DNA of 64,000 bases from Rhizobium sp. NZLR1 (lineage in GTDB: Bacteria; Pseudomonadota; Alphaproteobacteria; Rhizobiales; Rhizobiaceae): assembly GCF_017357385.1 (NCBI RefSeq), contig NZ_CP071634.1:62001-126000 (forward strand). Reading direction: 5' to 3'. Positions 1 through 64,000 of the stretch are shown in pieces. How positions within the stretch are numbered: position 1 is the first letter of the stretch; each line of letters starts with the position of its first letter. A program made the translations under genes and the position numbers. A model generated the notes under the pieces. It did no database searches and was not told the origin of the DNA. It saw nothing but the letters and a program-made list of their open reading frames with translations.

Positions 1-2
1 TC

Positions 3-662
3 TTCCGCTCGGTCAACATCGCCCTCGTCAACGAGCTGAAGACCGTCTATGCGGCGATGGGCATCGATGTCTGGGAAGTGATCGACGCGGCCAAGACCAA
101 GCCCTTCGGCTATATGCCCTTCTATCCTGGCCCCGGCCTCGGCGGCCATTGCATCCCGATCGATCCCTTCTACCTCACCTGGAAATCGCGCGAATACGAG
201 CTGCCCACCCGCTTCATCGAGCTCGCCGGCGAGATCAATTCGGCAATGCCGCGTTATGTCGTCGGCAAGCTTGCCGAAGCCCTCGACATCCGCGCCGGCA
301 AGGCGCTGAGCCGCAGCAAGGTGCTGGTGATCGGGCTCGCCTACAAGAAGAACGTTGCCGATATCCGCGAGAGCCCATCGCTGCGGCTGATCGAGATCAT
401 TGAGGAACGCGGCGGACGGGCCGATTATCACGATCCCTTCGTCACCGAGATCCCGCCGACACGCGAATACCAGGCGCTGAAGGGCCGCCAATCGGTGGCG
501 CTGACGCCGGAAGCGGTCGCCGGTTACGATGCGGTGCTGGTCGCGACCGACCATGACAGCGTGGATTATGCGACGCTCGCAAAAAGTGCTGCGCTGATCA
601 TCGACACGCGCAACGTCTTCAACCGGCTCGGGCTTTCTGCCGGTCACATCATCAAGGCGTGA
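3..662 (+). CDS. Nucleotide-sugar dehydrogenase, C-terminal part
   Basis: The gene begins upstream of the window; about 219 codons are visible. The product would oxidise the C6 hydroxyl of a UDP-sugar to a carboxylate with NAD, supplying uronic acids for surface polysaccharide. The block GPGLGGHCIPIDPFYLTWK carries the catalytic Cys of the UDP-glucose/UDP-GlcNAc dehydrogenase family, and the exact GGHCIPIDPFYLTWK form resembles WbpA/TviB-type enzymes more than simple UDP-glucose dehydrogenases. The central domain is followed by the C-terminal UDP-binding domain (ADIRESPSL, then a terminal DTRN motif). A hairpin terminator lies about 130 bases after the stop. The family is secure; the precise sugar is an inference. 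Confidence 0.9.
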   Translation, partial: FRSVNIALVNELKTVYAAMGIDVWEVIDAAKTKPFGYMPFYPGPGLGGHCIPIDPFYLTWKSREYELPTRFIELAGEINSAMPRYVVGKLAEALDIRAGKALSRSKVLVIGLAYKKNVADIRESPSLRLIEIIEERGGRADYHDPFVTEIPPTREYQALKGRQSVALTPEAVAGYDAVLVATDHDSVDYATLAKSAALIIDTRNVFNRLGLSAGHIIKA

Positions 663-791
663 CGGCCACAGCTAAGAAGGGAGGCTCGATGGCACCCGTC
701 GGCATTGCCTACGATGACGGCGACAAGGAAACTACCCGAACCGGTCGTTGCCGTTCCCGCTAAGTCGTTGCGTAAACCAGGATGAGATCAG

Positions 792-826
792 CCCGTCGCC
801 GTCAAAGCGGCGGGTTGCCTTTCTTC
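792..826 (+). terminator. Intrinsic terminator after the dehydrogenase
   Basis: CCCGTCGC pairs with GCGGCGGG (one G-T wobble) around a 7-base loop and is followed by a T-rich tail (ttgcctttctt). It sits between the + strand dehydrogenase and the convergent DUF3095 gene, so it probably ends the dehydrogenase transcript. Confidence 0.6.
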
Positions 827-836
827 GGTGCGCGTC

Positions 837-2012
837 TCAGATGACGGGCGGCGTTGCAGAAAGCGACTTGCCGGTCATCCGGCTGGCGGCCACCGCATAA
901 CCGCCTGATGCACCGTCGATGAAATGCATGTGGTCGCGCGAAATCGGCGTCGGCACGAAGCAGGTCATCAGCGCCGAGGCCTGCCGATGCAGGCCGTAGC
1001 GGGCAATGCCCCTGGCCCGCGCCGCTTCCAGCAACGTCTCGATCCGTTTCAGATGTTCGGCATCGACGTCGACCGTCATCTTCAGCCCGTCGTCGAACTT
1101 GCGGAAATCGGAATTGCCGGCGACGTCGCTTTTGTAGCGGCGCGCGTCGAAGCGGCCGAGCGGAATGCCGAGCCTGTAGAACAATACGGTAACGGCGAGC
1201 TGCAGGAAGATGAAGAGCTTCTGCCGCAACCGCCGACCGGCCGGCGCGGTGGCCTTGGCCTCGCGATTGATGCCGTGCAGCGAAAAGGCGAAGTTTGGGC
1301 CGCCGGCCGGCACCGGATGGCTATCGCGGTTCTGTTCGGTGGTGATGGCGACGATACCGTTGACGAGCTCGCGGAATTCTTCGCCCGGGCGGCCTTCGCC
1401 GGGAACCGCGATGATCGAGACGATCTCGCCGTTTTGCGCATCGATCGGGCTCCAGCGGCAGGAGAGGCCGGTGAGATCTGGGCGGGTTTCCGGGGCGGCG
1501 CGGTCGACGGCGTAACGGCCGAGCTTCATCTGTCTTTCCGCCCAGCTGGTGCCACCGCCCCAGAACATCGCATAGGTGACGTGCGGGCTTGCCGAGTAAC
1601 GTGCGACGCGGACGTCGAGACCCTCGGCGCGGGTGTCGGCGACGGGAACGATGGCGATGCGCAGCATCAGGCTGAGATCTTCCTCGACCCAGACCTGCAC
1701 CGCGGCAAGGGCATCGCGCGCCGCCTGCTCCAGCGAACCCGGAAGCGCGATCAGCGCACCGTCGCCGCCGAAGACGAAGGGATAATCGCCCTTGCCGACG
1801 GCATTCAACACCGCCGAAATGACGCTGGCGCCCGCCATGTTGACGTCCTTGTAACGGCCGCCGGCGATTGCCTGCGTCGAGCCGACGATGTCGGCGAGCG
1901 CCAGCACCCATCCGTCCGGCAGCGGCCGATAATTGGCGGCATCGGTCACGCCCTCGAAGACGCTGAACAGCGGCACGGCGGCAAAGAATTCTTCGTCGGT
2001 CACGGTTTTCAT
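837..2012 (-). CDS. DUF3095 family protein, adenylate cyclase-like
   Basis: A 391-residue protein matching DUF3095, a family with an N-terminal half that resembles class III nucleotide cyclases. Near the N-terminus are LALADIVGSTQAIAGGRYKD, which looks like the first cyclase metal-binding region, and VFGGDGALIALPG, which resembles the FIGDG segment. The C-terminal half is the DUF3095-specific region. Cyclase activity has not been shown for the family as far as I know, so the function stays open. I chose the ATG at 2012 (MKTVTDEEFF) because the in-frame ATG at 2063 adds 17 residues with no family character. The gene is convergent with the upstream dehydrogenase and divergent from the methyltransferase gene. 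Confidence 0.7.
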   Translation of the reverse strand: MKTVTDEEFFAAVPLFSVFEGVTDAANYRPLPDGWVLALADIVGSTQAIAGGRYKDVNMAGASVISAVLNAVGKGDYPFVFGGDGALIALPGSLEQAARDALAAVQVWVEEDLSLMLRIAIVPVADTRAEGLDVRVARYSASPHVTYAMFWGGGTSWAERQMKLGRYAVDRAAPETRPDLTGLSCRWSPIDAQNGEIVSIIAVPGEGRPGEEFRELVNGIVAITTEQNRDSHPVPAGGPNFAFSLHGINREAKATAPAGRRLRQKLFIFLQLAVTVLFYRLGIPLGRFDARRYKSDVAGNSDFRKFDDGLKMTVDVDAEHLKRIETLLEAARARGIARYGLHRQASALMTCFVPTPISRDHMHFIDGASGGYAVAASRMTGKSLSATPPVI

Positions 2013-2136
2013 GTCATCCAGCTTAGCACAGACCCATGTTGCCACTGCAACGCCATTTCCCATTTACGGCAATCGACTTGGCAAGGTTTCATGTGTTAGC
2101 ACCCGAGCACGATTTTTCATGACGGATACGGATTAG

Positions 2137-2616
2137 ATGAGCCGCCTCGACAGCTTCATTCGCCGGTTGACGGCCCAACGCGACATTTTGAACGCGATCA
2201 TCGATCTGGTCGGCGAAACAGAGGGTCCGGTGCTGGAATTCGGCCTCGGCAATGGCCGCACCTATGATCACCTGCGCGAGAATTTCCCCGGCCGCCGCAT
2301 CGTCGCCTTCGACTGGGAGGTCCGCTCCTATTCAGCCTCGACACCCGCGGCGGAAGATATGGTGACCGGCAATATCCGCGAATCCGGCCAGGCCTTCCTC
2401 GGCATCGGCGCGGCCCTTGCCCATGCCGACATCGGCACCGGCCATGACGAGATCGACGCGGTGACGCTGACCTGGCTGCCGCAGCTGATGGCCGGCGTCA
2501 TCGCCCCAAACGGCATCGCCGTCAGCGGCCTGCCGCTGGAGCATGCCGAACTGGCGGCGCTGCCGCTGCCGGAGGGAATCAAGGAAGGGCGGTATTTTCT
2601 TTATCGGAGGACATAA
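2137..2616 (+). CDS. Small class I SAM-dependent methyltransferase
   Basis: A 159-residue cytosolic protein. The motif VLEFGLGNGRTYDHL (residues about 32-46) is a methyltransferase motif I for S-adenosylmethionine, and VAFDWEV follows as the acidic ribose-binding strand. It lacks the usual C-terminal extension, so it is a minimal Rossmann-fold methyltransferase of a type common in rhizobia. The substrate cannot be deduced. It stands alone, divergent from the DUF3095 gene. Confidence 0.75.
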   Translation: MSRLDSFIRRLTAQRDILNAIIDLVGETEGPVLEFGLGNGRTYDHLRENFPGRRIVAFDWEVRSYSASTPAAEDMVTGNIRESGQAFLGIGAALAHADIGTGHDEIDAVTLTWLPQLMAGVIAPNGIAVSGLPLEHAELAALPLPEGIKEGRYFLYRRT

Positions 2617-2691
2617 GCCGTGGTAGCGGCGACTGTGGCGACCGAGGTTTCAACAGAAGCGAGGCGTTGCCACGATTCTCTTCTCAGCCGC

Positions 2692-2722
2692 AGGGAAAAG
2701 GTGCCGGCAGGCGGATGAGGGG
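2692..2722. repeat. Partial rhizobial intergenic repeat
   Basis: The stretch ending ggcaggcggatgaggggg, read on the minus strand, matches the beginning of the repeat at 36585 (cccctcatccg.ctgccg.caccttctcccc). It lies in the 336-base gap between the methyltransferase and the first DUF805 gene, where I see no gene. Confidence 0.5.
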
Positions 2723-2808
2723 GCTACGCGGCACGGGGAGGCGTGTAAACCACCACATTATACGATCGAATTCCCCGGGCAACGAAGTTAAAAAATCTTT
2801 CCGCCCAA

Positions 2809-2836
2809 GCATCGCGTTTGGATGCTGACGCGATGC
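2809..2836. promoter_or_regulatory. Perfect 9-bp inverted repeat
   Basis: GCATCGCGT and ACGCGATGC are perfect complements around a 10-base spacer. The hairpin lies about 120 bases upstream of the first DUF805 copy in an otherwise empty gap. It has no T-run, so it could be an operator or an RNA structure rather than a terminator. Confidence 0.35.
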
Positions 2837-2841
2837 AGCTG

Positions 2842-3398
2842 CCTCATTGCAATTTATGCGTTTGAATTGTAGCTGTTTTTCGTCGGGCTGTAGGTCCGAG
2901 CCGAAAGGCGAGCGATCACCAGACTCGCCGCTAGCACAGATGGGGCATCGAAGTGGGGTTTACTGAAGCTGCCGGCACGGTTCTGGTGCAGAAATATGCA
3001 ACTTTCTCCGGCAGGGCGTCCCGCGCCGAATATTGGTGGTATGTCTTATTCTATGTTCTAGTGCTGCTTGCGATGGGCATCCTGTGCAGTTTGGTCGCCG
3101 GCTTTTCCGACTTCCGGGACGGAGTTCCGCCACCGCTCGGCCTTCTCTTCTTCCTCGGCGGATTGATTTGGCTGGCGATGTTTTTGCCAGCGATAGCAGT
3201 TCAAGTTCGCCGCTTCCATGATCGCAACATTTCCGGCTGGTGGTATCTCGCGCTGTGCGTTGCTAATTTCGTTCCCTACATGGTCTCATTGCAGTTATTG
3301 CGATCCTGGTGATCAACGTGCTTCCGGGCACCGAAGGTCCGAACAAGTTCGGACGCGATCCGCTGCGTCCTGAAGCGCGCGCAGAAGTCTTTGCCTAA
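2842..3398 (+). repeat. Tandem duplication, unit 1 (DUF805 gene and leader)
   Basis: The leader ttgcaattt.tgcgtttgaattgtagctgttt at 2847-2879 recurs at 3487-3519, 640 bases away. Each leader is followed by a DUF805 reading frame with matching sequence through its stop codon. The duplicated unit therefore includes upstream DNA as well as the gene. The second unit spans 3482-4047. Confidence 0.8.
2953..3398 (+). pseudogene. DUF805 membrane protein, copy 1, frameshifted
   Basis: The first member of a tandem DUF805 pair, a family of small bacterial inner-membrane proteins of unknown function. A GTG start gives MGFTEAAGTVLVQKYATFSG, then membrane segments and the conserved RRFHDRNISGWWYL. After VPY the reading frame slips: the open frame stops at 3312, but another frame continues from about 3283 as GLIAVIAILVINVLPGTEGP and then NKFGRDPLRPEARAEVFA to a stop at 3398, collinear with copy 2. 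The segment is 47 bases here and 48 in copy 2, so one base is missing. A sequencing error would give the same picture; otherwise copy 1 is truncated in its last membrane segment. Confidence 0.75.
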
Positions 3399-3481
3399 CA
3401 GCATGGGCATCCGCAGCCTGCTGGTAGCTCCGTTTCTGCGGTTAGTTTCCACATGAGTTAGCGCCTGTTTTGAAGCAACCG

Positions 3482-4047
3482 GCTTATTGCAATTTCTGCG
3501 TTTGAATTGTAGCTGTTTTATCCGAAAAACGACTATTAAGCAGGACGTTGATAAGACTGTAGGCGCCTTGCTTGCAGCAGGCACAATGAGAGCGTTTCAA
3601 ATGGGGTTTACTGAAGCTGTTCGGACTGTTCTGACGCAGAAATACGCAACCTTTTCCGGCAGGGCCCCCCGGTCGGAATATTGGTGGTTTCAGCTGTTCT
3701 ATGCATTGTTGGCTCTCGCAATAGTAATTTTGGCCTTCGCGGCAGGCGCTTTTTCCGGTCAGCAGGGCGGAACATCTTCACTGGTGGTCGTCCTTATGAT
3801 TATTGGCGGATTGTTGGCGCTTGCCCTCGTTTTGCCCATCCTATCCCTTCAGGTTCGCCGCTTCCATGATCGCAACATTTCCGGTTGGTGGTATCTCGCG
3901 GTGATCGTCTTGGGCATGGTTCCCTATGTCGGTACTGTTACCGGGCTCGCGATTACCATTATTTCCGTGATGAAGGGCACCGAAGGTCCGAACAAGTTCG
4001 GTCCGGATCCGTTGCGTCCTGAAGCGCGAGCAGAGGTCTTTGCCTAG
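3482..4047 (+). repeat. Tandem duplication, unit 2 (DUF805 gene and leader)
   Basis: The second copy of the unit described at 2842-3398, with the same leader motif and an intact reading frame. Confidence 0.8.
3601..4047 (+). CDS. DUF805 domain membrane protein, copy 2, intact
   Basis: A 148-residue inner-membrane protein, full length for DUF805. It starts MGFTEAVRTVLTQKYATFSG, has two or three hydrophobic segments around residues 30-80, the signature RRFHDRNISGWWYL, a last membrane segment, and the tail GTEGPNKFGPDPLR. The open frame extends further upstream, but the ATG at 3601 aligns with copy 1 and with the family's N-terminus. It ends 3 bases before the next gene and so may be co-transcribed with the MoxR cluster. 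The family's function is unknown. Confidence 0.8.
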   Translation: MGFTEAVRTVLTQKYATFSGRAPRSEYWWFQLFYALLALAIVILAFAAGAFSGQQGGTSSLVVVLMIIGGLLALALVLPILSLQVRRFHDRNISGWWYLAVIVLGMVPYVGTVTGLAITIISVMKGTEGPNKFGPDPLRPEARAEVFA

Positions 4048-4050
4048 AGC

Positions 4051-4806
4051 ATGACCATCCGCAACGCCGGCCTGCTGGTGGCTTTGATCCTGGCCACCTC
4101 GGCTCCCTTTCCGCCTGCGCAAGCGCAGGACAGCAGCAGTCCGCAGGCCGAGGGCGATGCTCATCAAAGGAGCGCCGCCGGAGCCGAATATGCCTCGCAG
4201 TGCTTGCAGAACGGATTGCGCTGTACGCTGGTCTATGGCGACGCCTCCGCAAAAGGCGCACCGGCATCGAATACGACGACATCGCCACCGCAACGCAAGC
4301 CGTTGTTTGTCCCGCGGGAGTCGGTCGTCAGCGGTCCTCTGGCGGTTGCCGTCGTGCTTGTCGGTCTCATCGCGGTCATCGGCTTGTGGATCCGCTTCGG
4401 AAATGGCGGTGTCTTGCTCTCCTCTGCTCCTCGCGAAATGAAGCGGCAGGGGGAGGCGCCGGAAAGCTGGCGCACATCGGCCGCGGAGGCTGAGGAGAAG
4501 CCGAGCGATTTCCTGCAGCGCATTGCGGCCATGGCGGATCGACGGCAGGCGCTTGTCCTGCTGCTCAGGCATTGCCTGCTGCACGCGGCGGATATTACCG
4601 GAACCCGTCTTTTCCGTGCCGATACGGAACGCGCCGTTTTCGCCCGCCTGCCGAAAAATATGCCCGACCGCGAGCGGCTTGCAAATTTCCTGACTGCGGT
4701 GGAACTCGTTCATTACGGCGGTCGCAGCGTTGCGGAAAACCATTTCAGCACCCTTCTCGCCGCGGCGCGCGACCTTCTGTCGATCGGTAGATTGACCCAT
4801 GCGTAA
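4051..4806 (+). CDS. DUF4129-like membrane protein of the MoxR cluster
   Basis: A 251-residue protein, first gene of a six-gene overlapping operon. It has a signal peptide (cleavage near AQA-QDSS, residue 26), a variable periplasmic stretch with two Cys (CLQNGLRC), one membrane segment at about residues 94-115, and a C-terminal helical domain whose ending (ELVHYGGRSVAENHFSTLL) resembles DUF4129. DUF4129 proteins usually accompany MoxR, DUF58 and DUF4350 genes. The stop overlaps the next start by 8 bases, implying coupled translation. Its biochemical role is unknown; the family call rests on the C-terminal pattern and gene context. Confidence 0.6.
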   Translation: MTIRNAGLLVALILATSAPFPPAQAQDSSSPQAEGDAHQRSAAGAEYASQCLQNGLRCTLVYGDASAKGAPASNTTTSPPQRKPLFVPRESVVSGPLAVAVVLVGLIAVIGLWIRFGNGGVLLSSAPREMKRQGEAPESWRTSAAEAEEKPSDFLQRIAAMADRRQALVLLLRHCLLHAADITGTRLFRADTERAVFARLPKNMPDRERLANFLTAVELVHYGGRSVAENHFSTLLAAARDLLSIGRLTHA

Positions 4807-6073
4807 GTCGGCCCCCGTTTTAATCCTGGTTATGGTGCTTGTGCTGGTAGCGCTGGCACTCTTCTGGCTGCCGCGGGGCAGCGATTTCGACCGCTCGCCG
4901 CTCGGCAACAAGGGATTGGAATTGTGGCTGCAGGCCAAGGGAATCCCTGTCATCCGATCCGACCCGCATGTCGCCCGAGCGAGTTCGGAAATCTCGCTGC
5001 GCATCGTTCCCCTGTCGATACGCCGAGGCGAGACTGTTGCCCCTCAGGCGGGCGAAGAAACGGATGAGGCGGGTCCGGAAAGCTCAGTCCAGGAATCAAG
5101 TCGCTACGCGCTGCCGACGCTGATCATTTTGCCGAAATGGCGTGGCAGCGTGTCGACCGATGGTGTCGCCAGCGCAGCGGGACTGGTTGATCTCGCCGAC
5201 ATCCGCGGCGAACTCGACAGGATCGGTTATTCAGATTTGGGTCTCGATCGCAGCGGGAAGGGACTTGAAGAGGCACATCCGCGCCTCAAGCCGGACCAGC
5301 CAATCAGCATTGCCTTGTATCGAGCGCAAACCTTCGATCTGGCGAGCCTGCCGTCCTCGTGCAGGGAGCTTGCGGGCACGCTGACCGGTGCGCTGCTCAT
5401 CCATTGCGAGAACTATCATCACGCTTATCTTCTGTCGGATCCCGACCTGTTGAACAATCATGGGATGGCCCTGGCCGATAACGCCTCCTTCGCCGCGTCG
5501 CTCGTCGCGCTGCTGCGCGGCGCCGGCGAGACGCGGCCGGTCTATCTGGATACGGTCGGCCTGCCTCTGGACAGCGAGAAACCGGTGGACGAGGGCAAGT
5601 CCTATGAGCGCTCTGCCTCCGATCTCAAGCGGTTTTTCGCCTATCCGCTGTCGGTCATCTGGGGAACACTGCTCGTCGTCGCAGCGATCTGCTTCTGGCG
5701 CGGCGCGTATCGCTTCGGGCCGCCTTTGCGTGAGGCATCTGCAAACATCGAGCTGTCGAAGACCGCTGCGATCGAAGCTACGGCGCGGCTGCTTCGTTTG
5801 TCGGGCAATGACGGGCGGATGGCCGGCCAGTTCGCGCTGCATCTGCTGGCCGATAAAGCGCAGCTGCTCTTCGGCTCTGGAGCCGGCAATCAGGCAGGTA
5901 TTACGCGGCTGTTTCAACGTCTGGCGCGCAGCGACAAGGCAGGGGCGCACGCCTTGCACGCTACAGCCGAGGCGCTGATCGAACGCGGACATGTGATGAC
6001 GCGGGCGGACCTCCACCGCCATCTCGAGATATTCAGAAAATTGCTAGGGAGCATTGAGCTTGGATCTAGGTGA
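4799..6073 (+). CDS. DUF4350 domain membrane protein
   Basis: A 424-residue protein with an N-terminal membrane segment (residues 6-23), a large periplasmic domain, and a second membrane segment near residues 283-302 followed by a cytosolic tail. The start of the periplasmic part (SPLGNKGLELWLQAKGIPV) matches DUF4350, a domain that accompanies MoxR AAA ATPases and resembles a sugar or peptide-binding GATase-like fold. It overlaps the genes on both sides. By position it belongs with the MoxR chaperone, probably as a membrane-bound partner; no enzymatic function can be assigned. Confidence 0.75.
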   Translation: MRKSAPVLILVMVLVLVALALFWLPRGSDFDRSPLGNKGLELWLQAKGIPVIRSDPHVARASSEISLRIVPLSIRRGETVAPQAGEETDEAGPESSVQESSRYALPTLIILPKWRGSVSTDGVASAAGLVDLADIRGELDRIGYSDLGLDRSGKGLEEAHPRLKPDQPISIALYRAQTFDLASLPSSCRELAGTLTGALLIHCENYHHAYLLSDPDLLNNHGMALADNASFAASLVALLRGAGETRPVYLDTVGLPLDSEKPVDEGKSYERSASDLKRFFAYPLSVIWGTLLVVAAICFWRGAYRFGPPLREASANIELSKTAAIEATARLLRLSGNDGRMAGQFALHLLADKAQLLFGSGAGNQAGITRLFQRLARSDKAGAHALHATAEALIERGHVMTRADLHRHLEIFRKLLGSIELGSR

Positions 6074-7016
6074 ATTTCGCAATCTTATCGCCACGGTTCG
6101 TGGCGAAATCGGCAAAGTGGTGCAGGGGCAGGATGCGATCATCGATCTCGTCCTGATCTCGATCTTTGCCGGCGGCCACTGTCTCGTCGAGGGCCCTCCC
6201 GGTACGGCCAAAACCCTGCTTGCGCGCTCGGTTTCCGCCGCTATGGCACTGGTCTATCGTCGCATCCAGTTCACGCCCGACCTGATGCCCGGTGATGTCC
6301 TGGGTGTTAATCTCTTCAACTTCCAGACCAATCAGTTCCACCTGACCAAGGGTCCGGTCTTTACCGATATCCTTCTCGCCGACGAGATCAATCGCGCTCC
6401 GCCGAAGACGCAATCCGCGCTCCTCCAGGCGATGAACGAGCGGATGGTCACGCTCGACGGAACCGATTATTCCCTGGGACCGGATTTCTTCGTGCTTGCC
6501 ACCCAGAACCCGATCGAGCAGCAGGGCACCTATCCCCTGCCCGAAGCCCAGCTCGACCGCTTCCTGTTCAAGCTCGTCGTCGAATTTCCCGACCGAGATA
6601 CGGAAATTGCCATCCTTTCCAAACACGCCAAGCAGGCGCTGCAATCGGATATGCGCAATGCCGGCATCCGCCCGCTCGTCACCAGTGCGACGCTCGCCGA
6701 GGGACGGGCGCTGATCGATGCGATCCATCTGGACAGCACGATCCTGACCTATGTCGTCGACCTGGTGCGCGCCACGCGCTCCGATGCCGATATTCTCTAC
6801 GGCGCATCGACGCGCGCCGCCGACGCTCTGGCCTCGGCCGTGCGTGTGCGTGCGGCATTCGAGGGCCGGGATTACGGCTTGCCGGATGATGTTCAAGCAT
6901 TGCTGGTGCCGGCGCTTCGCCACCGCATCATTCTCTCGCCTTCGGCGGAAATCGACGGCCGCACACCGGACGAGGTGCTCCGCAACATCATGAACCGCGT
7001 GGATGCGCCCCGTTAA
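6054..7016 (+). CDS. MoxR-family AAA+ ATPase
   Basis: A 320-residue cytosolic AAA+ ATPase. Walker A is GPPGTAKT (residues 47-54), Walker B is LLADEINRAPP (D110, E111), and sensor 1 is LATQNPIEQQGTYPLPEAQLD (cut here at the conserved Asn and Gln). MoxR proteins act as chaperones that mature or insert partners, often through adjacent DUF58/vWA proteins. The start is a TTG at 6054 that overlaps the DUF4350 gene, with a second TTG at 6060 as the alternative. The gene ends directly on the ATG of the DUF58 gene (TAAATG). Confidence 0.93.
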   Translation: MSLDLGEFRNLIATVRGEIGKVVQGQDAIIDLVLISIFAGGHCLVEGPPGTAKTLLARSVSAAMALVYRRIQFTPDLMPGDVLGVNLFNFQTNQFHLTKGPVFTDILLADEINRAPPKTQSALLQAMNERMVTLDGTDYSLGPDFFVLATQNPIEQQGTYPLPEAQLDRFLFKLVVEFPDRDTEIAILSKHAKQALQSDMRNAGIRPLVTSATLAEGRALIDAIHLDSTILTYVVDLVRATRSDADILYGASTRAADALASAVRVRAAFEGRDYGLPDDVQALLVPALRHRIILSPSAEIDGRTPDEVLRNIMNRVDAPR

Positions 7017-8336
7017 ATGCGGCCATCCCGGTATCTGATCGCACTTGTTCTGATTTTGGCGGCGGTGACGGTTTTCGTCAGCGTGTGGTGGCGCGATATG
7101 GGCTACCTGTTACTCGGCCTTTGGGTCGCGCTTGCGGCGTTGACGGCAGGCGATCTGGTCATGTCGGCCTTGTCGGGCCGGATGACGGTGGAATTCGATC
7201 TCCCACCGCAAGGTTTTGTCGGCCACACCGCCACGTTTATGGCCACTATCCGGCCGCGGAAGGGCGCAGTGCCTGACGATACCGAGATCCGGCTCGATTG
7301 CGCTCCCCAGCTTGTCGTCGGCGAAAGCAGATTGGCGAGCGCCTTGTCAGTCTCTGGAGAGAAATCTGCCGGGGCCTCTTTGGATCTTCACCTGACACGA
7401 CGGGGACGATACGCCATCCATGACCTGTGGCTGAAGTGGCCGTCGCGGCTGAAGCTGCTCGAGATGATCGCGCGCATGCCGGTGGGAAAAGAGATCGCCG
7501 TTCTGCCCGACATATCGCCGGTGCTGTCAGGTGCGATAAGGACGCAGATCCTGCCGCTGGAAGCCGGTCAGAAAGATCTGCGGCTGCGTGGCGAAGGATC
7601 GGAGTTCCATCAGCTGCGTGAATTTGTAAGCGGCATGGATCCGCGCAGCATCGATTGGAAGCGGTCCGCCCGGATGCGCAATCTAGTGGTGCGCGAGATG
7701 CGGGCCGAACGAAACCACCAGATCATCTTGTGCATCGATTCCGGACGGCTCATGGCCGAACAGCTCGGCGGCTTCACCAAGCTCGATCGCGCCATCAACG
7801 CGGCATTGGCAATGTGCTGGGCCGGTGGCCTTGCCGGCGATCTCGTGGGTTTCTACAGTTTCGACAGCCGCCCGCGCCTGTTCGTGCCGGCCTTGCCTGG
7901 AAGAGCAGCCTTTCCGCGACTGCAGACGATGTGCGCCGAGCTGCGTTATGAAACCCAGGAGAGCAACCATACGCTGGGATTAACGCATCTGTCGGGGCGC
8001 CTGAAACGACGTTCGCTGATCGTGATATTCTCCGATTTCGTCGACAGTATCACGGCGGAGCTGATGATCGAGAACATTCAGGTGCTCGCCCGGCATCATT
8101 TCATTGTCTACGTCGCCTTGCGCGATCCGATGCTGGCAAAGCTGGTGGAACCCGAGGAGGTGACGCTGGACGCTATCGCCCGCTCCGTCGCAGCGCGCCA
8201 GATCCTTCAGGAGAGGCGCACGGTGATGGAAAAGCTGGCGCGTCTCGGCGTACTCTGCCTCGACAGCACACCGGAGGCACTGACCTCGGATCTTATTGCG
8301 CGTTACGTCGAAATCAAATCCCGTGAGATGATATGA
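7017..8336 (+). CDS. DUF58 protein, MoxR partner
   Basis: A 439-residue protein with two N-terminal membrane segments (within residues 1-50), a beta-rich middle, and the DUF58 signature GSEFHQLREFVSGMDPRSID followed by WKRSAR. The C-terminal half has a von Willebrand A-like fold beginning ILCIDSGRLM, where the metal site (DxSxS) is in the reduced DxGR form usual for DUF58 proteins. These are standard partners of MoxR ATPases. The start codon abuts the moxR stop and the end overlaps the next gene by 4 bases (ATGA). Confidence 0.9.
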   Translation: MRPSRYLIALVLILAAVTVFVSVWWRDMGYLLLGLWVALAALTAGDLVMSALSGRMTVEFDLPPQGFVGHTATFMATIRPRKGAVPDDTEIRLDCAPQLVVGESRLASALSVSGEKSAGASLDLHLTRRGRYAIHDLWLKWPSRLKLLEMIARMPVGKEIAVLPDISPVLSGAIRTQILPLEAGQKDLRLRGEGSEFHQLREFVSGMDPRSIDWKRSARMRNLVVREMRAERNHQIILCIDSGRLMAEQLGGFTKLDRAINAALAMCWAGGLAGDLVGFYSFDSRPRLFVPALPGRAAFPRLQTMCAELRYETQESNHTLGLTHLSGRLKRRSLIVIFSDFVDSITAELMIENIQVLARHHFIVYVALRDPMLAKLVEPEEVTLDAIARSVAARQILQERRTVMEKLARLGVLCLDSTPEALTSDLIARYVEIKSREMI

Positions 8337-9412
8337 TGGATATCGGTATCGGCGACAGGAGAGATACGGGCGGCAAGGTCAACGTCGGCGCCATCCAGAC
8401 CGATATGCTTCGCTCGGCGCGCTTCCGGGTGGAGCGCGAAATGCACTGGCGTCAGCTGGACGACCTCGTGACGCGGGCCGAGAAAGGTGGCGCAGCCGCC
8501 CTCGGTTATGATGAGGTCCGCAATCTTACCGCCGGCTACAGGCAGGCGATGAACTCGCTGAGCGTGGCCCGCGACATTTCCCTCGATCGTGCGCTGATCG
8601 CCTATCTGGAGAGCCTCTGCGCCCGGGCCTATCTGGTGGTCTATGCGCCGCAGGAAAGCCTCGGCGGCCTGTTCACCCGCCTGCTGGTGCAGGGCATTCC
8701 GCAGGCGGTGCGCCGATCGGCTTTGCCTCTGTTCATCGGTTTCCTGGCGCTCGTGCTGGGGGCGCTTGCGGGCTATAAGCTCTGCACCAGCGACCCCAGC
8801 TGGTTCTATACTTTGGTGCCGCCGGGACTGGCCGACCAGCGCACCCCGGATGCATCGGCCGATTATCTCCGCTCGACGATCTATGGCGGTGAAGGGCATG
8901 ACAGCGACCGGCTCTCCGCCTTTTCCGCATTTCTCTTTTCCCACAACACCACCATCGTCGTGCTGATTTTCACACTCGGCATTTTCGTGTCGGTGCCGAG
9001 CTTCATCCTGACCTTTTACAATGGCCTGATCCTGGGCGCGTTCTTCGCGATGTTTGCGCGCAAGGGCTTGGGATACGACGTCTTCGGCTGGCTCTCGATC
9101 CACGGCGTAACCGAGCTTGCGGCGATCGCCATTGCTTGCGCGGGGGGAGCAAGGCTCGGACTTGCCGTTCTTCTGCCGGGGGCACGAACCCGCCGGGAGG
9201 CGTTGCGCCACCAGGGACGTGACGCCGTCAAGCTCGCGATTCTTGCGGCGCTGATGCTGATCGTGGCCGCCTTCATCGAAGGTTTCCTTCGCCAGCTGAT
9301 ACAGGATCCGATCTGGCGCCTCACCATCGGCTGGGGGATGGGCCTCTTCTGGGTGGGCTGGCTGCTGTTTGGCGGCCGCGACAGCAAAGTTTCGCGTGAG
9401 TCTGTGCGATGA
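8333..9412 (+). CDS. Stage II sporulation protein M-like membrane protein
   Basis: A 359-residue polytopic membrane protein of the SpoIIM family. A long soluble N-terminal region carries a helical segment (RQAMNSLSVARDISLDRALI), followed by about six hydrophobic segments, with the family pattern SHNTTIVVLIFTLGIFVSVP in the middle and the tail GARTRREALR. Outside endospore formers these proteins occur in MoxR/DUF58/RDD clusters, where a role in membrane remodelling or transport has been suggested but not shown. It is joined to both neighbours by 4-base overlaps. Confidence 0.8.
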   Translation: MMDIGIGDRRDTGGKVNVGAIQTDMLRSARFRVEREMHWRQLDDLVTRAEKGGAAALGYDEVRNLTAGYRQAMNSLSVARDISLDRALIAYLESLCARAYLVVYAPQESLGGLFTRLLVQGIPQAVRRSALPLFIGFLALVLGALAGYKLCTSDPSWFYTLVPPGLADQRTPDASADYLRSTIYGGEGHDSDRLSAFSAFLFSHNTTIVVLIFTLGIFVSVPSFILTFYNGLILGAFFAMFARKGLGYDVFGWLSIHGVTELAAIAIACAGGARLGLAVLLPGARTRREALRHQGRDAVKLAILAALMLIVAAFIEGFLRQLIQDPIWRLTIGWGMGLFWVGWLLFGGRDSKVSRESVR

Positions 9413-10308
9413 ACCAGTCAGTTCAGGACGGCAGCCGCGTCGAACAGTTCATCCCGCCGGAGGGTGTTCCGATCAGTTTCGCGATCGGCTCTATCGGCAG
9501 CCGCCTCGGCGCGCAAATCCTCGACATCATCTTCACCGGTATCCTCATCGTCATCTGCTCCTTCGTTATCGCCTTCACAGGGATACTGCCTTCGAACGTC
9601 GAGATGATGCTGATCATCTTGCTGGGTTTCTTGGTGCGGACCCCCTATTACATTTTATCGGAGCTGATCTGGAACGGACGCACACTCGGGAAAAAGATAA
9701 CCGGCATCCGCGTCATCAACGCCAACGGACGACGGCTGACGCCCCATCAGGTTACCGCGCGCAACCTGATGAAAGAGGTGGAGATCTTCGCTCCCATGAC
9801 CCTTTTGGCATCGATTGCCACCAAGTCGGGATTGGAAAACGCTTTAACGTGCGCCTGGCTTCTGGTGGTCGTGATCGTTCCGCTCGCCAACCGGCGCCGG
9901 CAACGGCTCGGCGACATCATCGCCGGCACGCTGGTGGTCGACAATCCGCGCTCGGTGCTGCTGTCCGACCTCGCACTGTCTGCGATTGCCGCCGCCGACT
10001 CGCAGCCGGCATTCGAATTTTCACCCGAGCATCTCGATATCTACGGCAAATATGAGCTGCAGACGCTGGAAGATGTGCTCCGCGACACGACGAAGAGCCG
10101 CAACAGCGTGGAGATCGCTCAGATCGTCCGCACCATTACCCGAAGGATCCAGTATCCCGAGACCGTGAAGCCCGGCCAGGAACTGTTCTTTCTCAACGAA
10201 TTCTACCGCGCCCAGCGCGAGCATCTGGAGAGCCTGAAGCTTTTCGGAACGCTGCGCGAAAACAAGTACCATGAGCATACGAGGACAGAGGCGAAGAGGC
10301 TGGTTTGA
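9409..10308 (+). CDS. RDD family membrane protein
   Basis: A 299-residue protein, last gene of the MoxR cluster. The RDD domain covers about residues 20-190: GSRLGAQILDIIFTG with its conserved Arg and Asp, two membrane segments, then NGRTLGKKITGIRVI, and the final RRRQRLGDIIAGTLVV. A soluble tail of about 100 residues follows, with no family I recognise. RDD proteins are small transporters or structural membrane proteins, and this one is a regular companion of SpoIIM-like genes. Transcription probably ends just after it, where it meets the convergent Rrf2 gene. Confidence 0.85.
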   Translation: MNQSVQDGSRVEQFIPPEGVPISFAIGSIGSRLGAQILDIIFTGILIVICSFVIAFTGILPSNVEMMLIILLGFLVRTPYYILSELIWNGRTLGKKITGIRVINANGRRLTPHQVTARNLMKEVEIFAPMTLLASIATKSGLENALTCAWLLVVVIVPLANRRRQRLGDIIAGTLVVDNPRSVLLSDLALSAIAAADSQPAFEFSPEHLDIYGKYELQTLEDVLRDTTKSRNSVEIAQIVRTITRRIQYPETVKPGQELFFLNEFYRAQREHLESLKLFGTLRENKYHEHTRTEAKRLV

Positions 10309-10334
10309 AGCGGCTTCGCCATGCAAGGAAAGCC

Positions 10335-10361
10335 GTTATGTCCTCTGCTGCGGAACATAAC
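10335..10361. terminator. Inverted repeat between convergent genes
   Basis: GTTATGT and ACATAAC form a 7-bp stem that extends by CC/GG past a one-base bulge. It lies between the convergent RDD and Rrf2 genes. It has no T-run, so a terminator role is only suggested by position. Confidence 0.3.
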
Positions 10362-10363
10362 CC

Positions 10364-10798
10364 TCATGAGGCGCAGGAATAGGACGTCGCTGAGCGCGAG
10401 GTCAGTTTTGCTTCGAAGTCGGCGGCGATTTCTTCCAGGGTTACGCTGCCCAACCGCCGCAGGAGCAGGGCCTCCGCCTCCTTCATCGCATCTCGGAGGA
10501 CGGTATTCACCGCCTGTTCCATAAGGCATTTCGGCCGATCATCGGCGGGGCCGATAGCGAAGAGATGTGGCTCGCCGAGCGCGTTGTAGACATTAAGCAG
10601 CGTGATTTCCGACAACGGACGCAGCAGCGTCCAGCCGCCGCCGTGGCCCTTTTCGGAGCGGACATAGCCCTGTTCGCGAAGGCCGGCCATGGTGCGGCGG
10701 ACGACGACGGGATTCGTGTTGAGCATCTTCGCAATCATGTCGGAGGTCGCCGACTGCTCATGCCGGTCCATATGGATCAGCAGGTGCAGTGGAAGCAA
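10364..10798 (-). CDS. Rrf2 family transcriptional regulator
   Basis: About 144 residues. The N-terminal winged helix contains TNPVVVRRTMAGLREQGYV and RSEKGHGGGWTL, both typical of the Rrf2/YwnA branch. There is a single Cys in PKCLMEQAV and no three-Cys cluster, so it probably does not hold an iron-sulfur centre. The start is doubtful: in this frame only a TTG at 10798 is available, eight codons after a stop, while family members usually have some eight extra residues before the ALHLLIHM-like helix. A shifted or truncated N-terminus is possible. No target gene is obvious. Confidence 0.75.
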   Translation of the reverse strand: MLPLHLLIHMDRHEQSATSDMIAKMLNTNPVVVRRTMAGLREQGYVRSEKGHGGGWTLLRPLSEITLLNVYNALGEPHLFAIGPADDRPKCLMEQAVNTVLRDAMKEAEALLLRRLGSVTLEEIAADFEAKLTSRSATSYSCAS

Positions 10799-11110
10799 AA
10801 GGGCAGGACGACTTCACCAACCTGTCGTCGGGACAGGCACTCGCCTGACGCAGCATCTGCCATCGGGCGAGTTGATCAGGGCGCTGTTCGAAGACGCGCA
10901 GGCTGTCTTTGGGGCGCGCTCAACGAGTTCGTAAGTTGTGGATTTCGCGGCAGACAGTCCTCCTCCGGTCGACAAATGTGACGCGCGTTGGTGACCTGAT
11001 GCCATTGTCGAATCACGCCCTCGATAGCGTGTCGGCCGTGCGCGACCTTTGCCGCCTGGAACCCGGTGGCTGGTTGCGCATTCAATCTCTTAGCTCTGAG
11101 GATATCGCCC
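10799..11110. other. 312-base gap without a recognisable gene
   Basis: Several short frames are open on both strands, but none has a family motif, a good ribosome binding site or consistent codon use. The gap should hold promoters for the Rrf2 gene and the CopC-like gene. I could not identify them with confidence. Confidence 0.4.
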
Positions 11111-11449
11111 ATGCTGCGGAGAATTACGATCTGGGCAATCATTGCCGGTGTCTCGCTGGTGCCGCATGCCGCCTTTGCAGGTGTTGCCCAGATCTTGCCT
11201 GCAACAGGCTCTGGCGTCTCACTGTCCTTTTCCTATCAGATCGATTTGTCCCGCTCTGTCTTCGAGCTGCGCGATGAACGGAACCATCTGGTCGCCTGCG
11301 CAGGCGCCAAGGAAGGCCCTGCTCAAGGAGAGGTCATTGTTTCTACTCGCGACAGGCTGCGGCCAGGCAATTATACGCTCAGGTGGAGCACACCGACGAC
11401 TGATGGCGATACCGAAGAAGGCTTCGTTTCCATTGAAGTTGGCCAATGA
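11111..11449 (+). CDS. CopC-like periplasmic protein lacking copper ligands
   Basis: A 112-residue exported protein with a signal peptide (RRITIWAIIAGVSLVPHAAF, cleavage near AFA-GVAQ). The mature part fits the CopC/YobA beta-sandwich: ILPATGSGVSLSFSYQIDLS, a middle strand FELRDERNHLV, and the ending LRPGNYTLRWSTPTTDGD. CopC proteins bind copper through the mature N-terminal His and a His in the final DGH motif. Here the N-terminus lacks His and the DGH position reads DGD (Asp100), so Cu(II) binding is unlikely. No CopD gene follows; an ABC exporter does. I used the internal ATG at 11111 because it directly precedes the signal peptide. Confidence 0.6.
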   Translation: MLRRITIWAIIAGVSLVPHAAFAGVAQILPATGSGVSLSFSYQIDLSRSVFELRDERNHLVACAGAKEGPAQGEVIVSTRDRLRPGNYTLRWSTPTTDGDTEEGFVSIEVGQ

Positions 11450-11671
11450 AATCGCCGTAGAGCTACCATGCTCGTGCCCGAATTTATGGGCGATACGAGA
11501 GCTTGAAGGACGACGGTGCCAGCGAAGACCGCTGCGATCCATTCTTCGAGAACTTTGGAGGGCTCTGGCGGCGAGGAACTATCATCGATCAGCCGGTTTT
11601 CGGACCTTGTCGTGAAGGAGAACCTCACCTAGTTGAGGATAACGCGCCGATCAATGCCGCTTCCAGAGTTC

Positions 11672-12334
11672 ATGATGATCCTAACGCTGTCCGGCGTCAA
11701 AAAATCCTATTCGACCGCCGAAGGCCCGATTGAGATACTGAGGGGCGTCGATCTGGACGTAGCGGCTGCCGAAAGCGTCGCCCTGACGGGAGAGTCCGGC
11801 AGTGGCAAAAGTACGCTGCTGCATCTGGCGGGAGGGCTGGACCATGCAGATGGTGGCTCCGTCGTCATGAACGGCCGAGATCTTAAGCAATTCAGTGAAA
11901 ACGAACGCGCACATTACCGCAGGACCAAGGTCGGACTCATCTTCCAACAGTTCAATCTCATTCCGTCACTGGCTGTCGCGGCCAATATCTCATTCCACGC
12001 CAAACTCGCGAACCGGTACGACCGCGCTTGGGAAAAAGAGTTGGTCGATAGATTGGGGCTGGGCGATTACACCGCAAGATACCCCGAGCAGCTTTCTGGA
12101 GGGCAACAGCAGCGCGTCGCAATCGGACGAACCTTGGCCGCTCGACCGCCACTCATTCTCGCCGACGAACCAACGGGCAATCTAGATGAGCAGTCCGGGG
12201 ATGTCGTCCTTGACCTGATGGTCAGTCTGGCGCGGACAGCGGGATCGGCTCTCCTGCTTGTCACTCACTCTGCGAGGCTTGCAGAGCGTCTGGACCGAAC
12301 AGTGGTCCTTCGCGGCGGGAAGATTGTCGGATGA
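11672..12334 (+). CDS. ABC transporter ATP-binding protein, LolD/MacB type
   Basis: About 220 residues. Walker A is GESGSGKST, the signature is [13 protein letters not shown], and Walker B is LILADEPTGNLD; the GNLDEQSG ending is typical of the LolD/MacB/FtsE group. It energises the FtsX-like permease that overlaps it by 4 bases. With the AttH-type protein downstream the set resembles the attEFGH exporter of Agrobacterium. The reading frame is open from a TTG at 11633; ATGs at 11654, 11672 and 11675 are all possible, and 11672 best matches the family's N-terminus (MMILTLSGVKKSY). Confidence 0.9.
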   Translation: MMILTLSGVKKSYSTAEGPIEILRGVDLDVAAAESVALTGESGSGKSTLLHLAGGLDHADGGSVVMNGRDLKQFSENERAHYRRTKVGLIFQQFNLIPSLAVAANISFHAKLANRYDRAWEKELVDRLGLGDYTARYPEQLSGGQQQRVAIGRTLAARPPLILADEPTGNLDEQSGDVVLDLMVSLARTAGSALLLVTHSARLAERLDRTVVLRGGKIVG

Positions 12335-14739
12335 AGGTTGTCGCGTTCGCAGCGCTTCTTTCTCATTGGCGCCGAAAACCGCTTCAGTTGCTCACCCTGG
12401 TAATGGGAATTGCGCTCGCTACGGCTCTTTGGTCTGGTGTCCAGGCAATCAACGCCGAGGCCAGGGCAAGTTACGCACGGGCGTCATCCGTTTTGGAGCA
12501 GGGCAGTCTTCGACAGATCGTCGCCAACAACGGTGGCGGTATCACGACCGAAATCTATGGAAACCTGCGTCGAGCGGGTTTGCAGGTTTCGCCGGTCATT
12601 GAGGGAATTTACCGTCTTGGAACCACGCGAATAAGGCTGGTTGGCATCGAACCTCTGACGATGCCAAGGGACACTCCGGGTGCGGCGATCGTCAGCGGCT
12701 CGGATCTCTCGGGCTTCTTTTCAGCCGGCGGACAGCTTCTGGTATCGAGCGCGACCGCCGAACGGCTGCGCGGGGGCCCGGACATGCCTGTCAAAGTCGA
12801 CGACAATGTCCCCGATGGCGCCGCCTTCGTCGATATATCCGTCGCCGACAGGTTGCTCGAAAAGTACGGGAGGATTGACCGCCTGGTGGTTGCTGCCAAT
12901 CAAGAGCTCAAAGCCCAAGCTCTCGACCGGATTGCACCCGGACTGACGATTCGCGAACCGGCTGACCAGCCAGACGTTGCCCGCATTACCGATAGTTTCC
13001 ATCTCAACCTGACTGCTTTCGGCTTTCTCTCATTCGTCGTTGGGCTTTTCATCGTTTATTCGGCCACAGGCCTGACCTTCGAGCAGCGTCGTGGCACCTT
13101 CCGAACGCTGCGGTCCCTTGGTGTCTCTCTTCGGGCGCTGTCCCTCATGCTTGTGGCCGAACTCTCGGTGCTCGCGCTGGTATCGGGTTTGATCGGCGTC
13201 ATCCTTGGATACATGATCGCTTCGCTGCTAATGCCGGGTGTGGCTGCCACGCTCCGGGGCTTGTATGGTGCCAATGTATCGGGTTCGCTTTCCATTCGGC
13301 CGGAGTGGTGGTTGGCGGGACTGGCGATTGCCCTTGGCGGAACCGCTGTCTCGTCAGCGCAGAGCCTTTGGCGGGTTTGGAAGCTGCCGATCTTGGCTGC
13401 CGCTCAACCGCGGGCGTGGGCAAGAGAGTCGGCCAGATCACTGGCTTATCAGGCCGGAGCTGGCGGAGTTTTGCTTGTCCTGGCCGTCGTCGTTGCGATC
13501 ACGGCATCCGGCCTCGTGGCGGGCTTTGCGGTGCTGGGCTGCCTGCTGCTCGGAACAGCTCTTATGTTACCTGGACTTCTTGCCCTCATCCTGACCGCAT
13601 CTCATCGATTGGCAGGAAGCGCCCTGGTAGAATGGTTCTGGGCAGACACCCGCATGCAACTCCCTGGCTTGTCGCTGGCTTTGATTGCTCTGCTGCTCGC
13701 ATTGTCGGCGAACATCGGCGTCGGCACGATGGTTGCCAGTTTCCGGTTGACGTTTATCGGGTGGCTGGATCAACGCCTGGCCGCAGAACTTTACGTGACT
13801 GCCAAGGATGAGGATCAAGCTGCCCGGCTACGGGCGTGGCTTCCGCAGCGCGCGACAGCAGTCCTTCCAATCTGGAGCGTCGACGGTGAAGTCTTCGGTG
13901 AGCAGATCCAGATTTTCGGCGTTGCGGATGATCCCACCTATCGTGAGCATTGGCCCTTGATTGCTTCAGACAAGGAGGTCTGGGAAAAGGTCGCCGCGGG
14001 GCAGGGCGCTCTGATCAATGAGCAGATGTGGCGTCGCGGCGAAGCTAAGATCGGCCAGCCATTGGTGATGCCTGGTGGCTGGAGCGCGACTGTCGTCGGC
14101 GTGTATTCGGACTATGGCAATCCAAATGGTCAAGTGATCGTGGGGATCAATGGCCTGGTCGATCACTATCCCGATGTACCCAAACTTCGTTACGGCGTCC
14201 GAGTGCCTCCCGAGCGAGCCTCGGATCTTAAGCGTCAGCTGGTAGAAGATTTCGGTCTGCCGGATACCGCGATCGTTGACCAGGCCTCCCTCAAGCGACA
14301 ATCGAGAGCCATCTTCGACCAGACATTCAAGGTGACGGGTGCGCTGAACGTCCTCACGCTAGCTGTGGCAGGATTTGCCATGTTCTCAAGTCTTTTGACG
14401 CTGTCAGGTATTCGGCTTCCTCAGCTCGCGCCGTTATGGGCAATGGGCGTGCGGCGACGAAACTTGGCGCTCTATGAAGTGGCGCGAACACTTGCGCTCT
14501 GGCTTGCAACATTTCTGGCGGCGATCCCGGTTGGTCTCGCCCTGGCCTGGGTGCTGCTGGCGATTGTGAACGTCGAGGCCTTTGGATGGCGGTTGCCAAT
14601 GATGGTGTTTCCAATGGACTGGCTTCGGCTGGGAGCAATCGCCCTCCTGGCATCATTGCTGTCGGTGTTGGTTCCCGTTCGGCGTCTGGCCTCGGTCAAT
14701 CCGGTCGATCTGTTGAGGATCTTTGCCAATGAACGTTAG
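12331..14739 (+). CDS. FtsX-like ABC transporter permease (large)
   Basis: An 802-residue inner-membrane permease with a duplicated FtsX layout: an N-terminal membrane segment (residues 15-35), a periplasmic domain, a three- to four-segment membrane block from about 225, a second central block near 375-430, another periplasmic domain, and a final block ending PVRRLASVNPVDLLR. This architecture fits exporters that pull lipids or lipoproteins from the membrane rather than pump small solutes. The start overlaps the ATPase stop (ATGA) and the end overlaps the AttH-type gene by 11 bases. Confidence 0.85.
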   Translation: MKVVAFAALLSHWRRKPLQLLTLVMGIALATALWSGVQAINAEARASYARASSVLEQGSLRQIVANNGGGITTEIYGNLRRAGLQVSPVIEGIYRLGTTRIRLVGIEPLTMPRDTPGAAIVSGSDLSGFFSAGGQLLVSSATAERLRGGPDMPVKVDDNVPDGAAFVDISVADRLLEKYGRIDRLVVAANQELKAQALDRIAPGLTIREPADQPDVARITDSFHLNLTAFGFLSFVVGLFIVYSATGLTFEQRRGTFRTLRSLGVSLRALSLMLVAELSVLALVSGLIGVILGYMIASLLMPGVAATLRGLYGANVSGSLSIRPEWWLAGLAIALGGTAVSSAQSLWRVWKLPILAAAQPRAWARESARSLAYQAGAGGVLLVLAVVVAITASGLVAGFAVLGCLLLGTALMLPGLLALILTASHRLAGSALVEWFWADTRMQLPGLSLALIALLLALSANIGVGTMVASFRLTFIGWLDQRLAAELYVTAKDEDQAARLRAWLPQRATAVLPIWSVDGEVFGEQIQIFGVADDPTYREHWPLIASDKEVWEKVAAGQGALINEQMWRRGEAKIGQPLVMPGGWSATVVGVYSDYGNPNGQVIVGINGLVDHYPDVPKLRYGVRVPPERASDLKRQLVEDFGLPDTAIVDQASLKRQSRAIFDQTFKVTGALNVLTLAVAGFAMFSSLLTLSGIRLPQLAPLWAMGVRRRNLALYEVARTLALWLATFLAAIPVGLALAWVLLAIVNVEAFGWRLPMMVFPMDWLRLGAIALLASLLSVLVPVRRLASVNPVDLLRIFANER

Positions 14740-15799
14740 AATGCAGGCAGTTGTCCTGATGGCTGTTGTTATGAGCTGCGCAAGCGCACATGCCTTCGCA
14801 CAGGGCTTTGCCGGGCTGGGGTCAGATGCGCAGGGATTTGCGATCCCGAAACATGGCGGCACTCTCTCGTTTCCCGCCGATCACGGCGCTCATCCTGATT
14901 ACCGGATTGAATGGTGGTATGTGACTGCCAACCTCACAGGCGAGGATAAAAAGCAGTACGGCGCGCAATGGACGCTCTTCCGATCCGCACTGGCCCCGGG
15001 AAACAAAGAAGGCTTCGCGGATCCGCAGGTCTGGATCGGACATGCGGCTATCACCACTCAAACCCACCAGTATGTCGCGGAGCGCTTTGGCCGGGGAGGA
15101 GTTGGACAAGCGGGCGTTGAGTCAATGCCGTTTCGGGCGTGGATCGACGACTGGCAGACGACAGCTGCTGATGGAGCAGGCTCGCTTGCTCTTGGCAACC
15201 TTTCGCTCTCCGCAAACGGGCCGGATTTCAGCTATGGCTTGCACCTCAAGGCTGACGGCCCGCTGGTGCTGCAGGGCGACAACGGCTTTTCCGTGAAGTC
15301 GGCTGACGGGCAGGCGAGTTATTACTACTCGCAGCCTTTCTATGAGGTCTCAGGCGCTATTTCGATCTCCGGGGCGCCGGTTGATGTCACGGGTGAGGCT
15401 TGGCTGGATCGAGAGTGGTCGTCGCAGCCGCTTGCGTCCAATCAGACAGGCTGGGACTGGTTCTCACTGCATATGGAATCCGGCGATAAGCTGATGGCTT
15501 TTCGCCTGCGTGACAACATGGACGGGTTCATCTCCGCAAACTGGATATCCGCGGATGGGCAAACCACACCTCTGTCGCAAGACGACGTTCAGTTGGAGCC
15601 AACACGAGAGGCAACGGTCAATGGGCACCAGATGCCGGTAGAGTGGCGTATCCGCGTGCCGGGTAAGTCACTCGATATCACGACCAAACCGTTGAACGAC
15701 CAGTCCTGGATGGCGACTTCGACGCCTTATTGGGAAGGGCCGGTAAACTTCACGGGCACCACGTCAGGTGTCGGATATCTCGAAATGACCGGGTATTAA
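14729..15799 (+). CDS. AttH/CrtC-type lipocalin-like protein
   Basis: A 356-residue exported protein with a signal peptide (about residues 1-23, ending AHAFA-QGF). HPDYRIEWWYVTANL is the hallmark of the AttH/CrtC lipocalin-like family (COG5621), as is the later SGAISISGAPVDVTGEAWLD with the following REWSSQPL. Members include carotenoid hydratases, but those encoded beside FtsX-like ABC exporters are thought to bind a lipophilic cargo. I used the ATG at 14729, inside the permease end, rather than the upstream TTG. The substrate is unknown. Confidence 0.8.
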   Translation: MNVRMQAVVLMAVVMSCASAHAFAQGFAGLGSDAQGFAIPKHGGTLSFPADHGAHPDYRIEWWYVTANLTGEDKKQYGAQWTLFRSALAPGNKEGFADPQVWIGHAAITTQTHQYVAERFGRGGVGQAGVESMPFRAWIDDWQTTAADGAGSLALGNLSLSANGPDFSYGLHLKADGPLVLQGDNGFSVKSADGQASYYYSQPFYEVSGAISISGAPVDVTGEAWLDREWSSQPLASNQTGWDWFSLHMESGDKLMAFRLRDNMDGFISANWISADGQTTPLSQDDVQLEPTREATVNGHQMPVEWRIRVPGKSLDITTKPLNDQSWMATSTPYWEGPVNFTGTTSGVGYLEMTGY

Positions 15800-15851
15800 G
15801 CACTCACCTCTCTCATCGTTGACGAGATTTTTCCGGTTAGCTGTCTTCGCC

Positions 15852-15875
15852 AGGCGAGCGACCGTCCGCTCGCCT
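15852..15875. terminator. Hairpin between convergent genes
   Basis: AGGCGAGCG and CGCTCGCCT form a perfect 9-bp stem around a 6-base loop, between the + strand AttH-type gene and the - strand FkbM gene. It probably terminates from one or both sides although a T-run is lacking. Confidence 0.5.
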
Positions 15876-15915
15876 CCGACTTGCACTCTTTCAGTGCTCC
15901 ACGTCGTGCAGGAAG

Positions 15916-16800
15916 TCACGTGGTCGGCAGAAACAGCACGTTGTACTGATCGTAATCGCCCGGCAGGTCGCAAACCTTCATCTCTTGCTCGCGGTCCTCG
16001 AAGATGACGACGCAATCCTCATAGAAGCCGGACAGCATCGTTGTGAAGGCTTTGGTTCCCTCCGCTCCGTAGAAGAGCGGGGTGAACTCCATATAGAGCG
16101 GCACCCGGCGGGCAAGCAGTGGCTGCATTGAGCGGCAGGCGACCGGTTCGTAACCCTCGATATCCATCCAAACGAGGCCAATTTCGGCTGGGTCGATCGA
16201 AAGGCCGGCGAGGATCTCGGGAACCGGTTTCACCGGCACGATGATCTTCTTGTCCGTCGAGCTTTGGCGGATGGCGCTGCTCTTGCCGTGATTGTTGCGG
16301 TTGAGAAAAAAGTCGATCTCGCCTTCACTCTCGCCGGCGGCGCAGTTGACGAGGCGGACCTTTTCCTCCAGCCGGTTCTGGCGGATGTTGAGGGCAAGCA
16401 GCGGGAAATTGCGCGGATCGGGCTCGATGCTGACGATATGGGCGTAAGTGCCGCTCAAGGCAAAGTAGACGGTCTGGGTGCCGATATTGCCGCCGATCTC
16501 GAGCAGCGTCGCATCCTTTCGCAAGAGGCCGCGCTCGCGCAGGATGACGATCAGCCGGTCGACGGCGTCGCGCTCGAAATGGCCCTTCCGGAAGACCTTG
16601 CGGCCGATATAGTCCGACGGCGAAAAAGTCATCAGATGGTCGCCGGCATCGACCGTCATCGAGACGACGCGCGGGCCGATAGTCTCGATCAGCAGGCGGC
16701 GGCCGAAGCGGGTGTCGAAGAGGCGCGAGGCGGCGGCATTGCGCGCCTTGCGCAGTCGGCGGCTCCAATATTTGGCGGTGAGCCACGGTTTGCCGGGCAT
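15916..16800 (-). CDS. FkbM family methyltransferase
   Basis: A 294-residue SAM-dependent methyltransferase. TLLEIGGNIGTQTVYFAL is motif I, SIEPDPRNFPLL the ribose-binding strand, and LVWMDIEGYEPVACRSM the FkbM-specific segment. FkbM enzymes O-methylate sugars or polyketides. Its start overlaps the stop of the upstream cyclase by one base (TGATG), so the two are translated together. A sugar or glycan substrate would fit the nearby glycosyltransferase, but that gene is on the other strand. Confidence 0.85.
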   Translation of the reverse strand: MPGKPWLTAKYWSRRLRKARNAAASRLFDTRFGRRLLIETIGPRVVSMTVDAGDHLMTFSPSDYIGRKVFRKGHFERDAVDRLIVILRERGLLRKDATLLEIGGNIGTQTVYFALSGTYAHIVSIEPDPRNFPLLALNIRQNRLEEKVRLVNCAAGESEGEIDFFLNRNNHGKSSAIRQSSTDKKIIVPVKPVPEILAGLSIDPAEIGLVWMDIEGYEPVACRSMQPLLARRVPLYMEFTPLFYGAEGTKAFTTMLSGFYEDCVVIFEDREQEMKVCDLPGDYDQYNVLFLPTT

Positions 16801-18518
16801 CAGTCTCTTCCTTCGAGCGGTTCTGCCGCTTTCTCTCTCGGAATGACGTAGACTTTCAAGGGCAGAGCCCGGCCGCGCACGCTGATTTCACGGCTTTCGA
16901 TGCCGGCGAGATCGGCGCCGGAGAGGGCCGCCACCGGTTCGGAGATGACGATCGCCGCTTCGAACTCTTTGGCAGCACTTTCCAGCCGGCTCGCCACATT
17001 GACGGTATCGCCGATCGCCGTCAGGCTGCGCACCCGGCCATAGCCCATCGTGCCGACGACGGCCGGGCCGGTGTGAATGCCGATCGCGATGCGCAGCGGC
17101 AGCGCCAGTTCGTCGGCGAGCTCTGCGGCGAGTTTCTCGATCTCGGCGACGATCGCCGCGGCAGCGCTGAGCGCCTGGCGGCAAGCTTCCTCCGGCGCGG
17201 TGTTGAGGCCGAAGAGCGCCATGGCGCCATCGCCGATGAACTTGTCGAGGCGCCCGCCCGCCTGCTCCACCGCCTTGCCGATGATGGCGAAATAACGGTT
17301 CAGCAGGAAGACGACGTCGAAGGGCAGGCGCGTTTCCGTCAGCGTGGTGAAATGGCGGATATCGACGAAGAGCACGGCGATCTCGCGTTCGCGGCCGGGG
17401 CTCGTCTCCTGGCTGTTGGCGGGAAGGGCCGCTTCGAGCGCCGGCACGAGCAGCGGCGCCACCGCGACATCGCGGTTCGGGCGAAGCTGGCAGGCGAGCC
17501 GCACATCCGGGCCGGCATTGATACGCCTCAGCGTCGTCTGTTCCATCTTGTCGGGGACCGGCAGGTTCCCGTAATCGCCGAGGATCTGCACGCGGCAGGT
17601 GGAGCACTGGCCCTTGCCGCCGCAGACGGAATAATGCGGCAGGCCGCCGAGCCGGCTTGCTTCCAGCACCGAGAAGCCGCGCGGCACCCGGATCACCTCG
17701 CCGCCCGGATAATGCACGGCCACCTGGTCGAGGCGCTCCTTCAGCTTGCGCCGGGCGCGGGCGGCGACGACGATCAGCAGCGAGGCCGAGAAAGCGCCGT
17801 AGAGGCCGGCGCGGATCGTCGAGACCTGACGGATAACCTCCGGGTTCGAGGCGTAACGGGTGTTGACGGTCGCTTTGTAGGGGCTGTTGGCAATCGCCTG
17901 CTGATAGGAGGGGTCGGCGAGCGTCCGGCCCATTTCGACGAAGCCGAGCAGCGAGAGCACGGGCACGAGGATCGCCAGCGCCAGCAGCAGCGGCGCGAAA
18001 CTCGGGTACCAGGGGCGGTAGCGCAGCCAGAAATGCAGGCCGATGCAGCCATGGATCCAGACTGCGACGACACCGAGCGCCTGCCGCAGACCATTCCCCG
18101 GAGCCCTGATCCACAGCGACCCGACGACCGTCTCGTAATCATCGATATAGCCATAGAGCTCATGGGCGATGCGCGTGCCGATGACGTGATCGATGAGCAG
18201 CAGCGGGATCAGAAGGCCGAGCACAATCTGCGCCATTTCGCCCTTTGGCATCACCAGGCTGCGGCGCATATAGATGGCGCGCAGCACCAGCGCGATGTGG
18301 ATCAGAACCGACGAATAGAAGATGGTCGTCCCGACGGGATTGCGCCAGATCGCCATGAACAGGCGGGCGGCTTTATCGGCGGCGGAGACTGAAATCAAAC
18401 CGATCGCATGGTTCGACAAATGCAGCAGGACGAAAATGAACATGACGAGGCCGGAACCAAGTCTCGCCCTTCTGATCGTACGCTCCGAAAAAATCCCTGT
18501 GGCCGAGACCGTCGTCAT
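16800..18518 (-). CDS. Membrane cytochrome-like / 2Fe-2S ferredoxin / adenylate cyclase fusion
   Basis: A 572-residue three-domain protein. Residues 20-255 form about six membrane segments resembling a succinate dehydrogenase-type cytochrome b anchor, with His in LLHLSNHAIG, LIHIAL, DHVIGTRIAH and WIHGCIGLHF as possible haem ligands. Residues 265-355 are a plant-type [2Fe-2S] ferredoxin with Cys299, Cys305, Cys308 and Cys343. Residues 378-560 are a class III cyclase with metal Asp386 and Asp430, Lys426 and the IGDTVNVASRLE segment, as in adenylate cyclases. It should make cAMP under redox control. I chose the ATG at 18518; the frame runs open to 18740, but that extension lacks family character. 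Confidence 0.85.
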   Translation of the reverse strand: MTTVSATGIFSERTIRRARLGSGLVMFIFVLLHLSNHAIGLISVSAADKAARLFMAIWRNPVGTTIFYSSVLIHIALVLRAIYMRRSLVMPKGEMAQIVLGLLIPLLLIDHVIGTRIAHELYGYIDDYETVVGSLWIRAPGNGLRQALGVVAVWIHGCIGLHFWLRYRPWYPSFAPLLLALAILVPVLSLLGFVEMGRTLADPSYQQAIANSPYKATVNTRYASNPEVIRQVSTIRAGLYGAFSASLLIVVAARARRKLKERLDQVAVHYPGGEVIRVPRGFSVLEASRLGGLPHYSVCGGKGQCSTCRVQILGDYGNLPVPDKMEQTTLRRINAGPDVRLACQLRPNRDVAVAPLLVPALEAALPANSQETSPGREREIAVLFVDIRHFTTLTETRLPFDVVFLLNRYFAIIGKAVEQAGGRLDKFIGDGAMALFGLNTAPEEACRQALSAAAAIVAEIEKLAAELADELALPLRIAIGIHTGPAVVGTMGYGRVRSLTAIGDTVNVASRLESAAKEFEAAIVISEPVAALSGADLAGIESREISVRGRALPLKVYVIPREKAAEPLEGRD

Positions 18519-18698
18519 GCATTCCCGTTCTTGTCGATGCAACCGCAGGCCCATAGAAATTGAGAAAGAGGCGGAATTGCTTCCATCGCCATCACATTCC
18601 ATATGCTTATGCGCAAGTTTTAGAGAAATGGACAATAGCGGAGTTTCGCCACCGGGCATGCCGGTTGGAAACAGTGTGTCCTTACGTGAGGGTTGTGC

Positions 18699-19793
18699 AT
18701 GCGGGTGGCTTTCTACGCGCCGATGAAATCGCCGAACCATCCGGTGCCGTCAGGCGACCGGCTGATGGCGCGGCTGTTGATCCGGGCGCTGGAGCACGCC
18801 GGCCATGAAGTCGAGATCATTTCAGAATTCCGCACCTATGCCGCGACACCCGAGGCGGCAGCGGCGCTCGAACCGGCGATCCGTACCGAACTGCAGCGGC
18901 TGCGGGAAAAATGGACTTCGGCGCCGCGACCCGAGCTGTGGTTCTGCTACCACCCCTATTACAAATCGCCCGACCCGTTCGGGCCGGTGATTTCAGCCGA
19001 ATTGGTCATCCCCTATGTCACCGTCGAAGCCTCCTATGCGGGCAAACGCGACAGGACCGGCTGGGCAGGCGTACAGAAGTCAGTCGGCGAGGCGATCCTG
19101 CAGGCAGCAGTCAATATCAGCTTCACCGCGCGTGACCGGGCCGGGCTTTCGGCCGCCTTTCCGCAGGCGCGTCTTGCCGGTCTCCAACCCTTCATCGACA
19201 CGGGGCTGTTCGAGAGGGTCTCACCGGCGCCCGATCCGCTGCGGCTGATGGTGGTGGCGATGATGCGTGCGGGTGACAAGATGGAGAGTTATACGATGCT
19301 TGCAAAAGCGCTGCTGCTGATCGAAGACCGGCCGTGGACGCTTGCCGTCATCGGCGATGGGCCGATGCGCCACGCGGTTCAGGCGCTGTTTGCCGGTTTT
19401 TCCACGGACCGCATCGAATGGCTGGGCGAGCGGGACGCGGCCGATATCGCCGAATTGCTTGGACGCGGCGGTATCTATGTCTGGCCCGGCTGCGGCGAGG
19501 CCTATGGTCTTGCCTATCTGGAAGCCCAGGCCGCCGGCCTGCCGGTCGTGGCGCAGGAAACGGCGGGGGTGCCTGATGTGGTCGAGGCCGGGGTGACCGG
19601 CCTGCTGACGCCGGATGGCGACCTCGCCGCCTATGCCGCGGCCATCGCTGCCCTGCTCGACGACGGGGAGAGGCGCGACGCCGTGGGGAAGGCGGCGCGG
19701 CGCTTCGTGCTCGGGCAACGCTCGCTGGCGAGGGCGGCTGAGATATTGGACGGAATTTTGCAGGACAATGCTGCAACAGGAGTAAGGCGATGA
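18699..19793 (+). CDS. Family 4 glycosyltransferase
   Basis: A 364-residue GT-B fold enzyme. The N-terminal half begins MRVAFYAPMKSPNHPVPSGD; the C-terminal half has the nucleotide-sugar site GCGEAYGLAYLEAQAAGLPV with its two conserved Glu. The enzyme transfers a sugar from an activated donor, retaining configuration, at the cytosolic face of the membrane. Its stop overlaps the polysaccharide deacetylase start by 4 bases, so both probably build or modify the same glycan. It is divergent from the cyclase, with about 180 bases between. The ATG at 18699 is preferred over the TTG at 18693. Confidence 0.88.
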   Translation: MRVAFYAPMKSPNHPVPSGDRLMARLLIRALEHAGHEVEIISEFRTYAATPEAAAALEPAIRTELQRLREKWTSAPRPELWFCYHPYYKSPDPFGPVISAELVIPYVTVEASYAGKRDRTGWAGVQKSVGEAILQAAVNISFTARDRAGLSAAFPQARLAGLQPFIDTGLFERVSPAPDPLRLMVVAMMRAGDKMESYTMLAKALLLIEDRPWTLAVIGDGPMRHAVQALFAGFSTDRIEWLGERDAADIAELLGRGGIYVWPGCGEAYGLAYLEAQAAGLPVVAQETAGVPDVVEAGVTGLLTPDGDLAAYAAAIAALLDDGERRDAVGKAARRFVLGQRSLARAAEILDGILQDNAATGVRR

Positions 19794-20542
19794 CCGACAA
19801 GACGATCTGGGAGCCGCTGCGCCGCGAGCTTGACCGCTGGCAAGCCGCCGGCCGCGTAGCCCGCTTCTGGCTGCGGGATGACGATGCCGTCGAGCCGACG
19901 CTGGCGTTGGAGATGCAGCTGGCGCTGACGGGCGAGAGCGCGGTGCCGCTGACGCTTGCCGTCATTCCCGGCCTGACCGGCGGGGCATTGGCCGCGCGGC
20001 TGGCGGGGGAAGCAGGCGTCACTGTCGCCGTGCATGGCTGGTCGCATACGAACCATGCGAGGCCGGAGGGCAAGAAGCAGGAACTCGGCGGCGATCGGCC
20101 GGCAGACGTCGTGCTCGGCGAATTGGGCGAAGGGCTGCGGTTGCTGCAGCGGCTCCATCCCACCCGTTTCCTGCCGGTGCTGGTGCCGCCGTGGAACCGG
20201 ATCGATGCCGCCCTCATCCCGGCATTGCCCGCGCTTGGGTTTACGGCACTTTCGGTTTATGGGCGGGCACAGCAGGACGGCCCGGTGCCGCTTCTCAACA
20301 CCCATGTCGACATCATCGATTGGCACGGCACGCGCGGCGGACGCAGCGAGGCGGAATTGGTGGCCGAGCTGGTGGCCGAGCTTGACGACCGGTTTGCCGG
20401 CAGCGACGAGCCGATCGGCGTGCTCACCCACCATCTGGTGCACGACGCGGCCGCATGGAACTTTCTGTCAGCCTTATTCGCGGCGACAGGCCGACATCCT
20501 GCCGTCCACTGGTCGGCGGCATTGGCGCTTCTCAAGCGGTGA
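19790..20542 (+). CDS. Polysaccharide deacetylase family protein
   Basis: A 250-residue protein of the carbohydrate esterase 4-like NodB fold. ARFWLRDDDAVEP gives the first metal Asp pair and VAVHGWSHTNHA the His-x3-His metal site; VLVPPWNRID is the PPWNR motif that often replaces the RxPY motif in this branch. Such enzymes remove N-acetyl groups from glycans. It is translationally coupled to the glycosyltransferase. The substrate is unknown. Confidence 0.8.
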   Translation: MTDKTIWEPLRRELDRWQAAGRVARFWLRDDDAVEPTLALEMQLALTGESAVPLTLAVIPGLTGGALAARLAGEAGVTVAVHGWSHTNHARPEGKKQELGGDRPADVVLGELGEGLRLLQRLHPTRFLPVLVPPWNRIDAALIPALPALGFTALSVYGRAQQDGPVPLLNTHVDIIDWHGTRGGRSEAELVAELVAELDDRFAGSDEPIGVLTHHLVHDAAAWNFLSALFAATGRHPAVHWSAALALLKR

Positions 20543-20617
20543 GAGTCTCGACGCCTGCGACGATGATCCGGCGATGCCGGACGAGGCTGGCCATCGGAAG
20601 GCCTCCGATGGCCCCGC

Positions 20618-20992
20618 TCATCTACGGTCTTCCTCGAACTGCTCGGCGTCCTCCACCGGCCGCAGCCACGGTTCGCGGCGCTTGATCCAGAGTTCGTAGC
20701 CGGGCACCAGGGGCGTCGGGGCTTCGGACAGAATGCCGAGCTTGATTTCTGCCTCCTCGTCATCGACGGAAAATAGCCGCGAACCACAGCCGCTGCAGAA
20801 ATGCCGGCCTTGGAATTCGCCGGTTTCCCCAGAATGCTCAAACTGGCCGGCGGGCCAGATCCCGTAGAAGGTAAAGGCCGAACCGCTTTCCTTCCTGCAG
20901 TCCATGCAATGACAGATTCCAACGCGAATGGGTTCGCCGCGAACAGAGATGTGCACCTGCCCGCAAAGGCACTTTCCGGAAAGGTTGGTCAT
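20618..20992 (-). CDS. GFA family zinc protein
   Basis: A 124-residue protein of the GFA (glutathione-dependent formaldehyde-activating-like) family. Zinc-binding Cys occur as GKCLCGQVHIS, CHCMDCRKESGSAFT and FCSGCGSRLFS. The name comes from a founding member; most homologues have no known substrate, and formaldehyde metabolism should not be assumed. It lies convergent with the deacetylase gene and is followed upstream by the Tn3-family remnant. Confidence 0.9.
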   Translation of the reverse strand: MTNLSGKCLCGQVHISVRGEPIRVGICHCMDCRKESGSAFTFYGIWPAGQFEHSGETGEFQGRHFCSGCGSRLFSVDDEEAEIKLGILSEAPTPLVPGYELWIKRREPWLRPVEDAEQFEEDRR

Positions 20993-21141
20993 AGGGATAT
21001 CCGCTTCATCGATCTTGCGATGCCGAGGAAACGGTCAGGACCGGCATCTGTTCCGTTAGCGCGAAAGCGGCCTGCAGCGCGCTTGGGGGCAGGACAAGAG
21101 CAGTTCAAAATCCGGCGCTAAGATCGAACGTATTGTGAACA

Positions 21142-21450
21142 TCACGCAGCCCGGAGGATTCTGCCTGGAGGCGGCAATGGCCTGAAGTAGATGCCGGTGA
21201 GGTTATATGCGCCCAACTGAGCGGCGAGACGTGTTTGAGCAGATCGTCGGGGATGTTCGGCCCTGCTGGCGCAGATGGGCTGTCGCCCGGCTGAGATAGA
21301 CCGCGTTCCAGTGGACGATGGGCGCTGACGACCAGATTTGAGGGCCGAGGCGCAGAATGCCTGGCTGCCGAAGGACCGGTCACGGATTTCGCCACGCTTG
21401 TGGAAGGCGCGTTTGAGTTTGTGGGCGGCATCGCAGCAAGTTTTTCGCGC
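21142..21450 (-). pseudogene. Decayed C-terminus of a Tn3-family transposase
   Basis: Read on the minus strand, three frames together give RAFHKRGEIRDRSFGSQAFC, then LNLVVSA, then IPDDLLKHVSPLSWAH, then NLTGIYFRPLPPPGRI and a stop at 21142. This order matches the end of Tn3-family TnpA proteins (GEIRDRS, NLVVAAI.WNTVYL, HLSPLGWEHINLTG). At least four single-base shifts separate the pieces. It is the only trace of a mobile element in the 620-base gap between the GFA and AraC genes; I found no terminal inverted repeat or resolvase. Confidence 0.7.
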
Positions 21451-21614
21451 AGCTACCGGCCGTCAAAGACGTCCGGATGGTGGGATTATCGTCAAATCAG
21501 CACTCGCTGTCTTTGGTTGATAAAGCCGCGTGTCACCAGGAACAGTTCCGACCTTTATATCGGCAGGGGAAGTCCAAAACCGGTCTGCCCGCGCCTTCGC
21601 GATCGAGCTACCCG

Positions 21615-22514
21615 TTACCCAAGAGGATTTGATCGCGCATAGGCCCCGGGCGATGTTCCCACGTGCCGGCTAAATGCCACGCTAAACGCGCTTGCCGAGC
21701 CATAGCCAACGCGTTGTGCAATCTCTGCGGTTGCAACATCACTGCGAAGGAGTTGCTTTGCCAGTGCCATCCGCCAGCCAGTTGCGTATTCCATGGGGGC
21801 TACACCAACCTCTCTCCGGAACCGCTCAAAGAAAGTTGAACGTGACATGGCTGAATCCTGCGCCAGCGCTTCCACGGTTATACTGCGACCTGGATGTTCG
21901 TGAATCCGGCGCAATGTGGGCGCCAGCTGCGGATCGGCCATGCCGCGCAAGAGGCCCGGTGGCGCAGCCGCACCGCTCGTTGAGCGTAACGCCTCAATCA
22001 ACATCACCTCCAACAACCGGCGAAGCACCATTTCTCGGGCAGTCCGGTCGTGTCGCGTTTCGTCGTTTATCATCCGGACCAGCATGGTTAGGCGGTCTTC
22101 ACCGCGGACATGAATGACCTCCGGCAATAGCGAGACGAGAAGAGCCTTGTCATCCGAGCCGAAAGCACAATGTCCAACCATTGCCTTGATCTCGGCCGGC
22201 GCATCAGGGTCTCCCAACCGGAATACACCCGGACTAGTCTCAAGACGCTGCGCAAGCGCTCCGCGATGCGGTGGTTCCAAGCTGCTCATTGTGAACGAGA
22301 AGACTTCCGGAACCAGCACGAAGTCACCGGCCGTCAGCAGCATCGGCTCACCACCTGTGATGGTCATCCGACAACACCCTTCGACCACGGCGCAATAGAA
22401 GGGGCTTCCGAGCTCAGTGCGCTCGACGAGCCAGCGGCCGCCGCCTGTCACCAATTTGGATATCGACGGGATTGGCTTCAGCAGGGAAACGACTTCTGCA
22501 ATTGGGTCGGTCAT
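21615..22514 (-). CDS. AraC family regulator with cupin sensor domain
   Basis: A 299-residue regulator. The N-terminal part (residues about 10-180) is the cupin-type ligand domain of the AraC_binding_2/cupin_6 group, with WLVERTELGSPFYCAVVEG. The C-terminal 100 residues carry two helix-turn-helix motifs, the second as IAQRVGYGSASAFSVAFSRH. It is divergent from a short-chain dehydrogenase and a hydrolase, which are its likely targets. The ATG at 22514 (MTDPIAEVV) is preferred; the longer frame to 22619 overlaps the divergent gene's leader. Confidence 0.9.
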   Translation of the reverse strand: MTDPIAEVVSLLKPIPSISKLVTGGGRWLVERTELGSPFYCAVVEGCCRMTITGGEPMLLTAGDFVLVPEVFSFTMSSLEPPHRGALAQRLETSPGVFRLGDPDAPAEIKAMVGHCAFGSDDKALLVSLLPEVIHVRGEDRLTMLVRMINDETRHDRTAREMVLRRLLEVMLIEALRSTSGAAAPPGLLRGMADPQLAPTLRRIHEHPGRSITVEALAQDSAMSRSTFFERFRREVGVAPMEYATGWRMALAKQLLRSDVATAEIAQRVGYGSASAFSVAFSRHVGTSPGAYARSNPLG

Positions 22515-22612
22515 GAATTGGACTTGTGCTAAACGAATTCGGACAAACGAATATAGATAGTCCGGTACAAGTAGTCCATCTCTTGGCAGCGTAATCGTCA
22601 GGAGACAGACAC

Positions 22613-23371
22613 ATGCCAAAGATCCTCGTCACCGGTTGCTCTTCCGGATTCGGGCTCGCCATCGCGCACACCTTCCTGCAGGCTGGATGGGACGTGGCCG
22701 CGACCATGCGCACCCCGCGGACCGACCTGCTACCGGATACTGAAAGCCTTAGAGTGATTGCGTTGGATGTTACCAATGCGGAAAGCATCATAAGGGCTGT
22801 CGAAACCGCCGGGCCGATCGATGCTCTGGTCAACAATGCCGGTGTTGGCATGCTGAACGTGCTGGAAGGCGCTGAGATGTCGAATGTCCGCGACCTCTTC
22901 GAAACAAATGTCTTCGGCGCGATCGCACTGACCAAAGCGGTCCTTCCGCAGATGCGGGTACGAGGTGCGGGCGTCATCGTGAATGTCAGTTCCAGCGTCA
23001 CCATCAAGCCGCTGCCTGCACTATCCATTTATAGCGCCAGTAAGGCGGCTTTGAACGCTTTCACCGAAAGCCTTGCCCTTGAGGCCGCGCTCTTCGGCGT
23101 GCGCACGCGGCTGGTGCTGCCCGGCTCGGCTCCGACGACCGCCTTCGGGAAGAATGCAGTGGCACGCATGGGAATGGAGATCCCCCAACCTTACAGCGCA
23201 TTCGTTCACGACTATCTCACGGCCTTGCGCACGGGGACCGAGGTGACGACGCCGGAAGATGTGGCCCAGGCCGTCTGGCGTGCCGTAACGGAGCCGGACG
23301 CGCCGATGCGGAGCCCTGCCGGGGCGGATGCGCAGACCTGGTTCCGCGAGACAGGTCATCCTGTGGCGTGA
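22613..23371 (+). CDS. Short-chain dehydrogenase/reductase
   Basis: A 252-residue NAD(P)-dependent oxidoreductase of the classical SDR type. The cofactor motif is TGCSSGFGLAIA, the NNAG motif is VNNAGVGML, and the catalytic Ser, Tyr and Lys lie in VNVSSSVTI and YSASKAALNAF. An upstream ggaga sequence at 22600-22604 serves as ribosome binding site. It is paired with the hydrolase downstream and probably controlled by the divergent AraC regulator. The substrate is unknown. Confidence 0.88.
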   Translation: MPKILVTGCSSGFGLAIAHTFLQAGWDVAATMRTPRTDLLPDTESLRVIALDVTNAESIIRAVETAGPIDALVNNAGVGMLNVLEGAEMSNVRDLFETNVFGAIALTKAVLPQMRVRGAGVIVNVSSSVTIKPLPALSIYSASKAALNAFTESLALEAALFGVRTRLVLPGSAPTTAFGKNAVARMGMEIPQPYSAFVHDYLTALRTGTEVTTPEDVAQAVWRAVTEPDAPMRSPAGADAQTWFRETGHPVA

Positions 23372-23410
23372 AGGCGACTACTCGGAAACCCAAGCTCAGG
23401 ATATTCGACC

Positions 23411-24355
23411 ATGAACAATCTGATCAATCTCGCCAGCCACATTCCCACGCCTGATGCCACTCTCACTGTAGCCTACACCCCAATCCGTTTGCCAATGGAA
23501 GGCCGCCAGCCGCTTGAACTGCGTTTAACCGCACCTGCAACGGGCAGCCACCTGCCCATCGTGCTCGTTTCGCACGGTTTCGGCCCCTCAAATTACCTTC
23601 CATCGAAGGACGGCTACGCTCCATTGGCTCAGTTTTGGGCGGAACGCGGTTTCGCTGTCATTCAGCCAACGCATGCAAGCTCGCGCGTCGGCGGTTTGCC
23701 TGCAGGCGCACCTGGCGCGCCTTTCTTCTGGCGCGAGCGCGTGGAGGAGCTGAAGGCGGTCATCGAGCAATTGGTTGAGGTGGAACATCAGGCGCCCGCT
23801 GTCTCCGGGCGGCTGGATCATTCCCGAATCGCGGCGGCCGGTCATTCCTTTGGCGGCCACACCGTTGGGCTTCTGTTGGGCGCGCGCGTGGACGGTGAGG
23901 ATTTTTCCGATCCTCGAATTTCGGCGGGAATTCTGCTGGCTGCTCCTGGGCGCGGCGGAAAGGACATGACCGAGGAGAACGCAAGCCGGTTTCCCTTCTT
24001 CGATGTGGATTTTTCCAGTCTGACAACCCTCAGCCTTGTTGTCTGTGGTGATCAGGATGATCCGCATTTCACCCCGCGCGGTCCCGAATGGCATGCGGAT
24101 GCTTTTCAGGATGGCCCGGGCGCGGAGGCACTGTTGATGTTGCGCGAGGTTGGACACGGGCTTGGCGGGATTGCCGGCCTTGACGCGCGCGAGACCGAAA
24201 CCGAGGCTCCAGATGTACTGGAAGCCACGAAACGTTTGACCCTCGCCTGGCTTCAGACGGCACTTGCAGTCGATGAACATGCGTGGGTTGGCGCGTGCGG
24301 CGCGCTTGAGGGTCTTGCGGCTCCGATTGGGCACGTCACGCGCCGTACACACTAA
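23411..24355 (+). CDS. Alpha/beta hydrolase, PAF-acetylhydrolase-like
   Basis: A 314-residue hydrolase. The oxyanion region is VLVSHGFGPSNY, and the nucleophile elbow is AAGHSFGGHTVG with the catalytic Ser in GHSFG. The Asp is probably in VVCGDQDDPHF and the His in REVGHGLGG. The layout resembles the platelet-activating-factor acetylhydrolase/dienelactone hydrolase group. No signal peptide is visible, so it should be cytosolic. It follows the SDR gene by 39 bases. Confidence 0.8.
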   Translation: MNNLINLASHIPTPDATLTVAYTPIRLPMEGRQPLELRLTAPATGSHLPIVLVSHGFGPSNYLPSKDGYAPLAQFWAERGFAVIQPTHASSRVGGLPAGAPGAPFFWRERVEELKAVIEQLVEVEHQAPAVSGRLDHSRIAAAGHSFGGHTVGLLLGARVDGEDFSDPRISAGILLAAPGRGGKDMTEENASRFPFFDVDFSSLTTLSLVVCGDQDDPHFTPRGPEWHADAFQDGPGAEALLMLREVGHGLGGIAGLDARETETEAPDVLEATKRLTLAWLQTALAVDEHAWVGACGALEGLAAPIGHVTRRTH

Positions 24356-24427
24356 GCCACATCCGGCGCCCCGGCTGCTAGCAAGTCACCTTCTGGCTGC
24401 TGAAGCGGAAGGGGTGTTCTTGCGCAC

Positions 24428-25258
24428 CTAGATCACCACGATCTGGTTGTCGCGGGCGGCAAAGGATTCAGGGAATGCGGCCTGCGCCTGCGTTTCCATC
24501 TGCGCCAGCTGTTCGTCGGTGCGGGAGGGGGCGTGGTGGAACAGGGCGAAACGTTTGGCGCCGGCTATCTTTGCAAGCTCGGTGCCATGCTCCCAGGTCG
24601 AATGGCCGAAGCCCTTGAAACGCTGCATCTCGTCTTCATTGTAGGTGCAGTCGTAGACGACGAGATCGGCACCCTTCATCATCTCCAGCGAGACCGGGTC
24701 GTAAGCGCCTGGAATATGCTCGATATCATAGATCAGTGCGACCGAACGGCCCTGCCATTCGATGCGGTAGCCGATGGCGCCGCCCGGGTGGTTGAGCATG
24801 AAGGTCTTGATCTCGATGCCCTCGTGAGGCGTCAGCACCTGTCCGGAATGGAAATCTCGGAAGTTCATCGTCGCCTGACAGATGTCGGTCTTGACCGGAA
24901 ACCAGGGCGGGCTGATGAACTGCTCGACCATTTCCCGCGTGCTCATCTTGCCGTCGAGATGGCCGGACCAGATGTTGACGTTGATCGAGGGATAATAGAT
25001 CGCCTTGAAAAACGGCAGGCCGATGATGTGGTCGTAATGGCAATGGCTGAAGAACAGATCGACGTCGCTGACGCCGTCGGCGAGCAATGACAGCCCCGCC
25101 TCGCGCAGGCCGGAGCCCGCGTCGAAGATCATCCGATGTTTTCCGCAGCGAATTTCGATGCAGGACGTATTACCGCCGTAGCGGTCGAACTCGGGGCCCG
25201 ATACGGGAATACTGCCCCGGACGCCCCAAAATTTTACCTGAAACAGTTCTGTCGTCAT
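24428..25258 (-). CDS. MBL-fold metallo-hydrolase
   Basis: A 276-residue metallo-beta-lactamase-fold protein starting with FWGVRGSIPVSGPEFDRYGG, which marks the PhnP/RNase Z-like group. The metal motif is SHCHYDHIIGLPF (His72, His74, Asp76, His77), with later His in LNHPGG and the Asp in IYDIEH. Such enzymes cleave phosphodiesters, for example cyclic phosphates or nucleic acids, but the substrate cannot be fixed from sequence. It is convergent with the hydrolase gene. Confidence 0.88.
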   Translation of the reverse strand: MTTELFQVKFWGVRGSIPVSGPEFDRYGGNTSCIEIRCGKHRMIFDAGSGLREAGLSLLADGVSDVDLFFSHCHYDHIIGLPFFKAIYYPSINVNIWSGHLDGKMSTREMVEQFISPPWFPVKTDICQATMNFRDFHSGQVLTPHEGIEIKTFMLNHPGGAIGYRIEWQGRSVALIYDIEHIPGAYDPVSLEMMKGADLVVYDCTYNEDEMQRFKGFGHSTWEHGTELAKIAGAKRFALFHHAPSRTDEQLAQMETQAQAAFPESFAARDNQIVVI

Positions 25259-25674
25259 CGTTCTTCAAACCGGCCTTCCCGCATCGCCATCGTAATCATA
25301 GTTTATCCCGATGCGAAGCAGTAGAATTCCACGGGTTTGCCTGTGCCCCTCTCATTCTCCTAACCGCTAGCGGAAGAAGGAGTAGATTTTCCTAAGCAAT
25401 CGGCTTTTGCGCCGGAAAGCAAGCCAGTATGGTTGGTTTTCGGTAAACGGGCTGCTGGGCGGGGACATTTTCCCGTAAGTCATGCCTATTAGATGGTTGC
25501 GCACGATTGAAAAAACAATTGCTGTCACCTCGCGCCAGAATTCAGCCTGCCAGCATCACGAATTCCACGCCCGAGAAATCAAGCACCCCGCGCAATGGAA
25601 GCTGTTTTTGCCAGTCGTCCCGCGCTCATCGCCCGGTTGAGCGGGCACTACCGAATGAATTGGAGAACTGAGCA
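25259..25674. other. 416-base gap without a recognisable gene
   Basis: The sequence before the C39-like gene has no frame with family features. A short inverted repeat (CGCTCA at 25623, TGAGCG at 25638) lies just upstream of that gene's ribosome binding site. Promoters for both flanking genes must lie here but are not clear to me. Confidence 0.4.
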
Positions 25675-26076
25675 TTGGCGCAACCCAACCCCGCCAAGGT
25701 CCGCTTTCAATTTGTAACGCAACGCCCGCGGGATGATGGTTGCGGCGTTTTTGTCTTGCAGATGCTCACCGGCAGACCCTACGGCCAACTTGCCGGCATG
25801 ATCGATTGGGGAGCACAGACCAATCATTACACCACGTGGAAAGAACTAAGCTGTGTCCTAAGCGAGTTGGGGTGGCGTATTGGCGAGGTACGCAAGGTGG
25901 AGAGCTGGAGTGACGTCATCGGGGTGGCGGTCGTCCATGTCGAAGGAGACCACTTTATCCTGTATGACGCTGATAACGGCATTTTCTATGACCCAGGCCA
26001 ATGGGAAGGTCCCGATCTCGATACCCAGCTTGTTCCCCTGAGCTATCTTCCTGTGCATTTGCCAGAAAGTGCATAA
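25675..26076 (+). CDS. C39-like cysteine peptidase-fold protein, orphan
   Basis: A 133-residue protein. DDGCGVFVLQMLTG (Cys23) and EGDHFILYDADNGIFYDP (His93, then Asp98/Asp100) are spaced as the Cys, His and Asp of C39-type, papain-fold peptidases. The whole protein is little more than this minimal domain, with no leader sequence, membrane segment or ABC domain. No secretion or bacteriocin genes lie nearby, so a role in leader removal is unsupported. The TTG start at 25675 is backed by GGAGA at 25662-25666, eight bases upstream. Confidence 0.55.
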   Translation: MAQPNPAKVRFQFVTQRPRDDGCGVFVLQMLTGRPYGQLAGMIDWGAQTNHYTTWKELSCVLSELGWRIGEVRKVESWSDVIGVAVVHVEGDHFILYDADNGIFYDPGQWEGPDLDTQLVPLSYLPVHLPESA

Positions 26077-26331
26077 ACCGCCGACAATTGTTGGATCATC
26101 CAGCGGGCGTTGATTTCTGCCGCCGCAATTCCTGAGGCTGGACACGACAGGCATCTCCGCCGAGGTCGGTGTGACTCGCATCTGTGACCGAATAGAGAGC
26201 GCAAGCCTGACCAAACTAAAGGGGTATGTGGATCCGCGCACATTCAGTGTCCGCGGAAACCTCCATCGTATGAGAAAATTGGGTTCGGTATTGCGTGAAT
26301 GCTTCCTTGCTTGGCATTGCCGAAAAGCGAT

Positions 26332-26345
26332 ATATCAGATGATAT
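26332..26345. promoter_or_regulatory. Palindrome before the first GntR gene
   Basis: ATATCA-GA-TGATAT is a perfect 6-2-6 inverted repeat ending 21 bases before the first GntR start. Its TCA-N2-TGA core recurs in the quiC/ABC intergenic region at 29770-29777, so it is a candidate operator for one of the two FCD regulators. Confidence 0.5.
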
Positions 26346-26366
26346 GAGAAATATAAGAGACTCGTG

Positions 26367-27035
26367 ATGCTCCAGCCTGTTGTAAACGAGACCATCGCCG
26401 AGAGCAGCTACCGGCGCATTCGGGCCGACATCATTTTCGGGCGGCTGGCGCCCGGGCAAAAATTGAGACTGGAAAGCCTGAAGGAGGCCTACGATACCAG
26501 CATCAGTACGCTCAGAGAGGTGCTGAACCGGCTCTCCTCCGAGGGTCTGGTCGTTGCCGAGGGACAGAAGGGGTTTGAAGTTTCTCCGGTATCCGTCTCC
26601 GACCTCAAGGAGACGGCGGCAATGCGGCTTCTGCTCGAGACGCATGCCTTGGAGCAGTCATTCGCGCATGGAGACGTGGAATGGGAGGCGCCGCTGGTAT
26701 CGGCCCACTACAAACTGGCGCGGATGGAGCAGGTGATGGCAACCGGCGACACCAGCAGGGCCGAGGACTGGAAGCGCTATGATTGGGAATTCCACCAGGC
26801 CTTGATTTCCGCATGCGGGTCGAAACTGCTGATGCAGACCCACTCGGGGATCTTCGACAAATATCTAAGGTATCAGATGGTCGCTTTGTCCTACCGGGGT
26901 GACGTCGCCGCCGATGAACACCAGCAGCTTCTGGATGCGGCCCTGCGACGGGATGCAGAGACGGCCAAGCGAGTGCTTGCGTTTCATATCCAGGGCGGGG
27001 TGGAACATGCGCTGGCCAAAGGGACATTGAAATAA
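26367..27035 (+). CDS. GntR family regulator, FCD type, copy 1
   Basis: A 222-residue repressor-type regulator. The winged helix spans residues 10-70 (SYRRIRADIIFGRLAPGQKL, then STLREVLNRLSSEGLV), followed by the all-helical FCD ligand domain with its metal-binding pattern (RLLLETHALEQ, DWEFHQALISAC, HIQGGVEHAL). FCD domains commonly bind carboxylic acids through a metal. It is clearly homologous to the next gene and lies upstream of the quinate/shikimate genes, so control by quinate, shikimate or protocatechuate is a reasonable guess. A palindrome precedes it. Confidence 0.9.
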   Translation: MLQPVVNETIAESSYRRIRADIIFGRLAPGQKLRLESLKEAYDTSISTLREVLNRLSSEGLVVAEGQKGFEVSPVSVSDLKETAAMRLLLETHALEQSFAHGDVEWEAPLVSAHYKLARMEQVMATGDTSRAEDWKRYDWEFHQALISACGSKLLMQTHSGIFDKYLRYQMVALSYRGDVAADEHQQLLDAALRRDAETAKRVLAFHIQGGVEHALAKGTLK

Positions 27036-27095
27036 CAACGGAGGTCTTTTCAAGATTTAAGGCCATCACACTTCTCGGCGAAACCAGGAAAAGCC

Positions 27096-27770
27096 ATGCT
27101 CAAGCAAGTCCACGACCCGGCTGAAACAGTAAGCGATGTCGTCTTCCGGCAGATCCGCGAGGATATCATATCAGGCATATTGGCGCCGGGGGCCAAGATC
27201 AAACTGGAGCAGGCAAAGGAGCGCTACTCGATCGGCATTTCGTCGCTGCGCGAAATTCTGAGCCGCCTGACCACGGAGAACCTCGTCGTCGCCGAGGGGC
27301 AGCGTGGTTTTGAAGTGAGCCCTGCTTCGCGGCGGGAGTTGCTGGAGCTTGCCGACCTGAGGATCGTTCTTGAAACGCATGCGATCGGCCCTGCATTCGC
27401 AGCCGGAAATCTCGAATGGGAAGGGCGCATCGTCGCTGCCCATCACCGGCTGGCTGCCGCTGAGCGCAAGCTGCTGGCGGGCGACGTCTCGCGCACGGTC
27501 GACTGGGTCCGATACGATTGGGAGTTCCATCAGGCGATCGTCTCGGCCTGCAATTCAGCGACGCTGATGGCGACATTGTCGTCGGTGTTCGACCGCTTCC
27601 TTCGTTACCATATGCTGGCCGAAAGCTTTCGCGGAAAGCCTGTTGTCGATGACCACAGGCTTTTGTTCGAACTGTCCATTCAACGTGACGTCGCCGGCGC
27701 GACCGAGGTGGTCAGACGGCATGTACAAAGCGGCGTAGAGCATGTGCTGAAGAGCGGCCGCATTCTCTGA
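27096..27770 (+). CDS. GntR family regulator, FCD type, copy 2
   Basis: A 224-residue paralogue of the preceding gene, separated by 60 bases; the two share long stretches such as RYDWEFHQA and GVEH. The winged helix is SDVVFRQIREDIISGILAPG followed by SSLREILSRLTTENLV, and the FCD domain contains LRIVLETHAIGPAF. It faces quiC tail to tail, with stop codons only about one base apart (27770/27772). One regulator may control quiC and its transporter and the other a related step; which does what is not visible. Confidence 0.9.
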   Translation: MLKQVHDPAETVSDVVFRQIREDIISGILAPGAKIKLEQAKERYSIGISSLREILSRLTTENLVVAEGQRGFEVSPASRRELLELADLRIVLETHAIGPAFAAGNLEWEGRIVAAHHRLAAAERKLLAGDVSRTVDWVRYDWEFHQAIVSACNSATLMATLSSVFDRFLRYHMLAESFRGKPVVDDHRLLFELSIQRDVAGATEVVRRHVQSGVEHVLKSGRIL

Positions 27771-27771
27771 T

Positions 27772-29667
27772 TTAATAAGCGTCTTTCGGAATTCCTTCCG
27801 GACGCATCTGCCTTTTCAGCGCGGCGATCCGGAAAATTGCATTTGGCGCGCCATATCCGCGATAGCCGCGGCGCTCGACGATCTCGAAAAAGAAACCCTC
27901 GCCATAGGTTCCGCTATAGAGCTGGAAATATTCGCCATGCTCGTCTCGGTCATAGAGGATGTTCTCTGCTTTCAGCCGCTCGGTCATGACAGGATCGAGC
28001 CCGAAGCGGGCTTCGACGTCGTCGTAATAGTTCGGCGAAATGTGCAGGGACCTGAAGCCGCAGCCACGAAGTTTTTCGGCGGTTGCAAAGATGTCGTCGG
28101 TTGAAAATGCCAGATGCTGGATGCCGGACCCGAACTTCTCCGCAATGAAATGTCCGGCCAGGGTGCGGCGATTTTCGGCTCCGTTCATGGTAATGCGCAA
28201 CTCGCCCGACTGGTTCTCGACGACTTGGCTGCGCACCACCCCGGCTGGATCGATGATGTCGACCATCGGGGTCTTATGGGTCTCGAAGATCGACGTGTAG
28301 AACAGAAGCCAGGTGAGCATTTCATCATAGCCGACCGTCTGGGCGACGTGATCGACGCGAAAAAGGCCGCCGTCCGCCGTCTGGGCGTCGTCGGTGACCG
28401 GCCGAAAGTCGATTTCGGAAAAGCGCCCCAAGGCGCTCTTGTCGTCGATCAGATAGACGATGCCGCCGCCCACACCCCGAATGGCCGGCAGTTCAAGCTC
28501 GCCCGCCGCGACCGGCTGGCTGAATGCCTCCGCATCCAGGGCAAGGGCGCGCGCATACGCCTTTGCGGCATCGTCGACGACCAAGGCGATCGCATAGGCA
28601 AACGTGCCATGAACGGCGTAGGCCGCATTGGCGAATCCCGCCTGATCGACATTGACGAGGATCCGGATCTCGCCCTGCTCGAACAGAGAGACTTTCTTGG
28701 TGCGGTGGACGGCAGTCTGCTTGAACCCGAGGGTGCGCAGCAAAGCCACCAGCTCGACTTCATCTTGTTCGTCCGTGGCAAACTCCACGAAGCCGACACC
28801 TTTCACGGCAGCCCTTTGCGGCATCGCCGCCCCGGTCATGCTGTCGGCGCCGAGATGGCGCCGCACCTGGTCGCCGAGATAGATCAGTGAGCGGTGGCCG
28901 TCGGCGGCGATTGCCCGCGACAGGCCGCCTCGAAACTGGTCGTTGAAAATCTCCAGCGAGAAATACCCGTCATAACCTGTGGCAGCGACGGCTTCGGTGA
29001 ACGCCGTGACGGGAAGATCGCCTTCTCCAGGCATATTTCGGAAGTGACGGCTCCAATAGAGCAGGTCCATGTCGATCAGCGGCGCATCGGCAAGCTGGAC
29101 GATAAAGATCTTCTCTTTGGGAAGCGAGCGGATGGAATTGACGTCGATCTTGCGCGACAAGGTGTGGAAGCTGTCGAGGATGAGGCCGACATTCGGATGA
29201 TCGGCGCGTCGCACGATTTCCCAGGCGTCGCGGTGGTCGCTGATATGGCGACCCCAGGCGAGCGCCTCGTAGCCCACTCTCAGTCCACGCCGGGCGGCAC
29301 GCTCGCCGAGTTCCCGGAAATCCTCAGCCGCACGGTCGATGCCGCCGATGGCCGCCGGCGAGACGTTCGAGCAGACCAGCACCAAATCTGTTCCAAGCTG
29401 CTGCATCACGTCGAACTTCCGTTCGGCGCGATCGAAGGTGCGGCTTCGCAGCGGCTCCGGCATGCCCTCGAAATCTCGAAACGGCTGAAACAGCGTGATC
29501 TCCAGGCCATGGTCGCGCACGAGTTTTCCGACATCGGCCGGGCTTCCGTCGAATGCCAGGAAATCATTTTCGAAAATCTCGACGCCGTCGAAGCCCGCTC
29601 GGGCGATTGCCTCGAGCTTTTCCGGCAGTTCGCCGCTGATCGTCACAGTCGCAATCGAGGTCTTCAT
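27772..29667 (-). CDS. quiC: 3-dehydroshikimate dehydratase fused to HPPD-like domain
   Basis: A 631-residue two-domain enzyme. Residues 1-270 are a TIM-barrel 3-dehydroshikimate dehydratase with metal ligands Glu134, Asp165, Gln191 and Glu239 all present (GYEALAW, LILDSFHTL, VQLADAP, SLEIFND). It converts 3-dehydroshikimate to protocatechuate. Residues 285-625 are two VOC modules like 4-hydroxyphenylpyruvate dioxygenase, with the iron triad His440, His518 and Glu595 intact; their role in such fusions, as in QuiC1 of Pseudomonas putida, is unclear. Its product feeds the pca genes 6 kb downstream. It is divergent from the ABC transporter operon. Confidence 0.9.
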   Translation of the reverse strand: MKTSIATVTISGELPEKLEAIARAGFDGVEIFENDFLAFDGSPADVGKLVRDHGLEITLFQPFRDFEGMPEPLRSRTFDRAERKFDVMQQLGTDLVLVCSNVSPAAIGGIDRAAEDFRELGERAARRGLRVGYEALAWGRHISDHRDAWEIVRRADHPNVGLILDSFHTLSRKIDVNSIRSLPKEKIFIVQLADAPLIDMDLLYWSRHFRNMPGEGDLPVTAFTEAVAATGYDGYFSLEIFNDQFRGGLSRAIAADGHRSLIYLGDQVRRHLGADSMTGAAMPQRAAVKGVGFVEFATDEQDEVELVALLRTLGFKQTAVHRTKKVSLFEQGEIRILVNVDQAGFANAAYAVHGTFAYAIALVVDDAAKAYARALALDAEAFSQPVAAGELELPAIRGVGGGIVYLIDDKSALGRFSEIDFRPVTDDAQTADGGLFRVDHVAQTVGYDEMLTWLLFYTSIFETHKTPMVDIIDPAGVVRSQVVENQSGELRITMNGAENRRTLAGHFIAEKFGSGIQHLAFSTDDIFATAEKLRGCGFRSLHISPNYYDDVEARFGLDPVMTERLKAENILYDRDEHGEYFQLYSGTYGEGFFFEIVERRGYRGYGAPNAIFRIAALKRQMRPEGIPKDAY

Positions 29668-29763
29668 ATCAAAGCCCTTTCGGCATCCACCGCCAGCCGC
29701 GAAAACTCGCTCTCACCTATTATTGCAAATCTCGTGAGGAATTAAAATAGATAGAGGCATTAT

Positions 29764-29781
29764 AAAATCTCATATGATTTT
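29764..29781. promoter_or_regulatory. Palindrome between quiC and the ABC operon
   Basis: AAAATC-TCATAT-GATTTT is a 6-6-6 inverted repeat in the 220-base divergent region. Its TCA-N2-TGA core matches the palindrome before the first GntR gene, so it may be the shared operator of the FCD regulators. Confidence 0.5.
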
Positions 29782-29887
29782 GAAAAACTCTGTTGATTTA
29801 GCCGTCCGTCTCTGGCAATCATTCCTCCCACAGTCAAAAGGTGAGGTGGCTGTCCGGTCGAATGACCGTCAAAGAGGAGGAAACATA

Positions 29888-30718
29888 ATGTTCAAGTCTA
29901 TGCTGACGCGCCGAAACGCCATGCTCGGAGCCGCAGCCTTTGTGGCTGCCGTCACCTTGGCGCAACCGGCCGCCGCGATTACGCCTGATGAAATCAAGGC
30001 TCGCGGTAAGATCATCGTCGGAATTCAGGGTGACAACCCGCCTTGGGGTTTTGTGACCAGCGGCGGCAAACAGGACGGCCTCGACGCCGACATCGCGACG
30101 CTGTTTGCCAAGGAATTGGGTGTTACCGTCGAGTTCGTGCCGCTTGAAGTCAACAACCGCATTCCGGCCCTCACGGCCGGCCGCGTCGACGTTCTGTTTG
30201 CAACCATGGCGATGCTGCCGGATCGCGCAAAGGCCGTGCAGTTCAGCAAGCCCTATGTGGCCAATGCCATCGTTCTGATCGGTCCCAAATCGGCAGAGAT
30301 CAAGACGAATGCCGACATGGCCAAATTCAGCGTCGGCGTCGCCAAGGGTGCAGCGCAGGACACGCAGGTGACGAAGAACGCGCCTGAGGGCACGACGATC
30401 CGGCGCTATGACGGAGACGCTGCGAGCGTCCAATCCCTCGTTTCCGGCCAGGTCGATACGCTGGGCGGCAACATCTTCTATATGGACCGCGTCGAGAAGG
30501 CCCGTCCGGGCGAATTCGAAAACAAGCTTGAATTCCAGAAACTCTACAACGGCGCTTGCACGCGTCTCGGCGAGAAGGAAATCAACGCGGCGCTGAACAC
30601 CTTCATCGACAAGATCAAGGCAAACGGCGAGCTCAAGACCGTCTACGACAAGTGGATGAAGGTCCCGGTCCCGCAATTCCCGGAAACGCTGGAAGGCATT
30701 CCGTTTGCGGTGAACTGA
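29888..30718 (+). CDS. ABC transporter substrate-binding protein, PAAT type, non-amino-acid ligand likely
   Basis: A 276-residue periplasmic binding protein of the polar amino acid transporter class. The signal (LTRRNAMLGAAAFVAAVTLA) contains twin Arg and may use the Tat route. Arg113 in LPDRAKAVQFSKPY is the usual carboxylate-binding Arg. The Asp that binds the ligand's amino group (as in HisJ) is replaced by Asn195 in QVDTLGGNIFYMD. A carboxylate without an amino group, such as quinate or shikimate, therefore fits. The start at 29888 follows a strong gaggagg site; the longer open frame to 29774 would overlap the operator. Confidence 0.85.
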   Translation: MFKSMLTRRNAMLGAAAFVAAVTLAQPAAAITPDEIKARGKIIVGIQGDNPPWGFVTSGGKQDGLDADIATLFAKELGVTVEFVPLEVNNRIPALTAGRVDVLFATMAMLPDRAKAVQFSKPYVANAIVLIGPKSAEIKTNADMAKFSVGVAKGAAQDTQVTKNAPEGTTIRRYDGDAASVQSLVSGQVDTLGGNIFYMDRVEKARPGEFENKLEFQKLYNGACTRLGEKEINAALNTFIDKIKANGELKTVYDKWMKVPVPQFPETLEGIPFAVN

Positions 30719-30789
30719 GCCAACGCTAAAGGCGGGACGAGGCCCGGGCCTTCCGGCTGATGATAAGGCCCGCTAACCACTCCTCCGTC

Positions 30790-30847
30790 ATGCTCGGGCT
30801 CGTCCCGAGCATCTTCGGCGGCAGATCCTCGGCACAAGGTCGAGGAT
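30790..30847. repeat. Rhizobial palindromic repeat, two hairpins
   Basis: ATGCTCGGG pairs with CCCGAGCAT around 5 bases, and a second stem (ATCCTCG with CGAGGAT, 30825-30847) follows. The unit resembles the mosaic palindromic elements common between rhizobial genes. It separates the binding-protein gene from aroQ, where it could stabilise the upstream mRNA or attenuate the rest of the operon. Confidence 0.55.
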
Positions 30848-30941
30848 GACGTCCAGAGAGAAGTGAAGTCCTTATTTAGGACGGCGGGCATGCCCTGCCC
30901 ATCAACGCAACCGCCATGCCCAAGGCCCCGAGGTGCGCGAC

Positions 30942-31391
30942 ATGACCAGAACCATCTTTGTGCTCAACGGACCGAACCTGAACCTGCTGGGTGAGCGCGA
31001 GCCTGCCATCTACGGGTCGACGACGCTGGCAGATATCAAGGACAAGTGCCTCGCAAAGGCTGGGAGTCTCGGCTTTGCCATCGACTTCCGCCAGACCAAT
31101 TTCGAGGGCGAGTTGGTCGAAAGCGTGCACCAGGCCCGCAAAGGGGCCTGCGGTATCATCATCAATCCGGCCGGCTATACCTTCACCTCAATCGCGCTTC
31201 TCGATGCGCTGAAGATGTTCGATCCGCCGAAGATCGAGCTGCACATCTCGAATGTTCATGCGCGCGAAAGCATCTACCACAATTCGCTGATCTCGCGCGT
31301 CGCCACGGCGATCATGATCGGCTTTGGCGCCCGCGGTTATGAGCTCGCGATAGAAGCTATGGCCGACATGGCGGGAGCAGCGAAGGCATGA
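30942..31391 (+). CDS. aroQ: Type II 3-dehydroquinate dehydratase
   Basis: A 149-residue enzyme that interconverts 3-dehydroquinate and 3-dehydroshikimate. The type II signature LNGPNLNLLGEREPAIYG includes the catalytic Tyr, and later IINPAGYTFTSIALLDAL and ELHISNVHARE carry the Asn and His. Its place inside a transporter and oxidoreductase operon points to a catabolic role (the quinate direction) rather than aromatic amino acid synthesis. The ATG at 30942 has GAGG eight bases upstream; a GTG at 30933 is the alternative. It overlaps the permease start by 4 bases. Confidence 0.93.
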   Translation: MTRTIFVLNGPNLNLLGEREPAIYGSTTLADIKDKCLAKAGSLGFAIDFRQTNFEGELVESVHQARKGACGIIINPAGYTFTSIALLDALKMFDPPKIELHISNVHARESIYHNSLISRVATAIMIGFGARGYELAIEAMADMAGAAKA

Positions 31392-32056
31392 ATTATAAGT
31401 TGGATTTCACCCCGGTTATCGATGGGCTGCCAAGTCTGCTGCTCGGCTGTCTCGGGACATTCCTGCTTGCCATTTGTGGAATGCTGCTGGCGATCGTCAT
31501 CGGAATTGGCGGAGTTGCCCTGCGCGATTCTCCGCTGAAGCCGGTGCGGTGGCTGGTCATCGCCTTCGTCGAGTTGATCCGCAACACGCCGTTCCTGGTC
31601 CAGATCTTTTTCATCTACTTCGCGCTTCCGCTCACCGGCATCAGGCTGGATCCAACGCCGACGGCGATCATCGCGCTCGGCATCAATGGTGGCGCCTATG
31701 CAATCGAGATCATTCGCGGCGGCGTCCAGTCGATCCCGAAGGGGCAGATGGAAGCCGGCCTGGCGCTTGGCCTGCACAAGGCGCAGGTCTTCCGGCTGAT
31801 CATCCTCAAGCCGGCGTTGCGGGCGATCTACCCGTCTCTGACCAGCCAGTTCGTGCTGTTGACACTGACCACCAGCATTGCCTCGGCGATCTCGGCCTAC
31901 GAGCTGACCTCCGTTTCCCAGCGGATCGAATCGGAGAGCTTTCGGAGCTTCGAAGTCTACTTCACCGTCACGGTTTTCTATTTCGTGATTTCCTGGCTGA
32001 TGATGCGCCTGTTTGCGCTGTTTTCGGCCCGCTACTTCAAATATCCCGTCAAGTAG
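31388..32056 (+). CDS. ABC transporter permease 1, quinate-type cluster
   Basis: A 222-residue inner-membrane subunit of the HisM/GlnP class, with about five membrane helices. IELIRNTPFLVQIFFIYFAL is near the family's ELIRGTPLLVQ motif (the first residue here is Val, written in the sequence as VELIRN), and AYAIEIIRGGVQSIPKGQME is the EAA-loop region that contacts the ATPase. It overlaps aroQ by 4 bases and forms a heterodimer with the next permease. Confidence 0.9.
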   Translation: MNYKLDFTPVIDGLPSLLLGCLGTFLLAICGMLLAIVIGIGGVALRDSPLKPVRWLVIAFVELIRNTPFLVQIFFIYFALPLTGIRLDPTPTAIIALGINGGAYAIEIIRGGVQSIPKGQMEAGLALGLHKAQVFRLIILKPALRAIYPSLTSQFVLLTLTTSIASAISAYELTSVSQRIESESFRSFEVYFTVTVFYFVISWLMMRLFALFSARYFKYPVK

Positions 32057-32066
32057 GAGGAATTCC

Positions 32067-32708
32067 ATGGGTCACGACGAGTTCGTCTTCCTCCTGATCG
32101 GCCTGAAATGGACCGTCGTCCTCTCCGCAGTCGGCTTTGTCTGCGGCTGCATTGCCGGGCTCGGTGTCGCTCTCGCCCGCGTCTCGGGCATCCCGCTGTT
32201 GGAACGCCTGACCGCCGGCTACATCGCCGTCTTCCAGGGAACGCCGCTTCTGATGCAGCTTTTCGTGACCTATTACGGTCTCGCTCTGGTCGGGCTGATG
32301 CTCGATGCCTGGGTGGCCGTCGCCATCGGACTGACGCTTCATGCCAGCGCCTATCTCGGCGAGATCTGGCGCGGATCGATCGAGGCGGTTCCGCGCGGCC
32401 AGACGGAAGCGGCGAAGGCTTTGAGCCTTCGTTATATCTCCCGCATGAAGGATGTCATCCTGCCGCAGGCGCTGCGCATCTCGCTGCCTGCCACGGTCGG
32501 CTTCCTCGTGCAGTTGATCAAAGGCACCTCTCTTGCCTCGATCGTCGGCTTCACCGAGCTGACCCGCGCCGGCAACATCATCTCCAATCAGATCTTCCAA
32601 CCGCTGACGGTCTTCGGCGTCGTCGGCATCCTGTACTTCCTGATGTGCTGCCCGTTGACGATTCTCGGGGCGCGTCTCGAGCGAAGGTTCGCCGCCTCCG
32701 CGCGCTGA
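32067..32708 (+). CDS. ABC transporter permease 2, quinate-type cluster
   Basis: A 213-residue inner-membrane subunit, partner of the preceding permease. [20 protein letters not shown] and [20 protein letters not shown] are the class motifs. The start at 32067 is set by a perfect AGGAGG five bases upstream, which follows directly on the stop of permease 1. It belongs to the same importer as the binding protein and ATPase of this operon. Confidence 0.9.
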
Positions 32709-32763
32709 TCCGCGTCCCCTGTTCCTCGATGCGGCCCTGCCCGCCAATCCCGGAGTTCTACCG

Positions 32764-33528
32764 ATGACCAGTCCCATTCCCGCCCAGGCCGCAGAAACCA
32801 TGATCTCCATGGCGCAGGTGGAAAAGTGGTACGGCTCGTTTCAAGCCCTTCACGATATCAACATGACGGTCCGCAGCGGCGAGAGGATCGTCCTGTGCGG
32901 GCCTTCCGGCAGCGGCAAGTCGACGCTCATTCGCTGTATCAACCATCTCGAGACCTACCAGAAAGGTGAAATCCGGGTTGGCGGCATCGTTCTGAGTGAC
33001 CAGGCCAAGACCGTCGATGCGATCCGCCGGGAGGTCGGCATGGTCTTCCAGCAGTTCAATCTGTTTCCGCACCTGACCGTGCTGCAGAACTGCATGCTGG
33101 CGCCGATGAAGGCGATCGGCGTCGGCAGGGCGGAAGCCGAGGAACGGGCACGCGGGCTGCTTGAGCGGGTCAAGATCCTGGAGCAGGCCGACAAATACCC
33201 GGTCCAGCTCTCAGGCGGCCAGCAGCAGCGCGTCGCCATTGCCCGCGCGCTTTGCATGCGGCCGAAAGTGATGCTGTTCGACGAGCCGACGTCGGCGCTC
33301 GACCCGGAGATGGTCAAGGAGGTGCTGGATACGATGATCGCATTGGCCGACGAGGGCATGACGATGATCTGTGTCACCCATGAGATGGGCTTTGCCCGCC
33401 AGGTCGCCGACCGGGTGATCTTCATGGCCAGCGGCGCGATCGTCGAGGAAGCCCCGCCCGCCGAATTCTTCACTAACCCGCAGCACGAGCGCACCCGGAA
33501 ATTTCTCGGAGAAATCCTGCGGAAGTAG
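32764..33528 (+). CDS. ABC transporter ATP-binding protein, quinate-type cluster
   Basis: A 254-residue ATPase of the GlnQ/HisP group. Walker A is [15 protein letters not shown], the signature [16 protein letters not shown], Walker [15 protein letters not shown], and the switch His is in [10 protein letters not shown]. It drives uptake through the two permeases upstream. The ligand is inferred from context and from the binding protein to be a quinate- or shikimate-like acid. Confidence 0.92.
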
Positions 33529-33568
33529 GGGGCAGGGCCGATACCTCGCCAAATTCTGGGAGCCGATC

Positions 33569-34636
33569 ATGAAGCCATTGAAGATTGCAGTCATGGGAGC
33601 CGGCCTGATCGGCAGACGCCATGCCGAGCGCATCATATCCGAGCCCGGAACGCTTCTCTCCGCCGTGATCGATCCGTCTTCGGCCGGTCACGACTTTGCC
33701 CGCAATGCCGGCGCCCGATGGTATGCGAACTTCCGGGATATCAGTGAGGAAGACAGGCCTTACGGCGTCATCGTGGCAACACCGAACCAGCTCCACGTCG
33801 AGAACGCTATGGAGATCATCGCCGCTGGCATCCCGGTTCTGGTCGAAAAACCGATCGCCGACGATGTCGATGCCGCCGCGGCGCTGGTTGCGGCCGGCGA
33901 GAAGGCCGGGATCCCGATCCTGGTCGGCCATCACCGGCGTTACAACCCGATGATCCAGGCGGCCAAACAAATCGTCGACGGCGGCCGGCTTGGCCGGATC
34001 ATCGCGGTGCATGGCACCTTCTGGGTCGCCAAGCCCGACGACTATTTCGACATCTCCTGGCGGCGGGAAGCCGGCGCCGGCCCAATCTTCGTCAACCTGA
34101 TCCATGATGTCGACCTCTTCCGATTTCTGTTCGGCGAGGTCGAAGCCGTGCAGGCGATGGAATCGCACGCCGTGCGCCACCACGCCGTCGAGGATACGGC
34201 CGTTGTCTCGTTGCGGTTTGCAAACGGCGTTCTCGCCACGCTTAACGGCAGCGATGCGGTGGCGGCGCCCTGGAGCTGGGAGGCGACCACCGGCGAGAAC
34301 CCGGCATTTCCACGCTACAGCAGCCATTGTTACCAGATCGGCGGCACCAAGGGTTCGCTCGCAATTCCCGATCTGACGCTTTGGACAGCGACGTCGAAGC
34401 CGAATTGGCTGGAGCCGCTTGCCGAGGAGCGCGTACCCTTTGAAGCAGCCGATCCGCTTTGCCGTCAGCTCCGCCATTTTTGCGATGTGATACGTGGCGA
34501 TGCCGCGCCCCTCGTAAGCGGGCGCGAGGGACTCGCCACCCTCAGGGTCGTCGAAGCGATCAAGAGATCGGCGTGCTCGGGGCAGATGGTCCGCCTCTCT
34601 GACGCCGTTGCCTCTGCCGATCCCCAGAAAGTCTAG
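33569..34636 (+). CDS. Gfo/Idh/MocA family oxidoreductase
   Basis: A 355-residue NAD(P)-dependent dehydrogenase. The Rossmann motif is VMGAGLIGRRHAERI, the catalytic Lys is in VLVEKPIADD, and the substrate side has GHHRRYNPM and IFVNLIHDVDLFRF with the conserved Asp and His. The family oxidises polyols such as myo-inositol and sugars. Lying between the importer and the AroE-like gene, it may oxidise quinate or shikimate, or a sugar ester side product; this is inference. It overlaps the annotated AroE-like start region only if a longer upstream start is used there. Confidence 0.85.
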   Translation: MKPLKIAVMGAGLIGRRHAERIISEPGTLLSAVIDPSSAGHDFARNAGARWYANFRDISEEDRPYGVIVATPNQLHVENAMEIIAAGIPVLVEKPIADDVDAAAALVAAGEKAGIPILVGHHRRYNPMIQAAKQIVDGGRLGRIIAVHGTFWVAKPDDYFDISWRREAGAGPIFVNLIHDVDLFRFLFGEVEAVQAMESHAVRHHAVEDTAVVSLRFANGVLATLNGSDAVAAPWSWEATTGENPAFPRYSSHCYQIGGTKGSLAIPDLTLWTATSKPNWLEPLAEERVPFEAADPLCRQLRHFCDVIRGDAAPLVSGREGLATLRVVEAIKRSACSGQMVRLSDAVASADPQKV

Positions 34637-34640
34637 CCAC

Positions 34641-35471
34641 ATGATCACCGGCACGACCAAACTCATCGCTCACCTCGGTTATCCCACCGAGTCGTTCAAG
34701 GCGCCTCTGATCTACAATCCGTATTTCGAAAAGACCGGCATCGATGCGGTCGTCGTGCCGATGGGCTGCCGGCCGGAGGACTATCCGGCGTTCCTGAAGC
34801 TTGTCTTCCGGCTCTCCAATATCCACGGTGCGCTGATCACGATGCCGCACAAGATTGCGACGATGGCACTGCTCGACGAAGCCTCGACCAACGCCAAAGT
34901 CGCGGGCTCGTGTAATGCGGTGCGTCTCGATGCCGATGGCAGGCTGATTGGTGACATGTTCGATGGCGAGGGCTTCGTGCGGGGCGTTCTGCGCAAAGGC
35001 AGAAAGGTCGACGGCGCCCATGCGCTCGTCGTCGGCGCCGGCGGCGTCGGCTCGGCGATCGCGGCGTCGCTGGCGCAGGCAGGTGTGGGCCATCTCGCAA
35101 TCTTCGACGCCAGCGAGACAGCCGCGACCGCGCTGCTCGGCCGGTTGAAGACATATTATCCGCATCTGCACGTCACGACCGGCTCTCTCGATCCGGCAGG
35201 GTTCGATATCGTCGTGAACGCGACACCGCTTGGAATGCGGCGGGGTGACCCTCTGCCGATCGATGTCGACCGCATCTCCCCATCGACCTTCGTCGGCGAG
35301 GTGGTGCTGAGCAAGGAGATCACCCCGTTGCTGGAGGCAGCACGGGCTCGGGGCTGCGCCTTTCAAGTCGGCACGGATATGCTGTTCGAACAAATCCCCG
35401 CCTATCTCGAATTCTTCGAATTCCCAACAACGACGGCCGACAATCTGCGGGCCATAGCCAGGCTCGTTTGA
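34641..35471 (+). CDS. AroE-like quinate/shikimate dehydrogenase, variant
   Basis: A 276-residue shikimate dehydrogenase-family protein. Catalytic Lys71 lies in ITMPHK and Asp108 in GDMFDGEGF, and the nucleotide motif is GAGGVGSAIA. Two positions differ from biosynthetic AroE: the N-terminal SxS motif reads SFKA (Ser18, Ala21), and GxNTDGxG reads GDMFDGEG. Such changes mark the SdhL/quinate-type branch, so oxidation of quinate or shikimate in catabolism is likely. The ATG at 34641 follows the previous stop by 4 bases. Confidence 0.85.
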   Translation: MITGTTKLIAHLGYPTESFKAPLIYNPYFEKTGIDAVVVPMGCRPEDYPAFLKLVFRLSNIHGALITMPHKIATMALLDEASTNAKVAGSCNAVRLDADGRLIGDMFDGEGFVRGVLRKGRKVDGAHALVVGAGGVGSAIAASLAQAGVGHLAIFDASETAATALLGRLKTYYPHLHVTTGSLDPAGFDIVVNATPLGMRRGDPLPIDVDRISPSTFVGEVVLSKEITPLLEAARARGCAFQVGTDMLFEQIPAYLEFFEFPTTTADNLRAIARLV

Positions 35472-35508
35472 TGCTCGTTTCGCCTGAGGTAAAAGATCGC
35501 GACGGGCT

Positions 35509-36555
35509 TTAGACCACCCCAAGCCGCCTGATATTCCCCACTAACTCCCCCGCCAGCCGCAAGCTGGCGGCGGTTGCCATCGCCATTTGCGGCAGCAGCA
35601 GCCATTCGAGCGTCCAGGCGGCGCCGGAGCGTTCCTGTTCATGGACGAGGGATTGGTGAATGCCCGACAGCGCCGTGGCGTTGAAGCGGGCAAGCGAGAC
35701 CAGCACCTCGGCGGCAACGGGGTTCTGTTTGTGGGCCATCGCCGACGAAGTGCCGCCGCCTGATATTTCTATCTCCTGGCCTGACTGGGCGAGCAGGGCG
35801 ATATCCTGGCCGATTTTGCCGAGGCTGCCCGAGATCGACGCAAACAGGCCGGCAATATCGGCGATCGGCAGACGGCCGCTCTGCCATTGCGTGGTGTCGG
35901 TGAGGCCGAGTTCCTGGGCGAGCGAGGCACGGACGGTTGCGGCGTGCGGCCCGAGCTTGTCGAGCGTGCCGGCGGCCCCACCGAGCTGGACGGGAAAACT
36001 CTGCTCGGTCAGGCGGTCGCGATAGGTCGTCAGCGGCGCGCGCCACGCAGTGAGACGGTCGGAGACGCTGATCGGGATCGCCGCCTGCATGCGGGTATGA
36101 CCCATCAGCCGGTTGCGGCCGAACTGGCGATCGAGCCCATCGAGCTCTGCGACGATGGCGGAAAGCCGGCCGGCAAACAGGAAGACGACGGCCTTCAGCC
36201 GGATCATCAGACTGGTGTCGATGACATCCTGGCTGGTGGCGCCGAGATGCAGGCTTTTCGCCGCTTCCTCGCCGACGTCGGTGCGCAGCTGCTTGATGAG
36301 CTCGGGAACGACGACGCCGTCGCGTGCCGTGGCCGCTCGCAAACGGGGCAGGTCGGGAGAAAAGCCGGCGCAGATTTCGGCGATCCGCCTTGCGGCTTCG
36401 GCAGGGATGAGGCCATGGGTGGCTTCGGCCCTCGCCAGCGCGGCCTCGAAGGCGAGCATGGCGCGAATGTCGGCCTCGGCGGAGAAGTAGGGCGCGATTT
36501 CATCGTCGCCGAGCAGGCCGGAGAGGAAGGGATGGTCGAAGGGCGATGCGGTCAT
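35509..36555 (-). CDS. pcaB: 3-carboxy-cis,cis-muconate cycloisomerase
   Basis: A 348-residue enzyme of the fumarase/aspartase superfamily, a length usual for rhizobial PcaB. It cyclises the product of protocatechuate cleavage to 4-carboxymuconolactone. GATSQDVIDTSLMI holds the conserved His-region residues, and SGGGTSSAMAHKQNPVA is the superfamily signature (MAHK in place of MPHK). It is the last gene of the pcaDCHGB operon and is separated from pcaG by about 160 bases holding a palindromic repeat. Confidence 0.92.
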   Translation of the reverse strand: MTASPFDHPFLSGLLGDDEIAPYFSAEADIRAMLAFEAALARAEATHGLIPAEAARRIAEICAGFSPDLPRLRAATARDGVVVPELIKQLRTDVGEEAAKSLHLGATSQDVIDTSLMIRLKAVVFLFAGRLSAIVAELDGLDRQFGRNRLMGHTRMQAAIPISVSDRLTAWRAPLTTYRDRLTEQSFPVQLGGAAGTLDKLGPHAATVRASLAQELGLTDTTQWQSGRLPIADIAGLFASISGSLGKIGQDIALLAQSGQEIEISGGGTSSAMAHKQNPVAAEVLVSLARFNATALSGIHQSLVHEQERSGAAWTLEWLLLPQMAMATAASLRLAGELVGNIRRLGVV

Positions 36556-36584
36556 GAATTGCTCGTTTGTGATGGAGGCCCCTC

Positions 36585-36680
36585 ATCCGGCTGCCGCCAC
36601 CTTCTCCCCGAGGGGAGAAGGGGTTTTGAGGCATTGTCCCGTCTCCTCTCGGGAAAGGGTAAGGTGAGGGGACGCTACTT
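36585..36680. repeat. Rhizobial palindromic repeat inside the pca operon
   Basis: The stretch cccctcatccggctgccgcc leads into CTTCTCCCC-GA-GGGGAGAAG (36601-36620), a perfect 9-bp stem, then ggggtttt and a second half (cctctcgggaaaggg). This is a known kind of rhizobial intergenic element, and a partial copy lies at 2692. On the operon's strand it sits between pcaG and pcaB and may process or attenuate the transcript. Confidence 0.65.
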
Positions 36681-36715
36681 GCACTAGGCCCTATCGGCAA
36701 GTTACTTGCCGGCTC

Positions 36716-37327
36716 TTAAATATCCAGAAACACCGTTTCCTTCGGACCCTGCAGATGGATGTCGAAATGGCAGGTCGCGCCGTCGCGGATGGCGACCATG
36801 GTTGCGACACGCTCGCGATGTTCGATGCGCTGAAGCAGCGGGTCGGCGCCGTTGGCCTCCGTCTCCTCCGGAAAATACACGCGGGTGTGCAGGCCGATAT
36901 TGATGCCGCGGGCGACGATCCAAACTGTGATGTGCGGCGCCATCTTGCGGCTGTCCTTGAACGGGACGCGGCCCGGCTTGATGGTTTCGAAGCTGTAGAC
37001 GCCATCCGCGGCGCGGGTCGGGCAGCGGCCCCAGCCGGTGAAATTGGGATCGGCTGTGCCGCGCATTTCCGACGGGCTGTTGTAAAGGCCGGCGCTGTCG
37101 GCCTGCCAGATTTCGACGACGGCATCGCGCACCAGCGCGCCGGCGCCGTCGAAGATGCGGCCGGTCACGGTGATGCGTTCGCCGAGCGTCTTGTCGTTGA
37201 TCATCTCGGTGCCGAGATCGGTATCGTAGACGCCCGCTATGTCGCAGAAATTCGGTGTCAGGCCGATATGGACATAGGGACCTGCCGTCTGCGACGGAGT
37301 TTCCTTGAGATAGCCGAGCTGCTGCAT
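36716..37327 (-). CDS. pcaG: Protocatechuate 3,4-dioxygenase, alpha subunit
   Basis: A 203-residue subunit of the iron(III) enzyme that opens the protocatechuate ring between the hydroxyl groups. ETPSQTAGPYVHIGL is the typical N-terminal stretch and APHITVWIVARGINIGLHTR the conserved core. The alpha subunit completes the active-site pocket but does not hold the iron. It starts two bases after the pcaH stop and so is made with it. Confidence 0.95.
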   Translation of the reverse strand: MQQLGYLKETPSQTAGPYVHIGLTPNFCDIAGVYDTDLGTEMINDKTLGERITVTGRIFDGAGALVRDAVVEIWQADSAGLYNSPSEMRGTADPNFTGWGRCPTRAADGVYSFETIKPGRVPFKDSRKMAPHITVWIVARGINIGLHTRVYFPEETEANGADPLLQRIEHRERVATMVAIRDGATCHFDIHLQGPKETVFLDI

Positions 37328-37329
37328 GG

Positions 37330-38079
37330 TCAGTTGCCCTCCAGCCTGTTTTCGAACATCGTCGAGCGGCGGCCGCGCAGCACGATATCGAATTTATAGG
37401 CGCGTGAATCCATCGGGATGGTGTTGCCCCAGTCGAGCGGCGCGATCAGCTGCTCGATCGCCGCCTTGTCGGGGATCGTGCCGACGATCGGACATTTCCA
37501 GATCATCGGATCGCCTTCGAAATACATCTGGGTGATCAGGCGCTGGGCAAAGCCGTGGCCGAAGATCGAAAAGTGGATATGGGCGGGGCGCCAGTCGTTG
37601 ACGCCGTTCGGCCAGGGATAGGCGCCGGGGCGGACGGTGCGGAAATGGTAGCGGCCTTCCTCGTCGGTGATCGTGCGGCCGCAGCCGCCGAAATTCGGGT
37701 CGATCGCCGCGAGATAGGATTCCTTCTTGTGGCGATAGCGGCCGCCGGCATTGGCCTGCCAGAACTCGACCAGTGCACCGGCAACCGGTTTTGCTCGCTC
37801 GTCGAGCACACGACCATGGACGATGATGCGCTCGCCGATGGCGCTTTCACCGGGGCGCGCATAGTTCAGGATCAGGTCGTTGTCGAGATCGCCGATGATC
37901 GAATGGCCGAAGACCGGGCCTGTCGTTTCGGAGATCGTGCCGTCGAGCGAGAGCAGCGCACGCTGCGGCGCGCGCAGCACGGATGTTTTATAGCCGGGGG
38001 TCAGCGCCGGCGCATGCCAGGCGCGGTCGCGGGCGAAGAAGGCGCCGGTCTCGGGCTTGCGGTTCGGTAATTCGGACAT
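37330..38079 (-). CDS. pcaH: Protocatechuate 3,4-dioxygenase, beta subunit
   Basis: A 249-residue catalytic subunit. The iron ligands are visible as the two Tyr in [10 protein letters not shown] and [10 protein letters not shown] and the two His in [12 protein letters not shown]. Together with PcaG it converts protocatechuate to 3-carboxy-cis,cis-muconate. The gene follows pcaC by 9 bases and precedes pcaG. Confidence 0.96.
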
Positions 38080-38088
38080 CTCTCCCCC

Positions 38089-38493
38089 TCAGGCCGCCTT
38101 TTCGGCGTCCATCTGTTCAAAGGCCTGCTTGGCAATCTTGATCGCGTGATTGGCGGCGGGAACGCCGGCATAGATCGCCACATGCAGCAGCGCTTCGCAG
38201 ACATCCTCGCGGGTGGCGCCGGTATTGGCGGTGGCGCGCACATGCATGGCGACCTCGTCATCCTGGCCGAGCGCCGCCAGCAGCGCGATGGTGACGATCG
38301 AGCGCTCGCGCTTGGTCAGCCCCGGGCGCGACCAGACATGACCCCAGGCGGCTTCGGTGATCAGTTCCTGGAAGGGCCGGTCGAATTCGGTCGCCGCGGC
38401 TGTGGCGCGATCGACATGGGCGTCCCCAAGCACGGCGCGGCGGGTCGCCATGCCCTGCCGGTGGCGCTCCGAGGAGGAGGCGGTTTCGTTCAT
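38089..38493 (-). CDS. pcaC: 4-carboxymuconolactone decarboxylase
   Basis: A 134-residue enzyme of the AhpD/CMD fold that decarboxylates 4-carboxymuconolactone to beta-ketoadipate enol-lactone. LTKRERSIVTIALLAALG and TGATREDVCEALLHVAIYAG are the family blocks, with His in EVAMHVRA. The start at 38493 overlaps the pcaD stop (ATGA) and has gaggaga-like upstream sequence in the pcaD end; the longer open frame to 38586 lies wholly within pcaD and is unlikely. Confidence 0.95.
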   Translation of the reverse strand: MNETASSSERHRQGMATRRAVLGDAHVDRATAAATEFDRPFQELITEAAWGHVWSRPGLTKRERSIVTIALLAALGQDDEVAMHVRATANTGATREDVCEALLHVAIYAGVPAANHAIKIAKQAFEQMDAEKAA

Positions 38494-39299
38494 CGGTTGG
38501 TTTCTCCAGGCGGAAGAGATGTCAGGAAGGCGCGGATGATCGCCGTCAGCGCTTCCGGCTGCTCGACGCAGGGAATATGGGCGCAATCGGCGATCACCTC
38601 GTATCGGGCGCCTGGGATCAGCTTCGCGGTCGAAAACACGAGATCGGGCGGTGTCGAGCCGTCCTGGTCGCCGACGATACAGATGGTCGGGACAGTGATC
38701 TTCTTTGCCGCCTCGGTGAAATCGGCATCGCGGATCGCTTCGCAGGCGGCGATATAACCCTCGACCGGCTGGCGCGTCAGCATGTTGCAGTAACCGGCAT
38801 AGGCGGTGCGTTCGGGCCGACGGAAGGCTGGCGTGAACCAGCGCTCCATAATGGCGTCGACAATGCTGGCGATGCCGTTTTGCTCGACCGCGGCGATGCG
38901 GGCGTTCCAGCTTTCCGAGGTGCCGATCTTATGGGCGGTGTCGCAGAGGATCAGCGCGCGGACCAGATCCGGCCGGCGCTGATAGAGCGACTGGGCGACG
39001 AGGCCGCCGACGGAGAGGCCTAAAATAACCGCATCCTTGACGGAAAGCAGATCGAGCAGCCCGGCGAGATCCGTTGCATGATCCTCGATCGAAGCGGGGA
39101 GCTGGCCGACATCGGAAAGCCCATGGCCGCGCTTGTCGTAAAGCACGATGGCGCAGTCGCCGGCAAGCCGCACCACGACGTCGCGCCAGATACGGAAATC
39201 CGTTCCGAGCGAATTGACAAAGACGATCACCGGCCGGTCGGCCGGCGCACCGATCACCTGATAATGGATCGTCACGTCGTTGATGCGGGCAAATTGCAC
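38490..39299 (-). CDS. pcaD: 3-oxoadipate enol-lactonase
   Basis: A 269-residue alpha/beta hydrolase that opens the enol-lactone to beta-ketoadipate. The nucleophile Ser is in ILGLSVGGLVAQSL, the Asp region in CIVGDQDGSTPPD, and the His in DCAHIPCVEQPE. It is the first gene of the operon and lies downstream of a PcaQ-type binding site. An upstream aggagga sequence serves as ribosome binding site. Confidence 0.94.
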   Translation of the reverse strand: MQFARINDVTIHYQVIGAPADRPVIVFVNSLGTDFRIWRDVVVRLAGDCAIVLYDKRGHGLSDVGQLPASIEDHATDLAGLLDLLSVKDAVILGLSVGGLVAQSLYQRRPDLVRALILCDTAHKIGTSESWNARIAAVEQNGIASIVDAIMERWFTPAFRRPERTAYAGYCNMLTRQPVEGYIAACEAIRDADFTEAAKKITVPTICIVGDQDGSTPPDLVFSTAKLIPGARYEVIADCAHIPCVEQPEALTAIIRAFLTSLPPGETNR

Positions 39300-39371
39300 G
39301 TCACTCTCCTCCTGAATAGTAAAATTGAATGGTTGATCCGGTTAAGTAAAATGATATTTTTCTGCTTTTCA

Positions 39372-39387
39372 ATAACCATGGAGTTAT
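39372..39387 (-). promoter_or_regulatory. Likely PcaQ-binding site in the pcaD-pcaQ region
   Basis: On the minus strand ATAACT-CCAT-GGTTAT closely matches the ATAACC-N4-GGTTAA element recognised by PcaQ in Sinorhizobium. It lies 73-88 bases before the pcaD start and just before the pcaQ start, a position suited to activating pcaD and repressing pcaQ. Confidence 0.75.
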
Positions 39388-39394
39388 GTGAGCG

Positions 39395-40312
39395 ATGATC
39401 GACAGCCGCGTCAAGTTTCGCCATCTGCAGACCTTTGTCGAGGTGGCGCGGCAGAAAAGCGTCATGAAGGCGGCTGAATTGCTGCATGTCAGCCAGCCGG
39501 CGGTCACCAAGACGATCCGCGAGCTGGAACAAGCGCTGGGCGTTGCCGTCTTCGAGCGCGATGGCCGCGGCATCAAGATCACCCGTTATGGCGAAGTCTT
39601 CCTCCGCCATGCCGGGGCGGCGCTGACGGCGCTGCGCCAGGGTCTCGATTCCGTCGCACAGGAGCAGTTTGCCGATGCACCGCCGATCCGGATCGGCGCC
39701 CTGCCGACGGTGTCGTCGCGCATCATGCCGCGGGCGATGGGACTCTTCCTCAAGGAGAGGACCTGGAGCCGGGTGAAGATCGTCACCGGCGAGAACGCGG
39801 TGCTGCTGGAGCAGCTTCGCGTCGGCGATCTCGATGTCGTCGTCGGACGTTTGGCGGGGGCGGAGAAGATGGCGGGCTTTTCCTTCGAACATCTCTACTC
39901 CGAGCAGGTGGTGTTTGCCGTGCGCGCCGGCCATCCGCTGCTGAGCGGCGGGCAATCGCCCTTCTCAGGTTTCGGCGATTACACGGTGCTGATGCCGACG
40001 CGGGGTTCGATTATCCGGCCGGTGGTCGAAAATTTCCTCATCGCCAACGGCGTCTCCAGCCTGCCGAACCAGATCGAGACGGTCTCGGATGCCTTCGGCC
40101 GCGCCTTCCTTCGCTCAAGCGATGCGATCTGGATCATTTCCAACGGCGTGGTGGCCGACGATGTCGCCGACGGACGACTGGCGCTTCTGCCGGTCGATAC
40201 CGGCGAGACCAAGGGGCCGGTCGGGCTGACGATGCGCGCCGATTCCGCGCCGTCCGTGCCGCAATCGATCCTGATGCAGACGATCCGCGAGGCGGCAGGA
40301 GAGGTTTCCTGA
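39395..40312 (+). CDS. pcaQ: LysR-type regulator of the pca operon
   Basis: A 305-residue LysR-type activator divergent from pcaDCHGB. The N-terminal helix-turn-helix is FVEVARQKSVMKAAELLHVS followed by QPAVTKTIRELEQAL; the rest is the ligand-binding domain. In related rhizobia PcaQ responds to beta-carboxymuconolactone. The order and orientation here are the same as in Sinorhizobium and Agrobacterium. Confidence 0.94.
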   Translation: MIDSRVKFRHLQTFVEVARQKSVMKAAELLHVSQPAVTKTIRELEQALGVAVFERDGRGIKITRYGEVFLRHAGAALTALRQGLDSVAQEQFADAPPIRIGALPTVSSRIMPRAMGLFLKERTWSRVKIVTGENAVLLEQLRVGDLDVVVGRLAGAEKMAGFSFEHLYSEQVVFAVRAGHPLLSGGQSPFSGFGDYTVLMPTRGSIIRPVVENFLIANGVSSLPNQIETVSDAFGRAFLRSSDAIWIISNGVVADDVADGRLALLPVDTGETKGPVGLTMRADSAPSVPQSILMQTIREAAGEVS

Positions 40313-40330
40313 CATAATGGAGGTGGGCCG

Positions 40331-41020
40331 ATGGAGGATCAAAAGAAGAACCTCGGCAGGCGGGCGACGGAAGCGACGGTGAAATTCGTCGCCGTGCTCG
40401 CGGTGATGATCTTCGTCGCTGCAGGTTCGCTGTCCTATTGGCAGGGCTGGCTGTTCTTTCTCAATTTTTCCGCCTGGATCGTTGCGACGACAGCCTATTT
40501 TCTGAAATATGACCGCGCCTTGCTGGAACAGCGGCTGCATGTCGGGCCGGCTGCGGAGCGGGAGCCGGCACAGAAGCGCATTCAGCTTTTCAACGGCATC
40601 GTGCTGATTGCGCTCTTCATCGGCTCGGCACTCGATTATCGGTTCGGCGGGTCGGCCGTTCCGGCGTCGGTTGTGATTTTCGGCAACATCCTGGTCGCAG
40701 CTGGCTTTTACGGCTGCTTCCTGGTCCTGCGGCAGAACAACTTCGCCTCGGCGACGGTCGAGATCCGCAGGGATCAGCGGGTCATTTCAAGCGGGCTCTA
40801 CAGCATCGTGCGTCATCCGATGTATGCGGCGGCGCTTGTGCTCTTCGTTGGCATAACGCTGTCGCTCGGCTCGTATTGGGGCTTGCTTGCCATCCCTCCT
40901 GCCTTAGGCGGACTCGTCGCGCGGCTGCTGGACGAGGAGAAGCATCTGGTAAGAGACCTGCCGGGTTATGCCGAATACCGCCGCAAGGTCCGCTACCGGC
41001 TACTGCCGGGATTATGGTGA
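40331..41020 (+). CDS. Isoprenylcysteine carboxyl methyltransferase-like protein
   Basis: A 229-residue membrane protein with about five hydrophobic segments. GLYSIVRHPMYAAALVLFVG is the ICMT/PEMT signature and LLDEEKHLVRDLPGYAEYRR its usual C-terminal end. Bacterial members methylate small molecules or lipids with S-adenosylmethionine; no prenylated protein is implied. It follows pcaQ by 18 bases, perhaps only by chance. Confidence 0.85.
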   Translation: MEDQKKNLGRRATEATVKFVAVLAVMIFVAAGSLSYWQGWLFFLNFSAWIVATTAYFLKYDRALLEQRLHVGPAAEREPAQKRIQLFNGIVLIALFIGSALDYRFGGSAVPASVVIFGNILVAAGFYGCFLVLRQNNFASATVEIRRDQRVISSGLYSIVRHPMYAAALVLFVGITLSLGSYWGLLAIPPALGGLVARLLDEEKHLVRDLPGYAEYRRKVRYRLLPGLW

Positions 41021-41087
41021 CGCCCGAACCGGTAGGCGGAATGACAACCTCTTGAAATCTGGTTGATGTACGCCCAGATTTGGACTA

Positions 41088-41103
41088 TGTCTAATTCAAG
41101 ACA
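41088..41103. promoter_or_regulatory. Inverted repeat before the antitoxin gene
   Basis: TGTCT-AATTCA-AGACA lies 10 bases before the antitoxin start and directly before its AGGAGG site. Xre-type antitoxins repress their own operons, so this may be the operator. Confidence 0.45.
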
Positions 41104-41113
41104 GGAGGCTTCT

Positions 41114-41638
41114 ATGCGGCATGCGCGACGCACCGAGCAACGAGAAGGCCAGGGGCCGCAGCGGCTGGAAACCGACCGCTTTGCCCCTGTAAATCGCAAA
41201 AGGCTCAGCGCTCCGGCGCTACGAACCTTTCTGGCGATCGCCGATCTCTGGGGGTTGAGCGAAGAGCAGCGCCTGCTAATGCTTGGTTATCCCTCCCGCT
41301 CGACCTACCACAATTGGGCCAAGCAGGCCCGCGAGCACGGCGCTTTCACGCTCGATGTCGATACGCTGACGCGGATCTCCGCCGTGCTCGGCATCCATCA
41401 GGCGCTCGGCGTGCTGTTTGCCGACGAACGCGCCGGCATCGCCTGGCTGCGTACGCCGCATCAGGCGCCGGTTTTCGGCGGGCATCGGCCGCTTGAGATC
41501 GTCACCAACGGAACCCAGGACGGGTTGATGACCGTACGCCGGTTTCTCGATGGCGCGCGCGGCGGTCTCTATATGCAGCCGAATGTGCTCGACGAGGCAT
41601 TCACGCCTTACGAAGATACGGACATCGTCTTCCGGTGA
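41114..41638 (+). CDS. MbcA/ParS/Xre-type antitoxin
   Basis: A 174-residue antitoxin. The N-terminal Xre-like helix-turn-helix holds LSEEQRLLMLGYPSRSTYHN and the C-terminal DUF2384 domain ends AWLRTPHQAPVFGGHRPLEI followed by VRRFLDGARGG. It should bind and block the RES toxin encoded by the next gene, which it overlaps by 4 bases, and repress the operon. The start at 41114 is set by AGGAGG five bases upstream; a longer frame from 41063 would run through the likely operator. Confidence 0.88.
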   Translation: MRHARRTEQREGQGPQRLETDRFAPVNRKRLSAPALRTFLAIADLWGLSEEQRLLMLGYPSRSTYHNWAKQAREHGAFTLDVDTLTRISAVLGIHQALGVLFADERAGIAWLRTPHQAPVFGGHRPLEIVTNGTQDGLMTVRRFLDGARGGLYMQPNVLDEAFTPYEDTDIVFR

Positions 41639-42306
41639 GCGATCGTTTTGCCGAGGCGCCGCGTCCGTCCTGCCGGCTGATCCCGTCGCAATTTCCGCCC
41701 ATCGGGCTTTTTGAGACGGTGGCGCGGGCGGCTGATCTCGACGCGGTGATGGAACTCGTCGGCTGGACCAACGACCGTCTCGTCGCCGACCGCATCCGCA
41801 GGCTTCCCGAGGATGAATGGGTCTACGGGACGCCGAACGCCAGTATCGTGATGGCGGCATTCCTGCATGTCGCGCCGGGAGGAATGCGTTTCAACGGCCC
41901 GGATCTCGGCGCCTGGTATGCCGCCGACCATCTCCGCACGGCCGCCGCCGAGGTCGGCCATCATCTCCGGCGCGAAACTGTCGCGCGCGGTGTCGCGACG
42001 ATGGCCCGCACCTATCGAAGCTACGCCGCTACCCTCATTGGCGACTATCTCGACATTCGCGGCGAACAGGCGCTGCGGCCCCATGTCTATGACGGCACGA
42101 GTTATGCTGCGTCGCAGGTGTTGGGCGAAGAGGTGCGTTCGAGCGGCGGCGCCGGTATCCTCTATGACAGCGTCCGGCTGAGAGGCGGGGTGAATATCGC
42201 CGCGCACCGGCCGCGCAACATCCGCGACGTGGTGCAGGCCGATCACTTCGAAATCACCGTCTCCGCCACCGACCGGAGCATCGATGTCAGGAAGCTGGCA
42301 CCCTAG
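41635..42306 (+). CDS. RES-domain toxin, NAD-degrading
   Basis: A 223-residue RES-domain protein, toxin partner of the preceding antitoxin. The domain's conserved Arg is in SCRLIPSQF, and the Ser in GGAGILYDSVRLRGG. Characterised RES toxins (such as MbcT) destroy cellular NAD by phosphorolysis or hydrolysis. It starts with GTG overlapping the antitoxin stop, which keeps toxin output below antitoxin output. Confidence 0.88.
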   Translation: MSDRFAEAPRPSCRLIPSQFPPIGLFETVARAADLDAVMELVGWTNDRLVADRIRRLPEDEWVYGTPNASIVMAAFLHVAPGGMRFNGPDLGAWYAADHLRTAAAEVGHHLRRETVARGVATMARTYRSYAATLIGDYLDIRGEQALRPHVYDGTSYAASQVLGEEVRSSGGAGILYDSVRLRGGVNIAAHRPRNIRDVVQADHFEITVSATDRSIDVRKLAP

Positions 42307-42941
42307 ACGACGAGGCGCTCGGCCCAGGCCTTGGCCGTCTTCGCCATCGTGGCGAGGTGATCGGCAGCGGAGAAGCCGGAGACTGTCTTGCGCGGCTTGA
42401 GGTCGTGGTCGCCGTCTTCGAGCCAGAAGAGCTCGATCCTGCTTGAGAGATCGTAGCCCGGCACCTCGTCGCGTGTGCCGAATTCATCGCGCGTCCCCTG
42501 GCAGATCAGCGCGGGCGTCGCCAGCCCCGTGAGATGGCCGGTGCGCAGCTTTTCCGGCTGGCCGGGCGGATGAAAGGGATAGCCGAGGCAAAGCAACCCG
42601 GCGATCTTTTGCTGACGATAGAGGTCGTCTGCCACCATGCTGGCAACCCGGCCGCCCATCGACTTGCCGCCGATGATCAGCGGGCCGCTGGTCCCGAGCT
42701 CGGCAATGGCCGCCTCATATTCGGGATTGAGCGTTTCGGCGCGCGGCGGCGGCTTGCGGCCTCCGGTGCGGCGGGCGGCCATATAGGCGAATTCGAAACG
42801 GGCGACGCGGAAGCCGACGGCGGCCAGCGCCTCTGCCGCGGATGTCATCGATGCGGAATCCATCGGCGCGCCGGCGCCATGCGCCAGAAGGATGGTGAAG
42901 CGCGCATCCTGCGGCCCCTGCAGCAGAAATCTGTCCAGCAT
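42303..42941 (-). CDS. Alpha/beta hydrolase, KANL3/Tex30-like
   Basis: A 212-residue hydrolase. ILLAHGAGAPMDSASM is the oxyanion region typical of the KANL3/Tex30 group, the nucleophile is in LIIGGKSMGGRVASM, the Asp in QGTRDEFGTRDE and the His in EDGDHDLKPR. The substrate is unknown. ATG at 42941 has ggagga six bases upstream. Its end overlaps the stop of the RES toxin gene on the other strand. Confidence 0.82.
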   Translation of the reverse strand: MLDRFLLQGPQDARFTILLAHGAGAPMDSASMTSAAEALAAVGFRVARFEFAYMAARRTGGRKPPPRAETLNPEYEAAIAELGTSGPLIIGGKSMGGRVASMVADDLYRQQKIAGLLCLGYPFHPPGQPEKLRTGHLTGLATPALICQGTRDEFGTRDEVPGYDLSSRIELFWLEDGDHDLKPRKTVSGFSAADHLATMAKTAKAWAERLVV

Positions 42942-43011
42942 CGGCAATCCTCCATTCCGTCATCGGAACCATGTCGGCGGCCGTGACTTTGTCCTTGAAA
43001 GGAGACAGACA

Positions 43012-43194
43012 ATGTCGACGAATGACGAAAACGTAAAGCCCGAGCAGCGGCGACCCAAGGATGTCGGCGCCGTTCCCGAAAAGCCGGAGCCCGCCGACGC
43101 AGAATCGCTGGCGCCACCGACAGTGCAGCCGGCTGGAGCGAGCGATAAAAGCGAACGGCCGGTGGTCAATCCCGTGACCGGAGTGGCCTTCTAA
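43012..43194 (+). CDS. Small proline-rich hypothetical protein
   Basis: A 60-residue, hydrophilic, probably unfolded protein rich in Pro, Glu, Lys and Ala (MSTNDENVKPEQRRPKDVGA...). It has a good ribosome binding site (AAAGGAGA, 42998-43005), which supports translation. I recognise no family. It is divergent from the hydrolase gene. Confidence 0.55.
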   Translation: MSTNDENVKPEQRRPKDVGAVPEKPEPADAESLAPPTVQPAGASDKSERPVVNPVTGVAF

Positions 43195-43199
43195 CGGCT

Positions 43200-43364
43200 G
43201 ACTCTATTGCCGTGCGGGACAGTCCCTTGAAACCCAGGCCCAAAGGGTCCATATACCGCTCCTGCCTGAAAAACGGATGCGTATGGTATCGACGCCGTCG
43301 AGCCGTTCGCTGTCCGACAGGATAAGGGCGCTCCCCGCAAGGGTCGAGCGCCCTTTTTGCTTTT
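43200..43364 (+). ncRNA. Possible small RNA or leader ending in a terminator
   Basis: About 125 bases without a credible frame lead into a strong terminator. The stretch contains a short stem (CCCTT...AAGGG near 43225-43250). No family was recognised. It could simply be the 3' end of the small proline-rich gene's transcript. Confidence 0.3.
43325..43364 (+). terminator. Strong intrinsic terminator
   Basis: AGGGCGCTC and GAGCGCCCT form a perfect 9-bp stem around 12 bases, followed by TTTTT-GC-TTTT. It ends whatever is transcribed rightward from the small proline-rich gene or a small RNA. Confidence 0.85.
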
Positions 43365-43442
43365 CAGACATCGCGCGGACCGAGGCTTTTGTTTCGCTGT
43401 GGTGGCAATCGTGAGGACCTGCCACCATACTCTATATAGCAC

Positions 43443-43558
43443 TTCGGAATCCCGAAATTGGTTGCCGGATTGAAATCATTGCGTATTCTTTGCGACGACA
43501 CCGCGCGAAAACCCCGCGGATTTCGGAATCCCGAAGCGGCGAATTTCGGGATTCCGAA
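43443..43558. promoter_or_regulatory. Three TTCGG-N4-CCGAA palindromes
   Basis: The 14-mer TTCGGAATCCCGAA occurs at 43443-43456 and 43522-43535, and its exact reverse complement at 43545-43558. Each is a TTCGG-N4-CCGAA palindrome. The last two can also pair as a 14-bp hairpin with a 9-base loop, followed by gtgggattttttcc, so this part could be a terminator or attenuator. The region precedes the DUF899 gene by 140-260 bases. Confidence 0.6.
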
Positions 43559-43698
43559 GTGGGATTTTTTCCGTCCTGCCGTTTTTTCGCGGCGGCACTG
43601 TCGATTTTCGCATCCGCCGTTCGTCATTCTCACGATGTGCTGCAGCACGTCCCTTGCGCGTCCGAAACGATGCGTGGCAACAGAAGGAGGATATCGTC

Positions 43699-44400
43699 AT
43701 GGATAATCAGCATCTGGTACCCGCCGCCGTGCTTGCGGCAAAGAACGGCGTCCGGTTTCCCAATGAGAGCGAGGTTTATCGCAGCGCCCGCGATGCGCTG
43801 CTGGCCGAAGAGATCGAATTGCGCCGGCACATCGAGCGGGTGGCGGTACAGCGCCGAGCGCTGCCCCCGGGCGGCGAGGTGACGAAGGATTACCGTTTCG
43901 AAGGCGCTAACGGGCCGATATCCTTTACCGAACTCTTCGCCGACAAGGACACGCTGATCGTCTACAGCTATATGTTCGGCCCGGAGCGCGAGCGCCCATG
44001 CCCGATGTGCACCTCGCTGCTGTCGGCCTGGGACGGCGAGGTGCCTGACATCCAGCAGCGCGCTGCGCTGGCGGTCGTCGCGCTGTCGCCGATCGGCAAG
44101 CTGCTTGCCTTCAAGACGGAACGCGGCTGGCACCATCTGCCGCTCTATTCCGACCCGACGGGAGATTACAGCCGCGACTATCACGCCATCGGCAGAGGCG
44201 GTGGCGATGACGCCGCCTTCAACGTCTTCACCCGGCGCGACGGCAGCATCCGCCATTTCTGGAGCGGGGAGATGGGCGGGGTGACCGCCGATCCGGGCGA
44301 AGATCCGCGCGGCGCGCCCGACCTGATGCCGCTCTGGACCGTGCTCGATTGCACGCCCGAAGGCCGGGCGCCGGACTGGTATCCGAAGCTGTCTTATTAG
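43699..44400 (+). CDS. DUF899 family thioredoxin-fold protein
   Basis: A 233-residue protein of DUF899, a thioredoxin-like family. DYRFEGANGPISFTELFADK is the typical start of the core, SYMFGPERERPCPMCTSLLS carries a CPMC motif where thioredoxins have their active-site pair, and RDYHAIGRGGGDDAAFNVF follows. The function is unknown; a redox or peroxide role is possible from the CPMC motif. ATG at 43699 has AAGGAGG nine bases upstream. Palindromes upstream suggest regulated expression. Confidence 0.85.
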   Translation: MDNQHLVPAAVLAAKNGVRFPNESEVYRSARDALLAEEIELRRHIERVAVQRRALPPGGEVTKDYRFEGANGPISFTELFADKDTLIVYSYMFGPERERPCPMCTSLLSAWDGEVPDIQQRAALAVVALSPIGKLLAFKTERGWHHLPLYSDPTGDYSRDYHAIGRGGGDDAAFNVFTRRDGSIRHFWSGEMGGVTADPGEDPRGAPDLMPLWTVLDCTPEGRAPDWYPKLSY

Positions 44401-44418
44401 GGCAGGCGTCCCAGGCCC

Positions 44419-45048
44419 TCAGCCGGTGGAGCGGTTTCTCGACGCCTCGGCCCATTCGAGGTTGGCGACCGCAGCTTCCGGCAGCGGCGGCGGGTCGATG
44501 TCGTAGATATAGCCGGTGAGCATGTCGGCGGCGCGTTCCGTCGCCTTGATCTTCGCCTCGGTTTCCGCCACCGCCTTGGAGATCGCCTCGATGCGGGCGC
44601 GGAACATGTGGGCGAGCACATCGCGGCCGGAGTGTTTGCCGAGCCGCTCCAGATGCAGTCCGATGCGCGAGGCATGGCGCTCCAGCTCGCTCTTGCTGAA
44701 CCGCGCCTTGCGCAGCTCTTCGGAGAGACTGTCCTGCATGACGGCGACGGGATCGAAGCTCCCAGGCGCGCGCTCGTCGAGCACCGCGTCGGTGACCAGC
44801 TTCTCGATCATCACAAGCGCCTGCAGCTCGGCGGCATCGGCGAATTCGACGTCGTAGCCGGTATCGTCGTAGACTTTGCGGCGGACCGGATCGAGAAGCA
44901 GCCCATAGGCTTTCTGCAGATGGGCGAAGGCTTGCGAATCACCACCCGAATCGGGGTGGGCGACCTTCGCCAGGCGCCGATAGGCAGCCTTCAGCTGAGC
45001 CTCGTTTGCATCGCGTTCAACGCCGAGAATATCGTATGGATCCGTCAC
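44419..45048 (-). CDS. J-domain protein
   Basis: A 209-residue protein. The first 65 residues are a DnaJ-type J domain (DPYDILGVERDANEAQLKAA, HPD in KVAHPDSGGD) able to stimulate Hsp70 ATPase. The rest is helical and charged, with no zinc-finger or substrate domain, so it is not a canonical DnaJ. The GTG at 45048 is supported by ggagc upstream. Its Hsp70 partner and client are unknown. Confidence 0.85.
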   Translation of the reverse strand: MTDPYDILGVERDANEAQLKAAYRRLAKVAHPDSGGDSQAFAHLQKAYGLLLDPVRRKVYDDTGYDVEFADAAELQALVMIEKLVTDAVLDERAPGSFDPVAVMQDSLSEELRKARFSKSELERHASRIGLHLERLGKHSGRDVLAHMFRARIEAISKAVAETEAKIKATERAADMLTGYIYDIDPPPLPEAAVANLEWAEASRNRSTG

Positions 45049-45223
45049 GCCTGCTCCCTTGCCACCCAGCACGTCGTGGGCGGTCTAGGTCTTCTTCCGC
45101 ATCAGAAGGGCGAAGTTTAGACCGAAAGCAGGAAAGACGTCCATGGCCTGAGATTGGAATGGTCGATGCGGATGTGTCGAAAAATCGAGGATTGTCCAAT
45201 TGCTTCAAAATCTTGGGCTAAGA

Positions 45224-45799
45224 TCAGCGTGTGGCGATCATGGCAAGATAACATTTGGCTTCGCCGTCGATTTCCAACGCGGTCCCGACCGCGTCGTTGA
45301 TCAGCAGCGCATCGCCGGCCGCAAGCGCGCCGGTCTCGCCGTCCCGCCGGAATGACAGCGTGCCGCGATGGCAGAGCAGCAGGCATGTCGACGACGGCAG
45401 CGGCAGGGTCTTGCCGCCAGCGATGTCGAGCCGGATCAGCGTATGGGTAAACCCGTTGCGGCGGGTCATGACGTTGAGATCGGTGATGGCGCCGTCCTCG
45501 AGCCTGGCGGCGACGGGGATATCGGCCGGGAAGGCAAGCGGATCGTCTGCCGTCGTCAGTAGCGCCGGCGTCCGGCCTTCGATATCGAGCACCATGCCGT
45601 TGCCGTCGAGGATCGCCAGCGTGCGGTCGATGCCGGGAAAGATCGAAAACGGGCCGTCTGTCGCGACGGTCGCCATGCTGACGCGCCAGTCGAAACCGCC
45701 AAGGCCAGCATCTTCGGGCGAAACGGCGATCTCCACCGTTTCGCCGCCGCCGTTCTTCCACGGCATGCGCTTGTGATCGCCGGCGCGCAGGATCCTCAC
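45224..45799 (-). CDS. hutD: HutD family protein
   Basis: A 191-residue cupin-fold protein. MPWKNGGGETVEIAVSPEDA and FSIFPGIDRTLAILDGNGM are HutD hallmarks. HutD is found with hut operons and is thought to limit urocanate toxicity or bind formylated intermediates; its exact role is unsettled. It is the last gene of hutIHGUD, with a GTG start five bases after the hutU stop. Confidence 0.92.
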   Translation of the reverse strand: MRILRAGDHKRMPWKNGGGETVEIAVSPEDAGLGGFDWRVSMATVATDGPFSIFPGIDRTLAILDGNGMVLDIEGRTPALLTTADDPLAFPADIPVAARLEDGAITDLNVMTRRNGFTHTLIRLDIAGGKTLPLPSSTCLLLCHRGTLSFRRDGETGALAAGDALLINDAVGTALEIDGEAKCYLAMIATR

Positions 45800-45804
45800 C
45801 GGGC

Positions 45805-47478
45805 TCAGTTCCCGAGAATGCCGGGCAGGCGCAGGCCCTTTTCCCTGGCGCAGTCTAGAGCGATGTCATAGCCGGCATCGGCGTGGCGCATGACGCCGGT
45901 CGCCGGGTCGTTCCAGAGCACGCGCTCCAGCCGCCTTGCCGCGTCGTCCGTACCATCGGCGCAGATGACCATGCCGGAATGCTGCGAGAAGCCCATGCCG
46001 ACGCCGCCGCCGTGGTGCAGCGACACCCAGGTGGCGCCCGACGCCGTGTTGAGCAGGGCGTTGAGTAGCGGCCAGTCGGAAACGGCGTCGGAGCCGTCCT
46101 TCATGGCCTCCGTCTCCCGGTTCGGCGAGGCGACGGAACCCGAATCCAGGTGGTCGCGGCCGATGACGATCGGGGCGGAGAGTTCGCCTGATTTCACCAT
46201 CTCGTTGAAGGCGAGGCCAAGCTTGTGGCGGTCGCCGAGGCCTACCCAGCAGATGCGCGCCGGCAGGCCCTGGAAGGCGATGCGCTCCCTGGCCATATCC
46301 AGCCAATTGTGCAGGTGCTTGTTGTCGGGCAGCAATTCTTTCACCTTGGCATCGGTCTTGTAGATATCCTCCGGGTCGCCGGAAAGGGCTGCCCAGCGGA
46401 AGGGGCCGATGCCGCGGCAAAACAGCGGGCGGATATAGGCCGGCACGAAGCCGGGGAAGGCGAAGGCGTTTTCGAGGCCTTCGTCCTTGGCGACCTGGCG
46501 GATATTGTTGCCGTAATCGAGCGTCGGAATACCGGCATTCCAGAAGGCGATCATCGCTTCGACATGCTCGCGCATCGAGGCGCGCGCCGCTTTTTCCACT
46601 GCTTTCGGATCGCTTTCGCGCTTGGCCTTCCACTCGGCCATCGTCCAGCCCTTCGGCAGGTAGCCGTTGATCGGGTCGTGCGCCGAGGTCTGGTCGGTGA
46701 CCATGTCGGGGCGGATGCCGCGGCGGACCATTTCCGGCAGGATTTCGGCGGCATTGCCGAGCAGGCCGACGGATTTGGCTTCACCGGCCTTGGTCCAGCG
46801 GTCGATCATCTCGAGCGCTTCGTCGAGCGTCTCGGCCTTGGCGTCGACATAGCGGGTGCGCAGCCGGAAATCGATCGAGTCTGGATTGCATTCGATGGCG
46901 AGGCAGCAGGCGCCGGCCATCACCGCGGCGAGCGGCTGGGCGCCGCCCATGCCGCCGAGGCCGCCGGTCAGGATCCATTTGCCCTTGAGATTGCCGCCAT
47001 AATGCTGACGGCCGGCCTCGACGAAGGTCTCGTAGGTGCCCTGGACGATGCCCTGCGTGCCGATATAGATCCACGAGCCGGCCGTCATCTGGCCGTACAT
47101 GGCAAGGCCTTTCTTATCCAGCTCATTGAAATGGTCCCAGGTCGCCCAATGCGGCACCAGGTTGGAATTGGCGATCAGCACCCGCGGCGCATCCTTGTGG
47201 GTGCGGAAGACGCCGACCGGCTTGCCGGATTGGACGAGCAGCGTTTCTTCTTCGGTCAGCGTCTTCAGCGTCGCGACGATGCGGTCGAAATCCTCCCAGG
47301 TGCGGGTGGCGCGGCCGATGCCGCCGTAAACGACGAGTTCGTTCGGGTTCTCGGCGACATCAGGATCAAGATTGTTCATCAACATGCGCAGCGGCGCTTC
47401 GGTCATCCAGCTCTTGGCATTGAGATCATTGCCGCGGGGCGCGCGGATTTCGCGGATATTGTGGCGTGGGTTGGTCAT
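45805..47478 (-). CDS. hutU: Urocanate hydratase
   Basis: A 557-residue NAD-dependent enzyme that hydrates urocanate to imidazolonepropionate. Length and sequence match HutU throughout; [20 protein letters not shown] is the NAD-binding glycine-rich stretch, and [15 protein letters not shown] near the C-terminus is also conserved. It is the fourth gene of the operon, between hutG and hutD. Confidence 0.97.
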
Positions 47479-47502
47479 GGCGGTTCCCCTGTCGAGTGAT
47501 CG

Positions 47503-48306
47503 TTATCGTTTCAGGTCTGGCGCAATTTGTTCGATGCGCACCAGAATGTTTTTGAGATGGACGCGAAGTCGGTCTGCCCTCGCGGTGTCGTAGGCAAAGG
47601 GCGGTGTCTCGGTCTGCAGATGCGTCGACTGCGCAAGCTCCATCTGGATCGCGTGCACGCCGGTCTCGGGCCGGCCGTAATGGCGGGTCGTCCAGCCACC
47701 CTTGAAGCGACCGTTGAGCACGCTGTCATAACCTTCTGCGGCTTCGACGACGGTCAGCGTCGCTTGCTCGATGGCGCCGTCGCAGGTTTTGCCCATATCG
47801 GTGCCGATATTGAAATCCGGCAGCTTGCCTTCGAACAGGAAGGGAATGTGAGAGCGGATCGAGTGGCAGTCGTAAAGGATCGCCACGCCATGGCTTGCCC
47901 TGACGCGCTCGATCTCGGCGGCAAGTGCCGCGTGATAGGGCGCATGAAAATCCCGCAGCCGCGCCGCGATATCGGCTTCGTCAGGCGCCTGCCCATCCTT
48001 CCAGATCGGCTGGCCGTCGAAGTCCGTTTCCGGGATGAGGCCGGTGGTGTTCTGGCCGGGATAAAGGCTGACGCCCTGCGGATCGCGGTTGGCGTCGATC
48101 ACGTAGCGGTGGAAGGTGGCGCGCACGGTCGTGACATTGTCGAGCAGGCCGTCATAGAGCTGGTGGATGTGCCAGTCGGTATCGGCCAGAATCCTGCCAT
48201 TGTCGTTGAGACGGTCGGCAATCTCCGCCGGCACGTCGGTGCCGGTGTGGGGAAAGGCGAGGATTATGGGGGAGGTGCCCTGACGGATTTCGTATGGTGC
48301 GGTCAT
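47503..48306 (-). CDS. hutG: N-formylglutamate deformylase
   Basis: A 267-residue zinc amidohydrolase that releases formate and glutamate from N-formylglutamate. FPHTGTDVPAEI and LYDCHSIRSHIPFLFEG carry the family's metal and substrate residues. It works with HutF, so the pathway here is the five-enzyme route that frees ammonia then formate. It is the third gene in the operon. Confidence 0.95.
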   Translation of the reverse strand: MTAPYEIRQGTSPIILAFPHTGTDVPAEIADRLNDNGRILADTDWHIHQLYDGLLDNVTTVRATFHRYVIDANRDPQGVSLYPGQNTTGLIPETDFDGQPIWKDGQAPDEADIAARLRDFHAPYHAALAAEIERVRASHGVAILYDCHSIRSHIPFLFEGKLPDFNIGTDMGKTCDGAIEQATLTVVEAAEGYDSVLNGRFKGGWTTRHYGRPETGVHAIQMELAQSTHLQTETPPFAYDTARADRLRVHLKNILVRIEQIAPDLKR

Positions 48307-48307
48307 C

Positions 48308-49843
48308 TCAACCCTCCAAAACCGGCAAGATGCCAGATGAAACCGAGGCGTTCAGTGCGCCGGTCGCCACCAGCTCGGCGGCGGCGGCGAGGTCGTTGGC
48401 CATGTAGCGGTCGGTATCGAGGGTCGGAACCTTGCTGCGGATCGCGGTGATCGCCTTGGCGAGTTCCGGGCTTGTCGACAGCGGCGCGCGCAGTTCGACG
48501 CCTTGGGCGGCGGTCAGCGCCTCGATGCCGATGATGGCGAACAGGTTCTCGGTCATCCCGAGCAGGCGGCGGGCGCCGTGGCAGGCCATCGAGACATGGT
48601 CTTCCTGGTTGGCTGAGGTCGGGGTCGAATCGACCGAGGCCGGATGCGACATCTGCTTGTTCTCCGACATCAGCGCCGCCGAGGTGACCTCGGCGATCAT
48701 CAGGCCGGAATTCAGGCCCGGCTTCTTGGCGAGGAAGGCCGGCAGGCCGTAGGAAAGGGTGGGATCGACCAGCAGGGCGATGCGGCGCTGCGAAATCGCG
48801 CCGATCTCGCAGACGGCAAGCGCGATCTGGTCGGCGGCAAAGGCGACGGGTTCGGCGTGGAAATTGCCGCCGGAGACGACGGAATTGTCCGACAGCACCA
48901 GCGGATTGTCTGTGACCGCATTGGCCTCGATCTCCAGCGTGCGGGCAACCGAGCGCAGCAGGTCAAGGCAGGCGCCATCGACCTGGGGTTGGCAGCGGAT
49001 GCAATAGGGATCCTGCACACGCTCGTCGCCCTCGATATGGCTCTGGCGGATGACGGATTGTTCGAGCAGGGCGCGAAGTGCTGATGCCGTGTCGATCTGG
49101 CCCTTGTGGCCGCGCAAGGTGTGAATATCCGGATGGAAGGGCGCCGAAGAGCCCATGGCGGCGTCGGTCGACATGGCGCCGGTGATCAGCGCCGACTGCG
49201 CGGCGCGGTGGGCGCGGAAGAGACCGGCAAGCGCCAAGGCCGTCGAGGTCTGGGTGCCGTTGATCAGCGCCAGGCCCTCCTTGGCGGCGAGCACTACCGG
49301 TTTGAGACCTGCCCTTTCGAGGGCTTCAGCGCCCGAAAGACGTTCGCCGGCGAAGAAGGCTTCGGCTTCGCCCATCATCACCGCGGCCATATGGGCGAGC
49401 GGTGCAAGATCGCCGGAGGCGCCGACCGAGCCTTTTTCCGGGATCAGCGGAATGACGCCCTTTTCCAGCATGCCCTCGATCAGCCGCACCAGCTCCAGCC
49501 GTACGCCGGAGGCGCCGCGCCCGAGCGAGACCAGTTTCAGCGCCATGATCAACCGGACGATATTTTCAGGCAGCGGCGCGCCGACGCCACAGCAATGCGA
49601 CAGGATGAGATTGCGCTGCAAGGTTGCGACGTCGGCGCTGTCGATCTTGATCGAGGCGAGTTTGCCGAAGCCGGTATTGATGCCGTAGACCGGCGCATTG
49701 CCGGCGGCGATCTCGGCGATCCGGGCGGCGGCCTTAGCGATGCCGGCATCGAAGGCGGGATCGAGCCTTGCCGGCTCGCCGGTCCAATAGATGATTTCCA
49801 AATCCCTGAGGGAGACGGAGCCCGGGTGGAGCGTGATGGTCAT
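48308..49843 (-). CDS. hutH: Histidine ammonia-lyase
   Basis: A 511-residue enzyme that removes ammonia from L-histidine to give urocanate. The MIO cofactor triad Ala142-Ser143-Gly144 lies in [14 protein letters not shown]. The Tyr in YGINTGFG, the [11 protein letters not shown] stretch and the FHAEP segment are all intact. It is the second gene of the operon and overlaps hutI by 4 bases. It is the reference for the degenerate relative at 57527. Confidence 0.97.
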
Positions 49844-51102
49844 CGACCGTTCCTTTCGCCCTTGAAGACGCGTGTGTGAAGCGGGTTGAAGCCGATGCGG
49901 TAGACGAGCTCGGCGAGGCTCTCAATATTCCAGACGGCAAAATCGGCTGATTTGCCGGGCTCGAGCGTTCCGGTCTCGCCGATGAGGCCGAGCGCGCGCG
50001 CACCTTCGCGAGTGGCGCCGGCGATGCATTCTTCGACGGTGAGGCCGAAAAGCGTCGCCGACATGTTCATGGTCAGCAGCATCGAGGTGAGCGGCGAGGT
50101 GCCGGGATTGCAATCGGTGGCAATCGCAATCGGCACGCCGGCCTGGCGTAGCGCCTCCACCGGTGGCTTCTGCTTCTCGTGGATGGCGTAGAAGGCGCCG
50201 GGCAGAAGCACGGCCACGGTGCCGGCAGCGGCCATCGCGGCAACACCTTCTTCGTCGAGATATTCCAGATGATCGGCCGAAAGCGCGCCATATGACGCGG
50301 CGAGCCGGGCGCCGCCGAGATTGGAAAGTTGCTCGGCATGCAGCTTGACCGGCAGGCCAAGCGCCTTCGCCTTGTCGAAGACGCGGGCGATCTCGGCTCT
50401 GGAAAAGGCAATGCCCTCGCAGAAGCCGTCGACCGCATCGGCAAGGCCGAGATTATACATGTCGTCGAGGCCGGGCAGCACGACATCATCGAGATAATCG
50501 CCGTTGCGGCCCTTGTATTCCACCGGCGTCGCATGGGCGCCGAGATAGCTGGTGGCGACGCGGACCGGTCTCAGATGGCCGAGCAGACGGGCGCTCTGCA
50601 ACATCTTCACTTCGCCGGTCCGGTTCAGCCCGTAGCCGGATTTGATCTCGATCGTCGTCACGCCTTCGGCAAGCAGCGTATCGAGCCGCGGCAGCGCCGC
50701 GCTGACGAGTTCCTCGACCGACAGCGCATTGGTCGCTTTGACCGAGGAGACGATGCCACCGCCGGCACGCGCAATTTCCTCATAGGTGGCGCCTTGAAGG
50801 CGCATCTCGAACTCGCGGGCTCGGTTGCCGCCGTGGACGATATGGGTGTGGCAGTCTACGAGGCCGGGCGTGACCCAGCGGCCTTCGAGATCGACGATGT
50901 CGGAGCGTTCGATGGCGGAAGCCGGCAACTCGCTTTCGGCACCGGCAAAGGTGATGCCGCCGTTTTCGGTGAGCACGGCGCCCTTTTCGACGATACCGAG
51001 CCCGTCCTTTTCAGGCGCAAGCGTGGCCAGGCGCGCATTGCGCCACAGCACTGGCCGGACGTCTGGGGATGAGGCTTCCTCTGAAAAATTGTTCCCGGTC
51101 AT
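49840..51102 (-). CDS. hutI: Imidazolonepropionase
   Basis: A 420-residue amidohydrolase that opens the imidazolone ring to N-formimidoylglutamate. [20 protein letters not shown] gives the metal His pair and [14 protein letters not shown] a later metal His. ATG at 51102 (MTGNNFSE) is preferred; the frame is open to 51252, but that part covers the operator and the divergent leader. It is the first gene of hutIHGUD. Confidence 0.96.
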
Positions 51103-51131
51103 CAGCTTTGCGCCTTTCCTTATGTCGAAAC

Positions 51132-51143
51132 ATGTATATACAT
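51132..51143. promoter_or_regulatory. HutC operator between hutI and hutF
   Basis: ATGTATATACAT is a perfect 12-bp palindrome containing TGTATATACA, the element bound by HutC repressors. It lies 30 bases before hutI and 82 bases before hutF, so it can control both directions. Confidence 0.8.
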
Positions 51144-51224
51144 AATAAGCAGGTGACAAGAGAAATTTTGCGCGCTTTTCTGGAAAAGAAAGAGCAGCGG
51201 CGCGGTAAGAGGAGAGGGACGGCC

Positions 51225-52571
51225 ATGACCACACTTCACGCAGGCACGGCACTGACGCCGAAAGGCTGGCAGAAGGACGTGCGGCTGACGCTCGAAGCCG
51301 GTCGCATTGCCCGGGTCGAGATCGGGGTTTCGCCTCAGCCCGGCGATGAACGCCACGCTCTTATCGTTCCGGCCATGGGAAATCTGCACAGCCATGCCTT
51401 CCAGCGGGCGATGGCCGGCCTTGCCGAGGTACGCGGCCCGGCCAATGACAGCTTTTGGAGCTGGCGCACCGTCATGTACAAGTTCGCGCTGGCAATGACC
51501 CCTGAACATGTCGAGGCGGTCGCCGCCAAGCTCTATGCGGAAATGCTGGAGGCGGGCTTTTCCCGGGTCGGCGAATTCCATTATCTCCACCATGACAGGG
51601 ATGGCGGCATTTACGCCAATATCGCCGAGCTTGCCGAACGCATTGGTGCTGCCAGCGAAGAGACCGGCCTCGGCCTGACCTTGCTGCCGGTCTTCTACGC
51701 TCATTCCGGCTTCGGCGGCGCTCAGCCGATCGACGGCCAGCGGCGTTTCATCAATTCGCTGGAAAGCTTCGAAAGGCTGATGGAGGGATGCCGGGCGGTA
51801 ACCAGCCGGCTCGACGGCGCCGAACTCGGGCTGGCGCCGCACAGCCTGCGCGCCGCAACGCCTGAGGAATTGGCGAAGCTTGTGCCGATGGCGGGCGACG
51901 GCCCCATCCATATCCATGTCGCCGAGCAGGTCAAGGAGGTCGAGGATTGCATCGCCTGGTCGGGCGCGCGGCCGGTGGAATGGCTGCTCGATCATGCGCC
52001 TGTGGATGAGCGCTGGTGCTTGATCCACGCGACGCACATGACCGACGACGAAACGCGGCGGATGGCGAAAAGCGGGGCGATTGCCGGCCTCTGCCCGATC
52101 ACCGAAGCCAATCTCGGCGACGGCGCCTTTGCCGCGCCACTCTTCCTCGAAGAGGGCGGGCGTTACGGCATCGGTTCGGATTCCAATGTGCTGATCTCGG
52201 TGCCGGAAGAACTGCGCCAGCTCGAATATTCGCAGCGCCTGGCTCTGCGCGCCCGCAATGTCGTTGCAGCACCCGGCGGATCGACGGCACTTTGCCTGTT
52301 CACCCAGGCGCTTGCCGGCGGCGGTGCCGCTTTGAAGGCGCCCGCAGGTCTTGTTGAAGGCCATCACGCCGATCTCGTTTCGCTCGATACTGCGGCCGTT
52401 TCCTATCTCTCCGGCGACCAGATTCTCGATCACTGGCTGTTTGCCGGCGGTATTTCCGTCGATTGCGTCTGGGCGCGCGGCCGCAAGCAGGTGGAGGGCG
52501 GGCGCCATCTCAAACGTGACGCCATCGACCGGCGTTTCCTGGCCGCGATGGGTGAATTGCTGGCTGCCTGA
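51225..52571 (+). CDS. hutF: Formimidoylglutamate deiminase
   Basis: A 448-residue amidohydrolase that turns N-formimidoylglutamate into N-formylglutamate and ammonia, the substrate of Hut[15 protein letters not shown] holds the metal His pair and [15 protein letters not shown] another. The start at 51225 has ggagaggg just upstream; a longer open frame to 51069 overlaps hutI and the operator. It is divergent from hutI and followed by hutC. Confidence 0.95.
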
Positions 52572-52631
52572 AAAAGCGCTTTTCATGAGCAAGCATTCGA
52601 ATTAGAGCGGGGGATCAATCGGAACGTGGCG

Positions 52632-53354
52632 ATGAATCAAAGCAGGGATCCCACCTTGCATCAGCGCATCCTTGGCGACATCGAGGGCCGTATCGTCTCG
52701 GGCGAATGGCCGCCGGGGCATCGCATTCCCTTCGAAGTGGATCTCGCCACCCAATATGACGTCTCGCGGATGACGGTGAACAAGGTGCTGACTCAGCTCG
52801 CCAAGGCCGGTCTCATCGAGCGCCGCAAGAAATCCGGCAGCTTCGTCACCCAGCCGCAGGCGCAATCGGCCGTCCTCGAAATCCACGACATCAAGGCCGA
52901 GGTGCAGTCGCTGAACCTGCCCTATTCCTATGCGGTTTCGAAGAAGACCAGCCGCAAGGCGAAGGTGGAAGACAGCCGCCGGCTGGAACTGCCGGTCGCC
53001 TCTTCGGTCGTCGAGGTGGTCTGCATCCACAATGCCGGCGCGCGGCCCTTCTGCCTGGAGGAGCGGTTGATCAGTCTGGCGACCGTACCGGAAGCCGCCG
53101 ATGCCGATTTCCTGATGATGGCGCCGGGGCCCTGGTTGCTCAACCAGGTGCCGTGGAGCACGGCCGAACACCGGATCCACGCCGTCTCGGCCAATGCCGA
53201 AGTGGCCGCGGTCCTCGACATCGCGCGCAATACCGCCTGTCTCGTCGTCGAACGCCGCACCTGGAGCGGCGCCGGCCCGGTGACGCATGTGCGCTTCACC
53301 TATCCGGGCGATCGTCACGCGCTGGTGGCGCGTTTCACCCCGGCATCACAGTAA
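52632..53354 (+). CDS. hutC: Histidine utilisation repressor (GntR/HutC)
   Basis: A 240-residue GntR regulator of the HutC branch. The winged helix is QRILGDIEGRIVSGEWPPGH then YDVSRMTVNKVLTQL; the C-terminal UTRA domain contains RRTWSGAGPVTHVRFTYPGD. It represses hut genes until urocanate builds up. It follows hutF by 60 bases. The GTG at 52626 is an alternative start. Confidence 0.93.
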   Translation: MNQSRDPTLHQRILGDIEGRIVSGEWPPGHRIPFEVDLATQYDVSRMTVNKVLTQLAKAGLIERRKKSGSFVTQPQAQSAVLEIHDIKAEVQSLNLPYSYAVSKKTSRKAKVEDSRRLELPVASSVVEVVCIHNAGARPFCLEERLISLATVPEAADADFLMMAPGPWLLNQVPWSTAEHRIHAVSANAEVAAVLDIARNTACLVVERRTWSGAGPVTHVRFTYPGDRHALVARFTPASQ

Positions 53355-53356
53355 TT

Positions 53357-53378
53357 CCATGTTCCATATACAACATGG
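53357..53378. terminator. Inverted repeat between the convergent hutC genes
   Basis: CCATGTT and AACATGG form a 7-bp stem around CCATATAC, in the 33-base gap between the two convergent repressor genes. It may terminate both. The spacer also holds the CCATATACAAC motif found upstream of the second repressor. Confidence 0.4.
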
Positions 53379-53387
53379 CGAGTGTTC

Positions 53388-54143
53388 TCATTCCTCGAAC
53401 ATCTTGCCGCTGCGCGCTTCGAGCCGGTAGCGATAGCCCGGATAGACAAGGCGGGCGGTCGACACCACCTGCTTTGCCGACCATGTGCGTCGACGGATCG
53501 TCAAGCACGGTTCGGTCTTCAGGATGGTCAGGAGCTTGCATTCCCAGGCCTGCGGCATCGCCGCCTCGACGACGTGCTCGGAGCCGCTAAGCGGGGCTGC
53601 GGCGGTCAGATAGGCATTCGGCGTCAGCGTCGTGAAATCCTGGCCGAGATATTCGGGAGCAGCCTCCGGATGGACGAAACGGTCCTCGATCTGCACCGGA
53701 ACGCCGTTTTCGCTGTGGACGATCAGCGAGTGGAAGACCGCCGCGCCGATCGCAAGCTCCAATGCGTCGGCGATCTCCGGAGAGGCTGTTTCCTGGGCGA
53801 GAACGATGACCGAAGCCTCGTGGACATGGCCGCGTTCGGCGATTTCCTCGGCGATGTTGCGCACCTCGAACAGCGCCGAATAGCCCTTGCGCTCGGCGAC
53901 GAAGGAACCGACCCCCTGGATGCGGACGAGTTCGCCTTCATTGGCAAGTTCGCGCAGCGCCCGGTTGGCGGTCATCTTGCTGACGCCGAGCTCGACCACC
54001 AGCTCGTTTTCCGATGGCACCCGGTATTTCGGCGGCCATTCGCCGCTGTGGATGCGGTCGAGGATCACCTGCTTGACGCCGGCATAAAGCGGCGTGCTAT
54101 CATTTTCCGCCAACTCGCGCTTCATCTCGCCGGAACGCTTCAT
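53388..54143 (-). CDS. Second HutC-type GntR repressor
   Basis: A 251-residue paralogue of HutC. The winged helix is VKQVILDRIHSGEWPPKYRV then LGVSKMTANRALREL, followed by a UTRA domain ending RRTWSAKQVVSTARLVYPGY. It is convergent with hutC and divergent from the histidine-type ABC operon, which it probably controls. ATG at 54143 or 54125 could be the start. Confidence 0.9.
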   Translation of the reverse strand: MKRSGEMKRELAENDSTPLYAGVKQVILDRIHSGEWPPKYRVPSENELVVELGVSKMTANRALRELANEGELVRIQGVGSFVAERKGYSALFEVRNIAEEIAERGHVHEASVIVLAQETASPEIADALELAIGAAVFHSLIVHSENGVPVQIEDRFVHPEAAPEYLGQDFTTLTPNAYLTAAAPLSGSEHVVEAAMPQAWECKLLTILKTEPCLTIRRRTWSAKQVVSTARLVYPGYRYRLEARSGKMFEE

Positions 54144-54215
54144 TGCCTATTCCTTTTGCACGAATGGAATTCGCCACCTAAATCGACTTTCCTCTTGCAT
54201 ATCACAAAATATCTC

Positions 54216-54234
54216 ATATGGTACCATATACAAC
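54216..54234. promoter_or_regulatory. Candidate operator of the second HutC-type repressor
   Basis: ATATGGTACCATAT is a perfect palindrome that runs into CCATATACAAC. On the minus strand this reads GTTGTATATGG, a half-site like the TTGTATA of HutC operators. It lies between the repressor gene and the ABC operon. Confidence 0.55.
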
Positions 54235-54337
54235 CTCCCAATCGGTCCGAAACATTAAAAGGACAGGAAAGGGCAAGCCGACGAAGATCGGCCGTGGTGC
54301 CGCAAGGTCTGTTTCAACTCCAGAGGAGAATTCATCA

Positions 54338-55180
54338 ATGAAATTCAGCGCAATCCTATTTTGCGGCGTGGCGGCTTTTTCCGCCTTCGCTGCGCCCGCC
54401 TTTTCCAAGGACTGGACGAAGGCGACCATCACGCTTGAAGGCGCCTATGCGCCGTGGAACCTCACCAATGCCGACGGCACGCTCGGCGGCTTCGAGCCGG
54501 AGCTTGCCAAAGTGCTCTGCGAACGCGCCAAGATCGAATGCACGCTGGTCGCTTCCGACTGGGACGGTATGATCCCGGCGCTCAATGCCGGTAAGTTCGA
54601 CGTCATCATGGATGCGCTGTCGATCACCGAAGAGCGCAAGCAGGTCATCGACTTCACCATTCCCTATGCTGCCACACCTGCCGCATTCGCCACCGCCAAG
54701 GACAGCCCGCTGGCCAAGGCTGCCGGCACCGGCGCCACGATCAAGATGACGCCCGGCCAGACTGGCGTGAAGGAGATCGATGCGCTGAAGGCCGCTTTCA
54801 AGGGCAAGACGATCGGCATTCAGGCGGCGACCGTCTACGCCAAGTTCGTCTATGACAATTTCGGCGACATTGCCGAGATCCGCGAATACAAGACCGGCGC
54901 CGACCGTGATCTCGACCTGCAGAACGGCCGCATCGACCTCGGCTTTGACGACGCCGTCTATTTCGCCAACGCCTTCCAGAGCGCCAATGGCGCACTCGAC
55001 TTCACCGGTCCGGAGATCGTCGGTTCGATCTGGGGCGAGGGCGAAGGCCTCGGCGTCCGCAAGGCTGACACCGACCTACGCGACAAGTTCAGCGAGGCGA
55101 TCAAGTCCGCGCTCGCCGACGGCACCGTCAAGAACCTCTCGATGAAGTGGTTCAAGGTCGACGTCAGCCCGCAGCAATAA
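54338..55180 (+). CDS. ABC transporter substrate-binding protein, histidine/basic amino acid type
   Basis: A 280-residue periplasmic binding protein of the HisJ class, with a signal peptide ending near AFS-KDW. Arg100 (SITEERKQVIDF) should bind the carboxylate and Asp205 (GRIDLGFDDAVYF) the amino group of an amino acid. With HutC-type control and a HAL-like gene in the operon, histidine or a histidine derivative is the likely ligand. Start at 54338 has agaggaga nearby; the longer frame to 54218 covers the operator. Confidence 0.88.
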   Translation: MKFSAILFCGVAAFSAFAAPAFSKDWTKATITLEGAYAPWNLTNADGTLGGFEPELAKVLCERAKIECTLVASDWDGMIPALNAGKFDVIMDALSITEERKQVIDFTIPYAATPAAFATAKDSPLAKAAGTGATIKMTPGQTGVKEIDALKAAFKGKTIGIQAATVYAKFVYDNFGDIAEIREYKTGADRDLDLQNGRIDLGFDDAVYFANAFQSANGALDFTGPEIVGSIWGEGEGLGVRKADTDLRDKFSEAIKSALADGTVKNLSMKWFKVDVSPQQ

Positions 55181-55285
55181 GCGTTTCGGCCTTGCGGCCG
55201 CAAACGCCTGTCTCCGGCTTTATCGCCGGAGACAGCATGCTATTGTCAATCCGCAAAACACTGCCACGGACGGGGAACGGACGCT

Positions 55286-56011
55286 ATGGCAAGCTTGGAA
55301 CTGCTCGGCTTCGGCTCGACCGGATGGGGCGCGTTGCTCATTGCCGCTACCTTGATGACGCTGGCTGTCACGGCGACGGCGCTGGCAATCGGCGCGGTAC
55401 TGGGCGCAATCGTCGCGGCGGCGAAACTCTCCAGCAATCTTGCCCTCGTCACCCTCGGCAACATCTATACGACCGTGTTTCGCGGCGTGCCCGAGCTGCT
55501 GATCATCTATCTCATCTATTTCGGCGGCTCCTCGGCCGTCACCTCGATCGGCAAGGCGATGGGTTACGAGGGTTTCCTCGGCCTGCCCTCCTTCATCGCT
55601 GGCGCGCTTGCCGTCGGCATCATCTCCGGCTCCTATCAGGCGGAGGTGTTTCGCGGCGCTTTCCACGCCATTTCCAAAGGCGAACTTGAGGCGGCCTCGG
55701 CAATCGGCATGCATCGCGGCATGCGGCTGCGCCGTATCATCATGCCGCAGGTGTTTCGCCTCGCCATTCCCGGCCTCGGCAATGTCTGGCAGCTCAGCCT
55801 CAAGGATTCCGCACTGATTTCCGTCACCGGCCTTGCCGAACTGATGCGCACCAGCCAGGTCGCGGCGGGCTCGACCCGGCAATATTTCCTGTTCTTCATC
55901 GCCGGCGGCTGCCTCTATCTGATCCTGACCAGCCTTTCCGACCGGATCTTCAACGGTGCGGAACGCCGCGCCAACCGCAGCATGCCGGCAGCCGCCATGG
56001 GCCAGACGTAA
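55286..56011 (+). CDS. ABC transporter permease (HisQ-like)
   Basis: A 241-residue inner-membrane permease with about five helices. VFRGVPELLIIYLIYFGG and YQAEVFRGAFHAISKGELEA (the ATPase-contacting loop) are HisQ/ArtQ-class motifs. It pairs with the next permease, which starts 10 bases after it. Confidence 0.9.
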   Translation: MASLELLGFGSTGWGALLIAATLMTLAVTATALAIGAVLGAIVAAAKLSSNLALVTLGNIYTTVFRGVPELLIIYLIYFGGSSAVTSIGKAMGYEGFLGLPSFIAGALAVGIISGSYQAEVFRGAFHAISKGELEAASAIGMHRGMRLRRIIMPQVFRLAIPGLGNVWQLSLKDSALISVTGLAELMRTSQVAAGSTRQYFLFFIAGGCLYLILTSLSDRIFNGAERRANRSMPAAAMGQT

Positions 56012-56021
56012 GGAGGCGATG

Positions 56022-56726
56022 ATGGATTTCACCTTTCTAGCTTCGACCATGGTCACCCTGCTCAAGGCGGTGCCGACGACGCTGATCCTGTTTTCGCTGT
56101 CGATCTTCTTTGGCGGCCTGCTGGCGCTCGTCATCGTCTCGATGCGGGTCAGCGGCAACCCGCTGCTTTCGGGGTTCGCCAAGGGTTATATCTTCATCTT
56201 CCGCGGCTCGCCGCTGCTGATCCAGATGTTCCTGGTGTTTTACGGCCTCGGCCAGTTCGGCGTCATCCGCTATTCCTTCCTGTGGCCGTTCCTGCGCGAG
56301 CCGATGGTCTGCGCCGTGCTGTCGCTGGCGCTCTGCACCGCCGGCTACACGGCGGAGATTTTTCGCGGCGGCATCCGCGCCGTTTCGCCGAAGGAGATCG
56401 AGGCGGCCCGCTCGATCGGCATGTCCGGCCCCCTGCTGGTGCGCCGCATCCTGGCGCCGATTGCCTTCCGCCATGCGCTGCCGGCCTATTCCACCGAGAT
56501 CGTGCTGATGATGAAGTCGACGGCGCTCGCAAGCCTCGTCACCGTCTGGGAGGTCACCGGTGTGGCCCAGCGGCTGATTTCGCAGACCTACCGGACGATG
56601 GAGGTCTTTCTCTGCGCGGCGATCATCTATCTCGTTTTGAACTTCATCATCCTGCAGGGCATGGCCCTGCTCGAATATTCGCTGTCCCGACACCGCCGCG
56701 CGGCCCCGCAGGCGCTGAAAGCGTAA
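56022..56726 (+). CDS. ABC transporter permease (HisM-like)
   Basis: A 234-residue permease, partner of the preceding one. FIFRGSPLLIQMFLVFYGLG and AEIFRGGIRAVSPKEIEAAR are the class motifs. Start at 56022 has a perfect AGGAGG (56011-56016); the adjoining ATG at 56019 is also possible. Confidence 0.9.
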   Translation: MDFTFLASTMVTLLKAVPTTLILFSLSIFFGGLLALVIVSMRVSGNPLLSGFAKGYIFIFRGSPLLIQMFLVFYGLGQFGVIRYSFLWPFLREPMVCAVLSLALCTAGYTAEIFRGGIRAVSPKEIEAARSIGMSGPLLVRRILAPIAFRHALPAYSTEIVLMMKSTALASLVTVWEVTGVAQRLISQTYRTMEVFLCAAIIYLVLNFIILQGMALLEYSLSRHRRAAPQALKA

Positions 56727-56753
56727 GCGGTCTTTGAACCGATTGGAGCAACC

Positions 56754-57530
56754 ATGCCAGGCGTCACCCGACTTTCGGTCCGCAATATCCGCAAGAGCTT
56801 CGGCACGCACGAGGTGCTGCGCGGCATTTCCCTCAATGCTGAGGACGGCGATGTGATTTCGCTGCTCGGCGCCTCAGGCTCCGGCAAATCGACCTTTCTG
56901 CGCTGCATCAACATGCTCGAAACCGCAAGCGATGGCGAGATCTGGGTCGATGGCGAGCACATCGAGATGGTGCACAAAAACGGGCGCAGCAAACCGGCGA
57001 GCCAGAAGCAGGTGGACCACATCCGCTCCGAACTCGGTATGGTGTTCCAGTCCTTCAATCTCTGGTCCCATATGACGATCCTGCAGAACGTCATTGAAGG
57101 GCCGATCCATGTGCTCAAACGACCACGTGCCGACTGCATCGCCGAGGCCGAAGCGCTGCTCGAAAAGGTCGGCATCGCAGACAAGCGCCATGCCTATCCC
57201 GCCCATCTCTCCGGCGGCCAGCAGCAGCGCGCCGCGATCGCCCGCGCGCTGGCGATGAAGCCGAAGGTGATGCTCTTCGACGAGCCGACCTCGGCCCTTG
57301 ATCCGGAACTCGTCGGCGAGGTGCTGCGCGTCATGCGCGCGCTTGCCGAGGAAGGCATGACCATGCTCGTCGTCACCCATGAGATGAGCTTTGCCCGCAA
57401 TGTTTCCAACCGCGTCGTCTTCATGCGCGAAGGGCTGATCGAAAGCAGCGGCAAGCCGGACGACATGTTCACCGGCGGCGCCACACCCGCCTTCCGCCAG
57501 TTCATCGGCCATTTCGGAAGCGGTCAATGA
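56754..57530 (+). CDS. ABC transporter ATP-binding protein (HisP-like)
   Basis: A 258-residue ATPase. Walker A is [20 protein letters not shown], the signature [16 protein letters not shown], Walker [15 protein letters not shown], and the switch His VVTHEMSFA. It has the insertion [12 protein letters not shown] typical of HisP/ArtP-type ATPases. The stop overlaps the HAL-like gene by 4 bases, so the two are translated together. Confidence 0.92.
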
Positions 57531-59020
57531 CCAAAACCATCGAGACCCTGCTGACCTGGTGCGATGTTGCCCGCGTCGGGGCAGGGGAGGCGCTGGCACT
57601 ATCGCCCGCCGCCTGGGCGCGCGTCGAGCAGGCAAGCCGCATCGTCGCCGCAATCGTCGAGACCGGCATGCGTGCCTACGGCGTCAACACCGGCGTCGGG
57701 GCGCTGGCGGATACGGTGGTCGATCGGGTCTCGCAGAGCCTTTTGTCGCGCAGCATCGTGCTCAGCCATGCGTGCGGCGTGGGGCCGTTGCTGGGCGGTC
57801 GCGAAGTGCGGGCCATCATCGCCGCTCAGATTGCCAATTTCGCCCACGGCCATTCCGGCGTACGGCGTGATGTCGTCGAGCACCTCACAGCCATGCTGGA
57901 GCATGACTGCATTCCCGACGTGCCGTCCAAGGGCTCCGCCGGTTATCTCGTCCACAATGCCCATATTGCGCTTGTTCTGATCGGCGAAGGCAGCGCCACG
58001 CTTGCCGGCCGGCGCATGAGCGGCCGCGAGGCGCTGGCGGCGATCGGCCTTCAGCCGCTGGTGCTCGGTGCCAAGGAGGGCTTGAGCCTCGTCAACGGCA
58101 CGGCCTGCGCCACGGGGCTGACCGCCACAGCACTTTCTCGCGCCGAACGGCTGCTCGACTGGGCCGATGCGATCGCGGCGCTGACGCTCGAAGCGGCAGG
58201 CTGCCAGATCGCCGCTTTCGACGAGGCGGTGCTGGCGCTGCGCCCGTCGGCGGGGATCGAAAAGGTGGGCGCGACGCTGCGGGCCCGGCTTTTCGGCAGC
58301 GGCCTTGTCGCCGCCGCCTTCGGCGGGCGCACCCAGGATGCGCTCAGCCTTCGTTCGGTGCCGCATGCGCATGGCGCCGCCCGTGACGTTTTCGACAATT
58401 CCGCCCGTATCGTCGATCAGGAACTTGCCTCGGTAACGGACAATCCCGCCGTCTCCGGCACGCCCGAACATCCGATCGTCTCCTCCGAGGCGCATGCGGT
58501 CGCCGCGGCGCTCGGGCAGGCGGCCGATAGCCTCGCCATTGCGCTGGCGCAGATCGGCGCGATCAGCGAACGGCGCATGGACCGGCTGGTCAATCCGCTG
58601 GTGAGCGGCCTGCCGCCGTTTCTGGCGAGTGACGCCGGCAGCCATTCCGGCTTCATGATCGCGCAATATACCGCAGCCGCACTCAGCAACGACAACCGCC
58701 GGCTTGCCGCCCCCGCGGCCATGGACGGCGGCCTCACCTCCGGCCTGCAGGAGGATTTCCTCGCCCATCCGACAGCTGCCGCCGGCAAGCTGCTCACGGT
58801 CATCGACAATGCCGAATATATCCTGGCGATCGAGCTGATGGCCGCTGCCCAGGCGCATGATTTCCTGACTGCGACGGCGCCGCGGGCGGCGGGCACGGAT
58901 CTGGTTTACCAAGTCGTGCGCCAGCGTATCTCCCATTATGGCGACGAACGGCCGCTCAACGGCGATATCGAGGCCGTGCGCAACCTGATCCGCGAGACGG
59001 TGCCGCCGCCGATCGGCTGA
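57527..59020 (+). CDS. HAL/PAL-family protein lacking the MIO triad
   Basis: A 497-residue protein homologous to histidine ammonia-lyase over its whole length ([29 protein letters not shown]). The MIO-forming Ala-Ser-Gly is missing: where HutH reads [14 protein letters not shown], this reads [11 protein letters not shown] (residues 136-146), which is three residues shorter. The Tyr of QDPYCIR is also changed (QDALSLR, Leu273), and FHAEP has no match. The frame is intact and the gene is coupled to an amino acid ABC importer, so it is not a pseudogene. It may have new chemistry or a binding role. Automatic annotation as HutH would be misleading. Confidence 0.85.
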
Positions 59021-59033
59021 ACCGGGAAGATTG

Positions 59034-59576
59034 TCAGAACGGCTTGCTGGTTGCCGAATCCTGCTTGGCCTTTTCGCCGGCGCCGAGCCGCTTGAGGCAC
59101 TGGGCGAAGGTGGGGTAGAGCTGATCCACCCGCGAGAGCGGCAGCGTCCAGTCGCCTTCGTCGCCGGCAAAGGTCAGCTGCACGTCAGGAGTTCCGGCAA
59201 AGGAATTCTTGATGATCTTCTTCAGTCCGCCGCTTCCTTTGCTGGCCGGTGGCCAGAGGCGAAGCGTGGTCTTGTCGAAGAATTCGGCGGCGACCACTTT
59301 CGTCATCGAACGATCGGTCAGCGTCACCTCGGTCGTGGTGCCGGCCGGAATGTCCCAGGTGTCCTTGGTGACCAGCCAGAAAGTCTCGGTGGCGCTCTGG
59401 CGGAATTCCACGGTCTTGCCGAGCTCGCTGTTCCACAGCAGCCGGCAATAGGCAGGGCGCTCGCCGGCAAAGCCGACCGACCATTGTCTTGCGTCGCCCA
59501 TCCATTCGGTCTCGCCCAAGGCGGCGACCGGCTGCAGGACGGCCGCCATCAGAACCATCGAGGTCAGAATTTTCAT
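59034..59576 (-). CDS. Secreted protein of unknown function
   Basis: A 180-residue exported protein with a signal peptide (MKILTSMVLMAAVLQPVAAL, cleavage near ALG-ETE). Two Cys remain in the mature part (AYCRLLW and FAQCLKRL), spaced to form a disulfide. I recognise no family. ATG at 59576 is chosen because it directly starts the signal peptide; the frame is open to 59618. It is convergent with the HAL-like gene. Confidence 0.65.
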   Translation of the reverse strand: MKILTSMVLMAAVLQPVAALGETEWMGDARQWSVGFAGERPAYCRLLWNSELGKTVEFRQSATETFWLVTKDTWDIPAGTTTEVTLTDRSMTKVVAAEFFDKTTLRLWPPASKGSGGLKKIIKNSFAGTPDVQLTFAGDEGDWTLPLSRVDQLYPTFAQCLKRLGAGEKAKQDSATSKPF

Positions 59577-59767
59577 CGCCGAAACCATCTCCAGGACAAT
59601 CGGCTCCAGCCATAGCAAAAGAAGGTTGAGCTTTTGCTACCGAGCCTTCCGCGAGGGGTGGTGGCGCCCACCGAAATGTCTCCGAATGCCGCACGGTCTT
59701 GATTTTGCGGCTGGCCTTGCCGATGTGGCGTAGATCGACATGAAGTTAAGGGAGCTCGACGGCAGGC

Positions 59768-60505
59768 ATGAGTGAGGTTCAACGACGCGGATTTTTGGCG
59801 AGGCTCACCGCATATGAGCCGCTGACGCTGATCATGCTGGCATCAGTGGCCGGGGGACTGTTCGTGCTGCAGCGGCTGACGAGCGAGGTTCTCGAAGGCG
59901 AGACCTTCCGTTTCGATGAAACGATCCTGCTGGCGCTGAGGCGGCCGGGTGAGCTTGGCGTGCCGATCGGGCCTGGCTGGATGACGCATGCCGTCGCCGA
60001 CATCACCAGCCTCGGCGGCGTCACTGTTCTCTCGCTGATGACGATCCTCGTCACAGTCTATCTTCTGCTCGACCGGCGCTGGCCGATCGCGATCTTCGTC
60101 TTCTCCTCGGTGCTGACCGGCTGGCTGGCGAGCACACTCTTGAAGATCCTCGTTGCGCGGCCGCGCCCCGACATCGTGCCACATCTCGCCGAGGTCAGCG
60201 ATCTCAGCTTTCCCTCTGGCCACGCGATGGTCTCGGCGGTGACCTATCTGACGCTCGGGGCGCTGCTGGCCCGGACGCAGCGTTATCCCTCGACGCGGAT
60301 TTTCGTCATGTTTGCCGGCGTCTTCCTGGCCGTCATCATCGGTCTGAGCCGGATCTATCTCGGCGTCCATTACCCGACGGATGTCCTCGCCGGATGGTGC
60401 GCCGGTGCGCTCTGGGCGCTCGGCTGCTGGCTGATCTCGAAACGGTTCATTCCGAGCCGCGCGCCCGATGATACCGCTGAAGCCGGAAATGGCGACAGGC
60501 GGTAG
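59768..60505 (+). CDS. PAP2-family membrane phosphatase
   Basis: A 245-residue membrane protein with about six hydrophobic segments and the three phosphatase motifs KILVARPRP, PSGH (LSFPSGHAMVSAV) and SRIYLGVHYPTD. These enzymes dephosphorylate lipid phosphates at the periplasmic face, for example undecaprenyl pyrophosphate or phosphatidic acid. The exact lipid cannot be told. Confidence 0.9.
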   Translation: MSEVQRRGFLARLTAYEPLTLIMLASVAGGLFVLQRLTSEVLEGETFRFDETILLALRRPGELGVPIGPGWMTHAVADITSLGGVTVLSLMTILVTVYLLLDRRWPIAIFVFSSVLTGWLASTLLKILVARPRPDIVPHLAEVSDLSFPSGHAMVSAVTYLTLGALLARTQRYPSTRIFVMFAGVFLAVIIGLSRIYLGVHYPTDVLAGWCAGALWALGCWLISKRFIPSRAPDDTAEAGNGDRR

Positions 60506-60519
60506 CACGGAGTGGCAGA

Positions 60520-60545
60520 GTGGCGCCGCGTGCTTGCGGCGCCAC
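60520..60545. terminator. Strong hairpin between convergent genes
   Basis: GTGGCGCCGC and GCGGCGCCAC form a perfect 10-bp stem around GTGCTT, in the 46-base gap between the PAP2 gene and the convergent dehydrogenase. A bidirectional terminator is likely although the T-run is missing. Confidence 0.6.
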
Positions 60546-60551
60546 AAGCGC

Positions 60552-63113
60552 TTAGGTGCGTGGCTTCAGATTTTCCGGGTCATAGATCGGCTTGTACCCG
60601 ACGCCGACAACCTCCACCGGATAAGTCTCGGCAAAATACTCGACACTCAGCTTGCGTCCGACCTGGCAATGCGACCAGGGCAAATAGGCCAAAGCGATGT
60701 TCTTTCCGACCGTTGGGCCGTAGGCGATCGAGGTCGTGTAGGACCGGCGGCCGAGCTCATCGACCAGGACCTCTCCGGTCGCGGGATCGACGACCGGCAG
60801 GTTGCCGAGGGGATAACGCTTCACGCCCGATTTGTCGGTATTCTCGGTCATCACAAGGGTGCAGAGCATGGCCGGCTGGTGTTCGCGCGCCTTGTATTCC
60901 AAATGTTTTGCCTTGCCGCGGAAATCGGCTTCCTTGACCTTCGGACGGGCGAGATCGGCTTCGATCAGGTTGTACTGGGTCAGGAGATCGGCGTTCTGCA
61001 GTCGCAGGCTCTTTTCCATGCGGCGCGAGTTGGCATAGGTCTCTACGCCGAAGGCCATCACACCGGTCGAGCGCAGCGCATCCCAGACGGCGAGGCCGTC
61101 TTCGTATTTCATGTGCAGTTCCCAGCCCTGCTCGCCGACATAGGAGATGCGGAAGGCGGTGACAGGCTTACCGGCGATTTCGATCGGCTTGATCGCTGCA
61201 AAGGCGAAGTTTTCCTGATCGAGCCCGGCCGGATCGGCCACGACCTTCTTCAGCGTGTCGCGCGCGTTCGGACCCCAGATGCCGATCGTCACGAATTTTT
61301 CCGAGACGTCTGTGATGGTCACGTCAAGGCCACGGTCTTCGGCGACACGCTTCATATAGTGCAGGTCGCGCGGGCCGGCATCGGCGCCGTTGACGAGACG
61401 GCAGCGGTCGGCCATGCGGAAGACGGTGAAGTCAGCGCGCACCATGCCTTCGTCGTCGAGGAAGTGGGTGTAAACGCCCTTGCCGATGTTTGCATCGCCG
61501 CCGACCTTGGCGGCGCACAGCCATTCCATCAGTTCGACATGGTCGGGTCCCTCGATATCGACCATGTGGAAGTGGCTGAGGTTGACGATGCCGCAATCCT
61601 CGCTCATCGCCAGATGCTCGGCATTCGACACGCGCCAGAAATGGCGGCTGTCCCATTCGTTCTCGCGAACCGGGACGCGGTCGGCGTATTTCTCCAGAAG
61701 GTGCTCGTTGGCGGCGTAGCCGTGGGCACGCTCCCAGCCGCCAAGTTCCATGAAGTAGCCACCAAGCTCCTTTTCGCGCTCGTGGAAGGGCGAGCGCTTG
61801 GCGTTGCGGGCGGAGGCATAGGGTTCGCGGGTGTGAACGGCCGGGAAATAGATCTTCTGGGCGGCTTCGAAGCACCGGCCCTCGATGAACTCTTCGGTCA
61901 ACTGATGCGGATAGAAGCGGGCGTAGTCGATGCTGTTGTGATCGATTTCAGTACGGCCATCGGTCATCCAGTCGGCGATGAGCTTGCCATAGCCCGGGCC
62001 GTCCTTGACCCAGATGGCAACGCAATACCAGAGACCCCTGACCTTCTGGCTCTCGCCGCAGGATGCGCCGCCGCCGGCGGAAACCTGCAGCAGGCCGTTG
62101 AAGGAGTGACCTTCGTTATAGCCGAGTTCGCCGAGGATCGGCGTCAGTTCCATAGCGCGCTCGAGCGGCTCGATGATCTGTTCCATCTCGAGATCGCGCT
62201 GCGACGGCGAAAGGCGCGCTTCGTGTTTTTCGAGAATATCGCGCGGATGGCACATGCGCGGATTGGTGGCTTCGTAATAGCCCCACTCGATCTGACCGCC
62301 CTCGGTCGTCGCCGGGTCGCCGGTATCGCGCATATAGGCGGAGTTGCCCTGGTCGCGCAGCAACGGGAAGCCGATTTCCTTGCCGGTGCCTTCAAACTCG
62401 TTATAGGGACCGAAGAAGGTGAGCGGGTGGTCGACCGGCATGACCGGCAGGTCTTCGCCGACCATCTCCGCGATCAGGCGCCCCCAGAGGCCGGCGCAGA
62501 CGATGACGTGGTCGGCCATGATCGTGCCGCGATGGGTGACGACGCCCTTGATGCGGCCGCCTTCGACGATCAGCGATTTCGCCGGCGTGTTGCCGAACAC
62601 CTGCAGCTTGCCGGCCTTTTCGGCGGCATCGACGAGCTTGCCGGCAACGGTCTGCGAGCGCGGAATGACGAGGCCGGCATCCGGATCGTAAAGACCGCCC
62701 ATCACCTGATCTTCCTCGATCAGCGGGAACTTCTCCTTGATCTCGGAAGGGCTGACATAATGGGCGCGGGTGCCGAAAGCGCGTGCCGAGGATAGCTTGC
62801 GCTTGATTTCTTCCATCCAGGCATGGTCGCCGGTGCGCGCCACTTCGAGGCCGCCGATGCGGGCGTAATGGCCCATCTTCTCGTAGAAATCGATCGAATA
62901 TTGCGTGGTCCAGACCGACAGATAGTCGTGGCTCGTGGTGTAACAGAAGTCCGAGGCATGGGCTGTCGAGCCGATATCGGTCGGTATGCCCGACTTGTCG
63001 ATGCCGACGATATCGTCCCATCCGCGCTCGACGAGATGATGCGCGATCGAGGCGCCGACGATACCGCCGAGGCCGATGATGACGACCTTTGCCTTTTCCG
63101 GAAATGCTGCCAC
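60552..63113 (-). CDS. Dimethylglycine/sarcosine dehydrogenase-like FAD protein with GcvT domain
   Basis: An 853-residue protein. The N-terminus has the FAD motif VIIGLGGIVGASIAHHLVER and a D-amino-acid-oxidase-like domain to about residue 400. The C-terminal half is a GcvT-type folate-binding aminomethyl transferase with DFTVFRMADRCRLVNG and ISYVGEQGWELHMKYEDGLA. Such proteins demethylate dimethylglycine or sarcosine and pass the one-carbon unit to tetrahydrofolate, as in glycine betaine breakdown. It starts with GTG, with aagga eight bases upstream. No other betaine genes are nearby. Confidence 0.88.
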   Translation of the reverse strand: MAAFPEKAKVVIIGLGGIVGASIAHHLVERGWDDIVGIDKSGIPTDIGSTAHASDFCYTTSHDYLSVWTTQYSIDFYEKMGHYARIGGLEVARTGDHAWMEEIKRKLSSARAFGTRAHYVSPSEIKEKFPLIEEDQVMGGLYDPDAGLVIPRSQTVAGKLVDAAEKAGKLQVFGNTPAKSLIVEGGRIKGVVTHRGTIMADHVIVCAGLWGRLIAEMVGEDLPVMPVDHPLTFFGPYNEFEGTGKEIGFPLLRDQGNSAYMRDTGDPATTEGGQIEWGYYEATNPRMCHPRDILEKHEARLSPSQRDLEMEQIIEPLERAMELTPILGELGYNEGHSFNGLLQVSAGGGASCGESQKVRGLWYCVAIWVKDGPGYGKLIADWMTDGRTEIDHNSIDYARFYPHQLTEEFIEGRCFEAAQKIYFPAVHTREPYASARNAKRSPFHEREKELGGYFMELGGWERAHGYAANEHLLEKYADRVPVRENEWDSRHFWRVSNAEHLAMSEDCGIVNLSHFHMVDIEGPDHVELMEWLCAAKVGGDANIGKGVYTHFLDDEGMVRADFTVFRMADRCRLVNGADAGPRDLHYMKRVAEDRGLDVTITDVSEKFVTIGIWGPNARDTLKKVVADPAGLDQENFAFAAIKPIEIAGKPVTAFRISYVGEQGWELHMKYEDGLAVWDALRSTGVMAFGVETYANSRRMEKSLRLQNADLLTQYNLIEADLARPKVKEADFRGKAKHLEYKAREHQPAMLCTLVMTENTDKSGVKRYPLGNLPVVDPATGEVLVDELGRRSYTTSIAYGPTVGKNIALAYLPWSHCQVGRKLSVEYFAETYPVEVVGVGYKPIYDPENLKPRT

Positions 63114-63406
63114 GTGCTGTTCCTTCTACTTATCCGACGAATTAAAATTTAGCCGCGGTTGACTTACGCCTCGCGCGTGAAATGCAGGAGCCATGTCAGC
63201 CTCGTAAACGTGTCACATTTACCGAAGCTGCGGAACCCCAGACCTCTTCGCGTGGAAACTGCAACGGGGGTATTATGCCTCAGGCTCACGATCGTCATTG
63301 CTCCTACGCCGCCGAGTATCGGCGTGATTGCGTCAGCCCGGATCGAGCGGTCAGGCAATGACTGGCGACGATCTTATAAGGCGAGCCCTTGCAATTGGCG
63401 GACAGC

Positions 63407-64000
63407 CTACGGCGGCACCTGGAACAGATGACGGATTCGCGTCACCAGCGAGTTCATCGAGCCGCCGTTCAGCGTGGCGCCTTCGGTCGCCAGGGAGTGC
63501 TGGCTGGTCTCGATGCGGCGTGACAGGGTGGCGGCAAGCTCTTCGGCGATGCCGGGCCGATCGTGCAGGAGCGGCGTCAGGCTCGCTTGAGCGATTTCGT
63601 AGACCACGACGAAGGTGAGCGCGCGCAGGCTCGCCGCCTCGCCGATCCCGATCAGCAGTCCGCTTTCTCCGAAATAATCGCCCGGCGCCAGCCGGCCCAG
63701 TTCGATTTCTTTGCGGCCTTCCTGTCGTGTCGCGACGAGTGCGCCGCTGCGCACGATCATCAGCGATGCAACGGTATCGCCCTGTTCGATCAGGATGGAA
63801 TCCTTCTTGTAGGTGCGCCGCGTCATCGAGGCTGCGAGCGTCTCCTTCTCGTCCTCGGTCAGCGAGGAAAACAGCGGGATGGCATCGAGGAGCTTGAGCG
63901 GCGTCGGCCGGTGCGGGTTTACCATCTCCTCTGACTGCACCTGGCCGGGTGGGCCGGCCGCATCGATCGGCCGCGCCAAAGTAAGGCCCGCGGCCTTGAG
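63407..64000 (-). CDS. C-terminal cyclic-nucleotide-binding domain, gene cut by window end
   Basis: The visible ~197 codons run on without a stop to the window edge. The cNMP-binding (Crp-like) domain starts LLDAIPLFSSLTEDEKETLA and includes VRSGALVATRQEG and LAPGDYFGESGLLIG. There is no helix-turn-helix after it, so this is not a Crp/Fnr regulator. In rhizobia this arrangement is typical of MscS-type channels with a C-terminal cNMP domain, but the channel part is outside the window. The PxxR-like RxA of the phosphate-binding cassette appears as EAASLRAL. Real cNMP binding is uncertain. Confidence 0.7.
   Translation of the reverse strand, partial: LKAAGLTLARPIDAAGPPGQVQSEEMVNPHRPTPLKLLDAIPLFSSLTEDEKETLAASMTRRTYKKDSILIEQGDTVASLMIVRSGALVATRQEGRKEIELGRLAPGDYFGESGLLIGIGEAASLRALTFVVVYEIAQASLTPLLHDRPGIAEELAATLSRRIETSQHSLATEGATLNGGSMNSLVTRIRHLFQVPP

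What the first reader, a model, noticed from the sequence alone, without database searches (positions are those of the whole stretch)
57527..59020. HAL-fold enzyme with no MIO triad, coupled to a histidine-type importer
Histidine and phenylalanine ammonia-lyases need the Ala-Ser-Gly triad to form the MIO cofactor. Here the segment is [11 protein letters not shown]: the triad is deleted and the stretch is shortened by three residues, and Tyr of QDPYCIR is Leu. The frame is intact, uses normal codons and overlaps the importer's ATPase gene. A true HutH with an intact triad lies 8 kb away as contrast. The protein may do a different reaction or bind histidine, urocanate or a related compound.
Basis: partly seen in the sequence, partly recalled or inferred. 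Interest (0 to 1): 0.78.

Follow-up and report, generated by a model that had tools for sequence, protein, structure and literature searches.

The report
Cofactor-free lyase for histidine betaine
A soil bacterium carries a relative of the histidine-degrading enzyme that has lost the built-in chemical group this enzyme family normally needs, and the evidence suggests it instead splits trimethylamine off a soil compound, histidine betaine (hercynine), feeding the rest into the normal histidine pathway.

Summary
ORF 57527-59020 (497 aa) is a HutH-family protein with the MIO triad cleanly deleted. It is no local error: 240 of 240 listed relatives, 80 of 80 named loci and 39 of 39 further loci lack the triad, and the gene is under purifying selection (dN/dS 0.09-0.24). 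42 of 42 sampled members (HAL2) form one clade (SH-aLRT 100), found in Alpha- and Gammaproteobacteria.

Best reading: HAL2 removes trimethylamine from hercynine without MIO, making urocanate for the adjacent Hut enzymes; quaternary nitrogen is already a good leaving group. HAL2 keeps HutH's base, imidazole and carboxylate residues but loses ASG, Tyr280 and Phe329. It usually follows an importer, in some members a betaine ABC or BCCT carrier. The same genome has a separate ergothioneine operon with its own MIO-less lyase, whereas the window's urocanase is the ordinary type. The genome also has trimethylamine-oxidation genes.

MIO-less trimethylamine lyases (ergothionase) are known; this looks like a separate lineage with a probably different substrate. 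No activity was tested and no structure obtained. The importer's binding protein is opine-like rather than histidine-type.

The parts
57527..59020 (+). HAL2: MIO-less HutH-family protein, proposed hercynine trimethylamine-lyase
   Evidence: signature GSxGY[LI]xH and Leu at the Tyr280 site conserved
57932..57967 (+). Codons of [12 protein letters not shown] (residues 136-147): the shortened loop, triad ASG absent
56754..57530 (+). ABC ATPase of the polar amino acid type; 4-nt overlap with HAL2
   Evidence: HisP-like 336 bits, below cut-off 466
56019..56726 (+). ABC permease B (ORF listed from 55956; start placed by reading)
   Evidence: PF00528, ArtM/HisM-like, below cut-off
55286..56011 (+). 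ABC permease A
   Evidence: PF00528, HisQ/ArtQ-like, below cut-off
54338..55180 (+). Periplasmic binding protein, opine-like (ORF listed from 54218; start placed by reading)
   Evidence: PF00497; nearest solved: octopine- and nopaline-binding proteins; Asp-Ala in the MDALSIT motif in 96 of 96
53388..54143 (-). HutC-type GntR repressor divergent from the importer-HAL2 operon
   Evidence: TIGR02018 295.4 bits > 220
52626..53354 (+). HutC, second HutC-type repressor, after hutF
   Evidence: TIGR02018 294.8 > 220
51069..52571 (+). hutF, formimidoylglutamate deiminase
   Evidence: TIGR02022 612 > 413
49840..51252 (-). hutI, imidazolonepropionase
   Evidence: TIGR01224 429 > 298
48308..49843 (-). 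hutH, true histidase with ASG and QDPY; in-window control
47503..48306 (-). hutG, N-formylglutamate deformylase
   Evidence: TIGR02017 402 > 279
45805..47478 (-). hutU, ordinary urocanate hydratase, below the thiourocanate hydratase cut-offs
   Evidence: TIGR01228 978 > 375; NF058530 684 < 930; NF058531 701 < 880

Best explanation
HAL2 is a lyase that works without the MIO cofactor. It removes trimethylamine from hercynine (N-alpha-trimethylhistidine), giving urocanate, which the neighbouring HutU, HutI, HutF and HutG turn into glutamate. The upstream ABC importer brings the betaine in, and a HutC-type repressor controls the operon. MIO is needed in HutH to turn a free amine into a leaving group. 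A quaternary trimethylammonium is already one, so the triad, Tyr280 and Phe329 around it could be lost, while the acid/base, imidazole- and carboxylate-binding residues stay. Shown here: the anatomy, conservation, phylogeny, residue pattern and operon associations. Inferred: the substrate, the reaction, the import of the substrate, the regulation and the role of the retained residues (residue numbers and roles are recalled from HutH literature).
For: (1) 58 of 58 HAL2 rows keep HutH Y53, H83, Q277, R283 and E414 (N195 57 of 58). All lack ASG, all have Leu at the Y280 site and none has Phe at the F329 site (column 324, against 4 HutH rows). (2) Importers next to HAL2 elsewhere are betaine carriers: OpuA/ChoXWV-type ABC directly upstream in 12 of 44 diverse loci and BCCT in 2. 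In the window's own subgroup, L038, L133 and L139 (73-75% identity) have an OsmF-like betaine ABC. The fewest changes of importer type on the HAL2 tree are 4. (3) HAL2 often sits among ordinary hut genes; in L053 and L054 the order is hutF, betaine ABC, HAL2, hutI, hutH, hutG, hutU (names by gene cluster, not scanned one by one). All 23 HAL2 genomes have a further HutH-type hit; 104 of 128 without HAL2 do (p=0.013). (4) The own genome has a separate ergothioneine operon: a MIO-less ergothionase-type lyase, then ErtD, ErtE, thiohydantoin desulfurase and thiourocanate hydratase, these four over NCBIfam cut-offs. The window's urocanase is the ordinary type. So ergothioneine already has a lyase, and HAL2's product should be urocanate. 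(5) Trimethylamine: one HAL2 locus (L039 = L140) has TMAO demethylase 3.5 kb and trimethylamine monooxygenase 6.6 kb from HAL2. The own genome has both on HAL2's contig. The monooxygenase is in 10 of 23 HAL2+ and 13 of 128 HAL2- Rhizobiaceae genomes (p=3e-4). (6) An N-methyl-amino-acid oxidase-like gene directly follows HAL2 in 44 of 80 named and 6 of 44 diverse loci. (7) A HAL2 relative on pAt15955 (53%) is in an operon with S-methyl-thiourocanate hydratase, ErtD and ErtE, where a trimethylamine-lyase is the step left for it (inference). (8) Hercynine is listed among soil quaternary ammonium compounds (PMC8550315, passages).
Against: No activity or structure. HAL2 lacks ergothionase Lys384 (Tyr in 57 of 58), so its mechanism cannot be copied from ergothionase. 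The window's importer is of amino-acid/opine type. The monooxygenase link is weak outside Rhizobiaceae: order set 8/21 vs 49/276 (p=0.029), but 5/17 vs 49/276 (p=0.18) without the HAL2 genomes shared with the first set; among the 15 HAL2 genomes from other classes in the phylum set none has it. These tests ignore kinship. Trimethylamine genes were found beside HAL2 in one locus only. 5 of 44 diverse loci have none of the genes looked for within 400 bases upstream. The pAt15955 case suggests the clade may handle more than one betaine. Some HAL2 proteins pass the curated HutH cut-offs (3 of 13 NF006871, 1 of 13 TIGR01225), so by profile score alone they look like histidases.
Confidence: 0.68

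Rival explanations
1. HAL2 is a trimethylamine-lyase for another imidazole betaine (ergothioneine, S-methyl-ergothioneine, ergothioneine sulfonate or a ring-methylated hercynine), or for several of them.
For: Same clade as the pAt15955 lyase, which lies in an operon with S-methyl-thiourocanate hydratase.
Against: The window carries ordinary hut genes, as do L053 and L054 by gene cluster; the own genome has a full, separate ergothioneine operon with its own lyase; HAL2 lacks Lys384.
Confidence: 0.14
2. HAL2 is a MIO-free histidase, or acts on another histidine derivative with a different leaving group (for example an opine-type N-substituted histidine).
For: G712 has hutU, hutF, hutI, hutG and HAL2, but none of its three PF00221 proteins passes a HutH cut-off. 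The binding protein is closest to octopine/nopaline-binding proteins. Some HAL2 proteins pass HutH cut-offs.
Against: 19 of 20 checked HAL2 genomes have a canonical HutH, in L181 and L183 as the next gene. Without MIO an amine is a poor leaving group (recalled). Betaine carriers would be unexplained.
Confidence: 0.09
3. HAL2 is catalytically dead and serves as a binding or regulatory subunit, for example of HutH or the importer.
For: Triad and Tyr280 lost; gene overlaps the ATPase gene.
Against: 58 of 58 keep E414 and Y53; HAL2 comes with four importer types or none; purifying selection.
Confidence: 0.05
4. The deletion is an assembly error or gene decay.
For: None.
Against: Conserved in every relative checked; dN/dS 0.09-0.24.
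Confidence: 0.005

Closest known systems
Histidine ammonia-lyase HutH (TIGR01225; window 48308-49843)
   Same: Family PF00221, about 36-42% identity; Y53, H83, Q277, R283 and E414 kept, N195 in 57 of 58
   Different: No MIO triad, Tyr280 to Leu, Phe329 lost; the window's protein is below the HutH cut-offs, though 3 of 13 scanned relatives pass one
Ergothionase, ergothioneine trimethylamine-lyase (PDB 6s7j, Treponema denticola)
   Same: MIO-less member of PF00221 with Leu at the Tyr280 site; PMC13405746 (passages) states that it lacks MIO and makes trimethylamine
   Different: Loop one residue shorter than HutH, not three; has Lys384 and a different N195 region; separate branch, HAL2+ergothionase as one clade rejected (p=0.0016), not rejected if L060 is added (p=0.43)
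HAL2-type lyase of the pAt15955 operon with Ert genes (P0122)
   Same: Same clade, same deletion, 53% identity, 4-nt overlap with the importer ATPase gene
   Different: Betaine ABC, S-methyl-thiourocanate hydratase, ErtD and ErtE instead of ordinary hut genes
Pseudomonas-type hutH1/hutH2 tandem (naming recalled)
   Different: Betaine ABC instead of an amino-acid-type importer; the link to published hutH1 work is recalled only

Membership tests
HutH histidase | Ala-Ser-Gly triad forming MIO | tested here: not met
   Absent; absence conserved
HutH histidase | Tyr280 (QDPY) and Phe329 (GGNF) | tested here: not met
   Leu in 58 of 58; no Phe in 58
HutH histidase | Score over curated cut-offs TIGR01225/NF006871 | tested here: not met
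   Window protein 452.7 < 539.15 and 449.8 < 524. Weak test: 3 of 13 triad-less relatives scanned pass NF006871, 1 of them also TIGR01225
HutH histidase | Catalytic and imidazole/carboxylate residues Y53, H83, Q277, R283, E414 (roles recalled) | tested here: met
   58 of 58
HutH histidase | Release of ammonia from histidine | not testable with these tools
   Needs assay
Ergothionase | MIO-less PF00221 member | tested here: met
   ASGD is absent in 119 of 120 listed relatives of 6s7j
Ergothionase | Lys384 (TIQK) | tested here: not met
   Tyr in 57 of 58 and Leu in 1
Ergothionase | Same clade as ergothionases | tested here: inconclusive
   AU p=0.0016 against; p=0.43 if L060 is included; quick tree with long branches
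Ergothionase | Thiourocanate hydratase partner gene | tested here: not met
   Window urocanase is ordinary; thiourocanate hydratase sits with another lyase on contig C1
Ergothionase / trimethylamine-lyases | Release of trimethylamine from an imidazole betaine | not testable with these tools
   Needs assay
HAL2 clade (defined here) | GSxGY[LI]xH loop, Leu at the Tyr280 site, one clade | tested here: met

The most novel reading that the evidence does not exclude
There is a widespread, unrecognised branch of histidine catabolism in Proteobacteria in which hercynine, a betaine found in soil, is imported and split by a MIO-free descendant of HutH into trimethylamine and urocanate. The cofactor of this enzyme family was lost in a lineage separate from ergothionase, as an adaptation to a leaving group that needs no activation. 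Databases name these enzymes histidine ammonia-lyase.
Probability: 0.6. Interest if true: 0.72.

Novelty: new variant of a known kind. Interest (0 to 1): 0.62.

Why it matters
If true, a large group of proteins named histidine ammonia-lyase does not act on histidine, and bacteria have a route from a soil quaternary ammonium compound to glutamate and trimethylamine. It would also show cofactor loss following the chemistry of the leaving group, apparently in two lineages of one fold family, with all three variants (true HutH, ergothionase type, HAL2) present in one genome as natural controls. The prediction can be tested with one purified protein and hercynine, which is in use as an analytical standard (PMC13405746, passages).

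Tried and rejected
Considered and rejected: local error or decay (relatives, dN/dS); ergothioneine as main substrate in this strain (separate operon in the own genome, ordinary urocanase here); plain histidase (triad lost, HutH beside it); membership of the ergothionase group (Lys384, tree, partner gene).

Led nowhere: structure prediction (queue full at all 14 tries), so no fold search was run and the active-site argument rests on alignment. Ten paper searches: none of the listings showed a report of a hercynine lyase or of a MIO-less HutH other than ergothionase; only passages of four listed papers were read, the rest were seen as listings. The key ergothionase papers are not held, nor two hut papers tried by identifier. 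EgtD was not found in the own genome.

Results against the reading: no trimethylamine monooxygenase in the 15 HAL2 genomes of other classes; order-set link not significant without shared genomes; 5 of 44 diverse loci without any looked-for gene upstream; importer in the window not betaine-type; some HAL2 proteins pass HutH cut-offs.

Rows dropped before counts: the tree left out L003, L219 and L160 (long branches); the second tree kept HAL2 rows and three HutH only; one search compared 58 HAL2 rows with only 4 HutH rows, and its printed label F329 stands at column 322 while the Phe column is 324, read from the column list below it. tblastn pieces under 250 query residues were dropped; L003 gave no match. 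Gene names come from clustering of ORFs; L055 was missed there and found. The named set (80) and the diverse set (44) share some genomes (for example L039 and L140). Only the best 80 of 577 confirmed stretches were returned, and only the best 120 proteins.

Full report
OBSERVATION. The ORF 57527-59020 (+) is intact, 497 aa, and starts at the stop of the ATPase gene (ATGA, 57527-57530). Pfam puts it whole into PF00221 (465 bits). It fails the curated HutH cut-offs that the neighbour at 48308-49843 passes. These cut-offs are a weak divider: of 13 triad-less proteins scanned, 3 pass NF006871 and 1 of them also TIGR01225. Aligned with the neighbour, [14 protein letters not shown] reads [11 protein letters not shown] in effect: exactly ASG is gone and D is Y; QDPYCIR reads QDALSLR.

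NOT AN ACCIDENT. In 151 Rhizobiaceae genomes, 23 have a relative at 57-100% identity, and the other listed matches are at most 42%. All 23 lack ASG; the eight other fetched loci that matched have it. In genome contigs 577 stretches were confirmed and the best 80 returned; 80 of 80 have GSxGYL. Order-wide 21 of 297 and phylum-wide 23 of 398 genomes have a relative over the set threshold; 39 of 39 loci from these two searches show GSxGY[LI]xH. All 240 proteins listed by two protein searches do too. dN/dS is 0.09-0.24 in ten comparisons, nine of them distinct. I call the group HAL2. Named members are Rhizobium, Sinorhizobium, Neorhizobium, Agrobacterium, Shinella, Phyllobacterium and Pseudomonas, Halomonas, Vreelandella, Pantoea, Dickeya, Paracoccus and others.

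PHYLOGENY. In a 70-row tree, 42 HAL2 rows form one clade (SH-aLRT 100) next to true HutH (93), and the ergothionase group branches apart. Without three long rows, forcing HAL2 and ergothionases together is rejected (p-AU 0.0016), but not if L060 is added (p 0.43). So a separate loss of MIO is favoured, not proven.

ACTIVE SITE. Across 58 HAL2 rows, HutH residues Y53, H83, Q277, R283 and E414 are invariant and N195 is in 57; the Y280 site is Leu in 58 and the F329 site (column 324) is never Phe. The residues recalled to hold the imidazole and carboxylate and to act as base are kept; those recalled to lie around MIO and the amine are gone. Relatives of 6s7j also lack MIO (ASGD absent in 119 of 120) and have Leu or Ile at the Y280 site in the 84 of 120 rows where the motif was found, but 6s7j has Lys384 where HAL2 has Tyr. 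I could not obtain a model: the structure queue was full at all 14 attempts.

GENOMIC SETTING. In the window: hutU, hutG, hutH, hutI (-), hutF and hutC (+), a second HutC-type repressor (-), then binding protein, two permeases, ATPase and HAL2 (+). Directly upstream of HAL2 the named set (80) has this ATPase in 74, hutC in 4 and a HutC-like gene in 2; the diverse set (44) has amino-acid-type ATPase in 22, OpuA/ChoXWV-type betaine ATPase in 12, BCCT in 2, HutC-like or hutF in 3 and none of the looked-for genes in 5. The two HutC-like cases, L133 and L139, and their relative L038 lie in the window's own subgroup (73-75% identity) and have an OsmF-like betaine ABC before the regulator. The fewest changes of importer type on the tree are four. 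The family assignments rest on Pfam OpuAC and BCCT over cut-off, and on NCBIfam proV, choXWV, OsmF and betaine_BCCT matches of which most are below the exact cut-off; single representatives were scanned and others assigned by similarity. In L053 and L054 HAL2 stands between a betaine ABC and hutI-hutH-hutG-hutU; in L181 and L183 HAL2 directly precedes hutH. 19 of 20 checked HAL2 genomes have a canonical HutH. The exception G712 has hutU, BCCT, HAL2, hutI, hutG and an ergothionase-type gene on one strand in a row; none of its three PF00221 proteins passes a HutH cut-off.

WHY HERCYNINE. An imidazole betaine fits the importers and explains why MIO is dispensable. Two MIO-less lyases coexist in this genome. 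One (C1:366792-368132) has 6s7j, ergothionase, as best solved match and lies in a row with ErtD, ErtE, thiohydantoin desulfurase and thiourocanate hydratase, all four over cut-off. The other, HAL2, lies with an ordinary urocanase (978 bits; below both thiourocanate hydratase cut-offs). By exclusion the second should yield urocanate, and the betaine that yields urocanate is hercynine. Hercynine is named among soil quaternary ammonium compounds in PMC8550315 (passages read).

TRIMETHYLAMINE. L039 (same locus as L140) has TMAO demethylase 3.5 kb and trimethylamine monooxygenase 6.6 kb from HAL2, both over cut-off; no other locus held at that point had them. The own genome has both, on HAL2's contig about 250-260 kb away. 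Co-occurrence with the monooxygenase: Rhizobiaceae 10 of 23 vs 13 of 128, p=3.2e-4; order 8 of 21 vs 49 of 276, p=0.029, and 5 of 17, p=0.18, without HAL2 genomes shared with the first set; phylum 6 of 23 vs 23 of 375, p=0.0037, with 0 of 15 HAL2 genomes from other classes. Elsewhere trimethylamine may simply be released. An N-methyl-amino-acid oxidase-like gene (NF008425 over cut-off in the two copies scanned) directly follows HAL2 in 44 of 80 named and 6 of 44 diverse loci, which also fits N-alpha-methylated substrates.

IMPORTER. The binding protein is nearer to octopine/nopaline-binding proteins than to the histidine-binding protein. All 96 homologues found in the loci have Asp-Ala where I recall Ser69-Ser70 of HisJ; opine-binding proteins also have Ala at the second site (alignment). 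This suits an N-substituted amino acid but does not single out hercynine.

KNOWN OR NEW. MIO-less, trimethylamine-releasing relatives of HutH are known: PMC13405746 (passages) says ergothionase lacks MIO and lists Treponema, Burkholderia and Agrobacterium radiobacter among others. The pAt15955 HAL2 homologue stands in an operon with S-methyl-thiourocanate hydratase, ErtD and ErtE, which recalls the ergothioneine sulfonate pathway paper listed there for A. radiobacter (title seen in a reference list; paper not held), so part of the clade may already have been assayed. Ten paper searches listed no report of a hercynine lyase in this open-access library. Verdict: new variant of a known kind.

Noticed in passing
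L056 2788-10181 (-), G000:C1: Ergothioneine breakdown operon in the same genome: MIO-less ergothionase-type lyase, ErtD, ErtE, thiohydantoin desulfurase, thiourocanate hydratase.
   Followed up: yes
L199 5510-14428 (-), G712: hutU, BCCT carrier, HAL2, hutI, hutG and an ergothionase-type MIO-less gene in one row, in a genome with hutF but no PF00221 protein over a HutH cut-off.
   Followed up: partly
L058 459-11476 (pAt15955): HAL2 relative in a row with ErtE, S-methyl-thiourocanate hydratase, a molybdopterin S/N-oxide reductase, ErtD and a betaine ABC; the reductase's role is unexplained.
   Followed up: partly
L060 7884-9389 (R. leguminosarum CB782): A further MIO-less HutH relative (GSIGAADLAP, QDPLSYR, Lys at the 384 site) beside annotated glycine/betaine ABC genes, ornithine cyclodeaminase and a histidine utilization repressor; substrate unknown.
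   Followed up: partly
L037 10319-11464, and 44 of the 80 named loci: N-methyltryptophan/sarcosine-oxidase-like gene directly after HAL2; may demethylate N-methylhistidines.
   Followed up: partly
L169; also L170 and L184: Triad-less proteins that pass curated histidine ammonia-lyase cut-offs (L169 both, L170 and L184 NF006871 only), so automatic naming will call them HutH.
   Followed up: partly
window 60552-63113 (-): 853-aa protein with a GcvT-type C-terminal part and weak match to TMAO demethylase (105 bits, cut-off 1100), 1.5 kb after HAL2; looks like a dimethylglycine/sarcosine dehydrogenase by reading.
   Followed up: no
window 52626-53354 and 53388-54143: Two different HutC equivalogs side by side.
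   Followed up: no
window 27772-29667 and 35509-40312: QuiC-like protein with a 4HPPD-like part (both below cut-off), and pcaB and pcaQ over cut-off.
   Followed up: no
L185, L189, L191, L197, L198; L160 (same gene as in L197): HAL2 copies without importer or hut gene within 400 bases upstream; L160 is also a long branch with QPPLSLR in place of QDxLSLR.
   Followed up: no
PMC12772324, passages: The paper labels PA5093 as hutG; from memory PA5093 is a HutH-like protein of P. aeruginosa, so the label may need checking. Not verified here.
   Followed up: no
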